Shown here one piece after another: positions 1 through 64,000 of a stretch of DNA of 64,000 bases. Source of the stretch: Ralstonia sp. 25mfcol4.1 (lineage in GTDB: Bacteria > Pseudomonadota > Gammaproteobacteria > Burkholderiales > Burkholderiaceae); the NCBI RefSeq assembly GCF_900104095.1, contig NZ_FNJO01000004.1:1-64000 (forward strand), given 5' to 3'. A program made the translations under genes and the position numbers. Numbering within the stretch: the first letter of the stretch is position 1; every line of letters begins with the position of its first letter. Under the pieces are notes generated by a model. It was not told the DNA's origin. It saw only the letters and a program-made list of their open reading frames with translations, and searched no databases.

Positions 1-120
1 AGCCAAAGCTCCGTGGCGTTCGCCATCAAGCGCCCACACTTATCGGTTGTTTGTTTGTTAAAGAACCCCAGCAACCGGCTTTGCCGTTCGCTGTCGCTGC
101 GTCTTTCGTTGCAGCGGAGA
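1..120 (-). other. rRNA operon leader (16S upstream region), leftward
   Basis: Read on the minus strand, this stretch runs from a strong promoter through a boxA-like antitermination site towards the left edge. No protein gene fits it. The arrangement (promoter, about 60 nt, boxA, about 55 nt more) is what precedes a 16S rRNA gene, so the 16S gene should begin just outside the window. The 16S sequence itself is not visible, so this is inferred from the promoter and boxA. Confidence 0.72.
56..67 (-). promoter_or_regulatory. boxA antitermination site
   Basis: The minus strand reads GGTTCTTTAACA here, close to the enterobacterial rrn boxA TGCTCTTTAACA that recruits NusB/NusE. It lies about 55 nt downstream of the predicted rrn transcription start, the expected position for a leader boxA. 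Confidence 0.72.
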
Positions 121-126
121 AACGAG

Positions 127-155
127 ATTATGCAGAGCATTCAACGTTTCGTCAA
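127..155 (-). promoter_or_regulatory. rrn P1-type promoter
   Basis: On the minus strand there is a -35 TTGACG (positions 155-150), exactly 17 nt of spacer, and a -10 CATAAT (132-127). An A-rich block just upstream (around 156-180) resembles an UP element, as expected for rRNA promoters. Transcription would start near position 120 and run left into the boxA-containing leader. Confidence 0.75.
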
Positions 156-337
156 CAGTTTTCGCAGAACTTTTTTCTGCCGGCCAGCGCTGCAAACCTC
201 GCAACCCCAACCCCCTGCCAACCCCGCAACCCTTGTCACTGCTGCGTTTGCAGCGCGCTTTGTGTTGCGAGGGGGCGAATATTAGATGGGATTGGCGACC
301 TGCGCAAGGGGTTTCGCAAAAGAATTTTCCGATCCCT

Positions 338-343
338 TAGAAT
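338..343 (+). promoter_or_regulatory. -10 element, possible leaderless start
   Basis: TAGAAT ends six bases before the ATG at 350, so a transcript starting about 7 nt downstream would begin at the start codon. No Shine-Dalgarno sequence precedes that ATG or the in-frame ATG at 356. The -35 is weak (TTCGCA-like around 313-318), so this is suggestive only. Confidence 0.4.
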
Positions 344-349
344 CGCCGG

Positions 350-1963
350 ATGACGATGCCGGAACCGCCCACCTATCTCCCCGAACGCCTGGCCAGCCGG
401 GACGCGGGTGCGCTCGATGCCCTTGCGCTGGCCACCGCCCTGGCCCGCCCTATTGCCTTTGTCGATCTGGAGACCACGGGGCCGGACGCCCAGCGCGACC
501 GGATCACCGAGATCGGTGTCGTGGAAGTGGGGCCCGACGGCATTCACGAGTGGGACACCCTCGTCGACCCGCAGGCCAGCATCCCGCCGTTTATCCAGGG
601 GATGACCGGGATCACCGACGATATGGTGCGCGGGCAACCCACCTTCGCGTCGATAGCCGAACTATTGGCGGAACGGCTACAGGGCCGGCTGTTCGTCGCC
701 CACAATGCCCGCTTCGACTATGGCTTCCTGAAGAATGAATTTCGCCGCGCCGGCGTGACGTTTCGTGCCGATGTCCTTTGCACGCTGCGGTTGTCCCGCT
801 CCCTGTTCCCGTCGGTGGAGCGCCATGGGCTCGACGCGCTGATCGCCCGCTTCAACCTGATACCAAAGGGCCGCCACCGCGCGCTGGCCGATGCCGAACT
901 GCTCTGGCAGTTCTGGCAGAAGATCCACGACCTGTATTCAGTGGATCTGGTGGAGTCGGCCGTCAAGACGCTAGTCAAGCATGCCAGCCTGCCCGCTGGC
1001 CTGAGCGAGACCGCGCTGGACGACGTGCCGGACCGCCCAGGCGCCTACCTGTTTTACGGTGACGACGACGCCTTGCTATATGTAGGCAAGAGCATCCACC
1101 TGCGGCAGCGCATCCGTGCCCATTTTTCCGGCGACCATACCAATCCAAAGGAAATGCGCATCGCACGCGCGGTCCGGCGCGTGGATTGGCGCGAGACCGG
1201 CGGGGAAATCGGCGCGCTGCTGCTGGAGGCCCACCTCGTCAAGACGCTGCAGCCGCTGCACAACCATCAGCTGCGCCACAACGACGAGCTGTTCGCCTGG
1301 GAAATGATCGATGGCCTGCCCGCGCCGCGCCTGCGCTCGGACCGTCAGGTCGACTTCAGCCGCCATACCCGTCTATATGGTGTGTTTCCGAGCCGCGCCG
1401 CGGCACGCGCACGCCTGCTGGCGCTGGCCGAAGCCCATCAGCTTTGCCTGGTCACGCTGATGCTGGAACCAACGGCCCGCCGCGGCCACCCTTGTTTTGC
1501 GCGGCAAGTCCACCGCTGCGCGGGGGCCTGCACTGGTCATGAATCGCGTGCTGCGCATCGCCTGCGCACGCTGGCCGCACTCGAAGCATTGACGGTGGCC
1601 CCATGGCCGTTCGATGGGGCGATTGCCTGGCGCGAGGGCGAGCAGCCCGACCAGCCCTGGCATGTGATCGAGGACTGGTGCTACCTGGGCACGGCGCGGA
1701 CGCTGGCTGACGCCGAAGGGCTGACCGCCCTGCCAGCCCGCTTCGATATGGATACCTACCTGATCCTGGCGCCGCACCTGGCCAGCCTCAGGGCGACGGC
1801 CGTGCCGCTGGCCTCAGCGCGCCCGTTCGTGCTGACGGCACCGGTCGTGCCGGCCACGGCGATGATCGCCACGACCGGCGAAAGCCGGCGTGCGGCTAAG
1901 ACGCGTGCCACGCCCCGGCGCACCGTGGCCGTGACAGACGCCCAGTCATCGCTGTTTGGCTAA
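350..1963 (+). CDS. DEDDh exonuclease / GIY-YIG nuclease fusion (DnaQ-UvrC/Cho-like)
   Basis: A 537-residue two-nuclease protein. Residues about 35-200 are a DnaQ-family 3'-5' exonuclease: DxE motif at D39/E41 (FVDLETTG), second motif around AHNARFDYGF, and third motif HRALADAELL giving the DEDDh set. Residues about 225-310 are a GIY-YIG domain (GAYLFYGDDDALLYVGKS) like the N-terminus of UvrC and Cho. A Cys/His-rich patch follows (HPCFARQVHRCAGAC). The UvrB-binding and RNase H-like parts of UvrC are absent, so this is not UvrC itself. Similar fusions occur in Burkholderiales and actinobacteria and are usually annotated as exonucleases of DNA repair. The start may be 350 or 356. A 7-bp hairpin (1951-1968) spans the stop codon. 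Confidence 0.9.
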   Translation: MTMPEPPTYLPERLASRDAGALDALALATALARPIAFVDLETTGPDAQRDRITEIGVVEVGPDGIHEWDTLVDPQASIPPFIQGMTGITDDMVRGQPTFASIAELLAERLQGRLFVAHNARFDYGFLKNEFRRAGVTFRADVLCTLRLSRSLFPSVERHGLDALIARFNLIPKGRHRALADAELLWQFWQKIHDLYSVDLVESAVKTLVKHASLPAGLSETALDDVPDRPGAYLFYGDDDALLYVGKSIHLRQRIRAHFSGDHTNPKEMRIARAVRRVDWRETGGEIGALLLEAHLVKTLQPLHNHQLRHNDELFAWEMIDGLPAPRLRSDRQVDFSRHTRLYGVFPSRAAARARLLALAEAHQLCLVTLMLEPTARRGHPCFARQVHRCAGACTGHESRAAHRLRTLAALEALTVAPWPFDGAIAWREGEQPDQPWHVIEDWCYLGTARTLADAEGLTALPARFDMDTYLILAPHLASLRATAVPLASARPFVLTAPVVPATAMIATTGESRRAAKTRATPRRTVAVTDAQSSLFG

Positions 1964-1968
1964 ACAGC
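1951..1968 (+). terminator. Hairpin across stop codon
   Basis: GCTGTTT and AAACAGC form a perfect 7-bp stem with a 4-nt loop that contains the start of the TAA stop of the upstream nuclease gene. There is no T-tract, so termination is uncertain. Confidence 0.35.
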
Positions 1969-2103
1969 GATCTGCACGCCACACAGCAACGGGGCCACGC
2001 TGCCCGGTGCTGCGTGCGGCGGCGCGCATAAGCGTGTTGCCAGCCCTCTGCCGGGTCGGCTAGTCTCCGACAGGAGGGATTGCACCCGCGAGATGGAGCC
2101 GCC

Positions 2104-2520
2104 ATGCCTGCTTCGCCCCGACCTGCCGCCTGCCGCGCCTTCGTACTGGCCACCGGCGCCCTTGCCCTGGCCGCTGCATGCGCCAATATCGAGGCCAGCA
2201 CCATGCAGCGGATCTTCGATTCATGGAAAGGGGTGCCCGTCGAACAGGCCAAGGCGCAGTGGGGGCCGCCGCAATCGGTGCAGGCCGTGCCAGGCGGCAC
2301 AGCCTATGTCTGGACGGACGAAATCCCCGTCGCCCGTGCGCCGGGCAGCGGTCCGCGCGACGCCGGGCTGGAGCCACCGGCCAGGGTAGCCCAGTGCCAG
2401 CGCAAGCTGGTGGCGGGGCCCGATGGCAACGTCAGCCACGGCGAATGGAGCGGCAGTGCGTGCTGCACCCAGAGCCTGGTTGGCATCTGCGCCGGACTGG
2501 CCCGCAGGGCCACCGGCTGA
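2104..2520 (+). CDS. Small predicted lipoprotein
   Basis: A 138-residue protein with an N-terminal hydrophobic segment ending in an Ala-rich lipobox (ALAAAC, Cys near residue 19), so probably a lipidated envelope protein. The mature part contains a WKGVPVEQAKAQWGPP-like segment typical of small Burkholderiales lipoproteins that share a 'SmpA-like' W-G-P turn. It also has two C-terminal cysteine clusters (CQRK; SACCTQ...GIC). The ATG at 2104 is preceded by GGAG at 2094-2097. An in-frame TTG at 2080 sits too close to an AGGAGG. It lies alone between the nuclease and a convergent Bug gene. Function unknown. Confidence 0.7.
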   Translation: MPASPRPAACRAFVLATGALALAAACANIEASTMQRIFDSWKGVPVEQAKAQWGPPQSVQAVPGGTAYVWTDEIPVARAPGSGPRDAGLEPPARVAQCQRKLVAGPDGNVSHGEWSGSACCTQSLVGICAGLARRATG

Positions 2521-2563
2521 TGGCCGGGCAACCGCACCGCCCTTTGCCCCTTCCTTCCGTCGA

Positions 2564-3553
2564 TCAATCGATCTTCGCGCCCGACACCTTGACGGCCTGT
2601 CCCCAGCGCTTCTGCTCGTTGACGATGGTTGCCGCAAACGCCTCCGGCGACTGCCATGCCGGCTCGGCGCCCTGCGCTTCAAGCTTGGCCCGGGTGTCCG
2701 GGTCCGCCAGTACGGTGCGCAGCGCCCCCGACAGCTTGTCGACGATTTCCTTCGGCGTGCCGGCCGGCGCCAGCACACCGTAAAAACCCACCACCTCGAA
2801 ACCTTTCAGGCCCGACTCCTCCATGGTCGGCACATCGGGCAGCGCCGGCGAACGCTTGCCCGACGTCACCGCCAGCGCACGCACCTTGCCGGTCTTGATG
2901 TGCTGGGTGAACAGCGGAATCGAATCGGCCATCATCTGGGCCTGGCCGCCCATCACGTCGGTCAGTGCCGGCGCGCTGCCCTTGTAAGGGATATGGACGA
3001 TGAACGTGCCCGACGCCTGCTTGAACATCTCGGGCATCAGGTGCGAAATGCCGCCATTGCCGCCCGACGCAAAATTGAGCTTGCCCGGATTGGCCTTGGC
3101 ATAGGCGATGAACTCCTTCAGGTTTTTGGCCGGCACATTGTTGTTGACGACCATCACCAGCGGAATCAGCGCGGTACGTGCCACCGGCGCAAAGTCCTTC
3201 GGCATGCTGTACGGCAGCTTGGGATAGAGCGATCCGTTGATCGCCATCTGGCCGGTATTGGCAATCAGCAGCGTATAGCCGTCGGGCGCGGCCTTGGCCA
3301 CGTTATCCGACCCGATATTGCCGGCGGCCCCCGCCTTGTAGTCAAGCACGACGGTCTGGCCCAGGATCGGCTGCAGCTTCTCGGACAGGATGCGCGCATG
3401 CGTATCGACCGGCCCGCCAGGCGGAAAGCCCACCACCATGCGAATCGGCTTGTCGGGCCAGGCGGCCTGCGCGGCGCCGGCAGCCAGAGCCAGCGGGGAA
3501 AGGACCAGGGCAGCCAGGACATGCCGGGCGCGGCGGGTAGCGAACAACGTCAT
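2564..3553 (-). CDS. Bug-family (TctC) periplasmic solute-binding protein 1
   Basis: A 329-residue periplasmic receptor of the tripartite tricarboxylate transporter family. A Sec signal peptide (about 25 residues, ending AAQAAWP) is followed by the family signature PDKPIRMVVGFPPGGPVDTHAR and the later PDGYTLLIANTG and VPYKGSAPALTDVMGGQ motifs. These form the ligand-binding cleft for a carboxylate. The start at 3553 has a GGAGAG ribosome site; the open frame continues upstream but with no signal peptide in front. It is the last gene of a leftward cluster (IclR, acyl-CoA synthetase, Bug, two DUF1254, Bug, Bug). No TctA or TctB membrane subunit is in the window, so its transport partner must lie elsewhere. 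Ligand unknown. Confidence 0.93.
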   Translation of the reverse strand: MTLFATRRARHVLAALVLSPLALAAGAAQAAWPDKPIRMVVGFPPGGPVDTHARILSEKLQPILGQTVVLDYKAGAAGNIGSDNVAKAAPDGYTLLIANTGQMAINGSLYPKLPYSMPKDFAPVARTALIPLVMVVNNNVPAKNLKEFIAYAKANPGKLNFASGGNGGISHLMPEMFKQASGTFIVHIPYKGSAPALTDVMGGQAQMMADSIPLFTQHIKTGKVRALAVTSGKRSPALPDVPTMEESGLKGFEVVGFYGVLAPAGTPKEIVDKLSGALRTVLADPDTRAKLEAQGAEPAWQSPEAFAATIVNEQKRWGQAVKVSGAKID

Positions 3554-3669
3554 TTCTCTCTCCGGATGCGGCCCCGCTCTATGCGGCAGGGACCGGTCCG
3601 GTATTGTGACGTTTTTATGACAATCTTGTGAAGGGCTTTCGCCAAGTGGCGCTGACCACAATCATCCGC

Positions 3670-4647
3670 CTACTCCAGTACGATGCCGCGCGCCTTGATC
3701 AGCGCGCCCCATTTCCTTACCTCGCCGTCGATGAACGCGGCAAAGTCCGCACTGCTGCCCGGCGACGGCTGCAGGCCGAGCGCCAGCAGCTTCTGACTGA
3801 TCTGCGGATCGGCCAGCGCCTGGCTGGCATCGCGATTGATCTGCTGCACGAGGGCGGGCGGCGTGCCGGCCGGGGCCACGATGCCGAACCAGCCGTAGCC
3901 GACCACGCCGGGCACGCCCTGCTCGGCGAACGTCGGTGCATCGGGATAGACCGGCGTGCGCGCATCGGCCGCCGCCGCGATCACGCGCAGCTTGCCGGCC
4001 TGGATAAAGGGCAGCGCGGTCGTGATCGCCGTCAGCGTGGCATCGACGCGTCCGGCCAGCAGTTCGGTATAGGCCGTGGCATCGCCGCGGTAATGGACGT
4101 TGAGCGCCTTGAACCCCGACTGCGCAGCAAACAGCTCGGCCGTCAGGTGCGGCCCCGAGCCGATGCCCGGCGACGCGAACGTGACGCCCTCGGGCTTCTG
4201 CTTCGCCATCTTCACGAAGTCCGCCACGGTCCTGACCGGCGAACTGGCATTGACGATCAGGAACACCGGCCCCAGCACGCGCGGCCCCACGGCGACGAAA
4301 TCCTTGTGGATATCGAACCGTTGCGACAGGCCGGCTGCCGTGTTGATGGCGAACGGCGCGGCCGCCCACAGCAGCGTGTAGCCATCGGCCGGTGCGTGCG
4401 CCACCGTTTCGCTGGCCACGCGCGTGCCGGCGCCGGGCTTGTTCTCGACCACCACCTGCTGCCCATACTTGCGGCTCAGCGCCTCGGCCAGCACGCGCGC
4501 CGACGTATCGTTCGATCCGCCCGGCCCGTAGGGCGACACCAGCCGCACCGGCCTGCCGGGCCAGGTATTGCCGAAGGCGTGCGGCACGACGCCGGCCAGC
4601 GCCATCGCGCCCAGCAGGCGGCGGCGGGTCAATTGCGATGGGGTCAT
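3670..4647 (-). CDS. Bug-family (TctC) solute-binding protein 2
   Basis: A 325-residue Bug receptor. The N-terminus carries an RRRLLG stretch before the hydrophobic core, resembling a twin-arginine signal, unlike the Sec-type leaders of most neighbouring Bug proteins. Core motifs WPGRPVRLVSPYGPGGSNDTSAR, ADGYTLLWAA and VHYRGDATAYTELLAGR match the family. Its ATG overlaps the stop of the DUF1254 gene at 4644 by four bases, so the two are translationally coupled. This is a strong hint that the receptor and the DUF1254 proteins serve one pathway. Ligand unknown, probably an organic acid. Confidence 0.93.
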   Translation of the reverse strand: MTPSQLTRRRLLGAMALAGVVPHAFGNTWPGRPVRLVSPYGPGGSNDTSARVLAEALSRKYGQQVVVENKPGAGTRVASETVAHAPADGYTLLWAAAPFAINTAAGLSQRFDIHKDFVAVGPRVLGPVFLIVNASSPVRTVADFVKMAKQKPEGVTFASPGIGSGPHLTAELFAAQSGFKALNVHYRGDATAYTELLAGRVDATLTAITTALPFIQAGKLRVIAAAADARTPVYPDAPTFAEQGVPGVVGYGWFGIVAPAGTPPALVQQINRDASQALADPQISQKLLALGLQPSPGSSADFAAFIDGEVRKWGALIKARGIVLE

Positions 4648-5969
4648 GATGCCTCCCGGATCCGCTCGATGGCGGGATAGCGATAGGTGCGGTCAAGGTG
4701 GTCGGGCTGGGGCACGTACAGGCGCAGCGCCACATAGAAGGCCCCGGCCGGCGCCGGCAGCCAGTTGCCGTGCGCGGCGCGATCCCGCGGGGGCTGCGCC
4801 GACAGGTACAGCGTCAGGCTGCCATCGGCGGCGCGCTTCAGTGACGGAGACCGGTCGCCCAGCGAATAGCGCGCAAGTTCGTTCGGCACCAGCATGCAGT
4901 CGCCCTTGTCGTACATGGTCAGGGACCAGAACGCGCCCACGCGCGGCAGGTTGTCGGCCGCGAAGTGCAGCCGGTAGGCGTGAGCGCCTTCGAGCGGCGC
5001 GCCGTCGGCACAGCGGTCGGCCATCACGTACATGGCCTCCTGCACGCCCAGCGCTCCAATATAGTTGCGCGCCACCAGCGCGCGTTGCAGGTAATGCGTG
5101 CCATACGACTCGCGCACGTCCACCGACATCGTCCAGCCACCGCCCATGTCCGACGCCTGCGGCTCGGCCAGGTCGGCCAGCACGGCCTGCAGCGCCGTAC
5201 CCAGCGTCTCGACCTGCGCCGGCGTGGGCGCAAGCCCCTTGCCGATACCGGCTTCGGCAAAGCGGGCCACCACATCGGCTTCTGCCGGCGGGGGCGGGTT
5301 GTCGGCCAGCATCCGGTTGACCACGGCGGCAAAGCGCCGCGGATCGCCCAGATGCTCGCGCGGCTGCATGCCGACATCGAACGCGAACGCGGCCGGCTCC
5401 CCGTCGAGCCGCTGCAGCGCGATGGCATCCTGCAGCGCATGGCCGGCGGCCAGGTCGGCATCGCCGTCCACCAGCAGCCGGCCGATCATCCACACCGCAT
5501 TGGTCGGACACGCAACGGCCCGCATGCCGGCAGGTACTTCGCCATGCCAGTCGGGCCCGTGCAGCAGAAAGCGGCCAGCGCCGGTGCCCGTGGTGCGGCT
5601 GCCCAGATAGCCAAACGGATTGGTATAGAAATCGAGCAGGCCCAGCACATAGTAGCGGCCGGCAAAGTCGGGCACTTCGAGCACCACGGGCTCGCGCGAC
5701 AGGTCGAGCCAGGCATTGGTGTACAGCGTGTCGTTGTTCGGCGTGACGACCTGGCGATGCTGCGGGCCCAGCAGTTCGCGCGTGTGGATCAGGTGGTTGA
5801 CCCAGCGCAGCGAGGATTCGGGGCCATCGCCGGCGAACTGCCTGGCCCGGTCACGGCGCGGGCATGTGGCCGCGCGCATGCGGGCCATCTCGTAGAGCGG
5901 CAGCGTGTAGATCACGGCTTCGCGGGCAAGCTGCAGGCCGGGGCTGGCGGCGGTGGTGGTTTGTGGCAT
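4644..5969 (-). CDS. DUF1254/DUF1214 protein A
   Basis: A 441-residue member of the two-domain DUF1254 + DUF1214 family. The N-terminal half has the family hallmarks VVTPNNDTLYTNAWLDLS and GRYYVLGLLDFYTN; the C-terminal half has FWSLTMYDKGDCMLVPNELARYSLGDR and NWLPAPAGAFYVALRLYVP. The biochemical function of the family is not firmly known. Many members carry a signal peptide, but this one starts directly with a soluble sequence, suggesting a cytoplasmic role. A paralogue lies 54 bp upstream and a Bug receptor overlaps its 3' end by 4 bp. The context (acyl-CoA synthetase, three Bug proteins) suggests metabolism of an imported acid. Confidence 0.88.
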   Translation of the reverse strand: MPQTTTAASPGLQLAREAVIYTLPLYEMARMRAATCPRRDRARQFAGDGPESSLRWVNHLIHTRELLGPQHRQVVTPNNDTLYTNAWLDLSREPVVLEVPDFAGRYYVLGLLDFYTNPFGYLGSRTTGTGAGRFLLHGPDWHGEVPAGMRAVACPTNAVWMIGRLLVDGDADLAAGHALQDAIALQRLDGEPAAFAFDVGMQPREHLGDPRRFAAVVNRMLADNPPPPAEADVVARFAEAGIGKGLAPTPAQVETLGTALQAVLADLAEPQASDMGGGWTMSVDVRESYGTHYLQRALVARNYIGALGVQEAMYVMADRCADGAPLEGAHAYRLHFAADNLPRVGAFWSLTMYDKGDCMLVPNELARYSLGDRSPSLKRAADGSLTLYLSAQPPRDRAAHGNWLPAPAGAFYVALRLYVPQPDHLDRTYRYPAIERIREAS

Positions 5970-6023
5970 GGGTTGGTGTCTCCTTTCCCTTATATATGTA
6001 GCGAGGCGTGTTCCGCACCACGC

Positions 6024-7370
6024 TCAGCCGATCCGGCGCACGGCGGGGATCGCGTACTGGCCCGCGATGAAGCCGGCGGATGGGTGGTACAGCCGCAGGA
6101 TCAGGTAGAACGGGCCATCGGGCGCGGGCAGCCAGTTGGCATCGTCGGACGGCCGGGCATGGCCGATAGGAATCACCAGCGTGCCGTCCGGCTCCAGGCG
6201 CAGTCCCGGGGTGCGATCGCCCACCGCATAGCGGCCGATCTCGTTGGCCGAGAAATAGCGGTCCTCCCCGTACAGCGATACCGACCAGAACGCCTCGGCC
6301 GGCGGCAGCATGCCGGGCGCGAAACGCAGTTCGTATCGATGCCGGCCATGCAGCGGCTCGCCGTTGGCGTCGAAATCGGCCATCGCATAGACGGCCTCGT
6401 CCGCGCGCAAGGCGCCCAGCCCCTTCATCGCCGTGCAGGCGCGCAGCACCCAGTCGTCTCCATAGACGCCCAGCCGCATGCTGTAGCCCCACGCCTTGTG
6501 CCCCTGGCTGCGGGTATGGGCTTCAATCAGCGCCATGCCCTGGGCATACGCGCTGCGCAGGCCGTTGACGATGGACGGCCGCAGCGCGGCCATCTCCACA
6601 TCGTCCTCCAGCCGCAGGCCCACCTTGCGCAGCAGCGTGAACAGGCCGCGCTCCTGCGCGCTGGGCGGAAAATCGCGCATCGCGCGGAACAGGTTCTGGA
6701 AGAAGTCCACCCCGGCGTCGCCGGTGTCCTGCCACCGCGCCACGCTGGCCGGCCGTGCCGCCCCGGCGCTTTGCTCCACCTGGAAGCCCTGCTCGAATGC
6801 GTTGGCACGCGCCAGGTCGTCAGGACCGGTCACCAGCACCCGGCCGATGATCCAGACCAGCGTGGTGGGCGCCTCCACCACGTGCGCGCCGCTGCCGCGC
6901 TGGCCGGGGCCCACGATCTCGACATCGGCGCCCTCGCGTGGCACGGTGCGTGGCCCAAGGTTGGCGAAGTTGTTGGTGTGGGCATCCAGCAGTTCGACCA
7001 CGTAGTAGCGGTCGGCATCGGGCAGCGCCGGCACGCGGATCGTGGCCGGGCCATCGGCCAGGTTGAGCCATCCGCAGAAATAGAGCAGGTCGTTGGCGGG
7101 GGTGACGATGTCGCGGTCTTCGTGCGTCCACTGGCGCGCGCTGGCCGACAGCATGTTCATCGGTGCGCGGCCGTAGCGCGTGGGGGCGTCCACCGACGTC
7201 TGCAGCCGGCAGGTGCGCAGGGTTTCGATCAACGGGTAGCCGTAGATCACCAGCGGCAGCGCGGCAGCGGCCACCAGGGCCTCCTGCGGGCTGGCGTGAA
7301 CCGGCGAACCCAGGGCGGAAGGACTGGCGGAAGGGTTGGCGGCGGGTTCGGGAAAGGCGGGATGGTTCAT
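6024..7370 (-). CDS. DUF1254/DUF1214 protein B
   Basis: A 448-residue paralogue of the next gene downstream. Aligned motifs are DIVTPANDLLYFCGWLNLA, RYYVVELLDAHTNNFANLG, FWSVSLYGEDRYFSANEIGRYAVGDRTPG and NWLPAPDGPFYLILRLYHP. The two differ throughout, so this is an old duplication or two subunits, not a recent tandem copy. No signal peptide is visible: the N-terminus is Pro/Ala/Ser-rich and low in complexity. It lies 31 bp downstream of a Bug gene and 54 bp upstream of the other paralogue in the same leftward cluster. Function unknown; a hetero-oligomer of A and B is possible but speculative. Confidence 0.88.
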   Translation of the reverse strand: MNHPAFPEPAANPSASPSALGSPVHASPQEALVAAAALPLVIYGYPLIETLRTCRLQTSVDAPTRYGRAPMNMLSASARQWTHEDRDIVTPANDLLYFCGWLNLADGPATIRVPALPDADRYYVVELLDAHTNNFANLGPRTVPREGADVEIVGPGQRGSGAHVVEAPTTLVWIIGRVLVTGPDDLARANAFEQGFQVEQSAGAARPASVARWQDTGDAGVDFFQNLFRAMRDFPPSAQERGLFTLLRKVGLRLEDDVEMAALRPSIVNGLRSAYAQGMALIEAHTRSQGHKAWGYSMRLGVYGDDWVLRACTAMKGLGALRADEAVYAMADFDANGEPLHGRHRYELRFAPGMLPPAEAFWSVSLYGEDRYFSANEIGRYAVGDRTPGLRLEPDGTLVIPIGHARPSDDANWLPAPDGPFYLILRLYHPSAGFIAGQYAIPAVRRIG

Positions 7371-7401
7371 AGCGATGGTCAGGGTGGATGGGATGTCGGG
7401 T

Positions 7402-8397
7402 TCATTCCAGCGCGGTGCCGCTCGATTTGACTAGCGCGGCCCACGCCCGCGCGTCGTCGCGCATCTGGTTGGTGAACTGCGTTCGCGACACGGGCTGGTA
7501 GCGCATGCCCATCGCCGCGATCTGTGCCTGCAGCGCGCTGTCCTGCATGGCTTCCTGCATCGCGCTTTCCAGCCGGTCGACGATGGCCGGCGGCGTCCTG
7601 GCCGGCGCGAACATCGCGTACCAGCTGTCGACACGGAAGGCAATGCCGGACTCGGCGAACGTCGGCACATCGGGCAGCGCGGCGGACCGTTCCGAGCCCG
7701 ACACCGCCAGCGCACGCACCTTGCCGCTGCGGATCAGCGGCAGGGTGCCGGCCAGATCGGACATGGCGACAGGCACCGTGCCGCCCATCACGTCATTGAG
7801 CATCGGCGCCACGCCCTTGTACGGCACATGCCGCAGGTGGATGCCGGCGGACACGTTCAGGCTCTCGCCGGCCAGATGGCCGCCCGATCCCTGCCCCCAT
7901 GAGCCATAGGCCAGGTCCGCGCCGGGCTGCTTCGCCATGGCAATCAGCGCGCGCACGTCATGGGCGGGAAAGGCCGGATTGGCCACCAGCACATTGCCGC
8001 CATAGGCAATGCGGCCGATGGGCACGAAATCGCGCAGCGGGTCGTAGGTCAGCTTCGGGAAGATCGCCGGGGCAATCGCGTGCGTGGCCGAGATGCCCAG
8101 CAGAATCGTGTAGCCATCGGGCGCGGCACGCGCCACCTGTGCCGCGCCGATGGTGCCGGTGGCGCCCGCCACGTTCTCGACGACCACCGTGCCCTTGAGC
8201 ACCGTCGACAGGCGCGCGGCCACCATGCGTCCCACCACGTCGGTGCCGCCGCCCGGCGGGAACGGCACCACCAGCCGGATCGGCTTGCCGGGGTACGCGT
8301 CCGCAGCCACTGCCGCGGGCAACGCCATCCCGCCCGTCACACCTGCCGCCAGGCACAAGGCCAGGGCGTGCCGCATCCTGCGAATTGCTGATCGCAT
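7402..8397 (-). CDS. Bug-family (TctC) solute-binding protein 3
   Basis: A 331-residue Bug receptor with a Sec signal peptide (about 32 residues, ending AAVAAD). Family motifs are YPGKPIRLVVPFPPGGGTDVVGR, APDGYTILLGISATH, LRHVPYKGVAPMLNDVMGG and ALPDVPTFAESG. It sits between the acyl-CoA synthetase (36 bp upstream) and DUF1254 protein B (31 bp downstream), so co-transcription is likely. It should capture the acid that the synthetase then activates. It has no membrane partners nearby. Confidence 0.93.
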   Translation of the reverse strand: MRSAIRRMRHALALCLAAGVTGGMALPAAVAADAYPGKPIRLVVPFPPGGGTDVVGRMVAARLSTVLKGTVVVENVAGATGTIGAAQVARAAPDGYTILLGISATHAIAPAIFPKLTYDPLRDFVPIGRIAYGGNVLVANPAFPAHDVRALIAMAKQPGADLAYGSWGQGSGGHLAGESLNVSAGIHLRHVPYKGVAPMLNDVMGGTVPVAMSDLAGTLPLIRSGKVRALAVSGSERSAALPDVPTFAESGIAFRVDSWYAMFAPARTPPAIVDRLESAMQEAMQDSALQAQIAAMGMRYQPVSRTQFTNQMRDDARAWAALVKSSGTALE

Positions 8398-8433
8398 GGT
8401 CTGTCTCCGTATTGTCCAGGATGGGTTGCTGCG

Positions 8434-10572
8434 TCAGCGCAGCGTGATCACGGCGTCCGCCGCCACCAGCCCATCGGGGCCGACGATGAACGGGTTGATT
8501 TCCAGCGTATCGAGCCGGTCGCCAATCGCGGCTGACGCGCGCGACACGTTGACCAGCACGTCAGCCACCGCATCGAGGTCGATGGCGGGATGGCCACGGT
8601 GCCCGCTGCACAACGCGGCGGCGCGGCTCTGCGCCAGCATCGCGCGAGCGCGCCGGCGCGACAGCGGCGCCAGCCCGAACGCCATCTGCCGGAAGATCTC
8701 CACGGCCGTGCCGCCGATGCCGGCCAGCGCCACCAGGCCGAATACCGGGTCGCGCCGCACGCCCACCATGATCTCGCCCCAGCCGCGCGCCATGCCCGCG
8801 ACGATGGCGCCCTCGAAGGGCACCGCGTTGCCCCCGGCATCGCGTGCCTGCGCTGCGGCCCGGCGCACCTGCGCGAACGCGGCGCGCACGGCGTCGGCAT
8901 CGCGCAGGTTCAGCACCACGCCGCCGATATCGCTCTTGTGCAGGATATGGCGCGAGCAGATCTTGACGGCCACCGGGTAGCCGATCGATTCGGCAAGGTC
9001 CACCGCCGCTTCGGCATGCTGGGCCACGCCGTGCGGCACCACCGGCACGCCGGCAGCAGCCAGCAATGCCATCGCCTCGGCTTCCGACAGCGCGGTGGCG
9101 TCGGGCGGCAGGGCTGGTGGATGAACAGGCGCGATGTCGTCGCCGCCCGCCGCGTCTTTGGCCGCTTCCATCGCGGCCGCCTTCGCCAGCGCGGCCACGG
9201 CTTCCATCGTGTGCGCGGGCTCGCGGAACACCAGACAGCCCCGCGCTTCAAGCCAGGCGCGCCTGTCGTCGTCCATCACGCCCGAGATCAGCAACGGCGC
9301 GGCGTGGCGATCGCCTTCCAGCGCGGACACGGTGTCCTGGAGCACGGGCCAGAGGCGCGGCGCATTGACGCCGCCGGCCAGAAATGCCGCCACAGCACCG
9401 TACTGGCCGCAGCGCGCCACGTTGGCCAGCGCATCGACGAATACCTGCGGCTGCGCCACCACCTGGCCCGTGACGTCGATGGGATTGGCGGTACTGGCAA
9501 ACGGGATGGCCGTGCGCAGCGCCTGGGCCGCGGCATCCGGCATCGGCGGCAACGGCAGGCCCAGCGTCTCGGCGCTGTCGGCCATCATGATGCCCACCCC
9601 GCCCGATACCGTGACGATGGCCACGGGCGCCACCGCATCGGCGGCCAGGCCGGTCGGCGATTGCCAATGCGCCGGTCGCCGGCCACGCGCCAGCGTATAG
9701 CCGAGCCGGAAGAATGCTTCGAGCGTATGCGCGCGATGCACGCCGTATTCGTCGAAGACCGCCTGGTACACGGCGTCCTCGCCAGCCAGACTGGCCGTAT
9801 GCGATTGCGCGGCGCTGGCGCCCGCCGCCGTGGTGCCCACCTTGGCGATCACCACGGGCTTGCCGGCGGCGCGGGCGGCGGCGAGCGCGCGGCGCAAGCG
9901 CATGCCGTCGCGCGCGCCCTCGACATAGGCCAGGATCACTTGCGTCTGCGGATCGTTGGCCAGCCATTCGATCACGTCAGCCACCTGCAGCCCGGCCTCG
10001 TTGCCCGTGGTCACCCAATGGCTCAGGCCCAGCCCCGCTTCGCGCGCCAGCGCAAACGCGTATGCGCCAAATGCGCCGCTCTGGCTGACCAGCCCCACGT
10101 GGCCCACCGGCGGCACGCCGCTGAGCGGAATCGGCGAGAACGTGGCGAACATGCGATCGCGCAAATTCATCGCACCCAAGCAGTTGGGACCGAGCAATTG
10201 CACGCCATGCGCGTGGGCCTGCGCGGCCAGTGCGTGCTGCAGGGCATCCCCGCCGCTGACTTCGGCAAAGCCGGACGTGAACACCACGGCCGCCCGCGTG
10301 CCGGCCTGGCCCAGTTGCGCCATCACGTCGGGCGCGGCGGGTGCCGGCACGGCCACGATGGCCAGATCGACGGGCTCGCCGATGTCGGCCACGGTCGCAT
10401 AGGCGCGCAGCCCCTGCACGGTATCGGCGCCGGGGTTGACCGGAAACACGCGGCCGCCGTAGCCAAGTTCGCCAAGCAGGCGAATCGGCACGCCACCCAC
10501 CTTCTCGGGCTGCGTCGATGCACCGACCACCGCGATCGATCGCGGGCACAACAAGGGCTGCAGGTCCAGCAT
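8434..10572 (-). CDS. ADP-forming acyl-CoA synthetase (acetate-CoA ligase family)
   Basis: A 712-residue fused alpha-beta acyl-CoA synthetase (NDP-forming) that makes an acyl-CoA from an acid, CoA and ATP through a phosphohistidine. Residues about 1-130 are the CoA-binding Rossmann domain (RSIAVVGASTQPEKVGG). The central ligase-CoA domains contain the phospho-histidine motif QSHTASLAGED. The C-terminal part from about residue 490 is an ATP-grasp domain (LLAAAGVPVVPHG, GYPVAVKICSRHILHKSDIGGV). Length and order match GNAT-less members such as feruloyl-CoA or acetyl-CoA ligases of this class. It is the first enzyme gene after IclR and probably activates the acid imported through the linked Bug proteins. 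Substrate not predictable. Confidence 0.92.
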   Translation of the reverse strand: MLDLQPLLCPRSIAVVGASTQPEKVGGVPIRLLGELGYGGRVFPVNPGADTVQGLRAYATVADIGEPVDLAIVAVPAPAAPDVMAQLGQAGTRAAVVFTSGFAEVSGGDALQHALAAQAHAHGVQLLGPNCLGAMNLRDRMFATFSPIPLSGVPPVGHVGLVSQSGAFGAYAFALAREAGLGLSHWVTTGNEAGLQVADVIEWLANDPQTQVILAYVEGARDGMRLRRALAAARAAGKPVVIAKVGTTAAGASAAQSHTASLAGEDAVYQAVFDEYGVHRAHTLEAFFRLGYTLARGRRPAHWQSPTGLAADAVAPVAIVTVSGGVGIMMADSAETLGLPLPPMPDAAAQALRTAIPFASTANPIDVTGQVVAQPQVFVDALANVARCGQYGAVAAFLAGGVNAPRLWPVLQDTVSALEGDRHAAPLLISGVMDDDRRAWLEARGCLVFREPAHTMEAVAALAKAAAMEAAKDAAGGDDIAPVHPPALPPDATALSEAEAMALLAAAGVPVVPHGVAQHAEAAVDLAESIGYPVAVKICSRHILHKSDIGGVVLNLRDADAVRAAFAQVRRAAAQARDAGGNAVPFEGAIVAGMARGWGEIMVGVRRDPVFGLVALAGIGGTAVEIFRQMAFGLAPLSRRRARAMLAQSRAAALCSGHRGHPAIDLDAVADVLVNVSRASAAIGDRLDTLEINPFIVGPDGLVAADAVITLR

Positions 10573-10648
10573 GGTGTCTCCGTTGATGACACCGCGGTAC
10601 GCGCCACGGCGTTCTGTCGTGCGGGCGATCCGGGCCCGCGTCCGGCGG

Positions 10649-11461
10649 CTAGCGTCCCACGCCAGCCATGTTCTCGATGGCGCGCACCATCTCGCGCAGC
10701 AGCGGCGCCACGCGCTTTTCCATCATGCCGCGCCTGACGCGCAGACCCGGCAGCGCGCAGTTGAACAGCAGCGGCCGGTTCAGATACGTAATGCGCGAAT
10801 ACACGCCCACGCCATGGATGTCCTCGCCGGCGTCGCCTTCATTGAGCGTGAAGCCGCGCTTGGGGTAGTGCGCCACGTTGTGGCAGACGGTCTCGTAGCA
10901 GACGCCGAATTCCTGCGGCCGCTCGGTGCGCGCCAGCATCATCAGCTTCTCGAACTCGCCCTTCGACAGCGTGCAGAGGAAAGCCCGCCCCATCGCCGTG
11001 GTCAGCACCGAACGTACCGCGCCCACGGCCGGCCGCGCCGACGTGCCCTCCAGGTGCGTGCACGACTCCAGGTACGTCACGTCCAGCCGGTGCGCCACGC
11101 CCATCGACACGGCGCCCTCCACCTGGTTGGCCAGCGCCTGCATCAGCGGCCGCGCCAGGTGGCGCACCTGCAGGCCGGCCAGGTAGGGATACCCAAGTGC
11201 CAGCACCTGCGCACCCACGAAATACTTGTCGAGCTTGGGATCCCAATCCAGATAGCCCAGTTCGAACAGCGTTCGGCAGATGCGCGACACCGTGGCGCGT
11301 GGCAGTTGCAGCCGCTGCGACAGCTCGCCATTGCCCAGCGGGCGCGGATCGTCGATGAAGCAGCGCAGCAGCGCAAACCCCTTGGCCAGCAGCCCGCCGA
11401 ACGAAGGGTCTTCGCGACGGCGTTCGGCAATGAATTGTTCGACCGGGGTGTTCATGGGCAT
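10649..11461 (-). CDS. IclR-family transcriptional regulator
   Basis: A 270-residue IclR regulator. The N-terminal winged helix (about residues 25-85: KGFALLRCFIDDPRPLGNGELSQRL, PRATVSRICRTL) is followed by the effector domain with typical motifs (YLESCTHLEG, LTTAMGRAFLCTL, GEDIHGVGVYSRI). The start at 11461 is supported by an AGGAG six bases upstream; an in-frame ATG two codons later (11455) is an alternative. It heads the leftward acyl-CoA synthetase/Bug/DUF1254 cluster, which it probably controls together with its own promoter. Its closest functional analogues control aromatic and organic acid catabolism, but the effector here is unknown. Confidence 0.92.
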   Translation of the reverse strand: MPMNTPVEQFIAERRREDPSFGGLLAKGFALLRCFIDDPRPLGNGELSQRLQLPRATVSRICRTLFELGYLDWDPKLDKYFVGAQVLALGYPYLAGLQVRHLARPLMQALANQVEGAVSMGVAHRLDVTYLESCTHLEGTSARPAVGAVRSVLTTAMGRAFLCTLSKGEFEKLMMLARTERPQEFGVCYETVCHNVAHYPKRGFTLNEGDAGEDIHGVGVYSRITYLNRPLLFNCALPGLRVRRGMMEKRVAPLLREMVRAIENMAGVGR

Positions 11462-11502
11462 GTCGTCTCCTGGATTCCAGTGTGGGCGTCGATCCGGCAT
11501 CG

Positions 11503-11508
11503 TGTCAA
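11503..11508 (-). promoter_or_regulatory. -35 of iclR promoter
   Basis: A consensus TTGACA on the minus strand lies about 42 bp upstream of the IclR start codon. The matching -10 (CACACT-like, 18 nt on) is poor, as is common for regulated promoters. Confidence 0.4.
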
Positions 11509-11513
11509 AAAGC

Positions 11514-11538
11514 GGAACAAATTTCCACATATTGGAAA
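11514..11538. promoter_or_regulatory. Nested palindromes, predicted IclR operator
   Basis: Two overlapping inverted repeats sit between the divergent iclR and tetR genes: GGAA-N5-TTCC (11514-11526) and TTTCCA-N5-TGGAAA (11522-11538). Their half-sites match the TGGAAA/TTTCCA pattern of known IclR operators. They lie just upstream of the iclR -35, a place suited to autoregulation and control of either direction. Confidence 0.55.
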
Positions 11539-11558
11539 CCCGGAGCGTAAACCCTGAC

Positions 11559-11564
11559 TTGACG
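11559..11564 (+). promoter_or_regulatory. -35 of tetR promoter
   Basis: TTGACG lies 62 bp before the ATG at 11626. A recognisable -10 at the right distance is weak (GTAAGG), so this promoter call is tentative. Confidence 0.3.
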
Positions 11565-11625
11565 GTGCGCGCGGACGAATCGTAAGGTGCAAAACCGAAT
11601 CCGAATTCGCATACGGAAAATCGTC

Positions 11626-12309
11626 ATGCAAGCTGCCTCCACAGGTAACGAAACCGCCACTTCCGCATCGGCCTTTCCCCGGGTCGATACGTCGTCGATC
11701 CTGCAGCCGCCGCGCCAGCGCCGGGCGCGGGAGACCGAGCAGGCCCTGCTGACGGCGGGACGCCAGTTGTTGGCCGACCGCGATTTCGCGGCCGTGTCGG
11801 TCGCGCAGATCGCAGCCGCCTGTCAGGTGTCGGTGGGTGCGTTCTACGGCCGGTTCCGCGACAAGATGGCGTTCTTCGATGCGCTGCGCGCGTCGGTGAT
11901 GGAGGAATCCGATGCGTCGGTTGCGCGCTACATGGCCGAGCATCGCTGGCAGGAAGCGCCGGCGGCCCAGATCCTCGACAAGACCATGCGCTTCATGGTG
12001 AACGGCTGCCGCAATAACCGTGGCGTGATTCGCGCATCGCTCAAGCACGCCACCACGCATCCCGAGCAGTGGCTGCCGCACCAGAAGAACGGACAGGCGC
12101 TGATCGACCGGCTCGTGATCCTGCTGGTGCCGCGCCTGTCCGGCCCGGCCGACGAAGCCGAGCTGCGCGTGCGGTTTGCGATGCAGATGGTGTTCGGGAT
12201 GCTCGTCAATGCCGTGCTGAACAATCCGGGGCCGCTGCAACTCGATGACGAGCGCCTGCCCGGCGAAATGGCACGCATGGTTGGCCGCTACCTGGGCATC
12301 GAAGCCTGA
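11626..12309 (+). CDS. TetR-family regulator
   Basis: A 227-residue TetR/AcrR protein. The HTH is at about residues 30-75 (LLADRDFAAVSVAQIAAACQVSVGAFYGRFRDKMAFFDAL) and the C-terminal half is the helical ligand domain. The start could also be GTG at 11587, giving 240 residues with a repetitive Arg/Ile head that looks untranslated; the ATG at 11626 is preferred. It is divergent from iclR and 118 bp upstream of a Bug gene it may regulate. The stretch just before the ATG contains a CGAATTCG palindrome (around 11600-11610) that could be an operator. Ligand unknown. Confidence 0.88.
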   Translation: MQAASTGNETATSASAFPRVDTSSILQPPRQRRARETEQALLTAGRQLLADRDFAAVSVAQIAAACQVSVGAFYGRFRDKMAFFDALRASVMEESDASVARYMAEHRWQEAPAAQILDKTMRFMVNGCRNNRGVIRASLKHATTHPEQWLPHQKNGQALIDRLVILLVPRLSGPADEAELRVRFAMQMVFGMLVNAVLNNPGPLQLDDERLPGEMARMVGRYLGIEA

Positions 12310-12427
12310 CGGGCAGGGCCGCCTCCCACTCGCTTTCCCTCGCTTCATCCGTCCAACCGCCCGCATCAGCCGCAACCATAGCGGCATGTCTGGGAAGCAG
12401 ACCGGGCACAAAAAGAGGAGACACACC

Positions 12428-13426
12428 ATGAAGCAAACCAAGCTGCCGCGCCGGCGGTGGGCGGCACGCGTGACTTGCGCGGCGATGTCGCTGCTGCCGC
12501 TGGCCGCGCTTGCGCAGGGCGACTATCCGACCAAGCCGATCCGCCTGGTGGTGCCCTACCCGGCCGGCGGACTGACCGACACGCTGGCGCGCCAGGTGGC
12601 CGACGGGCTGTCCAAACGGCTCGGCCAGCCGGTGGTGGTGGAAAACAAGAGCGGCGCGGGCGGCATTATCGGCACCGATTTCGTCGCCAAGTCGGCGCCC
12701 GACGGCTATACGCTGCTGATGACGATTCCGGGGCCGATCACCGCCAACCTGGCGCTCTACAAGAAGCTGCCCTACGACCCGCGCACCGACCTGCGCCCCG
12801 TCTCGGACGTGGCGATGGCCCGCACGGTGCTGGCCGTCAACAGCGGCGTGCCGGTCAAGACCGTCAACGAGCTGATCACCTACGCCAAGAAAGAACCGGG
12901 CAAGCTGCGCATGGGATCGTGGGGGCCGGGCACGCAGCCGCACACCATCCAGGCCTACATGGACAAGACCTACGGCGTCGACATCCTGCATGTGCCGTAT
13001 CGCGGCGAAGGGCCGATGGTGACCGACCTGCTGGCCGGCCAGGTCAACGTGACGATCGGTTCGGTCACCACGCTGCGCCAGCACATCGCCACCGGCAAGC
13101 TGCGGCCGTTGGCCGTGGCCGGCACCACGCGCGCCAGGGCGTTGCCCGATGTACCGACGTTCGCCGAGGCCGGCTATGGCGATGCGGCCTACAAGATCGT
13201 CGGCCCGACAACGCTGCTGACACCGGCGAAGACTCCTGACGCCATCGTCGAGCGGCTGGGCCGCGAAGTGGCGTCGCTGGTCAGGACGCCCGAGATGCAG
13301 GCAAAGATCGACGAAATGGGCGCCGAGCCGATCGGCAACACGCCGGGTGAGGCCGAGCGCGCCTACAAGGCGTATCTGCCGGTGGTGCTGAAGCTCACCG
13401 CCGATACCGGCGTGACGCTCGACTGA
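12428..13426 (+). CDS. Bug-family (TctC) solute-binding protein 4
   Basis: A 332-residue Bug receptor with a Sec signal peptide after a basic start (KQTKLPRRRW; cleavage near ALAQG). Motifs are YPTKPIRLVVPYPAGGLTDTLAR, APDGYTLLMTIPGP, ILHVPYRGEGPMVTDLLAGQ and ALPDVPTFAEAG. GAGGAG lies 7 nt before the ATG at 12428. It follows the TetR gene on the same strand, so it is a likely TetR target and perhaps a second receptor for the divergent catabolic cluster. No membrane components are present. Confidence 0.93.
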   Translation: MKQTKLPRRRWAARVTCAAMSLLPLAALAQGDYPTKPIRLVVPYPAGGLTDTLARQVADGLSKRLGQPVVVENKSGAGGIIGTDFVAKSAPDGYTLLMTIPGPITANLALYKKLPYDPRTDLRPVSDVAMARTVLAVNSGVPVKTVNELITYAKKEPGKLRMGSWGPGTQPHTIQAYMDKTYGVDILHVPYRGEGPMVTDLLAGQVNVTIGSVTTLRQHIATGKLRPLAVAGTTRARALPDVPTFAEAGYGDAAYKIVGPTTLLTPAKTPDAIVERLGREVASLVRTPEMQAKIDEMGAEPIGNTPGEAERAYKAYLPVVLKLTADTGVTLD

Positions 13427-13581
13427 CTTCGCGACCTTCGCCAGCCGCGTGCCGCCGTGTGCCGCCGTGTGCGCGGCATGCAGCGAAACCATGGCCGTCA
13501 TGAATTCCTGCGGGTCTTGCTGGGCCCGCAGGCATCGCCCGACTAGAATCGCGCCATATCCTCTCTGCAGATGCCCACATC

Positions 13582-14256
13582 ATGGCCACGCTCTTCCTGG
13601 TCCGTCACGGCCAAGCCTCGTTTGGCGCCGCCAACTACGATTGCCTGTCTGACGTCGGACGCCAGCAGGCCCGCTGGCTTGGCGAGTATTTCAAGGGGCG
13701 GGATATCACGTTCAAGCGCGTGGTGGCCGGATCGCTGGTGCGCCAGCAGGACACCGCCGCCGAAGTCCTGAGCGGCATGGGCGCCGCAGGGACGGCCGTG
13801 GATACGCACACGGGCCTGAACGAATACGACGGCGAATCGCTCTACCGCAGCTTCACCAATGGCGCCGATCACCGGGCCCACCAGAACGGCGACTACCAGG
13901 ATTACTGGCGCACGTTCCGCGCGGCATTCGCGGCGTGGACGCAGGACAAGCTGACCGGCATGCCCGAAAGCTGGGAAGCGTTCGGGGCGCGCATGCAGGC
14001 CGCGCTGTCGACGGCCACAGAAGGCGCGGCACGCGAGGATGCGCTACTGGTGGTCAGCTCCGGCGGCGCCATTGGCCGGGCCATCGCCGACCTGCTCGGT
14101 GCGCCCACGCAGACTGCCATCGAGCTGAACCTGCAGTTCCGCAACACCGGCTTCTGCGAACTGATCGTCGGGCGCGGCACGCAGCGCCTGCTGAGCTTCA
14201 ACAACGTGCCGCATCTGGAACATCCCGAGCGGCGCCGCGCCATCACGTTCGCCTGA
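13582..14256 (+). CDS. Histidine phosphatase family protein (phosphoglycerate mutase-like)
   Basis: A 224-residue member of the histidine phosphatase superfamily. The catalytic LVRHGQASFG motif (His at about residue 9, phospho-histidine acceptor) is at the N-terminus, and a second-half motif lies around VVSSGGAIGRAIADLLG. Substrate cannot be told from the sequence; the family covers sugar phosphates, nucleotides and phospho-proteins. A TAGAAT -10-like element is at 13544-13549. It stands alone, convergent with a lysE-type gene that ends 11 bp downstream. Confidence 0.88.
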   Translation: MATLFLVRHGQASFGAANYDCLSDVGRQQARWLGEYFKGRDITFKRVVAGSLVRQQDTAAEVLSGMGAAGTAVDTHTGLNEYDGESLYRSFTNGADHRAHQNGDYQDYWRTFRAAFAAWTQDKLTGMPESWEAFGARMQAALSTATEGAAREDALLVVSSGGAIGRAIADLLGAPTQTAIELNLQFRNTGFCELIVGRGTQRLLSFNNVPHLEHPERRRAITFA

Positions 14257-14267
14257 CCGGCTCCGCG

Positions 14268-14894
14268 TCAGCGCTGCGACAGCGCCAGCTTGCCAGCCAA
14301 CGCCAGGAATACCGTTCCCGCAAACCAGTTCACGGCGCGCTGCACACGCGCCGAACGCATCAGCACGCGACCGAACAGGCCCGAGAACCATGCGATGGAT
14401 CCAAACACCAGCAGCGTGGCCACGATGAAGGCGAAGCCCAGCACCATGATCTGCAGGGCCACGTGACCCTGTTTCGCGTCGACGAACTGCGGCAGGAACG
14501 CCAGGAAGAAGATCACCACCTTGGGATTGGTCAGGTTCATGACGACGCCGCGCAGATACATGTTCTTGACCGGCCGCGCGGCGGCCTCATCCTTGCCGAT
14601 GTTGCCCACCGGCGCACGAAACGCCTGCCACGCCAGATAGACCAGATAGAGCGCGCCGACGATCTTCAGCACGGTGAACGCCACCACCGACGCCGCCAGC
14701 AGCGCGGCCAGGCCCACGGCCACCACGGCCGTATGCACCAGCAACCCCGTACACAGCCCCAGCACCACGGTCAGCCCGGCGCGCGTGCCGTGCATCGCCG
14801 ATTGCAACAGAACGAAGATATTGTCGGGGCCCGGCGCCAGGCTCAGCAGCACGGCGATCCCCAGGAAAGGCAGCAGCGTTTCTAACGGTGGCAT
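14268..14894 (-). CDS. LysE/RhtB-family exporter
   Basis: A 208-residue inner-membrane translocator of the LysE superfamily that exports amino acids or related metabolites by proton antiport. The family motif SLAPGPDNIFVLLQSAMHG is at about residues 17-35, followed by GLCTGLLVHTAVVAVGLAALL and the MNLTNPKVVIFFLAFLPQFV signature. Six hydrophobic segments can be followed. The start is MPPLETLL at 14894; upstream extension is unlikely. It is divergent from the secreted hydrolase gene. Substrate unknown. Confidence 0.9.
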   Translation of the reverse strand: MPPLETLLPFLGIAVLLSLAPGPDNIFVLLQSAMHGTRAGLTVVLGLCTGLLVHTAVVAVGLAALLAASVVAFTVLKIVGALYLVYLAWQAFRAPVGNIGKDEAAARPVKNMYLRGVVMNLTNPKVVIFFLAFLPQFVDAKQGHVALQIMVLGFAFIVATLLVFGSIAWFSGLFGRVLMRSARVQRAVNWFAGTVFLALAGKLALSQR

Positions 14895-15086
14895 GCGGGC
14901 GCTCCGGCGAAATGTGAGACGCCATGGTAGCCCATGGCCGCGCGCGCAGGCGAGGCCCGCCTTTCGACAAGATCGATCAATCCATTCAAACAATCAATTT
15001 ATCAGCACAATGCCATCGGCCTATATTCGAGTCGCCTCCCGCGCATGACGGGACGGCCATTCGAAAACAAAGACGAGGAGACATCG

Positions 15087-17252
15087 ATGGATGCACGTGC
15101 ACATGGGCGGCACGCGGCGGCGCTCGCCCTTGCGGCAACGGTAACGCTGCTGGCGGGCTGCGGCGGCAGCGACGACAGTGGCAATGGTGGCAGCAGTGCC
15201 GGCAGCGGCAACAGTACGCCGGCCGCCCGCACGCCAGCCGTGACGCTGAAGATCACCGGCACGCAGGATTTCGCCGGCACCTACGGCAGCGTGGGCCAGT
15301 ACGAGCAGGTCACCGGCACCGTCAGCGGCGAAGTCGATCCGAAGGACCCGAAGAACGCGGTCATCCAGGACTTGGCGCTGGCACCGGTCAACGCCAACGG
15401 GATGGTTGAGTATTCGGCTGACTTCGTCATGCTCAAGCCGAAGGACATGAGCAAGGCCAGCGGCGTGCTGCGTTACGACGCACCGAACCGCGGCAACATC
15501 CTGACGATGCCCAACCCGGCCGCCTCGCCTGGCGATGCGGTGTATCTGGAACGCGGCTACGTGCTGCTCTATTCGGCCTGGCAGGGCGACGTGCCAAAGT
15601 CCACCGCGGCCCGCCTGACCGTGACGGTGCCCGTGGCGAAGAATGCCGACGGCACATCGATCACCGGCACCTATCGCTCGGAACTGGTTCCCACCGCGGC
15701 CACGCCAATGATGTCGCTGCCCGGCGGCGTGTTCAACGGCACGATGCTGCCCTACGCGCCTGCCAGCCTTGACAACACACAGCCAGGCTATTCGCTGACG
15801 CGGCGCATCAACGAGACCGATCCCCGCGTGGCCATCCCGGCCAGCGACTGGAAATTCGCCAGATGCGACGCCGGCAACCCGTTCCCGGGCACCGCCGACC
15901 CGGCCAACGTCTGCCTGCGCGGCGGCTTCGATCCGCAATACCTGTACGAGCTGGTCTACGTGGCCAAGGACCCCAAGGTCATGGGCGTGGGCCTGGCCGC
16001 GCTGCGCGATACGGTCAGCTTCTTCCGCAACAAGACCGTCGATAGCGCCGGCACGCCGAATCCGCTGGCCGGCCGCATCCGGTACGCCATCGGGCAAGGC
16101 ACGTCGCAGTCGGGCAATGCCATGAAGACGTTCCTGCATCTGGGATTCAACCAGGCGCTGGACGGCTCGAAGGTGTTCGACGGCATCTACGCCCATGTGG
16201 CCGCGCGGCAGACCAATATCAACACGCGCTTCGCGGTGCCCGGTGGTGGCGGTGGCCTGCGCACGGACCACACGGCGTTCGGCCAGACCGCGCCGCGCGG
16301 GCTCGATGCGAACTATGTGGACGACCTCTCCGGCAAGACCGGCGGCGTGATGGCGCGATGCTCGGCCAGCAGCACCTGCCCGAAGTTCTTCCTCGGCTTG
16401 TCGGGCACCGAGTTCTGGCAACTGCAGGGCTCGCCGGTGCTGACCGATGCCAACGGCTTCCGTGACCTGAAGCAACCCGACAACGTCCGCATCTATTACT
16501 ACACGGGCACCCAGCACGGCGGTGCGGGTGGCGCCAGCAGCATCGCGTTCGCCCCCACGCGCAATGTCTATCCGGCCGGCACGGTGATCCACCACAACGA
16601 CACGTTCCGCGCGCTGTTCATCGACCTGGAGGACTGGGTGGTCAAGGGCACGACGCCGCCCGCAAGCCAGGTGCCGGCACTGGCAGACGGCACGCTGGTG
16701 CGTCCCGCCAGCCTGACGCTGCCGGCAATGAAGGGCACCAGCTGGCCGGTGTCTGGCGTAGCGACGGCGATTCCCGACTTCCAGTACCTGGCACGCTACA
16801 ACGGCTATCCGTTGCTGGACTTCGGCCCGCAGTACCGGCGCGAGGATGAATCGGGCATCGCCACGATCCTGCCGCCCGCCTACCTGAACCGCGACTACGC
16901 CATCCTGGTGCCGCAGACCGACCCGTCCACCGGCATTCCGCGTGCAGGCATCCATAGCGTGGAAGCCCGCGCACCGATCGGCACCAGCCTGGAGTTCAAC
17001 TACGTGGCCACGGCGGGCATTGTCGACCTGTCCAACCTGACCGGCTCGTTCATTCCGTTCCACAAGACCGAAGCGGCACGCATCGCCGCCGGCGATGGTC
17101 GCCCGTCGCTGGAGTCGCTCTACACCAACCAGGCTGGCTATGTGGCGGCGGTGACCGCTGCGGCCAACGATCTGGTGGGCCAACGCTTCCTGCTGCAACG
17201 CGATGCCGACGCGATCATCGCCCGCGCGGTGGCGAACCCGGTGCTCCCGTAA
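15087..17252 (+). CDS. Secreted alpha/beta hydrolase-domain lipoprotein
   Basis: A 721-residue exported protein with a lipobox (LLAGC) followed by a Gly/Ser-rich linker. The remainder matches the 'alpha/beta hydrolase domain' family (Abhydrolase_10 type). The nucleophile elbow is GQGTSQSGNAMKTFL, followed by FDGIYAHVAARQTNINTRF, with a candidate His in TGTQHGGAG. Members are predicted esterases or lipases; substrates are mostly unknown. GAGGAG lies six bases before the ATG at 15087. The protein is long for the family because of an added N-terminal beta-rich region (about residues 50-230). It is divergent from lysE and stands alone. Confidence 0.85.
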   Translation: MDARAHGRHAAALALAATVTLLAGCGGSDDSGNGGSSAGSGNSTPAARTPAVTLKITGTQDFAGTYGSVGQYEQVTGTVSGEVDPKDPKNAVIQDLALAPVNANGMVEYSADFVMLKPKDMSKASGVLRYDAPNRGNILTMPNPAASPGDAVYLERGYVLLYSAWQGDVPKSTAARLTVTVPVAKNADGTSITGTYRSELVPTAATPMMSLPGGVFNGTMLPYAPASLDNTQPGYSLTRRINETDPRVAIPASDWKFARCDAGNPFPGTADPANVCLRGGFDPQYLYELVYVAKDPKVMGVGLAALRDTVSFFRNKTVDSAGTPNPLAGRIRYAIGQGTSQSGNAMKTFLHLGFNQALDGSKVFDGIYAHVAARQTNINTRFAVPGGGGGLRTDHTAFGQTAPRGLDANYVDDLSGKTGGVMARCSASSTCPKFFLGLSGTEFWQLQGSPVLTDANGFRDLKQPDNVRIYYYTGTQHGGAGGASSIAFAPTRNVYPAGTVIHHNDTFRALFIDLEDWVVKGTTPPASQVPALADGTLVRPASLTLPAMKGTSWPVSGVATAIPDFQYLARYNGYPLLDFGPQYRREDESGIATILPPAYLNRDYAILVPQTDPSTGIPRAGIHSVEARAPIGTSLEFNYVATAGIVDLSNLTGSFIPFHKTEAARIAAGDGRPSLESLYTNQAGYVAAVTAAANDLVGQRFLLQRDADAIIARAVANPVLP

Positions 17253-17278
17253 GGCGCCTCGGGCGGGGGTGGCAGTGG

Positions 17279-17560
17279 CTACATCAGGCGCGCGATCGCC
17301 TCCGCCCGGATCGACTCGGCCTTGGCCTTCAGGCGCAGCGCCACGTCGGCGCCGCGCTCGTTGGCCACGCGCTCGATAAAGGCGGAACGCAGCACGTCGT
17401 TCAGCGTGGCGACGTGCGACGCTTCGCAGAACATCTTCCATGCCATCGGCTGACCGCTGTATTCGTCGCGGCGGCTCAGCATGGCGGCGTCGATGGCGGC
17501 GACGATGGCGGCATCGCGCACGATCACGGCATTGGGGTGGGCGGCAACGGTCTGGAACAT
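17279..17560 (-). CDS. Hypothetical protein, 93 residues
   Basis: A small Ala/Arg-rich, predominantly helical protein (QPMAWKMFCEASHVATLNDV; C-terminus AKAESIRAEAIARLM). It has no signal peptide, membrane segment or motif I recognise. The ATG at 17560 has GGAG six bases upstream. The coding frame has normal third-position GC bias. It is convergent with the hydrolase gene, 26 bp away. Function unknown. Confidence 0.6.
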   Translation of the reverse strand: MFQTVAAHPNAVIVRDAAIVAAIDAAMLSRRDEYSGQPMAWKMFCEASHVATLNDVLRSAFIERVANERGADVALRLKAKAESIRAEAIARLM

Positions 17561-17784
17561 GATGGTCTCCCGGTCGGCAAGTCTGGCGCTGCGTTTCAAA
17601 TCGTCTTCTCCGATCAGGATCTGCAAACGACATGCCAATATCGGCCGACCGGCGCGGTCTCCATACGATCGTTTCAATCGACGACCCGCCAGGGCGCGCC
17701 GCATGGCCGTTCCAGGAATCGTTACCCCACTTCAGGCGGGCGCTTGCAGCCCCGCACGACGGCTGCCGGCGGACGTTCCACAAA

Positions 17785-17814
17785 CAAAAAAGGCGTTACG
17801 GGTTACGTAACGCC
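17785..17814 (-). terminator. Rho-independent terminator of the repeat-protein gene
   Basis: A perfect 8-bp stem GGCGTTAC/GTAACGCC (17792-17799 and 17807-17814) with a 7-nt loop is followed, in minus-strand sense, by a T-run (17791-17785). It lies 24 bp after the stop of the secreted repeat protein. Confidence 0.88.
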
Positions 17815-17837
17815 TTGCTCGTTCCGCGTAACAGCCA

Positions 17838-18248
17838 TCATGCACGCGCGCCGTCGAGGTACGGGTCGAAGGTGCGAGCCGGGGCAGCGGAGACTCCCAC
17901 ATTATCGAGGCCGGCGACGAAGCGGGCGCCGTCCGTGTACGGGTTGGCGTTGCGAGCGCCGTCCAGGTATGGGTCGGCGGTGCGTCCTGGGGCTGCCGAG
18001 ACGCCAATCTTGTCGAGGCCGGCTACCGTGCGGGCGCCGTCAGTGAACGTATCCGGCTTGCCGACGCGGGCGCCGTCGGTGAAGACGTCGTGCGTGCGGA
18101 ATTCATAACCGTACTTGTCAGCCGAAACCGTGGTGCGGAAGGTGTAGCCATACTTGTCTGCCGATACCGTTTCTGCCTGAGCGGCGCCGAGGGCGGCCAG
18201 CGACAGAACCAGGGTCGATGCGATCTTGAGGGCGGTGGTCTTGGTCAT
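17838..18248 (-). CDS. Secreted tandem-repeat protein (YxDGAR repeats)
   Basis: A 136-residue exported protein with a clear Sec signal (ALKIASTLVLSLAALGAAQA). The mature part is built only of repeats: two SADKYGYxFRT units, then five (F/Y)(T/L)DGAR hexads, within which a 36-residue module containing GLDxxGVSAAPxRTxDPYLDGAR occurs twice. At DNA level the repeat period is 108 bp (for example 17848 and 17956). There are no cysteines and many Asp/Arg/Tyr residues. I do not recognise the family. Short exported repeat proteins with metal-induced expression are known from Cupriavidus, but no metal link is visible here. A GGAGAG-type ribosome site precedes the ATG. Confidence 0.8.
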   Translation of the reverse strand: MTKTTALKIASTLVLSLAALGAAQAETVSADKYGYTFRTTVSADKYGYEFRTHDVFTDGARVGKPDTFTDGARTVAGLDKIGVSAAPGRTADPYLDGARNANPYTDGARFVAGLDNVGVSAAPARTFDPYLDGARA

Positions 18249-18547
18249 GATTTCTCTCCGTAAGGTTTTGCAGATTATTCAGTTTGTATGAATGGTTCCG
18301 GCGTGCCATCTGGCTGCTTCTGTCTTGTTTGCGCCTTGTTGCGCGCCGTCCATGAACAGAACTATAGGCGTGTCGCCCCCTGCAAAAGTGATGCATTCGC
18401 GGACAAGTTATTCAATTTTTTTGAATTCAAGAAACTCGCGATGAAGCGCCTCCGGGCAGGCCCGTGGGCGGTGGCCTGCTGCAATGCGCTACAGTGACGC
18501 GCATGCTGGCTATCTGACGGCGATCCTCAACCGCCCGCGTCCCCTAC

Positions 18548-20857
18548 ATGCACAGCTCGCGCTCCCCTTTGACAGCCCTGATCCCGGCCATGGCCTGGTT
18601 CCACGCCTTTGTGCTGACGCTGCTTCTGAGCAGCCCCGCCTTCGGCGCCGGTTCGCCCCTGCTCAATGCCATCAAGGCCCCGGCCGACAAACCCGCGTCG
18701 GCGCCGGCCGCCAGCGACGCGCTGGCCAGATCGCTCGACGAGGTCATCGGCACGCTGCAGAACGATGCCGAACGGAAGGCGCTGGTCACGCAACTGCAGA
18801 CGTTGCGCCAGGGCCTGGATGCCTCTGCCCCGGCCGCGGCCGCCAGCACCCCGGCTCCCGGACTGATTGGCGCGGTGGCGCAAGCGTTGCAGGACATCGA
18901 CAACACTCCGCACAGCGACCGTGGCCCCTGGCAATACTGGCGCTGGCGTATCCGCTTTGCCGGCGAGGAAATGCGCGAGGCGATCACGATCGGCCATACG
19001 CGGGCGGCACTGGAATCGTGGCGCGAATTCGGCATCGTGCTGGCTGGCTGGGCGCTGACGGGCTGGCTGCTGTTCGAGCTGTCGCGCCGGCTGCACCGCA
19101 ACCGGCTGCGTCCGGCACGATCCACCCAGTTGCCGGTGGTGCCTTCGTGGGTCGATGTCGGCATCTATTTCCTGCGCCGGATCGGGCCATGGATCGTGGC
19201 CTTCGCACTCACGGTGCTGCTGGCCTACAAGGTCTTCGGCCGAACGCCCGCTAGCATGGGGGCGGTGCTGGTGGCCTATGCCATCGTGGCCGGCGCGCTG
19301 ATGTCGGCGGTCTGCCAGGTCATCTTCGCGCTGTTCCAGTCGGGACACCGCTCCCACGCAGTGCGTGACCTGCTCAGGCACTCGCCGATTCTGCTGTTCG
19401 TCACGGGCGCCCTGGCCGCGCTGGGCGAAGCCAATACCGACGCCCGGGTCATCGCCGCGCTGGGCGTGAACCTGTCCGCGCTGGTCAGTACCTTCGCCAA
19501 TATCCTGGCAGCCGTACTGATCGGCGTCTTCGCGGTGCGGTTCCGCAGGGCTATCGGGCAACTGATCGCCTTCCGCCCGTTTGCGTTCCGCCAGGAGCAT
19601 CCGGCCCTGATGGAGTTGTTGCGCATGGCCGGCCAGGCCTGGTACCTGCCCATGCTGGCGGTAGTGGCGGCGTCGGTCATTGGCACCATCATGGCCACGG
19701 GGCGTGCCGACGAATTCCTGCGGCGCGCCGTGATCACCGTGGCGCTGTTCGTGGGCGCCATGCTGCTCACGCTGGTGGCGGGGCGCTCGCCCAAGGCCTC
19801 GGCACGGGCGCCGCGGCTGCGCGATCGCCGGCGCTCGGCCTACCTGCGGCGCTTTGGCCGCTTCGGGGTGGCCCTGGTACGCGTGATCATCTGGCTGGCA
19901 TTCCTGGAGCTCAATGCACGCATCTGGGGTACGTCGTTGATGATGCTGGCCGACTCGACCGTGCTGGGCCGCCATATCACGCGGTCCGTGCTCAGCGTGA
20001 TCGGCGTGGTGCTGCTGGCCTGGCTGGTCTGGCTGCTGATCGATACGGCAATCACCCAGTCGCTGTCGCCCACCAACAATCGCGCCGCCCAGCCCAGCCT
20101 GCGCGCCAAGACCATCCTGCCGCTCGTGCGTAACGCGTCGTTCGTGGCCCTGCTGGTGGTAGCAATGATTGCAGTGCTGGCCAACCTGGGGGTCAACGTC
20201 ACGCCGCTGCTGGCCGGTGCCGGCGTGGTGGGCCTGGCCATCGGCTTCGGCGCGCAAAGTCTGGTGCAGGATCTGATCACCGGGCTGTTCATCGTGATCG
20301 AGGATTCGATCGCCATCGGCGATTCCATCGAGCTGCCCGACCACGCCGGGGTTGTGGAAGGCATGACGATCCGCACGCTGCGGCTGCGCGATGGCAAGGG
20401 CGCGCTACATACGCTGCCCTACAGCCAGATCAAGGCGGTCAAGAACCTGTCGCGGGACTACGCCTTCGCGGTATTCAGCATCTCCATCGCCTACCAGAGC
20501 GACTTCGACCGCGCGCTGGAGATCATTCGCGAGACCGGCGCCGAGGTGGCCCGCGACCACCGCTACTCCCGCAACCTATTGTCCGGACTGGACATCCTGG
20601 GCCTGGACCGCTTCGATCCGAACGGTCAGGTGGTGCTTGCGCAATTCAAGACGCGCCCGCTGACCCAGGCCGAGATCTCGCGCGCCTTCAACATCCGCCT
20701 GAAGCGCAACTTCGACGCCGAAGGCATCCGCATGGCGGCCCCCTATGTGACCGTGCAGGTCGACGGGGCCAGCAACGGAGCCCTCGCCGAAGCGGCGTCG
20801 ACGGCCGCTGCCGGCGCGGGCGCCGAATTCGTCACCTCAGCCAAGGGCGCCGCCTGA
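18548..20857 (+). CDS. Large mechanosensitive channel (MscS family)
   Basis: A 769-residue MscS-type protein. After a signal-like hydrophobic start come a periplasmic helical segment (about residues 35-130), about ten membrane helices, then the conserved pore and beta domain. The pore helix is in LLAGAGVVGLAIGFGAQSLVQDLITG. The beta domain has FIVIEDSIAIGDSIEL and RTLRLRDGKGALHTLPYSQI, and the cytoplasmic alpha/beta domain follows. It resembles the extended MscS members of E. coli (YbdG/MscM, YjeP/MscM and MscK types) more than plain MscS, and would release solutes on hypo-osmotic shock. It is divergent from the repeat-protein gene. Confidence 0.92.
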   Translation: MHSSRSPLTALIPAMAWFHAFVLTLLLSSPAFGAGSPLLNAIKAPADKPASAPAASDALARSLDEVIGTLQNDAERKALVTQLQTLRQGLDASAPAAAASTPAPGLIGAVAQALQDIDNTPHSDRGPWQYWRWRIRFAGEEMREAITIGHTRAALESWREFGIVLAGWALTGWLLFELSRRLHRNRLRPARSTQLPVVPSWVDVGIYFLRRIGPWIVAFALTVLLAYKVFGRTPASMGAVLVAYAIVAGALMSAVCQVIFALFQSGHRSHAVRDLLRHSPILLFVTGALAALGEANTDARVIAALGVNLSALVSTFANILAAVLIGVFAVRFRRAIGQLIAFRPFAFRQEHPALMELLRMAGQAWYLPMLAVVAASVIGTIMATGRADEFLRRAVITVALFVGAMLLTLVAGRSPKASARAPRLRDRRRSAYLRRFGRFGVALVRVIIWLAFLELNARIWGTSLMMLADSTVLGRHITRSVLSVIGVVLLAWLVWLLIDTAITQSLSPTNNRAAQPSLRAKTILPLVRNASFVALLVVAMIAVLANLGVNVTPLLAGAGVVGLAIGFGAQSLVQDLITGLFIVIEDSIAIGDSIELPDHAGVVEGMTIRTLRLRDGKGALHTLPYSQIKAVKNLSRDYAFAVFSISIAYQSDFDRALEIIRETGAEVARDHRYSRNLLSGLDILGLDRFDPNGQVVLAQFKTRPLTQAEISRAFNIRLKRNFDAEGIRMAAPYVTVQVDGASNGALAEAASTAAAGAGAEFVTSAKGAA

Positions 20858-21243
20858 GGTTCGCCATACGAATGTGAAGGCCCGTGCGCCTTGACGGGAC
20901 GTTGTCGCATTTGCGCCATGGCGGCGCGCGAACTTCGCCGCGAATCGTTTGAAATACGTTGGTCACGGCATTACTATCTCGCGAACTTCAGCAATCCGCC
21001 GCGCCCAACTGCGCGTGCCCGGATGCCGGAAACGCAAGCGTGGCGCCGGAAAACGGTGAAAACACCCCTCCCTTGGCGGGATATTCCGGCACCGTGTTTT
21101 TGCAGGATCATCGTCGTACACATTGCCGAGTTCACGCGCTCCCAGTCAATCGGACGCGGCACTGTGATGACATACAAAAGAATGACCGCGCCTCGACGCA
21201 GCGGTCTTGAGGAAAAAGGCGTTTGCCACCGGGGAAAAAAGAA
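20858..21243. other. 386-bp intergenic region before the LuxR-type gene
   Basis: No convincing gene. It holds two interleaved inverted repeats, GCCGGAA/TTCCGGC (21045-21051 and 21084-21090) and AAAACAC/GTGTTTT (21059-21065 and 21094-21100), the last followed by T. They cannot form together. It may be a terminator of the MscS gene or a promoter region of the LuxR gene; nothing more can be said. Confidence 0.4.
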
Positions 21244-22398
21244 ATGGGCGAACACTTGTCTGCCGACGACGTCTTCTATCGTCTGGTCGATTGCATCTAT
21301 GAATCCGCCATGGACGTGGCGGCCATGCCTGCGGCGCTCGACCTGTTTTCCGACTACACCTGTTCCGCCAGCCCGAGCTACCTGATATGGGACAAGCTCG
21401 CCGGCAAGGCGCGCCTGGGTGTCACGCCACACGGCTGCTTTACCAATACCAGCACCATGCCCGAAAGCATGCGGGCGCTGCCCTCGCACGCCGCGCTGGC
21501 GGCTGCCAGCGCCGACGCCGGCACGCTGCCGGGCCCGTATCCGGAAGACCCGACGCCCTTCGACTGCAACGGCCTGGCCAACGGCATCCGCCTCTTCGAC
21601 ACGCATGACGTCTGCGTCTGGATGAGTGCAACCCCCGGTTGCGACACCTGCCGAACTTTCGATTGCAACCAGCGCGTGGCGCAGGTGATGCCGCACTGGG
21701 CACGGGCGGCCCGCATGCAGCACCGCAATTTCGAGCTGAGCGGCCTGGCGTCGATGGGACTCGCGGGGCTGGACACGCTCGATTTCGGCGTGATGGTGCT
21801 ACAGGCCGACATGCGCGTACGCTACGCCAACAGCTGGGCCGAGGCCCTGGTGCAGGCCGACTCCAACCTGGCGCTCGACAACGGTGTGCTGTGCGCGCAT
21901 CCCGAATCGCTGCAATCGGTACTGACCAGGCTGCTTGACGGCGCCGTGCACGGTGGCCGCCATGGCGGTGCCGCGGCGGGCTCGTGGATGCATATCACTT
22001 CGGGCGGCCAGCCCGTGCCGATCATTGTCATGCCGCTGGTATCGCGTCAGCCGGTGGAAGGTCCGTGGCAATTGCCGATGGCCATGATGCTGCTAGGCAA
22101 CTCCGAATCGCGCTCGGTGCTTGACGCCGGGGTGCTGACGTCGCTGTTTGGCCTGTCGCGCAAGGAGAGCATCATCGCCATCCGTCTGGCGGCCGGCGAA
22201 ACGCTCAACGAGATTGCCGAACGCGAATTCCTGTCGCCGCACACAGTGCGCGTGCACATCCGCGATACGCTGCGCAAGACCGGCACGCATCGCCAGTCGG
22301 AACTGGTGCGCCTGCTGCACCTGCTGCCAGGCGTGGACCTGGAGCGCGCGGGTGCATGCTCGCCGGCCCGGCCCCGCGGCCAGGCCCGGCCCCGATGA
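21244..22398 (+). CDS. LuxR-type HTH regulator
   Basis: A 384-residue one-component regulator. The last 65 residues form a LuxR/FixJ HTH (LSRKESIIAIRLAAGETLNEIAEREFLSPHTVRVHIRDTLRKTG). The N-terminal 300 residues contain a PAS-like central segment (LDFGVMVLQADMRVRYANSWAEALV) and several cysteines (CDTCRTFDC), possibly a redox or cofactor site. The ATG at 21244 is preceded by a GGGG/AAAAAAG stretch; a TTG at 21223 is a less likely start. No clear target; it is convergent with the prkA operon and separated from spoVR by a GC-rich hairpin. Confidence 0.85.
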   Translation: MGEHLSADDVFYRLVDCIYESAMDVAAMPAALDLFSDYTCSASPSYLIWDKLAGKARLGVTPHGCFTNTSTMPESMRALPSHAALAAASADAGTLPGPYPEDPTPFDCNGLANGIRLFDTHDVCVWMSATPGCDTCRTFDCNQRVAQVMPHWARAARMQHRNFELSGLASMGLAGLDTLDFGVMVLQADMRVRYANSWAEALVQADSNLALDNGVLCAHPESLQSVLTRLLDGAVHGGRHGGAAAGSWMHITSGGQPVPIIVMPLVSRQPVEGPWQLPMAMMLLGNSESRSVLDAGVLTSLFGLSRKESIIAIRLAAGETLNEIAEREFLSPHTVRVHIRDTLRKTGTHRQSELVRLLHLLPGVDLERAGACSPARPRGQARPR

Positions 22399-22414
22399 CA
22401 TCTTGCCGGACGGC

Positions 22415-22435
22415 ACCCCGCCTGCTGGCGGGGGT
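22415..22435. terminator. GC-rich hairpin between convergent genes
   Basis: CCCCGCC (22416-22422) and GGCGGGG (22427-22433) form a stem with a TGCT loop between the LuxR gene and spoVR, which converge here. It lacks a T-tract on either strand, so it may be a weak or bidirectional terminator. Confidence 0.4.
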
Positions 22436-22449
22436 CGTGTCAATGAGCG

Positions 22450-23988
22450 TTAGGCTGCCTTGCGATGCTGCTGGTGGCGGCGTTCTGGCTTGCACTCGTA
22501 CTTGAGTTCGCGCCGGCCGTCCTCGTAGACCACTTCCAGCCGCACCGTAAATCCCCATAGCCGCGTGACGTGGCGGATCACCTCGTCGAAGTTCTGCGCC
22601 AGCGGACGGCGATCCTGCTGCAGATGGCGCAGCGTCAGCGAGCGGTCGCCGCCGATATCGACATTGGTCACCTGGATATTCGGCTCCATGTTCGACAGGT
22701 CGTACTGGGTCGCCAGCAGCCGGCGGATCTCGCGATAGCCTTCGTCGTCGTGGATGGCCGTCACGCGCAGCTTGCCCTCGCGGTCGTCGTCCAGCACCGA
22801 AAACAGCTTCAGCTCGCGAATCACGCGCGGCGACAGGAACTGCAGCAGGAAGCTCTCGTCCTTGAAGTTGCGCATCGCAAAATCGAGCGTCTGGCGCCAG
22901 TCGCTGCCGGCAATCTCGGGCGCCCAGCGCCTGTCTTCCTCGGTCGGGTTCTCGCACATGCGGCGCAGGTCCTGGAACATCAGGAACCCCACCGTGTACG
23001 GATTCAGGCCGCTGTAGTACGGGCTGTGGTACGGCGGCTGGTAGATGACGTTGGTATGCGCCTGCAGCAATTCGAGCATGAACGCATCATTGACCAGCTT
23101 TTCCTCGTACAGCTGGTTGATGATGGTGTAATGCCAGAACGTGGCCCAGCCTTCGTTCATGACCTTGGTCTGCCGCTGCGGATAGAAATACTGGGCAACC
23201 TTGCGCACGATGCGTACGATCTCGCGCTGCCACGGCTGCAGCTTCGGTGCGTTCTTCTCGATGAAGTAGAGCAGGTTTTCCTGAGGCTCCGGCGGGAAGG
23301 TCACCTCGAACTCTGCAGCCTCCTCTTCCTCACGCAGGGCGTGGGGGCGATGCTTGGGCAGCGTGCGCCACAGGTCATTGACCTGCATCTGCAGGTAGTT
23401 TTCGCGTTCTGCCTGGCGAGCCTGCTCTTCGGTGATCGACAGCTTCTTGGGCCGCTTGTAGCGGTCCACCCCGTAGTTCTGCAGCGCGTGGCAGGAATCC
23501 AGCAGCATTTCGACTTCCTGCTCGCCGTATCGCTGCTCGCACTCGGCCACGTAGTTCTTGGCAAACAGCAGGTAGTCGATGATCGCGTCCGCGTTGGTCC
23601 AGGTGCGGAACAGGTAGTTGCCCTTGAAGAACGAGTTGTGGCCGTAGCAGGCGTGCGCGATGGTCAGCGCCTGCATCGGCATCGTGTTCTCCTCCATCAG
23701 GTACGCGATGCAAGGATTGGAGTTGATCACGATCTCGTAGGCCAGCCCCATGTAGCCACGCTGGTAGCCGCGCTCCGACGCCAGGAAGTGCTTGCCGTAC
23801 GACCAGTGGCTGTAGCCGACCGGCAGCCCCGCCGACGCATACGCGTCGAGCATCTGCTCGGCGGTGATGATCTCTATCTGGTTGGGATAGGTGTCCAGCC
23901 CGAACTCGCCGGCGATGCGGGCGATTTCGCGGTCATAACGCTGGATCAGCTCGAAGGTCCACTCCGAGCCCGTCGAAAGATAGGCCAT
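22450..23988 (-). CDS. ycgB: SpoVR family protein
   Basis: A 512-residue cytoplasmic protein of the SpoVR/YcgB family (length as expected). Motifs include GHNSFFKGNYLFRTWTNADAI, MNEGWATFWHYTIINQLYEE, and the conserved PYYSGLNPYTVGFLMFQDLRR. It has many Glu/Asp/His residues in conserved blocks. It is the third gene of the prkA-yeaH-spoVR set, 63 bp after yeaH. In enterics the trio is induced in stationary phase and nitrogen starvation; the molecular role of SpoVR remains unclear. Confidence 0.95.
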   Translation of the reverse strand: MAYLSTGSEWTFELIQRYDREIARIAGEFGLDTYPNQIEIITAEQMLDAYASAGLPVGYSHWSYGKHFLASERGYQRGYMGLAYEIVINSNPCIAYLMEENTMPMQALTIAHACYGHNSFFKGNYLFRTWTNADAIIDYLLFAKNYVAECEQRYGEQEVEMLLDSCHALQNYGVDRYKRPKKLSITEEQARQAERENYLQMQVNDLWRTLPKHRPHALREEEEAAEFEVTFPPEPQENLLYFIEKNAPKLQPWQREIVRIVRKVAQYFYPQRQTKVMNEGWATFWHYTIINQLYEEKLVNDAFMLELLQAHTNVIYQPPYHSPYYSGLNPYTVGFLMFQDLRRMCENPTEEDRRWAPEIAGSDWRQTLDFAMRNFKDESFLLQFLSPRVIRELKLFSVLDDDREGKLRVTAIHDDEGYREIRRLLATQYDLSNMEPNIQVTNVDIGGDRSLTLRHLQQDRRPLAQNFDEVIRHVTRLWGFTVRLEVVYEDGRRELKYECKPERRHQQHRKAA

Positions 23989-24051
23989 AGACTTCCCCAG
24001 TGGATGCCGGCCCGCGCCCCGCGCAGCGCCGGTTTGCTGCCGAATGCCCTG

Positions 24052-25329
24052 CTATCTGGTGGCCGGCCACGCCGCGCGTTTCTGGAACAGGTCGTGCAAC
24101 ACGGGGTAGATCTCGTCCGCACCGATGATGCGCTGCATCGCGAAGTGCTCGAACTGGTTCTTAACCGTGAGGTACTCTTCCCAGAGATTCTGCGGCTCTT
24201 CCGAAGCCACCTCCACATACGCGTAGTACTGCACCAGCGGCAGGATCGACTCGCGCAGCAGCCGGCCGCACAGTTCGGAATCCCCTGCCCAGTTATCGCC
24301 GTCCGACGCCTGGGCGCAATAGATGTTCCACTGGCTCGGCGGATAGCGCTCATGAATCACATCAACCATCAGCTTCAGCGCGCTCGAAACCACGGTACCA
24401 CCGGATTCCCGCGAATGGAAGAAATCCTCCTCCTCCACCTCCTTGGCCACCGTGTGATGGCGGATGAACACCACGTCGATGCGCTCGTAGTTGCGCTTCA
24501 GGAACAGGTACAGCAGCATGAAAAACCGTTTGGCCAGGTCCTTGCGGCTTTCGTCCATCGAGCCCGAAACGTCCATCAGGCAGAACATCACCGCCTGCGC
24601 CTGCGGCCGCTTCTTTAGCACGCGGTTGTTGTAGCGCAGGTCGAGCTTTTCGATGAACGGCACGCGGTCCACCTGGGCCCGCAGGTGGCGCATCTTCTCC
24701 ATCAGCGCCTCGGCCTGTTCGGAATATGGCCCTTCCTTCTCGAGCACCTCGTTGTACTCGATCTCCAGTTCGTGCAACCGCTTCATGTAGGGGCTGGACA
24801 GCGCGATACGCCGCCCGAGCGAACTGCGCATGGTGCGCAGGATCGACAAATTCGATGGGGTGCCGTCGATGGAGAAGCCGGCGCGCACCTTGCGCACCTC
24901 GGCAATCTTGGCGAGGTGGCGCTTGGCCAGGTCGGGCAGCGCCATGTCCTCGAAGAAGAAATTCAGAAAGTCCTCGCGCGACAGCGTGAAGACGAAATCG
25001 TCCTCGCCTTCGCCGCTGTCGCTGGCACGTGACCCGGTACCACCACTGCCCTGCTGCTGGCGGTCGAAGCTGTCACCCCGGACGAATTTCTTGTTGCCGG
25101 GGTGAATCCACTCCCGCTTGCCGCCCTGGCCGTGGTGGAAGATCGGCTCGGAGATGTCCTTGACCGGAATGGACACCTGCCCGCTCTGCTCGATGTCCAT
25201 GATCTTCCGGCCGGACACCGCCTTCGCCACCGCCTGCCGGATCTGCTCGCGGTAACGCTTGATGAAGCGTTGCTTGTTGACGGCGCTCTTGTTGCCGCCG
25301 TTCTCGCGCCGATCGATGACCGTACCCAT
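24052..25329 (-). CDS. yeaH: YeaH/YhbH family (DUF444) protein
   Basis: A 425-residue DUF444 protein. The C-terminal half is a von Willebrand A-like domain with MIDAS-type DVSGSMDES (FCLMDVSGSMDE, about residue 250), followed by TVVSSALKLMVDVI and a DGDNWAGDS stretch. The N-terminal part is basic with a conserved GNKKFVRGD block, a linker, and a helical region. It lies between prkA and spoVR and is normally co-expressed with the kinase, likely as a partner or substrate. Confidence 0.95.
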   Translation of the reverse strand: MGTVIDRRENGGNKSAVNKQRFIKRYREQIRQAVAKAVSGRKIMDIEQSGQVSIPVKDISEPIFHHGQGGKREWIHPGNKKFVRGDSFDRQQQGSGGTGSRASDSGEGEDDFVFTLSREDFLNFFFEDMALPDLAKRHLAKIAEVRKVRAGFSIDGTPSNLSILRTMRSSLGRRIALSSPYMKRLHELEIEYNEVLEKEGPYSEQAEALMEKMRHLRAQVDRVPFIEKLDLRYNNRVLKKRPQAQAVMFCLMDVSGSMDESRKDLAKRFFMLLYLFLKRNYERIDVVFIRHHTVAKEVEEEDFFHSRESGGTVVSSALKLMVDVIHERYPPSQWNIYCAQASDGDNWAGDSELCGRLLRESILPLVQYYAYVEVASEEPQNLWEEYLTVKNQFEHFAMQRIIGADEIYPVLHDLFQKRAAWPATR

Positions 25330-25401
25330 ATGCCGTCTGTCCGCCGTGGTAAGAGACGCCAGGAAAAGCGCGCCGTGGATAAAGACCGCGTCCGGAACCG
25401 G

Positions 25402-27324
25402 TTACGAAGATTTCCTGACGCGCAGATACCACTCCACCAAAAGTCGAACCTGCTTGGGTGTATAGCCTTTCTCAACCATGCGGTTGATGAAGTTCTCGTG
25501 CTTTTCCTGATCCTCGCGCGACGACTTGGCATTGAACGAGATGACCGGCAGCAGGTCTTCCGTGGTGGAGAACATGCGCTTTTCGATCACCATCCGCAGC
25601 TTCTCGTAGCTGGTCCACACCGGGTTCTTGCCCCCGTTGTTGGCACGGGCCCGCAGCACGAAGTTGACGATCTCGTTGCGGAAGTCCTTCGGGTTCGAGA
25701 TACCGGCCGGCTTTTCCACCTTCTCCAGTTCGTCGTTCAGGGCATTGCGGTCCAGGATCTCACCGGTATTCGGATCGCGATACTCCTGATCCTGTATCCA
25801 CAGGTCCGCAAACACCACGTAGCGGTCGAAGATGTTCTGGCCGTACTCGGAATACGACTCCAGGTAGGCGGTCTGGATCTCCTTGCCGATGAATTCCACG
25901 TACGGCGTGGTCAGGTACTCCTTTATGTACGACATCAACTTGGCTTCCTGCTCCGGCGGGAACTGCTCGCGCTCGATCTGCTGCTCAAGCACGTACAGCA
26001 GGTGCACCGGATTGGCCGCCACCTCGGTATTGTCGAAGTTGAACACTTTCGACAACACCTTGAACGCGAAGCGGGTGGACAAGCCGTTCATGCCTTCGTC
26101 GATGCCTGCGTAGTCGCGATACTCTTGATACGACTTCGCCTTGGGGTCCACGTCCTTGAGGCTCTCGCCGTCATAGACGCGCATCTTCGAGAAGACGTTC
26201 GAGTTCTCCGGCTCCTTGATCCGCGTGAGCACGGCGAACTGCGCCATCATCTTCAGCGTGTTTGGTGCGTTGGGCGCCGCCGACAGCGAACTGCTGCGAA
26301 GCAGCTTGTCGTAGATCTTCACCTCGTCCGACACGCGCAGGCAGTAAGGCACCTTGACGATATAGATCCGGTCAAGGAAAGCCTCATTGTTCTTGTCCGC
26401 CTTGAACGTCTGCCACTCGGCCTCGTTCGAGTGCGCGAGGATGACGCCATCGAACGGAATCGCTCCAAAGCCTTCCGTGCCCTTGTAATTGCCTTCCTGC
26501 GTAGCGGTCAGCAGCGGGTGCAGCACCTTGATGGGTGCCTTGAACATTTCCACGAACTCGAGCAGGCCGCGATTGGCCAGGCACAGGCCGCCCGAATACG
26601 AATAGGCGTCCGGGTCGTCCTGCGGGAAGTCTTCGAGCTTGCGGATGTCGACCTTGCCAACCAGCGACGAAATGTCCTGGTTGTTCTCGTCGCCCGGCTC
26701 CGTCTTCGAGATGGCAATCTGCGCCAGCACCGACGGGCGCAGCTTCACCACACGGAATTTCGTGATATCCCCGTTGAACTCGTGCAGCCGCTTGACGGCC
26801 CATGGCGACGGAATGGTATTCAGGTAGCGCACCGGAATGCCATAGTCTTCCTCCATGATCTTGCCGTCCTCTTCCGGCGAGAAGAGCCCGAGCGGAGATT
26901 CATGGATGGGCGAACCCTTGAGCGCGTAGATCGGAATCTCTTCCATCAGCGCCTTGAGCTTCTCGGCCAGCGACGACTTGCCACCTCCGGGAGGCCCAAG
27001 CAGGTACAGGATCTGTTTGCGTTCTTCCAGGCCCTGCGCCGCGTGCTTGAAGAAGGAGACGATCTGTTCGATCGTGTCTTCCATCCCGTAGAAGTCGCGG
27101 AACGCCGGGTAGACCCGGATAACCTTGTTGAAGAACAGTCGGGACAGGCGCGGATCGTGGTGGGTATCCACCAGTTCAGGCTGTCCGATAGCGGCGAGCA
27201 TGCGTTCGGCGGCAGTCGCGTAGGCAGCAGGATCCTTCTTGCAGATCTCCAGGTATTCCTGGATGCTGTATTCCTCTTCCTTGCGCGCTTCGAATCGCGT
27301 GGCGTAGTGGCCAAAAATGTCCAT
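25402..27324 (-). CDS. prkA: PrkA serine protein kinase / AAA+ ATPase
   Basis: A 640-residue PrkA (YeaG) protein. The Walker A GPPGGGKS is at residues 110-117 within a AAA+ domain, and the C-terminal PrkA domain follows (for example YTPKQVRLLVEWYLRVRKSS at the end). Length and motifs match the family. It phosphorylates proteins in Bacillus and E. coli and affects survival under nutrient limitation; other studies describe an AAA+ protease-like role. First gene of prkA-yeaH-spoVR. A large bulged hairpin sits 54-119 bp upstream of the ATG. Confidence 0.96.
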   Translation of the reverse strand: MDIFGHYATRFEARKEEEYSIQEYLEICKKDPAAYATAAERMLAAIGQPELVDTHHDPRLSRLFFNKVIRVYPAFRDFYGMEDTIEQIVSFFKHAAQGLEERKQILYLLGPPGGGKSSLAEKLKALMEEIPIYALKGSPIHESPLGLFSPEEDGKIMEEDYGIPVRYLNTIPSPWAVKRLHEFNGDITKFRVVKLRPSVLAQIAISKTEPGDENNQDISSLVGKVDIRKLEDFPQDDPDAYSYSGGLCLANRGLLEFVEMFKAPIKVLHPLLTATQEGNYKGTEGFGAIPFDGVILAHSNEAEWQTFKADKNNEAFLDRIYIVKVPYCLRVSDEVKIYDKLLRSSSLSAAPNAPNTLKMMAQFAVLTRIKEPENSNVFSKMRVYDGESLKDVDPKAKSYQEYRDYAGIDEGMNGLSTRFAFKVLSKVFNFDNTEVAANPVHLLYVLEQQIEREQFPPEQEAKLMSYIKEYLTTPYVEFIGKEIQTAYLESYSEYGQNIFDRYVVFADLWIQDQEYRDPNTGEILDRNALNDELEKVEKPAGISNPKDFRNEIVNFVLRARANNGGKNPVWTSYEKLRMVIEKRMFSTTEDLLPVISFNAKSSREDQEKHENFINRMVEKGYTPKQVRLLVEWYLRVRKSS

Positions 27325-27377
27325 ACCTCACTCCCGTCAGAGTCCCACGTCCGAGGCGAAGGTAGTTCTACTCCCCT

Positions 27378-27443
27378 AAGACTTCGCGGCAACTTTGCTT
27401 TCCGCCACCCCGGCTTGGTGGAGTTGCCAAGTTGCGAAGTCTT
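27378..27443 (-). promoter_or_regulatory. Long bulged hairpin upstream of prkA
   Basis: The arms are AAGACTTCGC (27378-27387) plus GGCAACT (27388-27394), pairing with AGTTGCC (27422-27428), AAGTT (bulge) and GCGAAGTCTT (27434-27443): 17 bp with a 5-nt bulge. An apical CCACC/GGTGG hairpin (27405-27409 and 27417-27421) stacks on top. It ends 54 bp before the prkA start, so it may be an RNA structure in the 5' leader or an operator. If the promoter lies downstream of it, it is DNA-level only. Confidence 0.55.
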
Positions 27444-28089
27444 TACTTCATCATAGTCAAATAACGGTGAACGTGAATCCCGAGTTGACTTCAACTGCCT
27501 GTCGGTTCGGTCGCTGCGATGCACGCTCATGCCATGCACGCATTGCGACTGGACCCTCGTTTCATCACCCCGCCGCGACGGGCCATCGACCATGCTTGTG
27601 ACACACATTACACCTTTCGAGTGCGTCCTGCACAGCGTGTTGTGTAACGACCTATCAAATCCAGAAACATCTGACAGGCCCTGTCGGCAATGGTCCTACA
27701 CCCATGTCGCCGCTGTGGATGGATAACCTTCCAGCCCCCATCGTCCAAATGCATGATTTGCACCGCTTTTCGCATATCGACCTGCGCAATACCCGCATCA
27801 CGGTGCGTGCATCGGCCCGCGCATCGCTTGCCTCCGCTTGATCGGTCCTGCAACGACTTGAGCGATGCCCCTGATCGCGTCATGGCTGCCGGATGCGTCA
27901 TCGCTGCGACCACGCGTCGCACCCATCAGCACTGTCCGAACGGGAGTGCCAGTGGGCGGGCGCGTGCATGCACCGATTTAGCGTGGGATCCACGCCCGCG
28001 CCGCACAGTCCGAGTGCGTGAGGCCGCCATGACGGAGGATGAGCAGAATGCGTGCCACGCGCGGACGGATTGCTGCACTGCAGCGCGTG

Positions 28090-28143
28090 GCGACGAGGGC
28101 GACGAGGGCGACGAGGGCAACGCGGGCGACGCGGGCGACGCGG
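28090..28143. repeat. 9-bp tandem repeat, six units
   Basis: Three copies of GCGACGAGG, one GCAACGCGG and two GCGACGCGG run head to tail over 54 bp (28090-28143). The register is 9 bp, a multiple of three, and on the plus strand the frame reads a Gly-Asp-Glu repeat. Such short repeats vary by slippage between strains. Confidence 0.85.
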
Positions 28144-28203
28144 GATAGAAGCGCCGGGACAGGCCTGTGGCAAGGGGCAAGCGCCCCTTGGCCTGCAGTC
28201 GGA

Positions 28204-29118
28204 TCAGATCGGATCCCAGTTGATGACATCGGGCGATCGATCCAGCTTGAAGAAGCTCGAACGCATCGCCGGCATGGCGATCTCGGCCACGGTCTCCGGG
28301 GTCCAGCCTTCGCTGGTATGCACCGAGCGCACCGGACGCGGCTGGCTCATCAGCATGATTTCGTTGGCGCGTACTGCGAAGATCTGGCCATTGACCTCGC
28401 TGGCCGCATCGCTGGCCAGGAACACCGCCACCGGCGCGATTTTTCCGGCTTCCATCTTCTGCAGGCGCTGCACGCGGGCCTTCTCCTCGGCCGTCTCGGC
28501 CGGGATCGAGCTGGTCATGCGGCTCCAGGCAAATGGTGCGATGCAGTTCGAACGCACGTTGAAGCGCGCCATGTCCAGGGCAATGGATTTGGACAGCGCG
28601 GCAATGCCGAGCTTGGCCGCCGAGTAGTTGGCCTGGCCCAGGTTGCCGATCAGGCCCGACGTCGACGTCATATGGACGAAGGCGCCGCTTTCCTGGTCCT
28701 TGAAATAGTTGGCGGCGGCGCGGCTCACAAAGAACGTGCCGTGCAGATGCACGTCGATCACCGAGCGCCACTCCTCCTCGTTCATCTTGAAGAACATGCG
28801 GTCGCGCAGGTTACCGGCGTTGTTGACCACGGCGTCGATGCGGCCGAAATTGTCGAGCGCGCACTGGACGATGGCATTGGCGCCCGCCCAGGTTGACACG
28901 CTATCGGTATTGGCCACAGCCTCGCCGCCGGCCGCGCGGATTTCTTCCACCACGCGCTGCGCCGGCCCGGCGTCGCCGCCTTCCCCGCTCATCGACACGC
29001 CCAGGTCGTTCGCCACCACGCGCGCACCGGCTGCGGCCATGCCCAGCGCGATGCCCCGGCCGATGCCCCCGCCTGCGCCCGTCACCACCACGACCTTGCC
29101 TGCCATCATTCCACTCAT
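28204..29118 (-). CDS. SDR-family oxidoreductase
   Basis: A 304-residue short-chain dehydrogenase/reductase. The NAD(P)-binding TGAGGGIGRG (about residues 11-20), NNAG motif, and catalytic YSAAK (Tyr-x-x-x-Lys) are all present. The long C-terminus and VVANDLGVSMSGEGG segment resemble the 3-hydroxyacyl-CoA dehydrogenase domain of peroxisomal multifunctional enzyme type 2, so a hydroxyacyl-CoA substrate is a fair guess. AAGGAG lies six bases before the ATG at 29118. It is divergent from a LysR gene that may regulate it. Confidence 0.9.
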   Translation of the reverse strand: MSGMMAGKVVVVTGAGGGIGRGIALGMAAAGARVVANDLGVSMSGEGGDAGPAQRVVEEIRAAGGEAVANTDSVSTWAGANAIVQCALDNFGRIDAVVNNAGNLRDRMFFKMNEEEWRSVIDVHLHGTFFVSRAAANYFKDQESGAFVHMTSTSGLIGNLGQANYSAAKLGIAALSKSIALDMARFNVRSNCIAPFAWSRMTSSIPAETAEEKARVQRLQKMEAGKIAPVAVFLASDAASEVNGQIFAVRANEIMLMSQPRPVRSVHTSEGWTPETVAEIAMPAMRSSFFKLDRSPDVINWDPI

Positions 29119-29220
29119 CTTCGACTCCTTGCGTGCGAGATTGCCGGGTTCCGGAACGTCACCCGTTCTATTGCCAACGCACATACGATAAATTGTCGGC
29201 GGAGTTTCTGGAATTCACGA

Positions 29221-30156
29221 ATGACAAAAGTGGGCTTCACGCTCGCTGAACCCATGCACTACGACCTGACCGACCTGCGCCTCTTCCTCAACGTCGGCGA
29301 AACCGAAAACCTGACCCGCGCTGCAGAACGCAGCTTCCTGTCGCTGCCGGCCGCCAGTTCGCGCATCAAGCAGCTGGAAGAGGCCTTTCAGACCCAGTTG
29401 CTGATCCGCCAGGTCAAGGGCGTGCGCCTGACGCCGGCCGGCGATGAACTGCTGCGCCACGCCCGCGAGGTGTTCCGCCAGCTGGAATGCCTGCATGCGG
29501 ACCTGCGGCCCTACGCCAAGGGCGTCAAGGGCCGCGTGCGGCTGCTGGCCAACACCACGGCCACCAACTCGTTCCTGGCCAACGGCCTGTCACGCTTCCT
29601 GTCCGAGAACCCCGATGTCGACGTCGAACTGGAGGAACACCTGTCCGCCGATATCGTCTCGGCGGTCGGCAACGGCGCCGCAGACCTGGGCATCGTGGCC
29701 GGCGAGGTGGCGACGGCCGACCTGGACACCATGCAGCTCTGCAGCGACGAGCTGATCGTGATCGCCCCGGTCAATCACCCGCTGCCGGCCTTCAAGGCAC
29801 TGCATTTCGCCGATTTGCTCGATACCTGCCGCTTCGTGGGCCTGAACCAGTCGTCGGCCATCCAGTCGTTCCTGGACCGTATTGCCAGCGGCATGGGCAA
29901 GCGCATCAGCCTGCGCATCCAAGTGGGCAGTTTCGATGCCGTGTGCCGCATGGTCGAGGCCGGCGCGGGTATCGCCATCGTGCCCAACAGCTGCGCACGG
30001 CGCTACGCCAGCCGCAAGGTGCTGCGTTTCATCCGGCTGGAAGACGACTGGGCCCGGCGCGAACTGCGCCTGGTGCGCCGGCCCGGCCGCGAGCTGCCGC
30101 AGTTCGCGGAAACCCTGATCCGCTATCTGTCCGACGCGGCACGAGAGCCGGTGTAG
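29221..30156 (+). CDS. LysR-family regulator
   Basis: A 311-residue LysR regulator with N-terminal HTH (LRLFLNVGETENLTRAAERSFLSLPAASSRIKQLEEAF, about residues 19-55) and a LysR-substrate domain (NGAADLGIVAGE, AGAGIAIVPNSC). It is divergent from the SDR gene, 102 bp apart, which makes the SDR promoter its likely target; the Bug gene downstream is convergent. The ATG at 29221 is used; an in-frame ATG at 29254 would remove residues ahead of the HTH and has no ribosome site. Confidence 0.9.
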   Translation: MTKVGFTLAEPMHYDLTDLRLFLNVGETENLTRAAERSFLSLPAASSRIKQLEEAFQTQLLIRQVKGVRLTPAGDELLRHAREVFRQLECLHADLRPYAKGVKGRVRLLANTTATNSFLANGLSRFLSENPDVDVELEEHLSADIVSAVGNGAADLGIVAGEVATADLDTMQLCSDELIVIAPVNHPLPAFKALHFADLLDTCRFVGLNQSSAIQSFLDRIASGMGKRISLRIQVGSFDAVCRMVEAGAGIAIVPNSCARRYASRKVLRFIRLEDDWARRELRLVRRPGRELPQFAETLIRYLSDAAREPV

Positions 30157-30177
30157 GTCGGTTTTGCGCGTTGTTCC

Positions 30178-30201
30178 CTCTCCCGCCCGCACGCGGGAGA
30201 G
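30178..30201. terminator. 9-bp perfect hairpin between convergent genes
   Basis: CTCTCCCGC (30178-30186) and GCGGGAGAG (30193-30201) form a perfect stem with a 6-nt loop, between the ends of the LysR and Bug genes. No T-run follows. It may be a bidirectional terminator or a dispersed intergenic element of this genome. Confidence 0.5.
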
Positions 30202-30223
30202 CGGAGACAACCATCGGTCCTGC

Positions 30224-31228
30224 TTAATCCGCGCTCACCCCCGCAGCCTTGATGATCGGCGACCATTTGTCGATCTCCGACGCCAGCCAGCTGTGCAGGC
30301 CTTCCGGCGTCTGCTTGTCCGCCGGCACGATCACCGCGCCGAGATCCTTCATGCGGGCCACCACGGCCGGGTCCTTGAGCGCCGTGCGCAGCGCGCCGTT
30401 CAGCTTGTCGATCACGGCCGGCGGGGTGTTCTTCGGCGCATAGACGCCGTGCCAGACCTTGACTTCGAAGCCCTTCAGCCCGCCCTCGCGCAGCGTGGGC
30501 GTATCGGGCAGCGCCGGAATGCGTTCCGCCGTGGTCACGCCGTACAGCTTGACCTTGCCCGACTTGATATGCGGCAGCGTCTGCGTGGTCTGGTCGCAGA
30601 GGATGTCCACCTGGCCGCCCAGCAGCGCGGTCAGCGCAGGTGCCGTGCCCTGGTACGGAATCGTCTGCAGGTCCACGCCGATCGCCTTCTGGAACAGCAT
30701 GCCGCACAGCTGCGACACGGCGCCCAGGCCCGCGTTGGCCAGATTCACCTTGCTCTGGTTCTGCTTGATGTAGCTGACCAGCTCCGGCAGCGTATTGGCC
30801 GGCAGGTCGTGGCGGCCCAGCAGCGTCATCGGCACATCGGCCACCTGCCCCACGAACGAGAAATCGGTCAGCGGCTTGTAAGGCAGCTTGGAGTACAGCG
30901 CCGGGGCCGTGGCCATGCCGTTGTGGTGGATCAGGATCGTATAGCCATCCGGCGCGGACTTGGCCACGTAGGCGGCCGACACGGTGCCACCGGCGCCAAG
31001 CCGGTTCTCCACCACCACGCTCTGGCCCAGCGATTTCGACATGGCCGCCGCCACCGAGCGCGCCACCACATCGGTCGGCCCGCCGGCCGCGAACGGCACG
31101 ACCATCGTGATCGGCCGCGACGGATAGGGGTCCGCCGCCCTTGCGATGCCTGGCGCCGCAACGGCCACGGCGGCAGCCGCCAGTGCGGCCCAGGTCACGG
31201 ATGCTGAAAGTTGCCGGTAGAACGTCAT
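30224..31228 (-). CDS. Bug-family (TctC) solute-binding protein 5
   Basis: A 334-residue Bug receptor with a long Ala-rich Sec signal (cleavage near ARAADP). Motifs are YPSRPITMVVPFAAGGPTDVVAR, APDGYTILIHHNG, IPYQGTAPALTALLGGQ and ALPDTPTLREGG. A GGAGACA ribosome site precedes the ATG. It is divergent (265 bp) from the acyl-CoA dehydrogenase operon and convergent with LysR, so it likely takes up the acid degraded by that operon. Confidence 0.93.
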   Translation of the reverse strand: MTFYRQLSASVTWAALAAAAVAVAAPGIARAADPYPSRPITMVVPFAAGGPTDVVARSVAAAMSKSLGQSVVVENRLGAGGTVSAAYVAKSAPDGYTILIHHNGMATAPALYSKLPYKPLTDFSFVGQVADVPMTLLGRHDLPANTLPELVSYIKQNQSKVNLANAGLGAVSQLCGMLFQKAIGVDLQTIPYQGTAPALTALLGGQVDILCDQTTQTLPHIKSGKVKLYGVTTAERIPALPDTPTLREGGLKGFEVKVWHGVYAPKNTPPAVIDKLNGALRTALKDPAVVARMKDLGAVIVPADKQTPEGLHSWLASEIDKWSPIIKAAGVSAD

Positions 31229-31493
31229 TCACTGTCTCCTGTCTGGTCTGCGCGTATGACACGCGTCTGGTTGTTCTGGAATCGTGAGCCGCAGGGTGCA
31301 AGCTATGGGCGCGGCACACAATTCCGATTTGCCGAAGGGAGGACACGGCCCCGGAAAACCCACGGGATTACCCTGAGCCGATTCCGGCCTCCATCCCTAA
31401 GCCGGACAGAAGCCGCGCTTCAGCAAATGCGAATGTTGCTGCCACGGCGGCTCGGGAATAATGGCCTCACCCCCGACATAGACGGACATTGCC

Positions 31494-32663
31494 ATGCACG
31501 CTGCACAGGACCAAGACCAGATTTACCCCGAAATCCGCGAGGCCGTACGCGACCTCTGCCAGCAGTTCGACTCCGCGTACTGGCAGCGCATCGAGGAACA
31601 CAACGGCTTTCCTGAGGAATTCGTCCAGGCGCTGACCCAGGCCGGCTGGCTGTCCGCGCTGATTCCCGAGGCCTATGGCGGCTCGGGCCTGCCGCTGACC
31701 GCCGCGTCGGTCATCATGGAAGAGATCAACCGCAACGGCGGCAATTCGGGCGCGTGCCACGGCCAGATGTATGTGATGGGCTGCCTGCTGCGCCACGGCT
31801 CCGACGCGCAAAAGCAACGCTGGCTGCCCGGCATTGCCTCGGGCGAACTGCGCATGCAGTCGATGGCCGTGACCGAGCCCACCACGGGCACCGACACCAC
31901 CAAGCTCAAGACCACCGCCGTGCGCCGTGGCGACAAGTACGTGATCAACGGCCAGAAGGTTTGGATATCGCGGGTGCAGCACTCCGACCTGATGCTGCTG
32001 CTGGCCCGCACTACGCCGCTGGATCAGGTGAAGAAGAAGTCCGAAGGCCTGTCGGTGTTCGTGGTGGACCTGCGCGAGGCCATCGGCAACGGCCTGACAG
32101 TCCAGCCGATCCGCAACATGGTCAACCACGAGACCAACGAGCTGTTCTTCGACAACCTGGAAATCCCCGCCGAGAACCTGATCGGCGAGGAAGGCCGCGG
32201 CCTCAAGTACATCCTCGACGGCCTGAACGCCGAGCGCATCCTGATCGCCGCCGAATGCATCGGCGACGGCTACTGGTTCGTCGAGCGCGCCAGCGGCTAT
32301 GCACGCGAACGCATCGTGTTCGACCGTCCGATCGGCCAGAACCAGGGCGTGCAGTTCCCCATCGCGCGCGCCTTCGTCAACGTGGAAGCGGCCAGCCTGA
32401 TGCGCTACAAGGCGGCGCAGCTGTTCGACGCCGGCAAGCCGTGTGGCAAGGAAGCCAACATGGCCAAGCTGCTGGCGGCCGATGCGTCGTGGGAGGCCGC
32501 CAACGTCTGCCTGCAGACGCACGGCGGCTTCGGCTTCGCCGCCGAATACGACATCGAGCGCAAGTTCCGCGAAACGCGCCTGTACCAGGTGGCGCCGATC
32601 TCCACGAACCTGATCCTGTCCTACGTGGCCGAGCACGTGCTCGAACTGCCGCGTTCGTTCTGA
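31494..32663 (+). CDS. Acyl-CoA dehydrogenase
   Basis: A 389-residue FAD-dependent acyl-CoA dehydrogenase, length typical. Motifs are the N-terminal GYGGSGLPLTAASV-like start, the FAD/substrate signature QSMAVTEPTTGTDTTKLKT, and a C-terminal QTHGGFGFAAEYDIERKFRETRLYQ, in which the Glu after the glycines is at the catalytic-base position. It removes two hydrogens from an acyl-CoA at C2-C3 and passes electrons to ETF. It is the first gene of a three-gene set with a MmgE/PrpD and a MaoC-type gene, 22 and 23 bp apart. Confidence 0.93.
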   Translation: MHAAQDQDQIYPEIREAVRDLCQQFDSAYWQRIEEHNGFPEEFVQALTQAGWLSALIPEAYGGSGLPLTAASVIMEEINRNGGNSGACHGQMYVMGCLLRHGSDAQKQRWLPGIASGELRMQSMAVTEPTTGTDTTKLKTTAVRRGDKYVINGQKVWISRVQHSDLMLLLARTTPLDQVKKKSEGLSVFVVDLREAIGNGLTVQPIRNMVNHETNELFFDNLEIPAENLIGEEGRGLKYILDGLNAERILIAAECIGDGYWFVERASGYARERIVFDRPIGQNQGVQFPIARAFVNVEAASLMRYKAAQLFDAGKPCGKEANMAKLLAADASWEAANVCLQTHGGFGFAAEYDIERKFRETRLYQVAPISTNLILSYVAEHVLELPRSF

Positions 32664-32685
32664 CCGCCCGACGCCTACGCCGAAC

Positions 32686-34059
32686 ATGCCCAACGAAACC
32701 TATCCGACGCGCCAGCTCTGCGAATTCCTGGCGCAACTGAAGCTCTCCGACGTGCCCGCTCCGGTGGTCGAACGGACCAAGGACCTGTTCCTCGACTGGA
32801 TCGCCTCCGCCATCGCCGGCAAGGACGCGCCGGCCATCCGCCGCATCCAGGAGTTCGCCGCAGCCATGGGGCCGCAGTCGGGCGATGCGGAGGTCTTTGT
32901 CGACCGTCGCCGCACATCGCCCTACTTCGCCGCGCTGATCAACGGCGCGTCGTCGCATGTCGTGGAGCAGGATGACGTCCACAACGGTTCGGTGCTGCAC
33001 CCGGCCGCCGTGGTGTTTCCGGCCGTGGTCGCCGCCGCGCAGGCCGAGGGCAAGACCGGCGCCGAGGTGCTGCTGGCATCGATCGCCGGCTACGAGGCCG
33101 GCATCCGCATCGGCGAATTCATGGGCCGCTCGCACTACCGCGTGTTCCACACCACCGGCACGGTAGGCACGCTGGCCGCCGCAGCCGGCGTTGCCAAGCT
33201 GTATGGGCTGGACGCGGAGGGCATCAACCAGGCGCTGGGCTCCGCCGGCACGCAGGCCGCCGGCCTGTGGGAATTCCTGCGCGATGCGGCGGACTCCAAG
33301 CAGCTGCATACCGCCAAGGCGGCTGCCGATGGCCTGCAGTCGGCCTGGCTGGCCCGCGCGGGCTTTACCGGCGCGAAGCAGATCCTCGAAGGCGCGCAGG
33401 GCATGGCGGCCGGCATGTCGAGCGACGCCAACCCCGCCGCGCTGACCAACGGGCTCGGCACGCGCTGGGCCACAGCCGAGACCTCGTTCAAGTTCTTTGC
33501 CTCCTGCCGCCACACGCACCCGGCGGCCGACGCGCTGAAGGCACTGATGCAGCGCGAAGGCCTGCAGGCCGAACAGATCGACGCCGTGACCGCACATGTG
33601 CACCAGGGCGCCATCGACGTGCTGGGCCCGGTGGTCAATCCGGTGACGATCCATCAGGCCAAGTTTTCGATGGGCACCGTGCTGGGCCTGGTGGCCGTGC
33701 ACACGCATGCCGGGCTGGGCGAGTTCGAGCAGCACGCGCTGCAGGACCCGCGCATCGCCGCCTTCTGCAACAAGGTGACGATGGCGCTCGACGACGAGAT
33801 CAACGCGGCCTACCCGCGCCAGTGGATCGGCCGCGTGACGGTGCGCACCACCGATGGCCGGGCCCTGGAAGCAAGGGTCGATGTGCCCAAGGGCGATCCG
33901 GACAATACGCTGTCGCGCCCGGAACTCGAAGCCAAGGCCGTCCAGCTGGGCACGTTCCGCCACGGCGCCAGCGAGGCCGAAATGCGCGCCATCATCGACC
34001 GCGTGTGGCGCCTGGACCAGCAGGCCAACGTCAACGACTGGCTGCCCGCCAGCCGGTAA
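32686..34059 (+). CDS. MmgE/PrpD family protein
   Basis: A 457-residue MmgE/PrpD protein, typical length. PrpD-family enzymes dehydrate 2-methylcitrate or isomerise related tricarboxylates; many members act on other acids. Motifs are DWIASAIAGKDAPAI, ASSHVVEQDDVHNGSVLHPAAVVFPA (conserved His/Asp cluster at the active site) and FKFFASCRHTHPAADAL. Its place between an acyl-CoA dehydrogenase and a MaoC-like hydratase suggests a branched or dicarboxylic acid route, not the methylcitrate cycle, because prpB, prpC and acnD are not seen. Confidence 0.92.
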   Translation: MPNETYPTRQLCEFLAQLKLSDVPAPVVERTKDLFLDWIASAIAGKDAPAIRRIQEFAAAMGPQSGDAEVFVDRRRTSPYFAALINGASSHVVEQDDVHNGSVLHPAAVVFPAVVAAAQAEGKTGAEVLLASIAGYEAGIRIGEFMGRSHYRVFHTTGTVGTLAAAAGVAKLYGLDAEGINQALGSAGTQAAGLWEFLRDAADSKQLHTAKAAADGLQSAWLARAGFTGAKQILEGAQGMAAGMSSDANPAALTNGLGTRWATAETSFKFFASCRHTHPAADALKALMQREGLQAEQIDAVTAHVHQGAIDVLGPVVNPVTIHQAKFSMGTVLGLVAVHTHAGLGEFEQHALQDPRIAAFCNKVTMALDDEINAAYPRQWIGRVTVRTTDGRALEARVDVPKGDPDNTLSRPELEAKAVQLGTFRHGASEAEMRAIIDRVWRLDQQANVNDWLPASR

Positions 34060-34082
34060 CCACCCACCGACCACCCATCGCC

Positions 34083-34949
34083 ATGACCTCCCTTACGCTT
34101 GAACAACTGCGCGAATGGATCGGCCGTTCGGAGTCGCGCACCGAGACCCTGGCGGCCGAGCCGGTCCACGCGCTCGCGGCCACGTTCGATCTCGATGGCG
34201 CAGCCATCGCCAGCCAGCCGCTGCCGCCGCTGTGGCACTGGCTGTACTTCCTGCCCCGCGCGCCACAGCACACGCTCGGGCAGGACGGCCACCCCACACT
34301 GGGCGGATTCCTGCCGCCCGTGCCGTTGCCGCGCCGCATGTGGGCCGGCAGCGAGCTGGCCTTCCACCGTGGGCTGCGGGTCGGTGAGACGGTCACCCGT
34401 ACGTCGACCATCACCGACGTGCAGCACAAGGCCGGCCGCACCGGCGAGCTGTATTTCGTGTCCGTCGACCACGCGTTCACGGTCGGCGGCGAAACCGCGC
34501 TCACCGAGCGGCACGACATCGTCTACCGTGCCATGCCGCCGAAGGGACAGCCCCAGCCGCCGCGCCCGGCGCTTGAGCAGACCGCGCAGTTCGGCCGCAC
34601 GCTGCAGGCCGACCCCACGCTGCTGTTCCGCTTCTCGGCGCTGACGTTCAACGCCCACCGCATCCACTACGACCTGGACTACGTGCGCGACGTGGAAGGC
34701 TATCCCGGCCTGATCGTGCATGGGCCGCTGCAGGCCATGCTGATGCTGGAACTGCTGCGCCACGAGCGTCCCGACGCGCGCGTGACGCGGTTCGGCTTCC
34801 GCGGCCTGGCGCCGTTGTTCCACCAGGACACCGTGGCCGTTGGGGGTGCCGACGATGCCGGCACGCCGGGCCGCGTGCTGCTGTGGACCGGCGACAATGC
34901 CGGCGGGCAGGCCATGTCGGGCTGGGCCGAGACCGAAAGCCGCGCCTAG
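34083..34949 (+). CDS. MaoC-like acyl-CoA hydratase (double hot-dog)
   Basis: A 288-residue two-hot-dog protein of the FAS1-like dehydratase/mesaconyl-CoA hydratase class. The N-terminal hot-dog has GGFLPPVPLPRRMWAGSEL; the C-terminal hot-dog has the active region FSALTFNAHRIHYDLDYVRDVEGYPGLIVHGPL, close to mesaconyl-C4-CoA and itaconyl-CoA hydratases. It hydrates an enoyl-CoA. It ends convergently with the DUF1996 gene, sharing 4 bp. No CoA-transferase or lyase is adjacent, so the upstream activation step and the final cleavage are missing here. Confidence 0.88.
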   Translation: MTSLTLEQLREWIGRSESRTETLAAEPVHALAATFDLDGAAIASQPLPPLWHWLYFLPRAPQHTLGQDGHPTLGGFLPPVPLPRRMWAGSELAFHRGLRVGETVTRTSTITDVQHKAGRTGELYFVSVDHAFTVGGETALTERHDIVYRAMPPKGQPQPPRPALEQTAQFGRTLQADPTLLFRFSALTFNAHRIHYDLDYVRDVEGYPGLIVHGPLQAMLMLELLRHERPDARVTRFGFRGLAPLFHQDTVAVGGADDAGTPGRVLLWTGDNAGGQAMSGWAETESRA

Positions 34950-36352
34950 TGGTGGATCGGATTGAGGGTCATCATCAGCTGCAGCGGCGGGTTGGCGGTG
35001 TCGCGGCTGCCAAACGTGTAGATGCGATCGCCGTTGCCGCGCAGGCAGAACGCGATGGTGTCCTTGCCTTCCGCAATGGCTTCGTTGATGGCCTTGCCGA
35101 CCTTGAACGTGCGGTACTGGATCACGTTGTCCAGGTACATGTCCGTCATGGTGCCCTCGCAGGGCGGCGCATTGTTGGCCGTGATGGTGTCCTCCGTCCA
35201 GTCCGTCGACACGCGGTACAGGCGGATGATGGCGGCCGTCGTGTCGGTGGTGTTGCCGCCGTAGATCCGCAGCTGATAGTCGGGCGTGAAGTTTGACGGC
35301 ACGTTCACCGCACCCTGCGGGATGCGGAACTTCATGTAGATCATCGACTCCGGCGTGGTGCCGCTGGCCCGCTGCGCGTACAGCGACAGGTCGTTCCCAT
35401 AGTTCCTGTCCGCCGTGTCGCCGCCGCGTACCGTGGCATCGCCAAGCGACTCGCTGTACGCGTAGGGCACCTGCTTGTTGCAGAGCCGGCCCGCGTTCAG
35501 GCAATAGTCGGCCATGTAGCGCAGCGATTCGTCGCGCCATCCGTTGAAGAAGTCGGCGTGCGCGGTGTAGAGGGTGCCCCAGTTCTGCGCCACCACCCTG
35601 CCAAACGCGTCCAGCGTGGGGTCCATCGACAGCCGGGCCTCCGTCAGGTCGGTCACCTGGCCGATCATGTAGGCCAGGTTCAGGTTCACCTCCGGGATAT
35701 GGATGGGATGCGTCGCCGGGCAGACGCCCTGCTTGTCCGGATACACCACGTTTTCGATCACGCCCTTGATGGGCGCCAGGTTCCGGCCGTCCCAGCACGT
35801 CGGGAAATTCACGCCGATATTGAACTGGGTGCCTTTCTCGGGATCGGGCACGCAGTCGGTGGGAATCGTGTTGCTGTAGCCCCGTCCGTTACACAGGAAC
35901 GATATCCTCGGATTGGGCAGCGCGCCGTTGTGGTCGCCGGCCAGCATCCGTAGTCCTGCCGGCAGGGGCTCCACGCGCACGCGGCGCCCCGACGGCACCG
36001 CCACGTTCGTGTAGTAGGTCTTCTGGTACGTGGGCGGCACGATCCTGCCATCGGGCAATTTCAGTGCAGGCGCCCAGTACGCCGTGGTGTCGGCCGCGTT
36101 CTCGCAGGTCGTGCCATGTTCGGCGCGCAGCGTCTCCGGCGTCGACAAGGCGTTGGCCGTGGTGTTGCCCAGAAAGTCGTGGATCATGGCGACGCCGGGC
36201 TTGCCCGGGTAGACGATCGGATCGTCCGCCAGCGTGTGCGAATAATCGCAGATGATCGTGGCATTGCCGTCGGCGACCGATTGCGCGGAGACGCCGCCCG
36301 CCATCGCCAGGCCGCAGCACAGTGCGGCCCACTGCATTCCCGATTTCTTCAT
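34946..36352 (-). CDS. Secreted DUF1996 + DNRLRE-domain protein
   Basis: A 468-residue exported protein with a Sec signal (WAALCCGLAMAGGVSAQS). Residues about 45-260 are a DUF1996-like domain, with CWDGRN and GVCPATHPIHIPEVNL signature; DUF1996 proteins are common in fungi and in bacterial polysaccharide loci, with no known activity. The C-terminal about 150 residues are a DNRLRE-type (carbohydrate-binding-like) beta domain: LRIYGGN, IIRLYRVSTDWTEDTITANNAP, DRIYTFGSRDTANPPLQLMM. Start MKKSG at 36352 has GGGGG upstream. It shares its stop with the MaoC gene. A cell-surface carbohydrate role is a guess. Confidence 0.85.
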   Translation of the reverse strand: MKKSGMQWAALCCGLAMAGGVSAQSVADGNATIICDYSHTLADDPIVYPGKPGVAMIHDFLGNTTANALSTPETLRAEHGTTCENAADTTAYWAPALKLPDGRIVPPTYQKTYYTNVAVPSGRRVRVEPLPAGLRMLAGDHNGALPNPRISFLCNGRGYSNTIPTDCVPDPEKGTQFNIGVNFPTCWDGRNLAPIKGVIENVVYPDKQGVCPATHPIHIPEVNLNLAYMIGQVTDLTEARLSMDPTLDAFGRVVAQNWGTLYTAHADFFNGWRDESLRYMADYCLNAGRLCNKQVPYAYSESLGDATVRGGDTADRNYGNDLSLYAQRASGTTPESMIYMKFRIPQGAVNVPSNFTPDYQLRIYGGNTTDTTAAIIRLYRVSTDWTEDTITANNAPPCEGTMTDMYLDNVIQYRTFKVGKAINEAIAEGKDTIAFCLRGNGDRIYTFGSRDTANPPLQLMMTLNPIHH

Positions 36353-36428
36353 GATGTGCCCCCTTGGACGAAGTACGCAGGTTGATGCTGCTGCGCGTCC
36401 ATCCCGGGGGCAATGGAACATCATGGGT

Positions 36429-36458
36429 CAGCGCCGGCCCATGCAGGGACCGGCGCTG
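36429..36458 (-). terminator. Hairpin after the ThDP-enzyme gene
   Basis: CAGCGCCGG (36429-36437) and CCGGCGCTG (36450-36458) form a perfect 9-bp stem, 15 bp past the stop of the ThDP-enzyme gene. No T-tract. Confidence 0.4.
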
Positions 36459-36473
36459 CGGCCGACCGGCCGC

Positions 36474-38033
36474 TCAGATGACCAGTTCGATCAGGAACGG
36501 TCCCTTGCGCTGGTTGGCCTGCTGGAACAGGTCGTTGAACGCGTCCATGCTGTCGGCGCGCGCCGCTTCGACGCCCATCCCGTTGGCCATCTTGACCCAG
36601 TCGAGGTCCGGATTGCCGATGTCCAGCATGTCCATCGCCGTCTTGCCTGGGTTGGCGCCCACGCCAGCCAGTTCGCCCAGCAGGATGGCGTACTTGCGGT
36701 TGGCCAGCAGCACGATGGTCACGTCGAGCTTTTCGCGGGCCATGGTCCACAGCGATTGCAGCGTGTACATACCCGATCCATCGGCCTGCAGCGCCACCAC
36801 GCGGCGGTCGGGCGCCGCGATGGCCGCGCCCGTGGCCAGCGGCAGGCCGGCACCGATCGCGCCGCCGGTCAGCTGCAGCCAGTCATGGGGCGCGGCGTGG
36901 ACGGTGCCCGGATAGAACGCACGACCGAAGCTCACGCTTTCTTCCACCACCACGGCCTGCTCGGGCAGCAGCGCGGTCAGCGACTGGGCCACCGCTTCGG
37001 ACGTGATCGCGCCCTTTGCGGCCTCCACCGGCATCGTCGTCGAGGCGGGTAGCTGTGCGTTACGCGCGCCGAGTTCGTCGGCCAGGCGCGTCAGCGCCTC
37101 GCCCAGGTCTTCCTCGGGGCGGGCCAGCACATGGATCGCCGCATCCTCCGGATACGGGCGCGGCGACTTGCCGGGATAGGCGAAGAACGTGACCGGAGGC
37201 GGCGCACCCACCAGGATCACGTTGCGGATGCCGGCCAGCTTCTGGCGCGCGGCGTCGCCCGAGTACGGAATCCGGTCGATGGCCAGCCGGCCGCGGCCAC
37301 GCGTCACGCGCGCATTTGACATTGGCGTGATCAGGCGGGCATCGGTGGCGGCCGCGATGCGGTGGGCATCGGCCAGTGCGCCTTCGCGCAGCGCGCTGCC
37401 AGCCAGCACGATCAGCGTCGGCTGCCCGCTGCGCAGGATGCGCGCGGCATTCTGCACGGCGTCCGGCGACACCTTCGGCACGGCCAGCGGGGGCAGCGGC
37501 GCGGCCACCTGGCCGCCCTCGTCCCAGCACACGTCGGACGGCAGGATCAGGCTGGCCACGCCGCCGGGCGCGCTGCGCGCGGCCTGCACGGCCACGGCGG
37601 CGTCGGCACCCACCGACGCGGCATGCGTGGCGGTGCGCGTCCACACGGACACGGGTCGCGCCCAGCCTTCGGTATCGGCGGTCAGCGGTGCATCGAGCGG
37701 GCGATGGTAAGTGGCCTGGTCGCCAATGATGTTGACGATCGGCGTCTGTGCGCGGCGGGCGTTGTGCAGGTTTGCCAGGCCATTGGCCAGCCCGGGCCCG
37801 CAATGCAGCAGCGTGGCGGCGGGCTTGTCGGCCATCCGCGCGTAACCGTCGGCCGCGCCCGTCACCACGCCTTCGAACAGGCCCAGCACGCAGCGCATGC
37901 CGGGGATGCGGTCCAGGGCGGCCACGAAGTGCATCTCGCTCGTGCCGGGGTTGGCAAAGCAGGTATCCACGCCGCAGGCCAGCAGCGTCTTCACCAGGCT
38001 CTCTGCACCGTTCATCTTGTCGTGTGTCTCCAT
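36474..38033 (-). CDS. ThDP-dependent decarboxylase (acetolactate synthase/benzoylformate decarboxylase-like)
   Basis: A 519-residue ThDP-dependent enzyme. The N-terminal Pyr domain has the GVDTCFANPGTSE and catalytic Glu region (GLFEGVVTGAADGYARM); the C-terminal PP domain has ALQADGSGMYTLQSLWTMAREK plus ILLGELAGVG. It resembles benzoylformate decarboxylase and the large-subunit acetolactate synthase-like proteins used in catabolism; a 2-oxo acid is the likely substrate. The central FAD-like domain lacks clear FAD contacts. Start METHDK at 38033; 26 bp after the GntR gene, so co-transcribed. Confidence 0.9.
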   Translation of the reverse strand: METHDKMNGAESLVKTLLACGVDTCFANPGTSEMHFVAALDRIPGMRCVLGLFEGVVTGAADGYARMADKPAATLLHCGPGLANGLANLHNARRAQTPIVNIIGDQATYHRPLDAPLTADTEGWARPVSVWTRTATHAASVGADAAVAVQAARSAPGGVASLILPSDVCWDEGGQVAAPLPPLAVPKVSPDAVQNAARILRSGQPTLIVLAGSALREGALADAHRIAAATDARLITPMSNARVTRGRGRLAIDRIPYSGDAARQKLAGIRNVILVGAPPPVTFFAYPGKSPRPYPEDAAIHVLARPEEDLGEALTRLADELGARNAQLPASTTMPVEAAKGAITSEAVAQSLTALLPEQAVVVEESVSFGRAFYPGTVHAAPHDWLQLTGGAIGAGLPLATGAAIAAPDRRVVALQADGSGMYTLQSLWTMAREKLDVTIVLLANRKYAILLGELAGVGANPGKTAMDMLDIGNPDLDWVKMANGMGVEAARADSMDAFNDLFQQANQRKGPFLIELVI

Positions 38034-38059
38034 CTTGGGTTCCGTGCGGTTGGCGGTTG

Positions 38060-38809
38060 TCAGCAACGATTGGCGAGCAGGTCAAAATCCAGGCAGACGT
38101 ACTCGGTGGGAAATTCGATACGCGCGTAATAGACGATCACATCGTCGACGCAGGCGAAGCGTCGCAGTTCGGCCACGGGCGCGCCCACGGCCAGCTCCAG
38201 CGCGCCGGCGCATTCCGCGCCAGCCGGCACGATGGACAGGCGCTGGCGGGCGGCATTGACCTTGACGCCGGGAAAGCGGTCGAGCACGGGCACCGACGCG
38301 CCCTGGCGGAATGCCTCGGGCTCGCGCGCAAACACGTCGGCGGCGATATAGACCTCGCCCACGGCGAATGGCCGCCCCTCGAGGCGATGCGCGCGGCGCA
38401 GGAAATGGTAGGCGTCGGCGCGCCGGGCGTCGCAAGGCATGCCCAGATCGTCGGGCAGCTGCACATCGGCGGTGGATTCCACCATGGCCTCGGTGGATAG
38501 CTGGTCACCCACCGCCACGGCCTGGTCCCAACTGATTGGCAGCGCCAGCGGGCGGCGCGCACGGCCGGCGGCCTTGACGAAGGTGCCGCGGCCGCGCGAG
38601 CGCGCCACGAGCCCTTCGGCATCGAGCTGGGAAATGGCGTGATGCATCGTCATGCGCGCCACACCGTACTGGCGGCACAGGGCATCGAGCGATGGCAGCT
38701 GCTCGCCCTGGCGCCACGCACCGCTCTCGATCTGGCGGCGGAATATCGTGGCGAGCTGCAGGTAGACGGGCTCGCGGCTGCGGGAAAGAAGATCGGTGGC
38801 GTCCGGCAT
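38060..38809 (-). CDS. GntR-family regulator (HutC/UTRA type)
   Basis: A 249-residue GntR regulator. The winged HTH (SREPVYLQLATIFRRQIESGAWRQGEQLPSLDALCRQYGVARMTMHHAISQLDAEGLVARSRGRGTFV) is followed by a UTRA-type effector domain (AYHFLRRAHRLEGRPFAVGEVYIAADVF; VPVLDRFPGVKVNAARQRLSI). It is upstream of the ThDP-decarboxylase gene and probably controls it. The ATG at 38809 has no clear ribosome site; a GTG at 38848 would add a short head. Effector unknown, perhaps the 2-oxo acid. Confidence 0.85.
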   Translation of the reverse strand: MPDATDLLSRSREPVYLQLATIFRRQIESGAWRQGEQLPSLDALCRQYGVARMTMHHAISQLDAEGLVARSRGRGTFVKAAGRARRPLALPISWDQAVAVGDQLSTEAMVESTADVQLPDDLGMPCDARRADAYHFLRRAHRLEGRPFAVGEVYIAADVFAREPEAFRQGASVPVLDRFPGVKVNAARQRLSIVPAGAECAGALELAVGAPVAELRRFACVDDVIVYYARIEFPTEYVCLDFDLLANRC

Positions 38810-38967
38810 CGGGGGCACATGGCGCGGCCGGCCGGCGCATGACTGCACCGGCGCTTCAGGCCGATACCGGACTCTATTAAAAGTCTAGCTGGCTAGACTA
38901 CTAGGGTTTACGCCCCGCTCGTTCCACCCTGCGGGCCGGGGTACACCCATATCGGGTGGCCAGCGGT

Positions 38968-39987
38968 TCAGGCTGCCGGAATGACCGCCAGCGCAAACCC
39001 GTCGTTGCTGGCCGTTTCGGCCTGCGGACGCAGGCCCAGCGCGACTGCGTGGCGGATCGATGCCGCCAGCGCCTGCTTGCGCCGCCATGCCGAACGCTTC
39101 TTCGACGCCACTTCCGAAATGTCGCGCTCGGGCTGCCGTACCGGTATTTCGAAGTTGCCGTTGGACAGCGCCATGCCGTGATATTCCGTCCAGAAGCTTT
39201 CGTAGTCTGCCTGGATATCGCGGGGACGGTGGCGCTGGCGTCCAACGTGATTGGCGCGCGATACCGCAACGATCCGGCGCGCGCCGATCTGACCGGCCAG
39301 CGCCAGCAGCGCCTGCATGAGCGCGTCCTTGGGCCGAAGGCCGTCGCATGCCTTGGTGGCGGCACGGATCCAGCCCAGGCTGGCGTCGTTCATCGGGCCC
39401 TGCAACCCGCCTATATAGAGTTCCACGCCATCGGCGGCACGTCGCAGGTAAAAGCTCAGTTGCGCCAGGCTGGCCCCCGTTTCGTTGTCGATCCAGTAAA
39501 GCCCGAGTTCGCCTTCCTTGGGATTCGGTCCGGGGTCGGTCAGCCGCAACGTGTAGCGGCCATCACCGAAAGCCCAGTCCAGTCCACCGCCCAGATAAAT
39601 ACGGTCGCAGACGCAGTCCGGTAGCGCATCGTGCATGAGCGAAAAATGCTCAAGCACCAGCCGGGCGCGCTCACCAAAGCACAGGCCGTAGGCTCCGAGC
39701 GGCCGAAACGGCTTTTCCAGCACCACCGGACGTGCGGCAATCACCCGCTCCAGCAGCGCGCATGAAGACGCAGCGCTCAGCCAGGACTGTGTCGTACTGC
39801 GACGGATGGCCGAAAGCGCGACAAGTTTGATGCGCCGCGACAGCCATTTGCGGCTGCCAGTCGGATAACAGAATGTTGAAACCGACGCGACCGCGCCGAG
39901 ATAGCGCACATAATCGGCCGGAAAAAGATGAAAAAATCCCCCTGCGTGGCTCTGAAGGCCCTGCAGGCATGAAACTGGTCCATGCAC
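38968..39987 (-). CDS. VirK/YbjX-family (DUF535) protein
   Basis: A 339-residue protein of the VirK/DUF535 family. It has the family features: N-terminal RRIKLVALSAI, LGLYWIDNETGASLAQLSFYL, LGGLQG-type IGGLQGPMNDASLGWIRAATKACDGLRPKDALMQAL, and the C-terminal YESFWTEYHGMALSNGNFEIP. VirK proteins in Shigella and Salmonella affect envelope function and virulence; this one is not secreted by an obvious signal. It is isolated, with 341 bp of intergenic sequence upstream. Confidence 0.85.
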   Translation of the reverse strand: MHGPVSCLQGLQSHAGGFFHLFPADYVRYLGAVASVSTFCYPTGSRKWLSRRIKLVALSAIRRSTTQSWLSAASSCALLERVIAARPVVLEKPFRPLGAYGLCFGERARLVLEHFSLMHDALPDCVCDRIYLGGGLDWAFGDGRYTLRLTDPGPNPKEGELGLYWIDNETGASLAQLSFYLRRAADGVELYIGGLQGPMNDASLGWIRAATKACDGLRPKDALMQALLALAGQIGARRIVAVSRANHVGRQRHRPRDIQADYESFWTEYHGMALSNGNFEIPVRQPERDISEVASKKRSAWRRKQALAASIRHAVALGLRPQAETASNDGFALAVIPAA

Positions 39988-40328
39988 GACTGACTGCTCC
40001 CCTGGTTGGCATGCCGGTCTTTCTTCGAGACCTGATCACGCAGTGACGACCCTCGCATTTACGGCCGGTATCCGGCGCAAAGCGGCCGAACCGCCTTTGT
40101 TGGATTTGTTCGTGGGGAAGGCGGGTCCGGCTCGTAATATTCCGTAACGCGTTGAAATATTGTCGGTTGACACTGTTACAAATCATCGACAAGCCCGTAA
40201 CAATGCCTTGGGCAGGCGACAGTTGCCCCATCAACGAAAAAAGGCGGAGCCCGAGGCCCCGCCTTTTGATCGTCACGCGTGTCCGCGCATGACGCGTGGT
40301 CCGGCCTTGTGGGCCGGGACGTGCTGGC
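39988..40328. other. 341-bp region between DUF535 and csbD-like genes
   Basis: Upstream of the DUF535 gene (minus strand). It contains an inverted repeat TGTTAC (40174-40179) / GTAACA (40197-40202) that could be an operator, and the csbD terminator at 40237-40267. I see no gene or convincing promoter in the rest. Confidence 0.4.
40237..40267 (-). terminator. Strong terminator of csbD-like gene
   Basis: In minus-strand sense, an 11-position stem (40241-40251 and 40255-40265, one mismatch, CGA loop in plus sense) is followed by a T-run (40242-40237). It lies 60 bp beyond the stop of the csbD-like gene and could also work weakly in the other direction. Confidence 0.8.
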
Positions 40329-40532
40329 TTACCAGCGAGCGTCCCGTTCCCAGGCCTTCATTTCCTCTTCCGCCCGTTCCTTCGTGTAGCCGTAGCGTTC
40401 CTGGATCCGGCCGGCCAGTTGGTCACGCTTGCCGTTGATGACGGTGATGTCGTCGTCGGTCAGCTTGCCCCACTTTTCCTTGATCTTGCCCTTGGCCTGA
40501 TCCCATTTGCCTTCGATCTGGTCCCAGTTCAT
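40329..40532 (-). CDS. CsbD-family general stress protein
   Basis: A 67-residue CsbD-like protein, full length for the family: the N-terminus MNWDQIEGKWDQAKGKIKEK is diagnostic, followed by the hydrophilic helical tail RDQLAGRIQERYGYTKERAEEEMKAW. CsbD is a general stress protein in Bacillus, and its relatives are very common in proteobacteria; the exact function is unknown. Ends before a strong terminator. Confidence 0.92.
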   Translation of the reverse strand: MNWDQIEGKWDQAKGKIKEKWGKLTDDDITVINGKRDQLAGRIQERYGYTKERAEEEMKAWERDARW

Positions 40533-40634
40533 ATCTGGCTCCTTCGTGTGTCAGTGGACTGTGGATCATTGCGTTGCGGCGTCACATACGTGCCGGTTCG
40601 CGCGTCTGCCCATAGGGGCTGGCATGCTCTGGTC

Positions 40635-41210
40635 TTACTTGGCGTACTTGGCCTTCACATTGGCCTGGCACTTGTCCTTGGCATCGCCGGACATCGCGTC
40701 GCACTTTTCCTTGTCAGCCTTGTAGGCGGCGTTATTGGTGTCCTTGCGGGCATCGGCGCGGGCCTCGGCCACGTCAGTGCTGGTCCCGGTGGCGGCCGCC
40801 TTGTCGACCTTGGCTTCGCCCAGGGCGCGTTCGTGCGATGCCTTGGCTTCCTTCACGCACACGTCCTTGTCGTTGCCCTTCTTGTCGTCGCACATTTCCT
40901 TGGCCACGTCATAGTCGCGGTCGGCCTTGGTCTTCAGGGCCTTGGCGTGAGCCTTCTCGGTGCCGTCGCGCTTGGCTTCGGCGTTGGCCTTGGCCACGTC
41001 GTGGTCCCGCTTGGCTTCGGCCTTGCAGACGTCCTTGGCATTGCCGGACATCCCGTCACATTTGCTCTTGGCAGTCTTGTAGTCGGCATCGGCCTGCTTC
41101 ACGGCGGCGTCATAGTCCGCCTTCGAACCAGCCTGCGCATAGGCCATGCCCATCGGCGCGGCCACCATCATCGAACATACTGCTGCACTCAGCCACTTCT
41201 TTGCGATCAT
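40635..41210 (-). CDS. Periplasmic Lys/Ala/Asp-rich protein with three Cys-pair repeats
   Basis: A 191-residue exported protein (signal SAAVCSMMVAAPMGMAYAQA). The mature chain has three repeats carrying a C-x10-C pair: KCDGMSGNAKDVCKAEAK, MCDDKKGNDKDVCVKEAK and KCDAMSGDAKDKCQANVK. Each is preceded by a YKTAK/YDVAK/YKADK segment. These cysteines probably form disulphides in the periplasm. The rest is helix-forming Ala/Lys/Asp/Glu, and such proteins are often misannotated as TolA-like. GGAG lies 6 nt before the ATG at 41210. It lies 102 bp upstream of the CsbD-like gene on the same strand, so both may respond to stress. Confidence 0.8.
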   Translation of the reverse strand: MIAKKWLSAAVCSMMVAAPMGMAYAQAGSKADYDAAVKQADADYKTAKSKCDGMSGNAKDVCKAEAKRDHDVAKANAEAKRDGTEKAHAKALKTKADRDYDVAKEMCDDKKGNDKDVCVKEAKASHERALGEAKVDKAAATGTSTDVAEARADARKDTNNAAYKADKEKCDAMSGDAKDKCQANVKAKYAK

Positions 41211-41445
41211 GTCGTGCTCCTTTCTCGAGGTGGATACCTGTCGGGCCCGGCAATCTCCGCGTTGCAAGCTGCTGGATTGCGTTGTGGCCCCGCTGTAGTT
41301 GCAGGTTATGTTTTGCCACCCCGCCGAAGCAGAAGGCCGCTGCTGAAACATTCGTAAGACAATTCCCACAACATCACATTTGCTTAATGCAGGCGTCAAA
41401 GCGGAAGGCAAGGCACGCCGTGCGGCATGAGGTGGCCGTCCAATG

Positions 41446-41470
41446 AAAAAGGGCCGGCATGGGCCGGCCC
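41446..41470 (-). terminator. Terminator of ModA-like gene
   Basis: GGGCCGGC/GCCGGCCC forms a perfect 8-bp stem with a 4-nt loop (41451-41458 and 41463-41470). In minus sense it ends in five Ts (41450-41446). It lies 38 bp after the stop of the ModA-like gene. Confidence 0.85.
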
Positions 41471-41507
41471 CGGGCGATGACTGCAGCCCTTAAAAACGGC
41501 GTCGAGT

Positions 41508-42305
41508 TCAGTGGGGCACGGAGTCGAGACCGGTTTCCTTCACCACGGCCTGCGCGGCAGGTGCCGCAAGGAATTCCAGCAAGGCCTTCGCCTCGGCGGG
41601 GTGCTCTGCCTTGACCGGCACGCCGCCCGCGAAGCGCGTGACGGACTGCACCTCCTCGGGAATGCGGCCCGCAAACGTCACACCCGGCACGGGCAGCAGT
41701 TCGGCCACCTGCTGGAAGCCGATCTCGTACTGGCCATTGGCCACCGTCGACGCCACCGGGATCTTTTCCACCTTCTTCGCCTTGGCGGCCAGCGTCGGAT
41801 CGCCGAGCTTCGTGAACAGCTCGCGCTCCACATAGACCCCGCTGGCGCTGTCCGAATACGCAATCGACTTTGCCTGTGCGAGTGTCTGGCGCAAGGCGTC
41901 CACGGTGCGGATATCTGGCACGGTCGCACCCTGGCGCACCACCATGCCGATTCGGGAGTCCGCCAGCTCCACGCGCGACTGCGGGTCGACCACGCCCTTC
42001 TTGATCAGGTCGTCCAGCGCGTAACCCACCATGATGACCACGTCGGCATGCTCGCCACGCGCCAGCCGGTTCGGAATGGCCTCGGGCGACTTGCCCATCG
42101 ACGGACCATGTTCGGTGTCCAGCCGGGCACCATGCTGCGCGGCGAAGTCGGGCGCCAGCTTCTGGTAGGCCGCCGTAAATCCGCCAGAAATCATCACGTG
42201 GAGATTGGGCGCCTGCGCGGGCGGCTCCACGGTGGCCTGCGCATGGGCACCGGGTGCCAGCAGCATTGCCGAGGCAGCACCCGCCGCCGTCCAGTTCTTG
42301 ATCAT
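41508..42305 (-). CDS. ModA-like (molybdate-type) substrate-binding protein
   Basis: A 265-residue periplasmic binding protein with a Sec signal (SAMLLAPGAHAQA) and the ModA/PBP-like fold: VMISGGFTAAYQKLAPDF at the start, ADVVIMVGYALDDLI, SDSASGVYVERELF, NGQYEIGFQQVAELLP. Related proteins bind molybdate, tungstate or sulfonate-like anions, but ligand residues cannot be checked by eye. There are no ModB or ModC genes next to it, so it is an orphan. The promoter has -35 TTGGCT and -10 TATAGT (42350 region). Direct repeats TTCACGAA at 42387-42394 and 42401-42408 lie upstream. Confidence 0.85.
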   Translation of the reverse strand: MIKNWTAAGAASAMLLAPGAHAQATVEPPAQAPNLHVMISGGFTAAYQKLAPDFAAQHGARLDTEHGPSMGKSPEAIPNRLARGEHADVVIMVGYALDDLIKKGVVDPQSRVELADSRIGMVVRQGATVPDIRTVDALRQTLAQAKSIAYSDSASGVYVERELFTKLGDPTLAAKAKKVEKIPVASTVANGQYEIGFQQVAELLPVPGVTFAGRIPEEVQSVTRFAGGVPVKAEHPAEAKALLEFLAAPAAQAVVKETGLDSVPH

Positions 42306-42386
42306 GTTTTGCGTCTCCTTGTGGGGTCCAGGCGGTACTTACCCGCAGGACTATAGGGACGGCGGGCGTGTGCAGCCAAGTCACAT

Positions 42387-42408
42387 TTCACGAAGACCAC
42401 TTCACGAA
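42387..42408. promoter_or_regulatory. Direct repeats TTCACGAA upstream of modA-like gene
   Basis: Two identical octamers with starts 14 bp apart, placed 82-103 bp upstream of the ModA-like start. They are on the promoter-distal side of its predicted -35, so an activator site is possible. Confidence 0.4.
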
Positions 42409-42436
42409 AACTGAAGCACGGTGGCCGACAAGGAAC

Positions 42437-42464
42437 TTGTGTTTTGTATCGATCGCTCTATAAT
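42437..42464 (+). promoter_or_regulatory. tetR promoter
   Basis: A perfect TATAAT (42459-42464) preceded 16 nt upstream by TTGTGT (42437-42442). Transcription would start near 42471, 38 bp before the TetR ATG. Confidence 0.6.
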
Positions 42465-42497
42465 CCGTCCTACGATTTCATACAGATCGATACAAAA
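42442..42497. promoter_or_regulatory. Palindromic TetR operator flanking the promoter
   Basis: A 13-bp perfect inverted repeat TTTTGTATCGATC (42442-42454) / GATCGATACAAAA (42485-42497) with 30 bp between the arms surrounds the TATAAT box. It is a natural site for the TetR protein encoded right downstream, probably for self-repression. Confidence 0.75.
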
Positions 42498-42508
42498 CGA
42501 GATCCGCC

Positions 42509-43117
42509 ATGGCACGACCCCGACAATTCGATGCGAACGCGGCGCTGTCCGCAGCCCAGGCCACGTTCTGGGCCAAGGGCTACCACGCCACGTCCACGCG
42601 GGAACTGACCCAGGCGATGGGCCTGACCCAGCCCAGCCTGTACAACGCGTTCGGCGACAAGCGGCAGCTCTTCATGCAGGCGCTGGACGACTACCTGAAC
42701 CGCACGCTGCGCGAGCGCATCGACCGTATCGAGGCCAGCTATCCGCCGGCGCGGGCGCTGGTGCAGTTCTTTGCCGAAAGCGTCGAACGCGGCGCCACCG
42801 AACTGCCGCACCGGGGCTGCATGCTGATCAACACGGCGCTGGAGGCCTCCAACGAAGACCCCGAACTGAAAGCGGCCGTGGCGCTCGAACTGTCGCTGCT
42901 GCGAGCCTTCTTCGGGCGGGCGATCCGCGCGGCGCAGGCGGAAGGCACCATCGCCACCGTCCACGACCCCGACGACGCCGCGGCCATGCTGCTGTCGCTG
43001 CAGGTCGGCATGCGCGTGCTGTCGCGGGTCATGCCGGACCGTGCCCTGCTGGAGGCCTCGGTGCGGCCCGCGCTGGCGTCGCTGGGCCTGCAGGCGGCCG
43101 ACGGCCCACCGGCCTAG
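42509..43117 (+). CDS. TetR-family regulator (TetR 2)
   Basis: A 202-residue TetR protein of the AcrR-like class. N-terminus ARPRQFDANAALSAAQATFWAKGYHATSTRELTQAMGLTQPSLYNAFGDKRQLF carries the HTH (about residues 10-55). The second part is the ligand-binding helical domain (RGCMLINTALEASNEDPEL). A 13-bp palindrome flanks its promoter. It is followed by an MFS efflux gene on the same strand (92 bp), its probable second target. Confidence 0.92.
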   Translation: MARPRQFDANAALSAAQATFWAKGYHATSTRELTQAMGLTQPSLYNAFGDKRQLFMQALDDYLNRTLRERIDRIEASYPPARALVQFFAESVERGATELPHRGCMLINTALEASNEDPELKAAVALELSLLRAFFGRAIRAAQAEGTIATVHDPDDAAAMLLSLQVGMRVLSRVMPDRALLEASVRPALASLGLQAADGPPA

Positions 43118-43209
43118 AACCGCCCACCCTCCTGTTTTCGACACGCTCCCACGCGGCCCGGCGCCGCGTGGCGGAGACGTTCGCCCCCGACATTCGTGAA
43201 GGAAAAACC

Positions 43210-44465
43210 ATGTCACAAGATGCCCCCGCCGTCGCACCCGTTCCGGGCGCCCCCGCCGACAGCCGATTGCTCGACACGCGAGCCCTCCATGCCGCGTTTG
43301 CCGGCCTGTCCGCCAGCCTCGTGGCCATCGGCCTGGCCCGCTTTGCCTACACGCCGCTGATTCCGGCGCTGATCCAGGCCCACTGGTTCAGCGCGGCCGA
43401 TACGGTCACGCTGGGCGCGGCCAACTTTGCGGGCTATCTGGCCGGCGCGCTGCTGGGGCGGCCGCTGGCGGCGCGGACGTCCAACCGTCATGCACTGCGC
43501 TGGCTGATGGCGGCCGTCACGGCGGCGTTCTTTGCCTGCGCCTTTCCGCTGTCGGTCGGCTGGTTTTTCGTCTGGCGCTTTCTGTCCGGCCTGTCGGGCG
43601 GCGCAATCATGGTGCTGGTGGCCACGGCGATCCTGCCGCATATCGCGCCGGCCCGACGCGCCTTTGTCAGCGGCATGATCTTCCTGGGGCTCGGTATCGG
43701 CATCGCCGCATCGGGCACGCTGGTGCCGGAACTGCTCAAGCTCGGCCTGCGTACCACGTGGTTCGGCCTTGGCGCCGTGTCGCTGCTGCTGACCGCGCTG
43801 AGCTGGGCGGGCTGGCCTGCCACCGACACGCCGCCGGGCATGCCGGCGGCCACCGCGGCCGGCCACCATGCGGCCGACGGCGCGCTGGCGTCGCATCGTC
43901 GCGCGTAATCTATATCCAGTACGCAGCCAATGCCCTGGGTCTCGTTCCGGCGATGATGCTGCTGGTGGATTACGTGGCACGCGGACTGGGCCAGGGCGCG
44001 TCGGTGGGCGCGGGATACTGGGTGCTGTACGGCATCGCCGCGATTGCGGGTCCGGTGCTCAGCAGCTGGCTGGGCGGCCGGATGGGCTTCGGCAACGGCT
44101 ACCGCATTGCCATGGTGCTGCAGGGGCTGGCGGTGGGCCTGCTGGCGCTATCGCACCATACGGCGGCGCTGTGGGTGGCCACGATCGTACTCGGCGCCTT
44201 TACCCCCGGCATCGTGCCGATGGTGCTGGGCCGCGTGCAGGAACTGCTGCCGCATGACCCCACGGCGCAGCGCGCCGCGTGGAGCCGTGCCACCGCATCG
44301 TTCGCGCTGTTCCAGGCGCTGGGCGGCTATGGCTATGCGTGGCTGTTCTCGCATACGCACGAGAACTACACGCTGATCTTCGCGTGCGGTGCGGTGGCCA
44401 TGGCCGTAGCGTTCGCGGCAGACTTCACCGTGCGCCGGGCAGCGCCGGAGCGTGCCCCGGCATGA
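43210..44465 (+). pseudogene. MFS transporter (YbfB-like), frameshifted
   Basis: An MFS transporter of the YbfB/UPF0226 type in two frames. The first part (43210-43908, 232 residues) holds about six helices (LSASLVAIGLARFAYTPLIP, FAGYLAGALLGRPLA, WFFVWRFLSGLSGGAIMVLVATA) and stops at a TAA. The second (from about 43905 to 44465) continues with VIYIQYAANALGLVPAMMLLVDYVARGLG and the last helices. The change of frame fits one missing base in a GC-rich stretch near 43890-43908. It could be a true null allele or a sequencing error. It follows the TetR gene and is likely regulated by it. Confidence 0.8.
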
Positions 44466-44480
44466 ATCGGGACGGCGGCC

Positions 44481-44921
44481 TCAGCTGCCGTCCGCGAACT
44501 TCTGCAGCAGGCGCATGAATTCGCTAAATTCGGTCTCGGTGAAATTGCGCAGGCGATGATTGAGCACTTCGGGCGCGATATGGGGCAGTTGCGCCGCCAC
44601 GTCCCTGCCCTTGTCGGTCAGGACCAGGTGGATGACGCGACGGTCCTCGTCGCTGCGCTGGCGCTGCAGCAAACCCTTGTTCTCGAGCTTGTCCAGCATG
44701 CGCGTCATCAGGCCGGTGTCGATGCCCAGCAGCCGGCTGATCTCCAGCGGCGTGCTGGCCATCCCGCGCATCAGCGACAGCAGGATGCCCATCTGCTGGG
44801 CGGTAATGTCCAGCGGGCGCAGCGCGGCATCCATCTCCATGAGCAGGCTGTTGCGTGCCCGGTTCAGGTGAAAGCCGACACTTTGCGTTAGCTGGAAGTT
44901 TTCGCGTGTGTAGTGTTTCAC
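44481..44921 (-). CDS. MarR-family regulator
   Basis: A 146-residue MarR protein. The winged HTH is MGILLSLMRGMASTPLEISRLLGIDTGLMTRMLDKLENKGLLQRQRSDEDRRVIHLVLT, flanked by dimerisation helices. It starts with GTG at 44921. An inverted repeat GGCATTTC/GAAATGCC immediately upstream (44922-44948) is a likely operator. Its 3' end faces the MFS pseudogene. Target gene unknown; perhaps only itself, or the oppositely placed neighbours. Confidence 0.9.
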   Translation of the reverse strand: MKHYTRENFQLTQSVGFHLNRARNSLLMEMDAALRPLDITAQQMGILLSLMRGMASTPLEISRLLGIDTGLMTRMLDKLENKGLLQRQRSDEDRRVIHLVLTDKGRDVAAQLPHIAPEVLNHRLRNFTETEFSEFMRLLQKFADGS

Positions 44922-44948
44922 GGCATTTCAGGCAAATCAGGAAATGCC
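44922..44948. promoter_or_regulatory. Palindrome before marR, likely operator
   Basis: GGCATTTC (44922-44929) and GAAATGCC (44941-44948), arms of 8 bp and 11 bp between. The palindrome touches the GTG start, so binding or RNA folding would cover the ribosome site. Confidence 0.55.
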
Positions 44949-44967
44949 AATGTATCTGAGGCATCAG

Positions 44968-44997
44968 AAAAAGAAAAGGACGCCACTGCGGCGCCCC
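44968..44997 (-). terminator. Terminator of DUF4410 gene
   Basis: In minus sense, a 7-bp GC stem (44990-44996 with 44978-44984, one G-U) with a 5-nt loop is followed by a T-rich run (44977-44968). It lies about 30 bp past the stop of the DUF4410 gene. Confidence 0.65.
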
Positions 44998-45026
44998 TCG
45001 TTTCGATCCGTTTCAGAGCGGACGAT

Positions 45027-45788
45027 TCAGATACGTGCGGCCCCGCCCTGCTGGCCCAGTACGGCCATCACCTGCCTGACCACCGCGTCGCCCACGCGCT
45101 GCGCTTCGCCGGCAACGCTTTCGCGCCGGGCTTCGGTCGCCCCATGCACGCCGGCGCTGGCCGCCACCGACGTGGCCACGTGGCTGGCTGCCGCGCCCAC
45201 GCCGGCCATCTCGGCCACGCCGGGCATATGGCCGCTGTCGGCGCTAGTATCGAACAGCGCCAGCGGAATCGGCTGGGCATGAGCCGGCTGGTACAGCACC
45301 TGGACCGATGCCGACACATCGCTCTTGCCCGCGCCCAGGCCAATCATCGTGCGACGGCGCTGCTTGCCTTCGTCGATCCTGTCGAAGCGGCCTTCCACGA
45401 TCAGGGCGTTGGCGTCGGCGGGCACCGGACCGTCGATCCGCACGGCATGCAGCCCCCTGGCCTGAAGCTGGCGGACGATCTCGTCTGCCGTGGCATTGCG
45501 CGCGGCCAGCGCGGCCTGGTCCTGGGCGCTGCCGCCCGTGTCGCCCGAAGCCATCGCCTTGATCCGATGCATCATCGTGTTATCGACCTTGACCTGGCTG
45601 GCACTCACGTCGAAGCCGCGCACATAGACCACATCGGCCTGCACCTGCGACAGCGAGGCGGGCACAGACGCTTCGGAGATCATCGTCGTGGCCGACGCGC
45701 CGCCAGCCATCATCATCGATGCCGCCGCCACGGCGGCGATGGTCAGTTGCCTGGCGGCGCGCGAGAGGGTCTTGAAAGTGGTCGTCAT
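45027..45788 (-). CDS. Periplasmic DUF4410-domain protein
   Basis: A 253-residue exported protein (signal: TIAAVAAASMMMAGGASA). The mature part shows the DUF4410 pattern: VVYVRGFDVSASQV, IVRQLQARGLHAVRIDGPVPADANALIVEGRFDRIDEGKQRRRTMIGLGAGKSDVSASVQV. The family consists of small envelope proteins of unknown function that share the G-R-F-x-x-I-D-E-G-x-x-x-R motif. It ends just before a strong hairpin. The neighbouring two-component genes lie 109 bp upstream on the same strand. Confidence 0.85.
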   Translation of the reverse strand: MTTTFKTLSRAARQLTIAAVAAASMMMAGGASATTMISEASVPASLSQVQADVVYVRGFDVSASQVKVDNTMMHRIKAMASGDTGGSAQDQAALAARNATADEIVRQLQARGLHAVRIDGPVPADANALIVEGRFDRIDEGKQRRRTMIGLGAGKSDVSASVQVLYQPAHAQPIPLALFDTSADSGHMPGVAEMAGVGAAASHVATSVAASAGVHGATEARRESVAGEAQRVGDAVVRQVMAVLGQQGGAARI

Positions 45789-45897
45789 GATAGGGGTCCT
45801 TGCTGGTGGTTTCGGTTGGCACCGGACATCGGCGCCGGCAGACCCAGTATTGGACGAAGCCGCGCAACAGGCCAGGCGATAACTATTTCATTCCATG

Positions 45898-47208
45898 TCA
45901 CGCGGGCAGCGACACCACCACCTCCAGCCCACCGCCGTCGCGCTCGCGGAACGACAGCGCGCCGCCGTGCAGCCGCGCGATGCGATCGACGATGGCCAGG
46001 CCCAGGCCCGTGCCGCCCTCGCCATGCGTATTGCTGCCCCGGCTGAACGGTGCGCGCAACGACTCCAGATCCGCCGCGCCCAGCCCCGTGCCGCGATCGC
46101 AGATCGCCACATGGGCCTGCCGGCCGTCCTGCCAGGTACGCACGAAAAGGCCCGTCTTGCCGTACTTGATCGCGTTCTGCATCAGGTTCATCAGCATGCG
46201 CAGCATGCTGGTCGGCCGATACACCACCGGGGGCAGCGGCCCCAGGTCGAGCTGGAATTCGTGCCCCAGACCCGCGAAATCGGCCGCGAGCTGGCTCACC
46301 AGCGCATTGAGGTCACCTGGCCGCGGCGCCTCTTTCTCGCCGCTACCGGCGTAGTCCATGAACTGCTGCAGGATCATGTCGATGTGATCGAGATACCCTT
46401 CCACGGACGCCACGAACGCGTCGTCGGTGCCGCGCGGCAACGTCATCGCCATGGCCAGGCGCAGCTTGGTCAGCGGCGTGCGGATGTCGTGCGAGACACC
46501 GGCCAGCATCAGCGCGCGCGTTTTCTCGGCCTGGCGCAATGCGTCGGTCATGTCGTTGAAGGCACGGCTGACCTCGGCGATTTCGGTGGGGCCGTTGGTC
46601 GGCAGGTCCTCGGGCATGTCGCCCGCATGAATGCGGTTGGCCGCGCGCGCCAGGTCCTGCAGCGGGCGGTTGAGATGGCGTTGCAGCAGGTAGCCGGTCA
46701 AGGCCGCCAGCAGACCGAGCGCCGCCGACAGCGCAATGGCGGCCGTGATGCCGCTGGCCTGTGCATCGGCCGTCATCGGCAACGCAATCCACGTGGGCGA
46801 TCCGGCGGCATGCACCTGGATCCAGAGCCTTTCGTCGTCGTCGCCGCCCTGCCAGCGCACATCGGTATCGCGCGCCAGGTCGCGCCGCAATGCGCGCATG
46901 AACACGTCGCGCTGCCAGGTGCGGAACGGGTGGGTGGTGTCGGCGCCGGGCGGATCGTCGGGCGGCGGATCGGTCTGGCCGCCCATGCGCGCCACGGCCG
47001 CGTGGGCCTCGCCGGCGGGCATGGTGCCGAGCGCCCGGTCCATCAGCGTCACGTAGTGCGAAAACACGGCGGCGGCCCGCTCCACGCGCGGACGCTGCAC
47101 GTAGTGCAGCAGCACGAACAGCGAACAGGCCTGCGTCAGGACGACCAGGATCACCAGCAGGACGATGTTGCGCGCCAGCAGCGAGCGCGGCAGCAAGCGC
47201 CGCATCAT
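45898..47208 (-). CDS. Sensor histidine kinase (EnvZ-like)
   Basis: A 436-residue membrane sensor kinase. Membrane helices are at about residues 13-35 and 155-175 with a periplasmic loop of about 120 residues. A HAMP domain follows (RPLQDLARAANRIHAGD), then the H-box LAGVSHDIRTPL (His240), N-box LMNLMQNAIKYG, and G-boxes DRGTGLGAADL and GTGLGLAIVDRIA. It overlaps the response regulator by 4 bp (ATGA) and is co-translated. Architecture resembles EnvZ/CreC-type kinases. The ligand is unknown; the neighbouring EF-hand protein hints at metal or calcium. Confidence 0.93.
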   Translation of the reverse strand: MMRRLLPRSLLARNIVLLVILVVLTQACSLFVLLHYVQRPRVERAAAVFSHYVTLMDRALGTMPAGEAHAAVARMGGQTDPPPDDPPGADTTHPFRTWQRDVFMRALRRDLARDTDVRWQGGDDDERLWIQVHAAGSPTWIALPMTADAQASGITAAIALSAALGLLAALTGYLLQRHLNRPLQDLARAANRIHAGDMPEDLPTNGPTEIAEVSRAFNDMTDALRQAEKTRALMLAGVSHDIRTPLTKLRLAMAMTLPRGTDDAFVASVEGYLDHIDMILQQFMDYAGSGEKEAPRPGDLNALVSQLAADFAGLGHEFQLDLGPLPPVVYRPTSMLRMLMNLMQNAIKYGKTGLFVRTWQDGRQAHVAICDRGTGLGAADLESLRAPFSRGSNTHGEGGTGLGLAIVDRIARLHGGALSFRERDGGGLEVVVSLPA

Positions 47209-47918
47209 GCGTCCACGCCCGCCACCAGCATGTAGCCGACGCCCCAGACGGTCTTGATGAAGCGTGGCTTGGACGGATCTTCCTCGACGATCTGGCGCAG
47301 CCGCAGGATCTGCACGTCGATGCTGCGGTCCAGCGCGTCGTGGTCGCGGCCCCGGGCGCGCGCCAGCAGGTTCTCACGGCTGACCGCACGGTTGGGCGAC
47401 GACCCGAGCGCGTGCAGCAACAGCATCTGGGCCGAGTGAACTTCCACGGGCGCCCCGCCGCGCGTCAGCGTCTGCTTGCCGACATCGAAGCGGAATTCGC
47501 CAAAACTCAGTGTCTGGCAGGTCACCGTGGGGTCGCCGGCAGCGATCTTCTGGCGCCGCAGCAGCGCGCGGATGCGCGCCACCAGTTCATCGGGCAGGAA
47601 CGGCTTGGCCAGGTAGTCGTCGGCACCGGTATCCAGGCCGACCACGCGGTCGGCCGGGTCGCCCCTGGCCGTCAGCATCAGGATGGGCAGCGTCTGGCCT
47701 TCGGCCCGCAGCCGGCGGCAGATCGTGAGCCCGTCCTCGGGCTCCATCATCAGGTCCAGCACCAGCAGGTCATAGGGCTCGCGCTGCAGGTAGCGGTTGA
47801 GTTGCTTGCCATCGGCCACGGCGCGCACCTGGAAGCCATGGCCGGTCAGAAAACGCTGCAGCATGTTGCGCAGCTCGGCCTCGTCGTCGAGCACGATGAT
47901 GCGGTGTCCCTGGTCCAT
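47205..47918 (-). CDS. Response regulator (OmpR-like)
   Basis: A 237-residue OmpR/PhoB response regulator. Receiver: acidic pocket DDE at residues 11-13, phospho-acceptor D55 (LLVLDLMMEP), Lys in LAKPFLPDELVAR. C-terminal winged-helix DNA-binding domain (EVHSAQMLLLHALGSSPNRAVSRENLL and LRQIVEEDPSKPRFIKTVWGVGYML). GGAGG lies six bases before the ATG at 47918. Paired with the kinase downstream and 63 bp after the EF-hand gene. Confidence 0.95.
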   Translation of the reverse strand: MDQGHRIIVLDDEAELRNMLQRFLTGHGFQVRAVADGKQLNRYLQREPYDLLVLDLMMEPEDGLTICRRLRAEGQTLPILMLTARGDPADRVVGLDTGADDYLAKPFLPDELVARIRALLRRQKIAAGDPTVTCQTLSFGEFRFDVGKQTLTRGGAPVEVHSAQMLLLHALGSSPNRAVSRENLLARARGRDHDALDRSIDVQILRLRQIVEEDPSKPRFIKTVWGVGYMLVAGVDA

Positions 47919-47981
47919 GCCGTGCCTCCGGTTCTTATGCTTCCGAACTCCTGGACTGACCTGCCGCCCGGGCAATGCCCC

Positions 47982-48281
47982 TCAACGCGACCGCATGCGC
48001 TGGGCCATGAACGCCTCGATCTGCGGCAGCGTCAGGTAGCCCGCGTGGTGCGTGTCCATCTCGTCGAAGTGCCGCGCCACCATCGGCATCCCCGCCTGCG
48101 CCTGAGCGCGCGTCAGTTTGCCGTCCCGCGTGGTGTTGGCGTTGGCGAAGCGGGTCTGCAGTTGAGACAGCACCTGCTCGGTGCGTGCCATGCGGTCTTC
48201 ACCGCCGCCGCCCGCTAGGCCTTGCGCGCTGGCCCCTGCAGAAACAATACACAAGATCATTACCGTGATCATCTTCTTCAT
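47982..48281 (-). CDS. Exported EF-hand protein
   Basis: A 99-residue secreted protein (signal MITVMILCIVSAGASAQ). Two EF-hand-like loops are visible: NTTRDGKLTRAQ and DTHHAGYLTLPQ. Both keep the Gly at position 6 and the hydrophobic residue at position 8, but lack the Glu/Asp at position 12, so calcium affinity may be low. A GGEDRMARTE helix precedes them. It is 63 bp upstream of the OmpR-like gene on the same strand, suggesting a link to that system. Confidence 0.85.
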   Translation of the reverse strand: MKKMITVMILCIVSAGASAQGLAGGGGEDRMARTEQVLSQLQTRFANANTTRDGKLTRAQAQAGMPMVARHFDEMDTHHAGYLTLPQIEAFMAQRMRSR

Positions 48282-48360
48282 GATGCAACTCCGTTGGTTT
48301 GCCGGCGTCTGGCGTGCTGCCCTGACCGGCGAGGTTGAAATCGTTGCGGCAATCGCCCGG

Positions 48361-49284
48361 TCAGGCGTAGTGCGCCGGCACCCAGACGCGGCCGACCCAG
48401 TGGCCCGGCACCAGCACGGCCACCCGGGCCGGCGCCACATAGACCGGCAGCGGGGCCACCACGACGGGCGCCACGCGCACCGGCGGGGGCGGCGTGACTA
48501 CCACGGGCGGCGGCACCATCACGGGAGGCGGCGGCAGGACAGCCGGCGCCGGGGCCACGACTGCCACAGGTGCGGGCGGGGGCACTACCACCGGCACCGG
48601 CGCCACGACCACCGGCGGGGGCGGCGGCACATAGATCGGGGTCGCACCCACTACTACGGCCGTGCTGCCGGTGCTGACCGTCGCCCCGTGGTAGACGGTG
48701 GCGCCGCCGCCGGTCGTCACCACGCCCGGCGCCACGCGCGTGGCGTTGCCTGAATGGGTGACGCTGCCGCCATAGCTGTTGCTGACGGTGCCGGACCGAT
48801 CGCACGTGCTGCCAGCGCAGTTCGTCCCCGCCGCGTGATTCCAGCTGTTGCCATTGCCGCCCGTCACGGTGCCCGACGAGCTGTACTGCCCGGGGCCGTC
48901 GCGCGTGATGCTGCCATTGGTGCTGGCCGTGCGGCCGTTCGAGCCGGTCATATCGCCGGTATGGTCACAGGTGCCGCCCGCGCAGCTGGTGCTGCCGTCG
49001 TGCTGCACCGAGCGGCCGTTCGGTCCCACCGCCGTGCCGGCATTCGAGAACTGGCCCGGTGCGTTGCGCGTCACGGTGCCGGTGTTGGCGGCCGTCCGGC
49101 CCCAGAGGCCCACGGCGCCGCCGGCATGCGAGCAGCTGCCGCCGCCGCAGGACATGGCATGGCCGCCGCTGAACTCGCCGCGTGGCGTATAGGCATTGAA
49201 GTGACCACCGCTCCAGGCGAAGGCCGAAGCATGGGCAAGCAGCATCAGCGATCCGGCGGCGGCAATGAGGAGGCGTTTGGCCAT
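48361..49284 (-). CDS. Exported Gly/Cys-repeat and Pro-Val-rich protein
   Basis: A 307-residue exported protein (signal LIAAAGSLMLLAHASAFA). Residues about 30-180 consist of about three imperfect repeats of roughly 45-50 residues. Each has a C-x4-C pair (MSCGGGSCSHAG, TSCAGGTCDHTG, TNCAGSTCDRSG) with a GRTAxxxGxxTRxxPGQ motif in the first two. Residues about 215-280 are a Pro/Val-rich stretch (VPPPPPVVVAPVP...). It ends with PGHWVGRVWVPAHYA, similar to the C-terminal 'YXWVPGHW' tail of many Burkholderiales surface proteins. GAGGAAA precedes the ATG. No function known. It lies 79 bp upstream of the EF-hand gene. Confidence 0.8.
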   Translation of the reverse strand: MAKRLLIAAAGSLMLLAHASAFAWSGGHFNAYTPRGEFSGGHAMSCGGGSCSHAGGAVGLWGRTAANTGTVTRNAPGQFSNAGTAVGPNGRSVQHDGSTSCAGGTCDHTGDMTGSNGRTASTNGSITRDGPGQYSSSGTVTGGNGNSWNHAAGTNCAGSTCDRSGTVSNSYGGSVTHSGNATRVAPGVVTTGGGATVYHGATVSTGSTAVVVGATPIYVPPPPPVVVAPVPVVVPPPAPVAVVAPAPAVLPPPPVMVPPPVVVTPPPPVRVAPVVVAPLPVYVAPARVAVLVPGHWVGRVWVPAHYA

Positions 49285-49524
49285 GGTGTTTCCTCTCGGT
49301 TCGTTTCGTTTGACGCGTGGTGGTGCGTCGACGGGCTGAACTCTAGGAGGCGGATTGCTGGCTGTCGCCCTGCCATTCATGTCGGGATATGTCACGCCGG
49401 GCTGGTGTAACCGGGCGACATGATTGGCCGGCGGAAGCTGTCCGGCGCGTGCGCCATGCACATCGCCGGCCCGGTGTGCGATCATCGTGGCCTGTCCCGA
49501 CTTCCGTCCCGCCGCCCCCAGACC

Positions 49525-50451
49525 ATGCCCGAACGCATCAGCGAAGACATCACGTTCCGCAAGCTCGAAGCGTTGCTCGCGTTCATGGACACGGGCAACC
49601 TGGCCAAGGCGGCCGAGGTGCTGGAAGTGAGCACCGTCAGCGTGCACCGGGCCCTGCACTCACTGGAGGAAGGGTTGCGCTGCGCGCTGTTCCGCCACGA
49701 GGGCCGCAACCTGTTGCCCACCGAGGCGGCCCACGTGCTGGCCGATGTGGCGCGCGACGTGCTCAAGACCATGGCCGACGGCGTACGCGTGACGCGCGAG
49801 GCCGCCGGCTATTCGGCCGACCAGCTCAAGATCGGCTCGCTCTATTCGCTGACGATCCGGACGGTGCCTCAGGTGGTGATCGGCATCAAGATGCGCCGCC
49901 CCGAACTGCAGACCGAACTGGTGCTGGGCTCCAACGCCGACCTGCTCGACAAGCTGCGCCAGGGCACGATCGACGCCACGCTGATGGGCCTGCCCGAGCC
50001 CAGTGCCGAGATCGAGTCGATCCCGATGTTCGAGGACGATATCTTCTTTGCCACGCCGGCCGACTCGCACTACGCGAAGCTGCCCGCCGTGGACCTGCGC
50101 CTGTGCCGCGACGAGCCGTTCGTGTCGCTGGGTGACGGTTTCGTGACATCGAGCGGCTTTGCCGAGGCCTTCCGCATTGCCGACTTCACGCCCAACGTGG
50201 TGATGAAGGTGGGCGACATTTTCTCGCTGATGAACCTCGTGGGCGGCGGCATCGGCTACTCGCTGCTGCCGGGCCGCGTGCGCGACGTGTTCGCGCGCAA
50301 CGTGGCCTTCGTGCCGCTGACGGCCGACTACGGCATGAAGCAGACCATCGGGCTCAGCTTCCTGCGCCGTCGCGAGCGCGACCCGAACCTGCTGGCGCTG
50401 GCCGCCGTCTGCCGCATGCTGACGCAGTCGGGCGGCCGCGCGCCCTGCTGA
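49525..50451 (+). CDS. mdcR: LysR-family regulator of malonate genes (MdcR-like)
   Basis: A 308-residue LysR protein: HTH KLEALLAFMDTGNLAKAAEVLEVSTVSVHRALHSLEEGL and substrate domain (VVIGIKMRRPELQTELVLGSN; VGGGIGYSLLPGRVRD). It sits directly beside madM and the mdc operon, the position of MdcR in Klebsiella and Pseudomonas. It is convergent with madM. The symbol rests on context and length. Its likely sites are the TTACGG boxes between madL and mdcA. Confidence 0.8.
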   Translation: MPERISEDITFRKLEALLAFMDTGNLAKAAEVLEVSTVSVHRALHSLEEGLRCALFRHEGRNLLPTEAAHVLADVARDVLKTMADGVRVTREAAGYSADQLKIGSLYSLTIRTVPQVVIGIKMRRPELQTELVLGSNADLLDKLRQGTIDATLMGLPEPSAEIESIPMFEDDIFFATPADSHYAKLPAVDLRLCRDEPFVSLGDGFVTSSGFAEAFRIADFTPNVVMKVGDIFSLMNLVGGGIGYSLLPGRVRDVFARNVAFVPLTADYGMKQTIGLSFLRRRERDPNLLALAAVCRMLTQSGGRAPC

Positions 50452-50463
50452 TCGCTCCCGGGA

Positions 50464-51246
50464 TCAGCCTCCCACGATCGCCTTGGTGGCCAGGTACAGC
50501 ACCGATGGCCCCAGCAGGCAGCCCAGCCCCGTGTGGAACGTGGCCACCAGCGCGCCATAGGGCACCAGCCGGCGGTCCGTGGCGGCCAGTCCGGCCGATA
50601 CCCCGCTGACGGTGCCGGCCAGCCCGCCGAACACCATGGCGGCGCGCGGATTGTTCAGGCCCAGGAAACCGGCCGCGAACGGCGTGCCGACCATCACGAT
50701 GATGGCCTTGATCAGCCCGGTGGCAATCGACAGCGCAATCACGTCGGAACTGGCGCCAAGCGCCGCACCGGTCACGGGGCCCACGATATAGGTCACCGCG
50801 CCCGCGCCGATGGTGGTCATGCTGACGGCGTCGCTATAACCAAACGCCCGCGCCACCAGCGCGCCGACGATGAATGGCACCACGGTGCCCAGCAGCAGCG
50901 ACACGGCGCCCACCATGCCCGCCTTGCGCGCCTCGCGCACCTGCACCTCGAAGGCCGTGGCGACGATGGCGAAGTCGCGCAGCATGGCGCCGCCCATCAG
51001 GCCGATGCCCGAGAACAGCGCAAAATCGGCCAGCCCCTTTTCCTTGCCGGTGACCACGCCACCGTAATAGGCCAGCCCCAGGCCGATCATGATGGCAATG
51101 GCCGACGCATGCAGGCGCCCTTTCGTCAGCCGCCTTGAAATCTGCGAAGACACCCACATCACGATGCCGACCGTGGCGAAGGCGGTCACCAGGCCGTTGT
51201 GGAGCAGGACGTTGTCGAACATCATGGCCGGAGCAGCGATAGTCAT
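50464..51246 (-). CDS. madM: Malonate transporter subunit MadM
   Basis: A 260-residue membrane protein of the MadM family, the larger subunit of the two-part malonate/Na+ symporter. About eight hydrophobic helices are visible, with FALFSGIGLMGGAMLRDFAIVATAFEVQV and TYIVGPVTGAALGASSDVIALSIA. Start at 51246. madL ends 14 bp upstream; together they replace the MdcF transporter used by Klebsiella. Convergent with mdcR. Confidence 0.93.
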   Translation of the reverse strand: MTIAAPAMMFDNVLLHNGLVTAFATVGIVMWVSSQISRRLTKGRLHASAIAIMIGLGLAYYGGVVTGKEKGLADFALFSGIGLMGGAMLRDFAIVATAFEVQVREARKAGMVGAVSLLLGTVVPFIVGALVARAFGYSDAVSMTTIGAGAVTYIVGPVTGAALGASSDVIALSIATGLIKAIIVMVGTPFAAGFLGLNNPRAAMVFGGLAGTVSGVSAGLAATDRRLVPYGALVATFHTGLGCLLGPSVLYLATKAIVGG

Positions 51247-51260
51247 GGCGGTCTCCTGGC

Positions 51261-51656
51261 TTATTGCGAAACGGCTTCGGCGGGCAGCGGCGGCAGCGGC
51301 TCGTGATCGCCGGTGCGGCTGAGCAGGGCGATCAGGCAGGCACAGGCGCCCACCGCCAGGATGGCCGCCAGCACGGCCACCGGGCCGCCGCGCAGCGCGG
51401 CCACCACATTCTGCTGGGCCGCCATGGCCACCACCACGGGGATGTACATCGCGCCCCAGAAGCCCACGCCGGCCTCGGTCTCCCTGGGCATCAGCCCCCG
51501 GTCGTGCAGGTAGAGCCGGATGAATATCAGCAGCAGCATGGCGATGCCCACCCCGCCCACATTCGACTTGACGCCGATGGCGGCGCCTAGCAGGTCGCCC
51601 AGGTACAGGCCCACCAGGTGGCAGATGGCCAGTAGCGCGGTTCCGTAGATGATCAT
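51261..51656 (-). CDS. madL: Malonate transporter subunit MadL
   Basis: A 131-residue small membrane protein, first gene of the madLM pair. Helices include IIYGTALLAICHLVGLYLGDLLGAAIG, GVGIAMLLLIFIRLYL and VAVLAAILAVGACACLIAL. Length and context match MadL. It is divergent from mdcA with a 258-bp promoter region. Start at 51656 (MIIYG). Confidence 0.93.
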   Translation of the reverse strand: MIIYGTALLAICHLVGLYLGDLLGAAIGVKSNVGGVGIAMLLLIFIRLYLHDRGLMPRETEAGVGFWGAMYIPVVVAMAAQQNVVAALRGGPVAVLAAILAVGACACLIALLSRTGDHEPLPPLPAEAVSQ

Positions 51657-51769
51657 GGTTGTCTCCAGTTGGTGTTGTGAGCGCCGCATCCTCCGGGGTG
51701 GGGAGCGGACATTTGCAGACAACTCTAGGAACGGCGGCGCGCCGCATCAATCAACCAGCGGCGCATGAT

Positions 51770-51892
51770 CGTTACGGTCCGGTTAATCGTGCCGTTACGG
51801 TGGCTTCAAGGGTTTAGTTACGCCCGCCGTAACGGTCCGTCGCCGACGTTGATTGTTCGCCCGCCGCCGCGTGGCCTATCTTTGCCGTAACG
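51770..51892. promoter_or_regulatory. madL-mdcA divergent control region with TTACGG boxes
   Basis: The 258 bp between madL and mdcA carry CGTTACGG at 51770-51777 and 51793-51800, AGTTACGC at 51816-51823, and CCGTAACG in reverse orientation at 51827-51834 and 51885-51892. Five related half-sites in mixed orientation fit a LysR-type regulator (MdcR) controlling both directions. The last box is 22 bp from the mdcA start. Confidence 0.55.
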
Positions 51893-51914
51893 ACCGCAGC
51901 ACACCGGAGACGCC

Positions 51915-53573
51915 ATGCTGAACCCGATACCGGAACGACAATGGGACACGCGCCGCACAGAGAAGCGGCGCCGCCAGGAGCTGGGCGCCAGGATCGCCAC
52001 GGGCAAGGTGGTGCCCACCGGCGACATCGTGCGCTTTCTCGAAACCATCACGGCGCCGGGCGACCGCGTGGTGCTGGAGGGCAACAACCAGAAGCAGGCC
52101 GATTTCCTGTCGCGTGCGCTGGCCGAGGCCGATCCGTCGCGCGTGCATGACCTGCACATGATCATCCCGAGCGTGAGCCGGGTGGAACATCTGGACCTGT
52201 TCGAGCGCGGCATCGCCCGCAAGCTGGATTTCGCGTATGCGGGCGCCCAGAGCGTGCGGATCTCGCAGTTCCTGGAAGACGGGCTGCTCGAAGTGGGCGC
52301 CATCCATACCTATATCGAACTGTATTCGCGGCTCTATGTCGACCTGACGCCGCAGATCGTGCTCACGGCCGGCTACAAGGCCGACCGCGAGGGCAACCTG
52401 TACACCGGCCCCAGCACCGAGGATTCGCCGGCGCTGGTGGAAGCCGCCGCGTTCCGTGACGGCATCGTGGTCGCCCAGGTCAACGAGATCGTCGATGACC
52501 CGGCCGACCTGCCGCGCGTGGACATCCCGGGCTCCTGGATCGACTACGTGGTGCAGTCCGACAAGCCGTTCTTCTGCGAGCCGCTGTTCACGCGCGACCC
52601 GCGCCTGATCAAGCCGGTACACATCCTGATGGCGATGATGGCGATTCGCGGCATCTACGAGCGCCACAACGTCCAGTCGCTGAACCACGGCATCGGCTTC
52701 AACACCGCCGCCATCGAGCTGATCCTGCCCACCTACGGCGAGCAGCTGGGCCTGAAGGGCAAGATCTGCAAGTACTGGACGCTGAACCCGCACCCGACGT
52801 TGATCCCGGCCATCGAATCGGGCTGGGTGGAAAGCGTGCACAGCTTTGGCAGCGAACTGGGCATGGAAGACTACGTGGCCGCGCGCCCCGACGTGTTCTT
52901 CACCGGCCGCGACGGCAGCATGCGCTCGAACCGCGCGCTGTGCCAGCTGGCCGGCCAGTACGCGGTGGACCTTTTCATCGGCTCCACGCTGCAGATCGAC
53001 GGCGACGGCCATTCGTCGACGGTCACACGCGGCCGGCTGTCCGGCTTCGGCGGCGCGCCCAACATGGGCCACAACCCCGGCGGCCGCCGCCACGCCACGC
53101 CCGCCTGGCTGGACCTGATCGAAACCGACGACCCGCTGGCCCGGGGCCGCAAGCTTGTGGTGCAGATGGTGGAAACATTCCAGGCCGGCGGCAAGCCGAC
53201 CTTCGTGGAATCGATGGATGCGGTGCAGGTGGCCAAGGACAGCGGCATGCCGCTGGCACCGGTCATGATCTACGGCGACGACGTCACGCACGTGCTGACC
53301 GAGGAAGGCATCGCCTACCTGTACAAGGCGCGCTCGCTGGAAGAGCGGCGCCGCATGATTGCCGCCGTGGCCGGCGTCACGCCGATCGGCATGCGTCACG
53401 ATCCGGCCACCACGCGCCAGATGCGCAGCGACGGCCTGATCGCGCTGCCCGAAGACCTGGGCGTGCATCGTGCGCAGGCCACGCGCTCGCTGCTGGCCGC
53501 ACGCAGCATGGCCGACCTGGTGGAATGGTCGGGCGGCCTCTACAACCCGCCGGCCCGCTTCAGGAGCTGGTGA
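51915..53573 (+). CDS. mdcA: Malonate decarboxylase alpha subunit (ACP transferase)
   Basis: A 552-residue MdcA, the acetyl-ACP:malonate ACP transferase subunit of biotin-independent malonate decarboxylase. It swaps acetyl for malonyl on the carrier protein. Length is as expected, and motifs include VDIPGSWIDYVVQS, NHGIGFNTAAIELILPTYGEQLG and GFGGAPNMGHNPGGRRHATPAWLDL. GGAG lies five bases before the ATG. First gene of the mdcABCDEGH operon. Its last base is shared with mdcB's start (TGATG). Confidence 0.96.
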   Translation: MLNPIPERQWDTRRTEKRRRQELGARIATGKVVPTGDIVRFLETITAPGDRVVLEGNNQKQADFLSRALAEADPSRVHDLHMIIPSVSRVEHLDLFERGIARKLDFAYAGAQSVRISQFLEDGLLEVGAIHTYIELYSRLYVDLTPQIVLTAGYKADREGNLYTGPSTEDSPALVEAAAFRDGIVVAQVNEIVDDPADLPRVDIPGSWIDYVVQSDKPFFCEPLFTRDPRLIKPVHILMAMMAIRGIYERHNVQSLNHGIGFNTAAIELILPTYGEQLGLKGKICKYWTLNPHPTLIPAIESGWVESVHSFGSELGMEDYVAARPDVFFTGRDGSMRSNRALCQLAGQYAVDLFIGSTLQIDGDGHSSTVTRGRLSGFGGAPNMGHNPGGRRHATPAWLDLIETDDPLARGRKLVVQMVETFQAGGKPTFVESMDAVQVAKDSGMPLAPVMIYGDDVTHVLTEEGIAYLYKARSLEERRRMIAAVAGVTPIGMRHDPATTRQMRSDGLIALPEDLGVHRAQATRSLLAARSMADLVEWSGGLYNPPARFRSW

Positions 53574-54487
53574 TGGCTGCGGTGCTTGCCCCCCTCGCTC
53601 CGACCATATATCGCGACGTCGCGCCGTCCGGCCTGGCCGGCGCCCTCGGCAGCCTGGCTGTCGCCGTGCTGGTGGACGAAGCCACGCTGGCGCCCAAGCC
53701 CGGCCTGGTGGACGCGCGCGGCAACGGCGCCCATGCCGACATGTCGCTGTCGCTGATGATCGCCTCGGCGCACAGCCTGGGCGACAGCTTCGTGGCCATG
53801 GCCCTGGCCGGGCAGCAGGCGCGCCGCATCGACGTGGCGCTGCGCGAGCGGCTTGGCGTACTGGGCCGCGATGCCGAATCCGCCATGCTGCGCGCCACAG
53901 GCGGCGTGAACACGCATCGCGGCGCGATCTGGGCGCTGGGCCTCCTGGCCGGTGCGGCCGGCTGGCTTGGCAAGATGCGTGGCGCCGTGCCCAACGCGCA
54001 GGCCATCGCCCAGATGGCCGCGGTCATCGCCCGCCTGCCCGATCGCCATCGTCCGGTCCACACCGGCAACAAGGGCGAACTGGCACGTGCCGCCTACGGC
54101 GTGGGCGGCGCGCGCGAACAGGCCGAGGCCGGCTTTCCGCACGTGACGGGCATCGGCCTGCCGGCGCTGCGCGAGGCCCGGGCGCGCGGCGACGCCGAGC
54201 CCACGGCGCAGGTCAACGCACTGCTGGCCATCATGGCGCGGCTCGACGACACCTGCGTGCTGGCGCGTGCCGGCCGCACCGGACTGGCCGACGTGCAGGC
54301 CGGCGCCGAGGCGGTGCTCGACGCCGGCGGCATTGGCACGCTGGCCGGACGCCGGCGGCTGCACGACCTCGAAGCGACGATGCACGCACGCCATGCATCG
54401 CCGGGCGGCAGCGCCGACCTGCTGGCCGCCACCCTCTTTCTTGATCGGCTTGGCGGGCTTTCGGCCGCGCCATCTGGAGAACACTGA
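53573..54487 (+). CDS. mdcB: Triphosphoribosyl-dephospho-CoA synthase
   Basis: A 304-residue CitG/MdcB-type enzyme that makes 2'-(5''-triphosphoribosyl)-3'-dephospho-CoA, the precursor of the MdcC prosthetic group. The motif VDEATLAPKPGLVDARGNGAHADM is typical, as are the later TGGVNTHRGAIWALGLL and VHTGNKGELARAAYG-like blocks. Starts with a 1-base overlap with mdcA and ends with a 1-base overlap with mdcC. Confidence 0.95.
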   Translation: MAAVLAPLAPTIYRDVAPSGLAGALGSLAVAVLVDEATLAPKPGLVDARGNGAHADMSLSLMIASAHSLGDSFVAMALAGQQARRIDVALRERLGVLGRDAESAMLRATGGVNTHRGAIWALGLLAGAAGWLGKMRGAVPNAQAIAQMAAVIARLPDRHRPVHTGNKGELARAAYGVGGAREQAEAGFPHVTGIGLPALREARARGDAEPTAQVNALLAIMARLDDTCVLARAGRTGLADVQAGAEAVLDAGGIGTLAGRRRLHDLEATMHARHASPGGSADLLAATLFLDRLGGLSAAPSGEH

Positions 54488-54795
54488 TGGAACAGCTCCG
54501 TTTCGAATACGCTGCAGGCGCCCCCGCCTCGCACCGCGTGCTGGTGGGCGTGGTCGGGTCTGGCGACCTGGAAGTCATCATCGAACCCGGTGAAGCCGGC
54601 AAGACCCTGATCGATGTGACCACGTCGATCAACGGATACGGCCGCGTCTGGGATGCCCAGCTCAACCGCGTGTTCAGCGCCGAGCCCCGCGCGGCAATGA
54701 AGATCCGCATTCACGACTTCGGCGCCACGCCCGGCGTGGTGGGCATGCGCCTGGCCGAGGCGTTCGAAGCCCTCGACGGCAAGGAGCCGACATGA
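54487..54795 (+). CDS. mdcC: Malonate decarboxylase acyl carrier protein (delta)
   Basis: A 102-residue MdcC. It carries the CoA-derived prosthetic group on a serine in VGSGDLEVIIEP; Ser25 is in the same place as in the Klebsiella protein. The remainder (SINGYGRVWDAQLNRVFS) matches the family. It overlaps mdcB by one base and mdcD by 4 bases, indicating coupled translation. The central subunit of the decarboxylase. Confidence 0.96.
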   Translation: MEQLRFEYAAGAPASHRVLVGVVGSGDLEVIIEPGEAGKTLIDVTTSINGYGRVWDAQLNRVFSAEPRAAMKIRIHDFGATPGVVGMRLAEAFEALDGKEPT

Positions 54796-55646
54796 CCCGC
54801 GCCGCCCTGCTCTCCCGCGAAAGCTTTGTCGAACTCGGCGCACGCGAACGCGCCCGCGCCCTGCTGGACCCCGGCACCTTCCGCGAACTGGCGGGCCCGT
54901 TCGATGGCCTGACCTCGCCGTGGCTGGAACGCCAGGGCGTCGTGCCGCAAGGCGACGACGGCGTGATCGTCGCCAAGGGCAGGATCGACGGCCAGCCCGC
55001 CGTGGTCCTGGCCATCGAAGGTGCGTTCCAGGGCGGCAGCATGGGCGAAGTGGGCGGCGCCAAGATTGCCGGCGCTCTGGAACTGGCCGCCGACGACAAC
55101 CGCCGCGGCGTGCCCACGCGTGCCGTCATCCTGTTCGAAACCGGCGGCGTGCGCCTGCAGGAGGCCAACCTGGGGCTGGCCGCGATTGCCGAGATCCATG
55201 CCGGCATCGTCGACCTGCGCCGCTACCAGCCCGTCATCGGCGTGATCGCGGGCCAGGTGGGCTGCTTCGGGGGCATGTCGATTGCCGCCGGCCTGTGCAG
55301 CGCCCTGGTCGTCACGCGCGAGGCGCGCCTGGGCCTGAACGGTCCGGCCGTGATCGAACAGGAGGCCGGCGTGGGCGAATACGATTCGCGCGACCGCCCG
55401 TTCATCTGGGGCCTGACCGGCGGCGAGCAACGCCACGCCACGGGCCTGGCCGACCGCTATGTCGACGACGACGCAGCCGCGATCCGCGACGTGGTGGCCG
55501 AACTGGTCACCGCGCCCGTGCCGGACACCGCGCGCAGCGAACGCTACGCCGACTATCTGCACCGCCTCGCCGCCTACACCGCAGGCGACACCGTCCATCA
55601 ACCGGACCCGGCCACCGTGCGCCGCCTCTATGGAGACCGTCAATGA
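54792..55646 (+). CDS. mdcD: Malonate decarboxylase beta subunit
   Basis: A 284-residue MdcD, one half of the malonyl-ACP decarboxylase (carboxyltransferase-like fold). Family motifs include RESFVELGARERARALLDPGTFREL, AIEGAFQGGSMGEVGGAKIAGAL and FETGGVRLQEANLGLAAIAEIHA. It overlaps mdcE by 4 bp (ATGA). It works with MdcE; carbon dioxide is lost directly with no biotin involved. Confidence 0.95.
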   Translation: MTRAALLSRESFVELGARERARALLDPGTFRELAGPFDGLTSPWLERQGVVPQGDDGVIVAKGRIDGQPAVVLAIEGAFQGGSMGEVGGAKIAGALELAADDNRRGVPTRAVILFETGGVRLQEANLGLAAIAEIHAGIVDLRRYQPVIGVIAGQVGCFGGMSIAAGLCSALVVTREARLGLNGPAVIEQEAGVGEYDSRDRPFIWGLTGGEQRHATGLADRYVDDDAAAIRDVVAELVTAPVPDTARSERYADYLHRLAAYTAGDTVHQPDPATVRRLYGDRQ

Positions 55647-56485
55647 GCGCCACGCCCATGCAATCCGCACCCCGCGCCACGAGCCGGGGCGACACCTGGC
55701 TGGCCGCCCTGGGCGGCAACGCCGCGCGACTGCCCGGCTATCCGGCGTCGGTCCAGGTGGCCGACGTGGAGGTCTCCGGCCGCGCCGCGCGCCTGATCGC
55801 GGTGGTGCCCGATGCCACCAGCCCCTTCCCGCGCGCCCGGCAGGGCGAGGTAGGGCTGCTCGAAGGCTGGTCGCTGGCGCGCGCCGTGCATGACGCCGTG
55901 GCCGCCGACCGCGATCGTCCGGTCAAGCGCGCCATCGTCGCGATCGTCGACACACCCAGCCAGGCCTATGGCCGCCGCGAGGAAGCGTTCGGGATCCACC
56001 AGGCCCTGGCCAGCGCGGCCGCTGCCTATGCCACGGCGCGGCTGCAAGGGCATCCCGTGATTGCGCTGCTGGTGGGCAAGGCGATGTCGGGGGCTTTCCT
56101 GGCGCACGGCTACCAGGCCAACCGCATCCTGGCGCTGCACGATCCGGGCGTACAGGTCCACGCGATGGGCAAGGAAGCCGCCGCGCGCATCACGCTGCGC
56201 AGTGTCGAAGACCTGGAGGCGTTTGCCGCCACCGTACCGCCGATGGCCTACGACCTCGACAACTACGCCACGCTGGGCCTGCTCTGGCGCACCATCGCCG
56301 TGCAGGACGCCGCCGCGCCCACCGCGCAGGACCTGGCCGCCGTGCAGGGCCAGCTTGCCGAGGCACTGGCCGACATCGATGCCGACCCGCAGCGCAACCT
56401 GCGCAGCCGCCTTCAGGGCGAAAACCGCGGCGCCACGCGTCGGGCCCGCGCATTGCTGGCCAGCCAGTGGCAGGGCAAGGACTGA
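55643..56485 (+). CDS. mdcE: Malonate decarboxylase gamma subunit
   Basis: A 280-residue MdcE, the second decarboxylase subunit (crotonase/carboxyltransferase-like). Motifs are VPDATSPFPRARQGEVGLLEGWSLA, VIALLVGKAMSGAFLAHGYQANRI and MGKEAAARITLRSVEDLE. Spacing to mdcG is 1 bp. Length is within the usual range for MdcE. Confidence 0.95.
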   Translation: MSATPMQSAPRATSRGDTWLAALGGNAARLPGYPASVQVADVEVSGRAARLIAVVPDATSPFPRARQGEVGLLEGWSLARAVHDAVAADRDRPVKRAIVAIVDTPSQAYGRREEAFGIHQALASAAAAYATARLQGHPVIALLVGKAMSGAFLAHGYQANRILALHDPGVQVHAMGKEAAARITLRSVEDLEAFAATVPPMAYDLDNYATLGLLWRTIAVQDAAAPTAQDLAAVQGQLAEALADIDADPQRNLRSRLQGENRGATRRARALLASQWQGKD

Positions 56486-56486
56486 C

Positions 56487-57137
56487 ATGCACGTCCGGCC
56501 GCACGACCTGATCTGGCTGCGCGATCCCGCGGCGTTCATCGCCGAGGGATCGCTGCCGGACTGGGCCGATGCGCACTGGCTGGCGCAGGCGCCGCTGGTG
56601 GTGCGGCGCGACCGCGACACGTCCGGGAGCATCCCGGCGCGCATTCCGGTCGGTGTGCGGGGCCGCACCCGCGCGCAGCGGCACGCCGGGTGGATCGATG
56701 CCGACCAGTGCGCCACGGTGGTCTCGCCCTTCGACATCGCCCGTGAAGGCTTCTGGCGCCTGCATCCGCGCCGCGACGAGATTCCGGCGCTGCACGCGCT
56801 GGATACGCTCGCCCGGCAGCTCGGCGCATTGCCGCCACCGTGGGGCGTGACGGGCGCCGTCGGCTTTACGCTGGCCTCCGGCATCGACGTGCTGCACACC
56901 GGCAGCGATATCGACCTGCTGCTGGACGCCCCCGAACCGCTATCGCCCGCCACGCTGGCGGCGCTGCAATCGCTGATCGAAACCGATGCCGTGCGGCTCG
57001 ACATCCAGGTGGCCACGCCGCACGGCGCCTTTGCGCTGCGCGAGCGGCTGCGTACCGGGGGCCGCGTGCTGCTGAAGACCGACACCGGCCCCGTGCTCTG
57101 CGACGATCCCTGGCGCGCGCCATGCCGACGCTGCTGA
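56487..57137 (+). CDS. mdcG: Phosphoribosyl-dephospho-CoA transferase (holo-ACP synthase)
   Basis: A 216-residue MdcG. It attaches the prosthetic group made by MdcB to MdcC. Motifs are RIPVGVRGRTRAQRHAGWI and a nucleotidyltransferase-like GSDIDLLLDAPEPLSP. The start is ATG at 56487, 1 bp after the mdcE stop. Its end overlaps mdcH by 16 bp. Slightly short at the C-terminus (ending RAPCRRC), but otherwise intact. Confidence 0.93.
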   Translation: MHVRPHDLIWLRDPAAFIAEGSLPDWADAHWLAQAPLVVRRDRDTSGSIPARIPVGVRGRTRAQRHAGWIDADQCATVVSPFDIAREGFWRLHPRRDEIPALHALDTLARQLGALPPPWGVTGAVGFTLASGIDVLHTGSDIDLLLDAPEPLSPATLAALQSLIETDAVRLDIQVATPHGAFALRERLRTGGRVLLKTDTGPVLCDDPWRAPCRRC

Positions 57138-58045
57138 CGTTCCCCGGTCAGGGCGCCCAGCGCCCCGGCATGCTCCATGCGCTGTCCGATCATCCGGCCG
57201 TGGCACGCACGCTGGCCGAAGCCAGCGACGTGCTGGGCGCGGATATCCTGCTGCACGACAACGCCGCGCATCTGGCGTCGACGGTATCGGTCCAGCTTTG
57301 CCTGCTGGTCGCGGGCGTGGCCAGCGCCCGCGCCCTGCTCGACGATGGCGCCGAGGCCCACGCCGTGGCCGGGCTGTCGATTGGCGCCTACGCGGCAGCG
57401 GTCACGGCCGGCGTGCTGCCATTTGCCGACGCAGTACGGCTGGTTGCACAGCGCGGCAGGCTGATGGAGGCCGCCTACCCGTCGGGCTATGGCATGACCG
57501 CGATCCTGGGGCTGGAACAAGGGCCGCTGGAGGCCGTGGTCGCCGATGTGCATCGGCCCGGCATGCCGGTCTATATCGCCAACTACAATGCCGACACCCA
57601 GCTGGTCGTCGCCGGATCGGATGCGGCCATGGCCCGAGTGGCCGATCTGGCATTGGCGGCAGGCGCGCGCACGGCGCAGCGGGTAGCCATCGCGGTGCCG
57701 TCGCATTGCGCGTTGCTGGACGATGCCGCGGCGACGCTGCAGCGGGCCTTTGCGGACATCCAGTGCCGCCGGCCGACCCTGCGCTACTTCAGCGCCAGCG
57801 CGGCGCGTGAACTGCGCGACCCGGCCCGTATTGCCGAAGACCTGGCACGCAACATGGCGCTGCCGGTGCGCTGGCATGAAACGATGCTGCTGGCACGTGC
57901 CTGCGACATGCGGCTGGCGGTGGAAATGCCGCCCGGCAATGTGCTGACCCGGCTGTGCCAGCCGCTGTTTCCGCAAACGGTGGCACTGGCGGAAACCCGC
58001 GCGGACAGCGTACGGCTGCTGATGGCGCGCGAGGCAGCGGGCTGA
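57122..58045 (+). CDS. mdcH: Malonyl-CoA:ACP transacylase (malonate decarboxylase epsilon)
   Basis: A 307-residue MdcH of the FabD type. It loads malonyl onto the carrier protein to start the cycle. N-terminal LTFPGQGAQRPGML, active serine in GLSIGAYAA (Ser86), RLVAQRGRLME, and a conserved His in VAVPSHCALLD-like IAVPSHCALL. Starts inside mdcG with a 16-bp overlap in another frame. Last gene of the operon; convergent with a LysR gene. Confidence 0.95.
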   Translation: MPTLLTFPGQGAQRPGMLHALSDHPAVARTLAEASDVLGADILLHDNAAHLASTVSVQLCLLVAGVASARALLDDGAEAHAVAGLSIGAYAAAVTAGVLPFADAVRLVAQRGRLMEAAYPSGYGMTAILGLEQGPLEAVVADVHRPGMPVYIANYNADTQLVVAGSDAAMARVADLALAAGARTAQRVAIAVPSHCALLDDAAATLQRAFADIQCRRPTLRYFSASAARELRDPARIAEDLARNMALPVRWHETMLLARACDMRLAVEMPPGNVLTRLCQPLFPQTVALAETRADSVRLLMAREAAG

Positions 58046-58072
58046 TCGTTGCTCCCCGCTCTCCAGCCTGTG

Positions 58073-58957
58073 CTACGAACGCGGCGTTTTCAGCGTGGCC
58101 TCGACGGCCTCGCGCAGCGCCTGAAGCAGCCGGCTGTCCTCGTCCGCCTTGCGCAGCACCAGCGACATCTGCAGCACCGGTGCGTCCGGTCCCAGGCGAA
58201 TGCGGCGCACCGGGTAGCGGTCCACTACGGTGGGGTCCATCAGTTGCACCACCGACACCCCCAGGCCCGCGCTGACCATCGCCACGATGGCCGTCACGCT
58301 GTCGAATTCCATCGCGCTGCGCTTGTCCGGCAGCAGTCCGTGGACGTGGCGCGCCGCCATCGCGCCGGACACGGTGGCCCGGTCGTAGCGAATCCAGTCG
58401 TAGCGCGTCAGCAGTTCGGTCGGCGATTCGTTGTGGCTGCCGGCGTCGGGCGGCGCAATCAGCATCAGTTCGCGGGTCGCCACCGGATACCAGCGCAGGC
58501 TGGCCACGCGGCCCGATTCGGGGCGCGCCACCACCGCCGCGTCGAGCTGGCCGGCCTTGACCATCTCCATCAGGCCCGTGCTGCGGCCCCGCAGCGGCTT
58601 GACCGTCAGGCGCGGATAGCGTTCGCGCAGGTAGCGCAACGTACCGGGCAGCAACACCGGCTGCATCGATTCGATCACGCCGAGCCGCACCGCGCCTTCC
58701 ACCGCCACGCTGGCCCGACGCCGCAGCGTGTTCAGGTGCCGCAGCCCGCCTTCCATCGACGCCGCCACCTCGCGCGCCAGCGCATTGGGCCGCACCTGCA
58801 GCCCGGAGCGATCGAACAGCGGCTGTCCCAGGTACTGCTCCAGCTGCTTCATCTGCATGCTGACCGCGCTCGGCGTCAGGTGCATGGTGGCCGCCGCCGC
58901 CGCGAACGACCCTTCCTCGATCACGGCCGCCAGCGTGGCGAAGGTCTCCAGCTTCAT
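58073..58957 (-). CDS. LysR-family regulator
   Basis: A 294-residue LysR regulator. HTH: LETFATLAAVIEEGSFAAAAATMHLTPSAVSMQMKQLEQYLGQPLFDRS. Substrate domain: LRGRSTGLMEMVKAGQLDAAVVARPES, VSAGLGVSVVQLMDP. ATG at 58957 has AAGGA six bases upstream and is preferred to 58963. Convergent with mdcH, divergent (138 bp) from the TauD-like gene, its likely target. Confidence 0.9.
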   Translation of the reverse strand: MKLETFATLAAVIEEGSFAAAAATMHLTPSAVSMQMKQLEQYLGQPLFDRSGLQVRPNALAREVAASMEGGLRHLNTLRRRASVAVEGAVRLGVIESMQPVLLPGTLRYLRERYPRLTVKPLRGRSTGLMEMVKAGQLDAAVVARPESGRVASLRWYPVATRELMLIAPPDAGSHNESPTELLTRYDWIRYDRATVSGAMAARHVHGLLPDKRSAMEFDSVTAIVAMVSAGLGVSVVQLMDPTVVDRYPVRRIRLGPDAPVLQMSLVLRKADEDSRLLQALREAVEATLKTPRS

Positions 58958-59095
58958 CAACATTCCTTATCAAGGACGTCAAACAACATCACTTTTTCTT
59001 GGTGCCCGGCAAGCATAGACTGGCATCACGACGTCGCGCAAGGCTGCACAGCCCCCGCTCAAACCCTGCCTGAACCGATAAAGAAGACGATACCG

Positions 59096-60229
59096 ATGCC
59101 TGCACAACGCCCCCAAGCCTGGCTCGCCGCCGATGCCCAGCGCGATACCTCGTGGATCCTGCGCCTGACCGCCGCCGAGGTGGCCAGCTTCGATCACGCC
59201 CTTGCCCACGCCAAGGCCATCGGCAAGGCGCCGCTGGACATGAGCCGTGACGACTTCCCGCTCGACGAAGGCGCCCGCCAGGCGCTGGCGCGCGCCGTGG
59301 ACATCACGCAGGGCCGCTGGGGCATGTGTCTGGTCAAGGGCTTCCCGGTCGATCGCTGGAGCGAGGACGATACCCGCCAGGCCTACTGGGGCATGGGTCT
59401 GCATATGGGCGTGGCCCGCACGCAGAACCGGGCCAGCGATTTCATGAACGATGTGCGCGACGTGGGCGCGGCCTACAAGACCACCAACGGCCGCGGCTAC
59501 AACACCAACGCCGGGCTCGACTTCCATACCGATTCCGGCGACATCGTGGGCCTGATCTGCCGCCGCGCCGCCAAGTCAGGCGGCGAGAGCAAGGTGGTCA
59601 GCTCGATCGCCCTGCGCGACGCGGTGGCCCGGCGCCGCCCCGACCTGATCCCGGTACTGCAGCAGCCGTTTTACTACAGCTACCAGGGCGCGCAGGACCC
59701 GTCCCAGCCGCCCTACTACCCGTTGCCGATCCTGGGCAGCCACCCGACGGCCTTCGCGTTCCGCATCAACCGCAAGAACGTGGTGGCCGCGCAGCGCGAC
59801 TTCGACGACGTGCCGCGCCTGACCCCCGCGCAGATCGAGGCCCTGGACCTGCTCGACACGTTGCTGACCGACCCTGAACTCTGCTTTGCCATGCAGCTCG
59901 AGCAGGGCGACATGCAGCTGCTGAACAACTACGTCACCGTGCATTCGCGCACCAATTTCGAGGACTACGAGGAATTCGACCGCAAGCGCCACCTGCTGCG
60001 CCTGTGGCTGGCCGTGCCCGGTTCGCAGCCGCTGCCCGACGACTGGGCCGTCTACTTCACCGACGTGCGCGCCGGCGCCGTGCGTGGCGGCCTGCGCGGC
60101 AGTGCCCGCAGCGCGGCCTTTGATACCTTCGAGCAACGCCAGGCCGCCACGTTGGGCATGCCGCTGATGCCCTGGCCGGCAAGCCCCGCTGACCGCGCCG
60201 CCGCCGGCACGGAGGCCACCACCGCCTGA
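59096..60229 (+). CDS. TauD/TfdA-family 2-oxoglutarate dioxygenase
   Basis: A 377-residue Fe(II)/2-oxoglutarate oxygenase of the TauD/TfdA (clavaminate synthase-like) family. Iron ligands: HxD at His144/Asp146 (LDFHTDSGD) and the distal His in VTVHSRTNFEDYEEF; the 2-oxoglutarate Arg is in KRHLLRLWL. It hydroxylates a substrate that cannot be named from the sequence. It is followed 102 bp on by a Bug receptor, forming a LysR/oxygenase/receptor unit. Start ATG at 59096. Confidence 0.9.
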   Translation: MPAQRPQAWLAADAQRDTSWILRLTAAEVASFDHALAHAKAIGKAPLDMSRDDFPLDEGARQALARAVDITQGRWGMCLVKGFPVDRWSEDDTRQAYWGMGLHMGVARTQNRASDFMNDVRDVGAAYKTTNGRGYNTNAGLDFHTDSGDIVGLICRRAAKSGGESKVVSSIALRDAVARRRPDLIPVLQQPFYYSYQGAQDPSQPPYYPLPILGSHPTAFAFRINRKNVVAAQRDFDDVPRLTPAQIEALDLLDTLLTDPELCFAMQLEQGDMQLLNNYVTVHSRTNFEDYEEFDRKRHLLRLWLAVPGSQPLPDDWAVYFTDVRAGAVRGGLRGSARSAAFDTFEQRQAATLGMPLMPWPASPADRAAAGTEATTA

Positions 60230-60331
60230 TATCGCGGAAGAGCCGGCCGGCGCCCTCCGGCCGTGACATACCCCCGGCACGGCGCCCGCCTGACGAGGCG
60301 CCGGCTTCATAAAGAGAAACGGAGACAACCC

Positions 60332-61285
60332 ATGCAACGACGCGACTTTCTGGCGCTGCTCTCGGCGGCGCTGGTGTTGCCCCCCGACCTTCACGCCGCC
60401 CCGTCCGTGACCAAGCTGCTGGTCGGGGCCACGCCGGGCGGCGGCACCGACATCGTCGCCCGCTCGCTGGCGGCCGACCTGGAACAGCGCCTCAAGCATC
60501 CGTTCATCGTCGAGAACCGGGGTGGCGCGGCCGGCAACATCGCCGCCGTGGCGGTAGCCAAGGCCGAGCCCGACGGGGGCACGCTGCTGCTCAGCTACAC
60601 CAGCCATGCCATCAATCCGGCCCTGTTCGAGAAGAAGCCGTTCGATCCGATCAAGGACTTCACGCCGATTTCGCTGATTGCCAGTTCCCCGCTGATCCTG
60701 GTGGCCCGCCCCGGCCTGGAGGCGAACAACGTGCGCGAGCTGATTGCGCTGGCCAAGGCCAGGCCCGGCAAGATCAGCCTGGCCGTGGCCGGCGTGGGCA
60801 GCGCCAACCACCTGGCAGGCGAGATGCTCAAGCATGAGGCCGGCGTCGATATCGTCAGCGTGCCCTACAAGGGTGCCGGCCCGGCGGTGGCCGACGTGGT
60901 GGGCAGCCAGGCCGACCTGCTGCTGGGCAACGTGGCCACCGTGCAGCCGCTGCTGCAGGCCGGCAAGATCAAGGGGTTGGGCGTCAGCTGCCCGCAGCGG
61001 CTGCCGGCGTTTCCGAACCTGGCGCCGATTGCCGATGTGATCCCGAATTTCGATTACCGGTCGTGGTACGGCCTGCTCGGGCCGGCCGGCATGGCGCCCG
61101 AAACGGTCAAGGAACTGGAAGCCGCAGCAGATGCCGCCGTGGCCTCGCCGGCCATGCGCAAGCGGCTGACCGGCGAGGGGCTCGACCCGGTCGGCAACAG
61201 CGCCGCGCAGTTCACGCAGTTCCTGCAGGGCGAGATCACGCGATGGGCCAAGGTGGTGTCGGTGACACACACGCGCCTGACCTGA
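60332..61285 (+). CDS. Bug-family (TctC) solute-binding protein 6
   Basis: A 317-residue Bug receptor. The N-terminus (QRRDFLALLSAALVLPPDLHAAPS) is a short, Arg-paired leader that may be twin-arginine or Sec. Motifs are KLLVGATPGGGTDIVAR, EPDGGTLLLSYTSHAINPALF, VSVPYKGAGPAVADVVGSQ and FPNLAPIADVIPNF. Slightly degenerate compared with the other five (PPGG replaced by TPGG). GGAG lies upstream of ATG 60332. Partner to the TauD-like gene. Confidence 0.92.
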   Translation: MQRRDFLALLSAALVLPPDLHAAPSVTKLLVGATPGGGTDIVARSLAADLEQRLKHPFIVENRGGAAGNIAAVAVAKAEPDGGTLLLSYTSHAINPALFEKKPFDPIKDFTPISLIASSPLILVARPGLEANNVRELIALAKARPGKISLAVAGVGSANHLAGEMLKHEAGVDIVSVPYKGAGPAVADVVGSQADLLLGNVATVQPLLQAGKIKGLGVSCPQRLPAFPNLAPIADVIPNFDYRSWYGLLGPAGMAPETVKELEAAADAAVASPAMRKRLTGEGLDPVGNSAAQFTQFLQGEITRWAKVVSVTHTRLT

Positions 61286-61402
61286 CGCCTGCGCTTGCCC
61301 CGCGCCTGTGTGCGCCGCGCAACTGCCCGTACTCGAGCGGGATGCACGCGCTGCCCTCGCGGTCGTATGATGGGGGCTTCCGTCGCCCCCGCCCTCGCCG
61401 CC

Positions 61403-62263
61403 ATGCCACTCGGGTATCTGCGCAGTCTTACCGCCCACCGCCGCAACCCGGTATCGAACCGCCGGCTGGCACGGGTGCTCTGTTTCGTGGCCGGCGCCGC
61501 CAACGCGGGCGGCTTCCTGGCGGTCCATCAATACACTTCGCACATGTCAGGGGTGGTGTCTTCCATTGCCGACGAGCTGGTGCTGCATCGCTACGGCATG
61601 GTGCTCAACGGCATCGGCGCGCTGGCGTCGTTCATCGGTGGCGCGGCCTGCTCCGCCATGCTGATCCACTGGGCCCGCCGCGCGCGGCTGCGCAGCGAAT
61701 ACGCCATTCCGCTGCTGTTCGAGGCCTTGCTGCTGGTGGGCTTCGGCCTGCTCGGCACGCACCTGGACGACATGGAATGGCTGTTCGTGCCCGCCACGGT
61801 GATGCTGCTGTGCTTCATGATGGGGCTGCAGAATGCGCTGATCACCAAGCTGTCGAATGCGGAAATCCGCACCACCCACGTGACCGGCATGGTCACCGAC
61901 ATCGGCATCGAACTCGGCAAGCTGTGCTACTGGAATGGCCTGGCGCGGTCCGGCGCACCCGCCGGATCGCGCCCCGGTCCGCAGCCGGTCATGGCCGACC
62001 GTCAGAAGCTGCGGCTGCTGGCCGTGCTGGTGGGACTGTTCTTCCTCGGCGGGTTGGTCGGCGCGCAGGCCTTCAGCGCCATCGGCTATTCGGCCACCTT
62101 GCCGCTGGCGGCATTGCTGCTGGTCGTCGCAATCATGCCGGTGGCCGACGACGTGCTGACGCGCGCCCTGTTGCGCGCACACCGGCACCATCTGGTCAGG
62201 CGCGCGCGCCGCTGGGGCGCGCGACGCCAGTTCATCGGACCGCCGCCACCACGTGGAGACTGA
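61403..62263 (+). CDS. DUF1275 (YoaK-type) membrane protein
   Basis: A 286-residue membrane protein of the YoaK/DUF1275 family. About six helices; family motifs FVAGAANAGGFLAVHQYTSHMSGVVSSIA near the N-terminus, LLCFMMGLQNALITKLSNAEIRTTHVTGMVTDIGIELGKL in the middle. Function unknown. The start could be 61403 or an upstream ATG at 61367/61370; no clear ribosome site decides it. Downstream of the TauD-Bug pair but likely independent. Confidence 0.88.
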   Translation: MPLGYLRSLTAHRRNPVSNRRLARVLCFVAGAANAGGFLAVHQYTSHMSGVVSSIADELVLHRYGMVLNGIGALASFIGGAACSAMLIHWARRARLRSEYAIPLLFEALLLVGFGLLGTHLDDMEWLFVPATVMLLCFMMGLQNALITKLSNAEIRTTHVTGMVTDIGIELGKLCYWNGLARSGAPAGSRPGPQPVMADRQKLRLLAVLVGLFFLGGLVGAQAFSAIGYSATLPLAALLLVVAIMPVADDVLTRALLRAHRHHLVRRARRWGARRQFIGPPPPRGD

Positions 62264-62411
62264 TCCGGTTCGCCAGGTGGCGCGGCGTGCCGCTGACTCG
62301 CTGGAAGACCTGCGGCTGGGTCCGGCGCAGTGCCGTGGCGGCAAGGCCAGCGAAGTGCGGCGCTGGGCAGCCGCGCCGCGATAAGGCCGCTTGTCGAAGA
62401 GGGCCGGGCCG

Positions 62412-63242
62412 CTAAAGCGGCTCGGATTGCGCGGTTTCCACGGCGACGCGGATGCCGGCGGCCAGCCGCATCAGCCGGGGCGCCAGTTCGGATGCCACTT
62501 CGGAGACCGACGCGCGGGTTGACAGGCTGACGTTCAGCACATGCACCGGATAGTGCTGAAGCGCCAGCGGCGCCGAAATGGCCACCACTTCGGGCTGCCA
62601 GCTGGCTGCGCACCAGCCGTGCCGGCGCACGTGCGCCACGGCGGCCTCGATCTCCGCGCGCAGCGCGGGCCAGTGTGCCGGGCGGCTCGATGCATGGCCG
62701 GAAGCATGACCGGAGAAATCCGCCATGCGCGCCACATATTCGGCCTCTGGCGCCACTGCCAGCCAGGCGCGCCCCAACGACGTCAGCGCCATCGGCACGC
62801 GCTGCCCCGCCACCACGCTGCGCAGCGACGCCTTGCGGCCATGACGGATGGATTCGAGGTACACCATTTCGTCGCGGTCGGCCATCGCCAGGCCCACGTT
62901 CAGATGTTCTGCCTGCGCCAGTTCACGCATCATCGGCGCGGCCAGTTGAAGGACCGTGGAGCCGCTGCGCATGGCGTGCGCGAGGCTCAGCACCGGCACG
63001 CCCAGCCGGTAGGCGCGCAGCGCCGGGTCGTACTGGAGAAAGCCGGTGTCGACCAGGCTCTGCGTCAGGCGGCTGACCGTGGAGCGCGCCAGGCCGGTGC
63101 GCTCGGCCAGTTCGCCGTTGCCCAGCACTTCCGAGCCCGGCCTGAACGCACGCAGTATCTCGATGCCGCGCTCCAGCGACCGGTTGGCCAGCAGGTTGGC
63201 CGGACGACCTCGCGCCCGGCGCTGCGCATCGGTTGCGTCCAC
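62412..63242 (-). CDS. IclR-family regulator (IclR 2)
   Basis: A 276-residue IclR protein. HTH: LERGIEILRAFRPGSEVLGNGELAERTGLARSTVSRLTQSLVDTGFLQYD. Effector domain: LNVGLAMADRDEMVYLESIRHGRKASLRSVVAGQRVPMALTSLGRAWLAV. The start is taken as GTG at 63242, four bases after the stop of the upstream hydrolase gene (63247). The frame continues upstream into the hydrolase gene, but that part has no domain. Co-transcribed with, and probably controlling, the hydrolase. Confidence 0.87.
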   Translation of the reverse strand: MDATDAQRRARGRPANLLANRSLERGIEILRAFRPGSEVLGNGELAERTGLARSTVSRLTQSLVDTGFLQYDPALRAYRLGVPVLSLAHAMRSGSTVLQLAAPMMRELAQAEHLNVGLAMADRDEMVYLESIRHGRKASLRSVVAGQRVPMALTSLGRAWLAVAPEAEYVARMADFSGHASGHASSRPAHWPALRAEIEAAVAHVRRHGWCAASWQPEVVAISAPLALQHYPVHVLNVSLSTRASVSEVASELAPRLMRLAAGIRVAVETAQSEPL

Positions 63243-63246
63243 GGAT

Positions 63247-64000
63247 TCAGCTCGCCTGGCGTGCCAGCCAGTCCAGCAGCAAGGCATTGATCGCGTCGTG
63301 TGCCTCGTACTGGACCCAGTGTCCGGCGCCTTCGATCACCGCGCGGTGGCGATCCGGCCGGCCATCGACCAATGCCGCCAGCACGGCCGCCGGGTCGGCC
63401 GTCACATCGTGCTCGCCGTAGGCGATCAGCACGGCGCCACCGGCCCGAGCCCGGGACTGGGCCTGAAAGCAATCCAGCGCGGCGGCCAGGCCGCCCGCGC
63501 GCGAAATCTGCTTGCTGCGAAAACGCGTGTGCCGGCAAGACTCGGTGTAGGCCAGCAGCGCCAGCGCATCGATCTTGTCGGGGTCCGCGATCATGAACGC
63601 CGCCACGTTGTGACGCATCGCCTCGGTCAGCGCGGCGGCATCGCCCGCACGCCGCCAGTCCACCAGGTCGATGGTCTGGCGCCGCACGCCGCCGTGGCCA
63701 CCCGGCCCCATCAGCGCCAGGCTACGCACGTTCGGCAGCGCACAGGACAGGCAGGACGCCGTCAACCCGCCAAAGGAAAAGCCCACCAGATCGACCGGCC
63801 CTTCCACCGGCAGTTGCGCGAAGCCGGCGGCCACGGTGGCCACCAGCGTCGCCATTTCGCCGTCGGCCGGATCGCCCGAGGCGCCAAAGCCAGGCAGGTC
63901 GGGCACCCAGACCGTATGCCGCGCGGCAAGCGCCTCGATATTGCGCGCCCAGTGCAGCCAGCTGCCGTGGCCGCCATGCACCAGCAGCACATGCGGCCCC
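63247..64000 (-). CDS. Alpha/beta hydrolase, 5' end outside window
   Basis: The C-terminal about 250 residues of an alpha/beta hydrolase. The gene continues beyond position 64000 on the minus strand. The visible start HVLLVHGGHGSWLHW is an oxyanion-hole-like HGG motif, the nucleophile elbow is GFSFGG, and the C-terminal His is in IEGAGHWVQYE. An Asp in YGEHDVTADP completes the triad. Similar enzymes cleave C-C bonds or esters in aromatic degradation. Upstream of the IclR gene by 4 bp. Confidence 0.85.
   Translation of the reverse strand, partial: GPHVLLVHGGHGSWLHWARNIEALAARHTVWVPDLPGFGASGDPADGEMATLVATVAAGFAQLPVEGPVDLVGFSFGGLTASCLSCALPNVRSLALMGPGGHGGVRRQTIDLVDWRRAGDAAALTEAMRHNVAAFMIADPDKIDALALLAYTESCRHTRFRSKQISRAGGLAAALDCFQAQSRARAGGAVLIAYGEHDVTADPAAVLAALVDGRPDRHRAVIEGAGHWVQYEAHDAINALLLDWLARQAS

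Follow-up and report, generated by a model that had tools for sequence, protein, structure and literature searches.

An NDP(ADP)-forming acyl-CoA synthetase, a DUF1254/DUF1214 protein and a periplasmic TctC-type (Bug) receptor very probably make up a joint pathway that acts on an acid. The locus that encodes them is genuine and conserved, and viewed as a CoA-dependent acid pathway it is functional. Conserved linkage of the genes, replacement of the synthetase by a CoA-transferase, fusion of the synthetase to DUF1254 and a receptor lineage that travels with D2-type proteins were observed directly. The best reading of the locus, which we hold with a little more confidence than doubt, is a cytosolic acid-catabolic module of a soil bacterium in which DUF1254 converts the newly made CoA-thioester.

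The window, by which we mean the whole 64,000-nucleotide stretch of DNA that was analyzed, contains the following genes of interest (Pfam accessions in parentheses):

10649..11461, minus strand: IclR-family regulator (PF09339 + PF01614); the longest ORF extends to 11530
8434..10572, minus strand: ACS, NDP(ADP)-forming acyl-CoA synthetase with its alpha and beta parts on a single chain (PF13380/PF02629, PF13607, PF13549)
7402..8397, minus strand: Bug1, periplasmic TctC-type receptor (PF03401)
6024..7370, minus strand: D1, DUF1254/DUF1214 protein without an evident signal peptide (PF06863, PF06742)
4644..5969, minus strand: D2, DUF1254/DUF1214 protein without a signal peptide (PF06863, PF06742)
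3670..4647, minus strand: Bug2, TctC-type receptor travelling with D2 (PF03401)
2564..3553 (from ATG), minus strand: Bug3, TctC/Bug neighbor outside the conserved core (PF03401)
11587..12309, plus strand: divergent TetR-family regulator, beyond the region covered by the first-pass annotation (PF00440)
12425..13426, plus strand: Bug4, TctC-type receptor (PF03401)

The first-pass annotation had described seven same-strand genes, IclR to Bug3, with these domains; each of the seven ORFs was found on the minus strand, and Pfam confirmed every label. The ACS domains are CoA_binding_2, Succ_CoA_lig and ATP-grasp_5, D1 and D2 both have PF06863 followed by PF06742 above the gathering score, and each of the four Bug proteins (Bug1 to Bug4) has a PF03401 domain. 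The gaps derived from ORF coordinates are 76 bp between IclR and ACS, 36 bp between ACS and Bug1, 31 bp between Bug1 and D1, 54 bp between D1 and D2, and 116 bp between Bug2 and Bug3; D2 and Bug2 share 4 bp, ATGA. The single promoter-like match upstream of Bug3 is at the level of chance, since 1.3 such matches are expected. The tight cluster comprises six genes, IclR, ACS, Bug1, D1, D2 and Bug2, and Bug3 is a variable neighbor.

Signal peptides had been reported as lacking from both DUF1254 proteins. This holds for D2, which has no hydrophobic N-terminus. For D1 the statement needs qualification: a hydrophobic stretch rivals that of a signal peptide by a crude score, but no basic residues precede it and, by eye, it coincides with the position of the domain's first helix. 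D2 is 90% identical to its counterpart in Cupriavidus sp. EM10 and 81% identical to that of C. metallidurans CH34, a laboratory strain that has the locus (L047/L079), and we therefore assign the locus to the genus Cupriavidus. The 6.34 Mb genome contains 113 TctC/Bug genes, 8 DUF1254 places, and 6 strong matches to this kind of synthetase among 11 ATP-grasp_5 matches. With 113 Bugs in this genome, a Bug neighbor alone is weak evidence.

Other parts of the window have recognizable content. Genes for SpoVR, DUF444 and PrkA (Pfam) are consecutive on the minus strand at 22450-27324, and a malonate decarboxylase alpha subunit gene with a carboxyl-transferase gene at 51915-55646 is likely an mdc operon. 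An exonuclease-domain protein (350-1963; Pfam) has a long C-terminal extension, which by eye presumably resembles UvrC/Cho; this protein is a neighbor at >=70% identity in 10 of 40 Cupriavidus loci.

Conservation within the genus was examined in 60 Cupriavidus genomes, with regions fetched for 40 that have a full-length D2 ortholog and further regions that completed the set of ACS-bearing genomes. Some DUF1254 match at the cut-off was found in 59 of the 60 genomes and an ACS ortholog in 46. Co-occurrence across genomes, on which the first-pass annotation had staked the association, was clear: 45 of the 46 ACS-bearing genomes have DUF1254 within 2 kb of ACS on the same strand, and in the lone exception (L252) a contig edge lies inside or at ACS. 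ACS, D1, D2 and Bug2 occur together in 37 of the 40 fetched loci, D1 was seen in 38 and Bug4 in 38. IclR and Bug1 were found at >=70% identity in 25 and 22 of the 40 loci, respectively, and the TetR neighbor, at >=50%, in 16, so that it is conserved in part of the genus. Bug3 reaches >=70% in only 6 of the 40 loci and is therefore not core; of the proposal that three receptors belong to the unit, the association of a Bug receptor with the cluster stands and the third receptor drops out. In distant Cupriavidus layouts (e.g. L056-L062), Bug4 comes directly after Bug2 on the strand of the operon, and neither Bug1 nor this IclR was seen. The D2-Bug2 overlap, although real in the window, is not a general feature: of 38 measurable loci, 7 have alignment ends that touch or overlap, and gaps of 11-125 bp separate them in the other 31.

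D1 and D2 had also been presented as a pair, but they are not a necessary one. Six Cupriavidus genomes (L194, L195, L196, L197, L247 and L248) have D1 without D2 beside ACS, and most loci outside Cupriavidus encode a single D2-type protein. Three Cupriavidus genomes (L063, L249 and L250) have D2 with no ACS match, and in two of these D2 is split across two matches, as if decaying. Compared with five relatives, D1 and D2 have dN/dS values of 0.08-0.16: both proteins have been kept functional.

Beyond the genus, named genomes were scanned with an alignment of D2-type proteins, which yielded 125 relatives; the best 80 of these were analyzed. Selection was by DUF1254 similarity and not by neighbors. 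Some of the named loci come from the same genomes as the Cupriavidus set (e.g. L174 and L073), and the two counts are not additive. A CoA-activating enzyme was found in the same cluster in 76 of the best 80 of 125, in one of three layouts: ACS with D1 and D2, a class III CoA-transferase in place of ACS, or ACS::DUF1254 as a single polypeptide. The transferase layout, with the order CoA-transferase III>DUF1254>Bug2, accounts for 45 of these 80 loci; the swap of ligase for transferase occurs in Comamonadaceae, and a divergent LysR gene lies within 600 bp in 44 of the 45. D1>D2>Bug2 with a same-strand ACS was found in 10 of the best 80, with ACS upstream in 9 and, in L170, 2.4 kb downstream of D2. 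One further locus, L165, has ACS>DUF1254 unfused.

ACS::DUF1254 was found in one ORF of 1105-1170 residues in 19 of the best 80 of 125, the matched parts being joined by linkers of about 0-52 residues; a contig-cut fusion recognized with Pfam (L137) brings the total to 20 fusion loci, which fall within L139-L158 plus L162 and L137. The 1115-aa fusion of L158, for example, reads CoA_binding, Succ_CoA_lig, ATP-grasp_5, DUF1254, DUF1214 (Pfam). The fusion loci carry ten genus names: Pollutimonas, Bordetella, Noviherbaspirillum, Advenella, Pseudolabrys (MAG), Allopusillimonas (including A. soli, L156), Caenimonas, Polaromonas (MAG), Candidimonas and Pusillimonas. Since DUF1254 is C-terminal to a CoA ligase in these proteins, it is cytosolic. 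No same-strand CoA enzyme was in view in 4 of the best 80. In two of these, L138 and L155, a TAXI/NMT1-like receptor gene lies behind the D2-type DUF1254 gene in the place of Bug2, with a DctM permease gene as well in L155; L159 begins at a contig edge and has ACS 3.8 kb away on the opposite strand; and in L164 DUF1254 stands alone. An order conserved over dozens of genomes, together with gene fusions, is not attributable to chance. The earlier proposal that DUF1254, the synthetase and a Bug receptor act together on an imported acid is therefore strongly strengthened by the conserved order, the CoA-transferase swap and the fusions. In Variovorax sp. J22R187 (L161:748-3429), the D1/D2 cluster is neighbored by two further DUF1254 genes that are encoded on the other strand.

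The receptor is conserved by lineage. The nearest Bug (the upstream one in fusion loci) is of the Bug2 lineage in 75 of the best 80 of 125 loci, and together with the Bug2 of the window these Bug2-like proteins make up a clade that excludes all others (76 of 134 Bugs; FastTree, local support 1.0). As one clade serves all three layouts, a shared ligand class is the simplest reading. Bug2 resembles known TctC/Bug receptors such as the terephthalate-binding TBP (8hka), Bug27 and BugD in family and size, but is in a clade of its own.

In a tree of DUF1254 proteins, D1 belongs to a clade of 14 rows (support 100/100), apart from a clade of 37 rows (97/98) that contains D2 and the transferase-linked and fused proteins; the D2 lineage is thus the one fused to ACS in other bacteria. 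Both D1 and D2 retain the family-conserved Asp, Arg and Asn-Trp positions; conserved residues of D2 include D80, R105, D113, R125 and R164. The D2 model (pLDDT 92.1) has a DUF1254/DUF1214 fold in agreement with solved members, whose structures have been released since 2007, and no known enzyme convincingly matching this fold was found. VPA0106 and VPA0735 of Vibrio parahaemolyticus (3u07, 3vb9, 2p3y) are structural-genomics entries of the family with no function named in the matches seen. Members occur in bacteria and archaea, as seen in control genomes, and in fungi and algae according to PMC4634964, where an algal ortholog is described as induced by sulfur depletion and a glycosyl hydrolase is guessed from a homology model for a Malassezia DUF1214 protein. 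No biochemical function for DUF1254/DUF1214 was found in the literature searched, a body that most subscription journals lie outside, and no report of a fusion of DUF1254 with an acyl-CoA synthetase was found there.

ACS shares its domain set with the ADP-forming ACD family, which includes 4-hydroxybutyrate--CoA and 3-hydroxypropionate--CoA ligases and ckcACD1 (8wzu, 9y43, 4xyl). Its SHT motif, in the swinging-loop histidine region, aligns with that of 4xyl, 8wzu and 9y43, and contains what we take to be the phosphorylated histidine. ACS differs from that family in scoring below every NCBIfam equivalog cut-off and in being coupled or fused to DUF1254. The closest logical precedent, by analogy, would be DddX. 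DddX and DddD are DMSP lyases with a two-step reaction, formation of DMSP-CoA followed by its cleavage (PMC8163506). The coupling of an ACD enzyme (DddX) or a CoA-transfer enzyme (DddD) to conversion of the thioester would parallel that of ACS or CoA-transferase III to DUF1254; in DddX, however, cleavage is placed by the same paper within the synthetase itself, whereas here a separate family or a fused domain is added. DddX is a weaker PDB match to ACS than the hydroxyacid ligases are, and the likeness is one of analogy, with no evidence for DMSP as the substrate.

Some of the fusions are followed by genes for CoA-thioester enzymes. In 9 of the 20 fusion loci and also in L165, which is unfused, a gene downstream on the same strand encodes a short-chain dehydrogenase that among PDB entries best matches the (3R)-hydroxyacyl-CoA dehydrogenase 2et6; the same type is found near two transferase-type loci (L097, L130). 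A BktB-like thiolase is downstream in 3 of the 20 (L137, L145, L148) and in L165; its score of 680 bits is over the NCBIfam BktB subfamily cut-off of 565 and under the stricter equivalog cut-off of 725. Should activation of the acid come first and oxidation of a 3-hydroxyacyl-CoA follow, DUF1254 would fit the intermediate step. Most loci, the Cupriavidus locus among them, lack the thiolase and the dehydrogenase, and no close dehydrogenase ortholog was found in the genome of the window. The best match there, at 45% identity, is the short-chain dehydrogenase of a second Bug-containing, catabolic-looking cluster at 28204-34059 of the window.

The link between ACS and DUF1254 is one-sided: ACS does not need DUF1254. 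ACS relatives were found at 54 places in 399 genomes of the order, of which 7 are known DUF1254 loci; regions were fetched for 19 of the other 47, and DUF1254 was detected in none of the 19 (hmmsearch, 66-row model). These clusters likewise carry Bugs, and the slot beside ACS is occupied by a nitronate-monooxygenase-family gene (L228, L233) or an acyl-CoA dehydrogenase gene (L231). ACS-Bug clusters are therefore modular, with DUF1254 in a slot that redox enzymes fill elsewhere, a hint of catalysis by DUF1254. Of ten annotated plasmid DUF1254 loci, one has a CoA ligase and one a Bug; the ligase, annotated as long-chain-fatty-acid--CoA ligase, is on a Novosphingobium plasmid, 64 bp ahead of the DUF1254 gene. 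The tree joins the DUF1254 proteins of these two loci to the D2 lineage as a sister group, a weakly supported placement (86/60) that comes with a long-branch warning.

A gene for a protein of metallo-beta-lactamase fold that carries an alkyl-sulfatase dimerisation domain lies in or beside 8 of 126 loci (one genome counted twice), plus two more; among D1/D2 clusters it was seen at L092, L093, L170, L072, L073, L074, L077, L196 and L197. On a Roseobacter litoralis plasmid (L176), a DUF1254 gene is flanked by two annotated arylsulfatase genes.

From these data we infer a pathway in which Bug2, judging by its family, would bind a carboxylic acid in the periplasm. The acid would enter by a permease encoded elsewhere, and the synthetase, from its domains and motif, would form its CoA-thioester. 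A cytosolic DUF1254 protein (D2; in Cupriavidus also or only D1) would then act directly on the thioester, most likely in a lyase-, hydratase- or hydrolase-type reaction giving a 3-hydroxyacyl-CoA or enoyl-CoA, which the dehydrogenase and thiolase would carry onward. IclR, or LysR in relatives, may sense the acid or product. That DUF1254 is catalytic on the CoA-thioester seems to us somewhat more probable than not; its status as an enzyme, its reaction and the acid are all inferred.

DUF1254 might instead act in the cytosol before activation and turn an imported compound (an ester, a lactone or a sulfate ester) into the free acid on which ACS or the CoA-transferase would then work. The alkyl-sulfatase-like protein, the arylsulfatase genes around the Roseobacter DUF1254 gene and the glycosyl hydrolase guess for the Malassezia protein (PMC4634964) are in line with such a role. 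However, the sulfatase-like protein is missing from most loci, DUF1254 is C-terminal to the ligase in the fusions, and the later genes of fusion loci encode CoA-thioester enzymes; we consider this order of events improbable, though worth keeping in mind. That DUF1254 is itself a glycoside hydrolase, as put forward for the Malassezia relative, we regard as very improbable.

A non-catalytic DUF1254, which would serve for binding, as a scaffold or for allosteric control and so adjust the CoA-activating enzyme or retain the product of that enzyme, has a probability that we place slightly lower than that of a role before activation. Against it, polar positions are tightly conserved family-wide, even in secreted members without an adjoining CoA enzyme, D1 and D2 are separate lineages that are both kept, and redox enzymes occupy the DUF1254 slot in DUF1254-free relatives of the ACS clusters. 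In favor of an incidental neighborhood are the 113 Bug genes of this genome and the Bugs that ACS clusters lacking DUF1254 also carry. This explanation is close to excluded by the 20 fusion loci, the CoA-transferase at the ACS position and the single receptor lineage in 75 of the best 80 of 125.

Our preferred reading remains conversion of the CoA-thioester by DUF1254. A more specific and tentative proposal, doubtful as it stands, is that ACS::DUF1254 may both activate the acid and convert it as one bifunctional enzyme. Cytosolic DUF1254 would then be an acyl-CoA lyase or hydratase of a new class, with a double beta-sandwich fold, and by analogy a counterpart of DddX/DddD for a widespread acid, possibly organosulfur or sulfated in view of the sulfatase-like neighbors. 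If this is true, the members of the large DUF1254 family would be enzymes that convert acids or acyl compounds. The fusions with an acid:CoA ligase, found in ten named genera, and the CoA-transferase swap give the orphan DUF1254 a defined biochemical setting and a first testable job. The Bug2 lineage offers a second handle, as its ligand should be the substrate.
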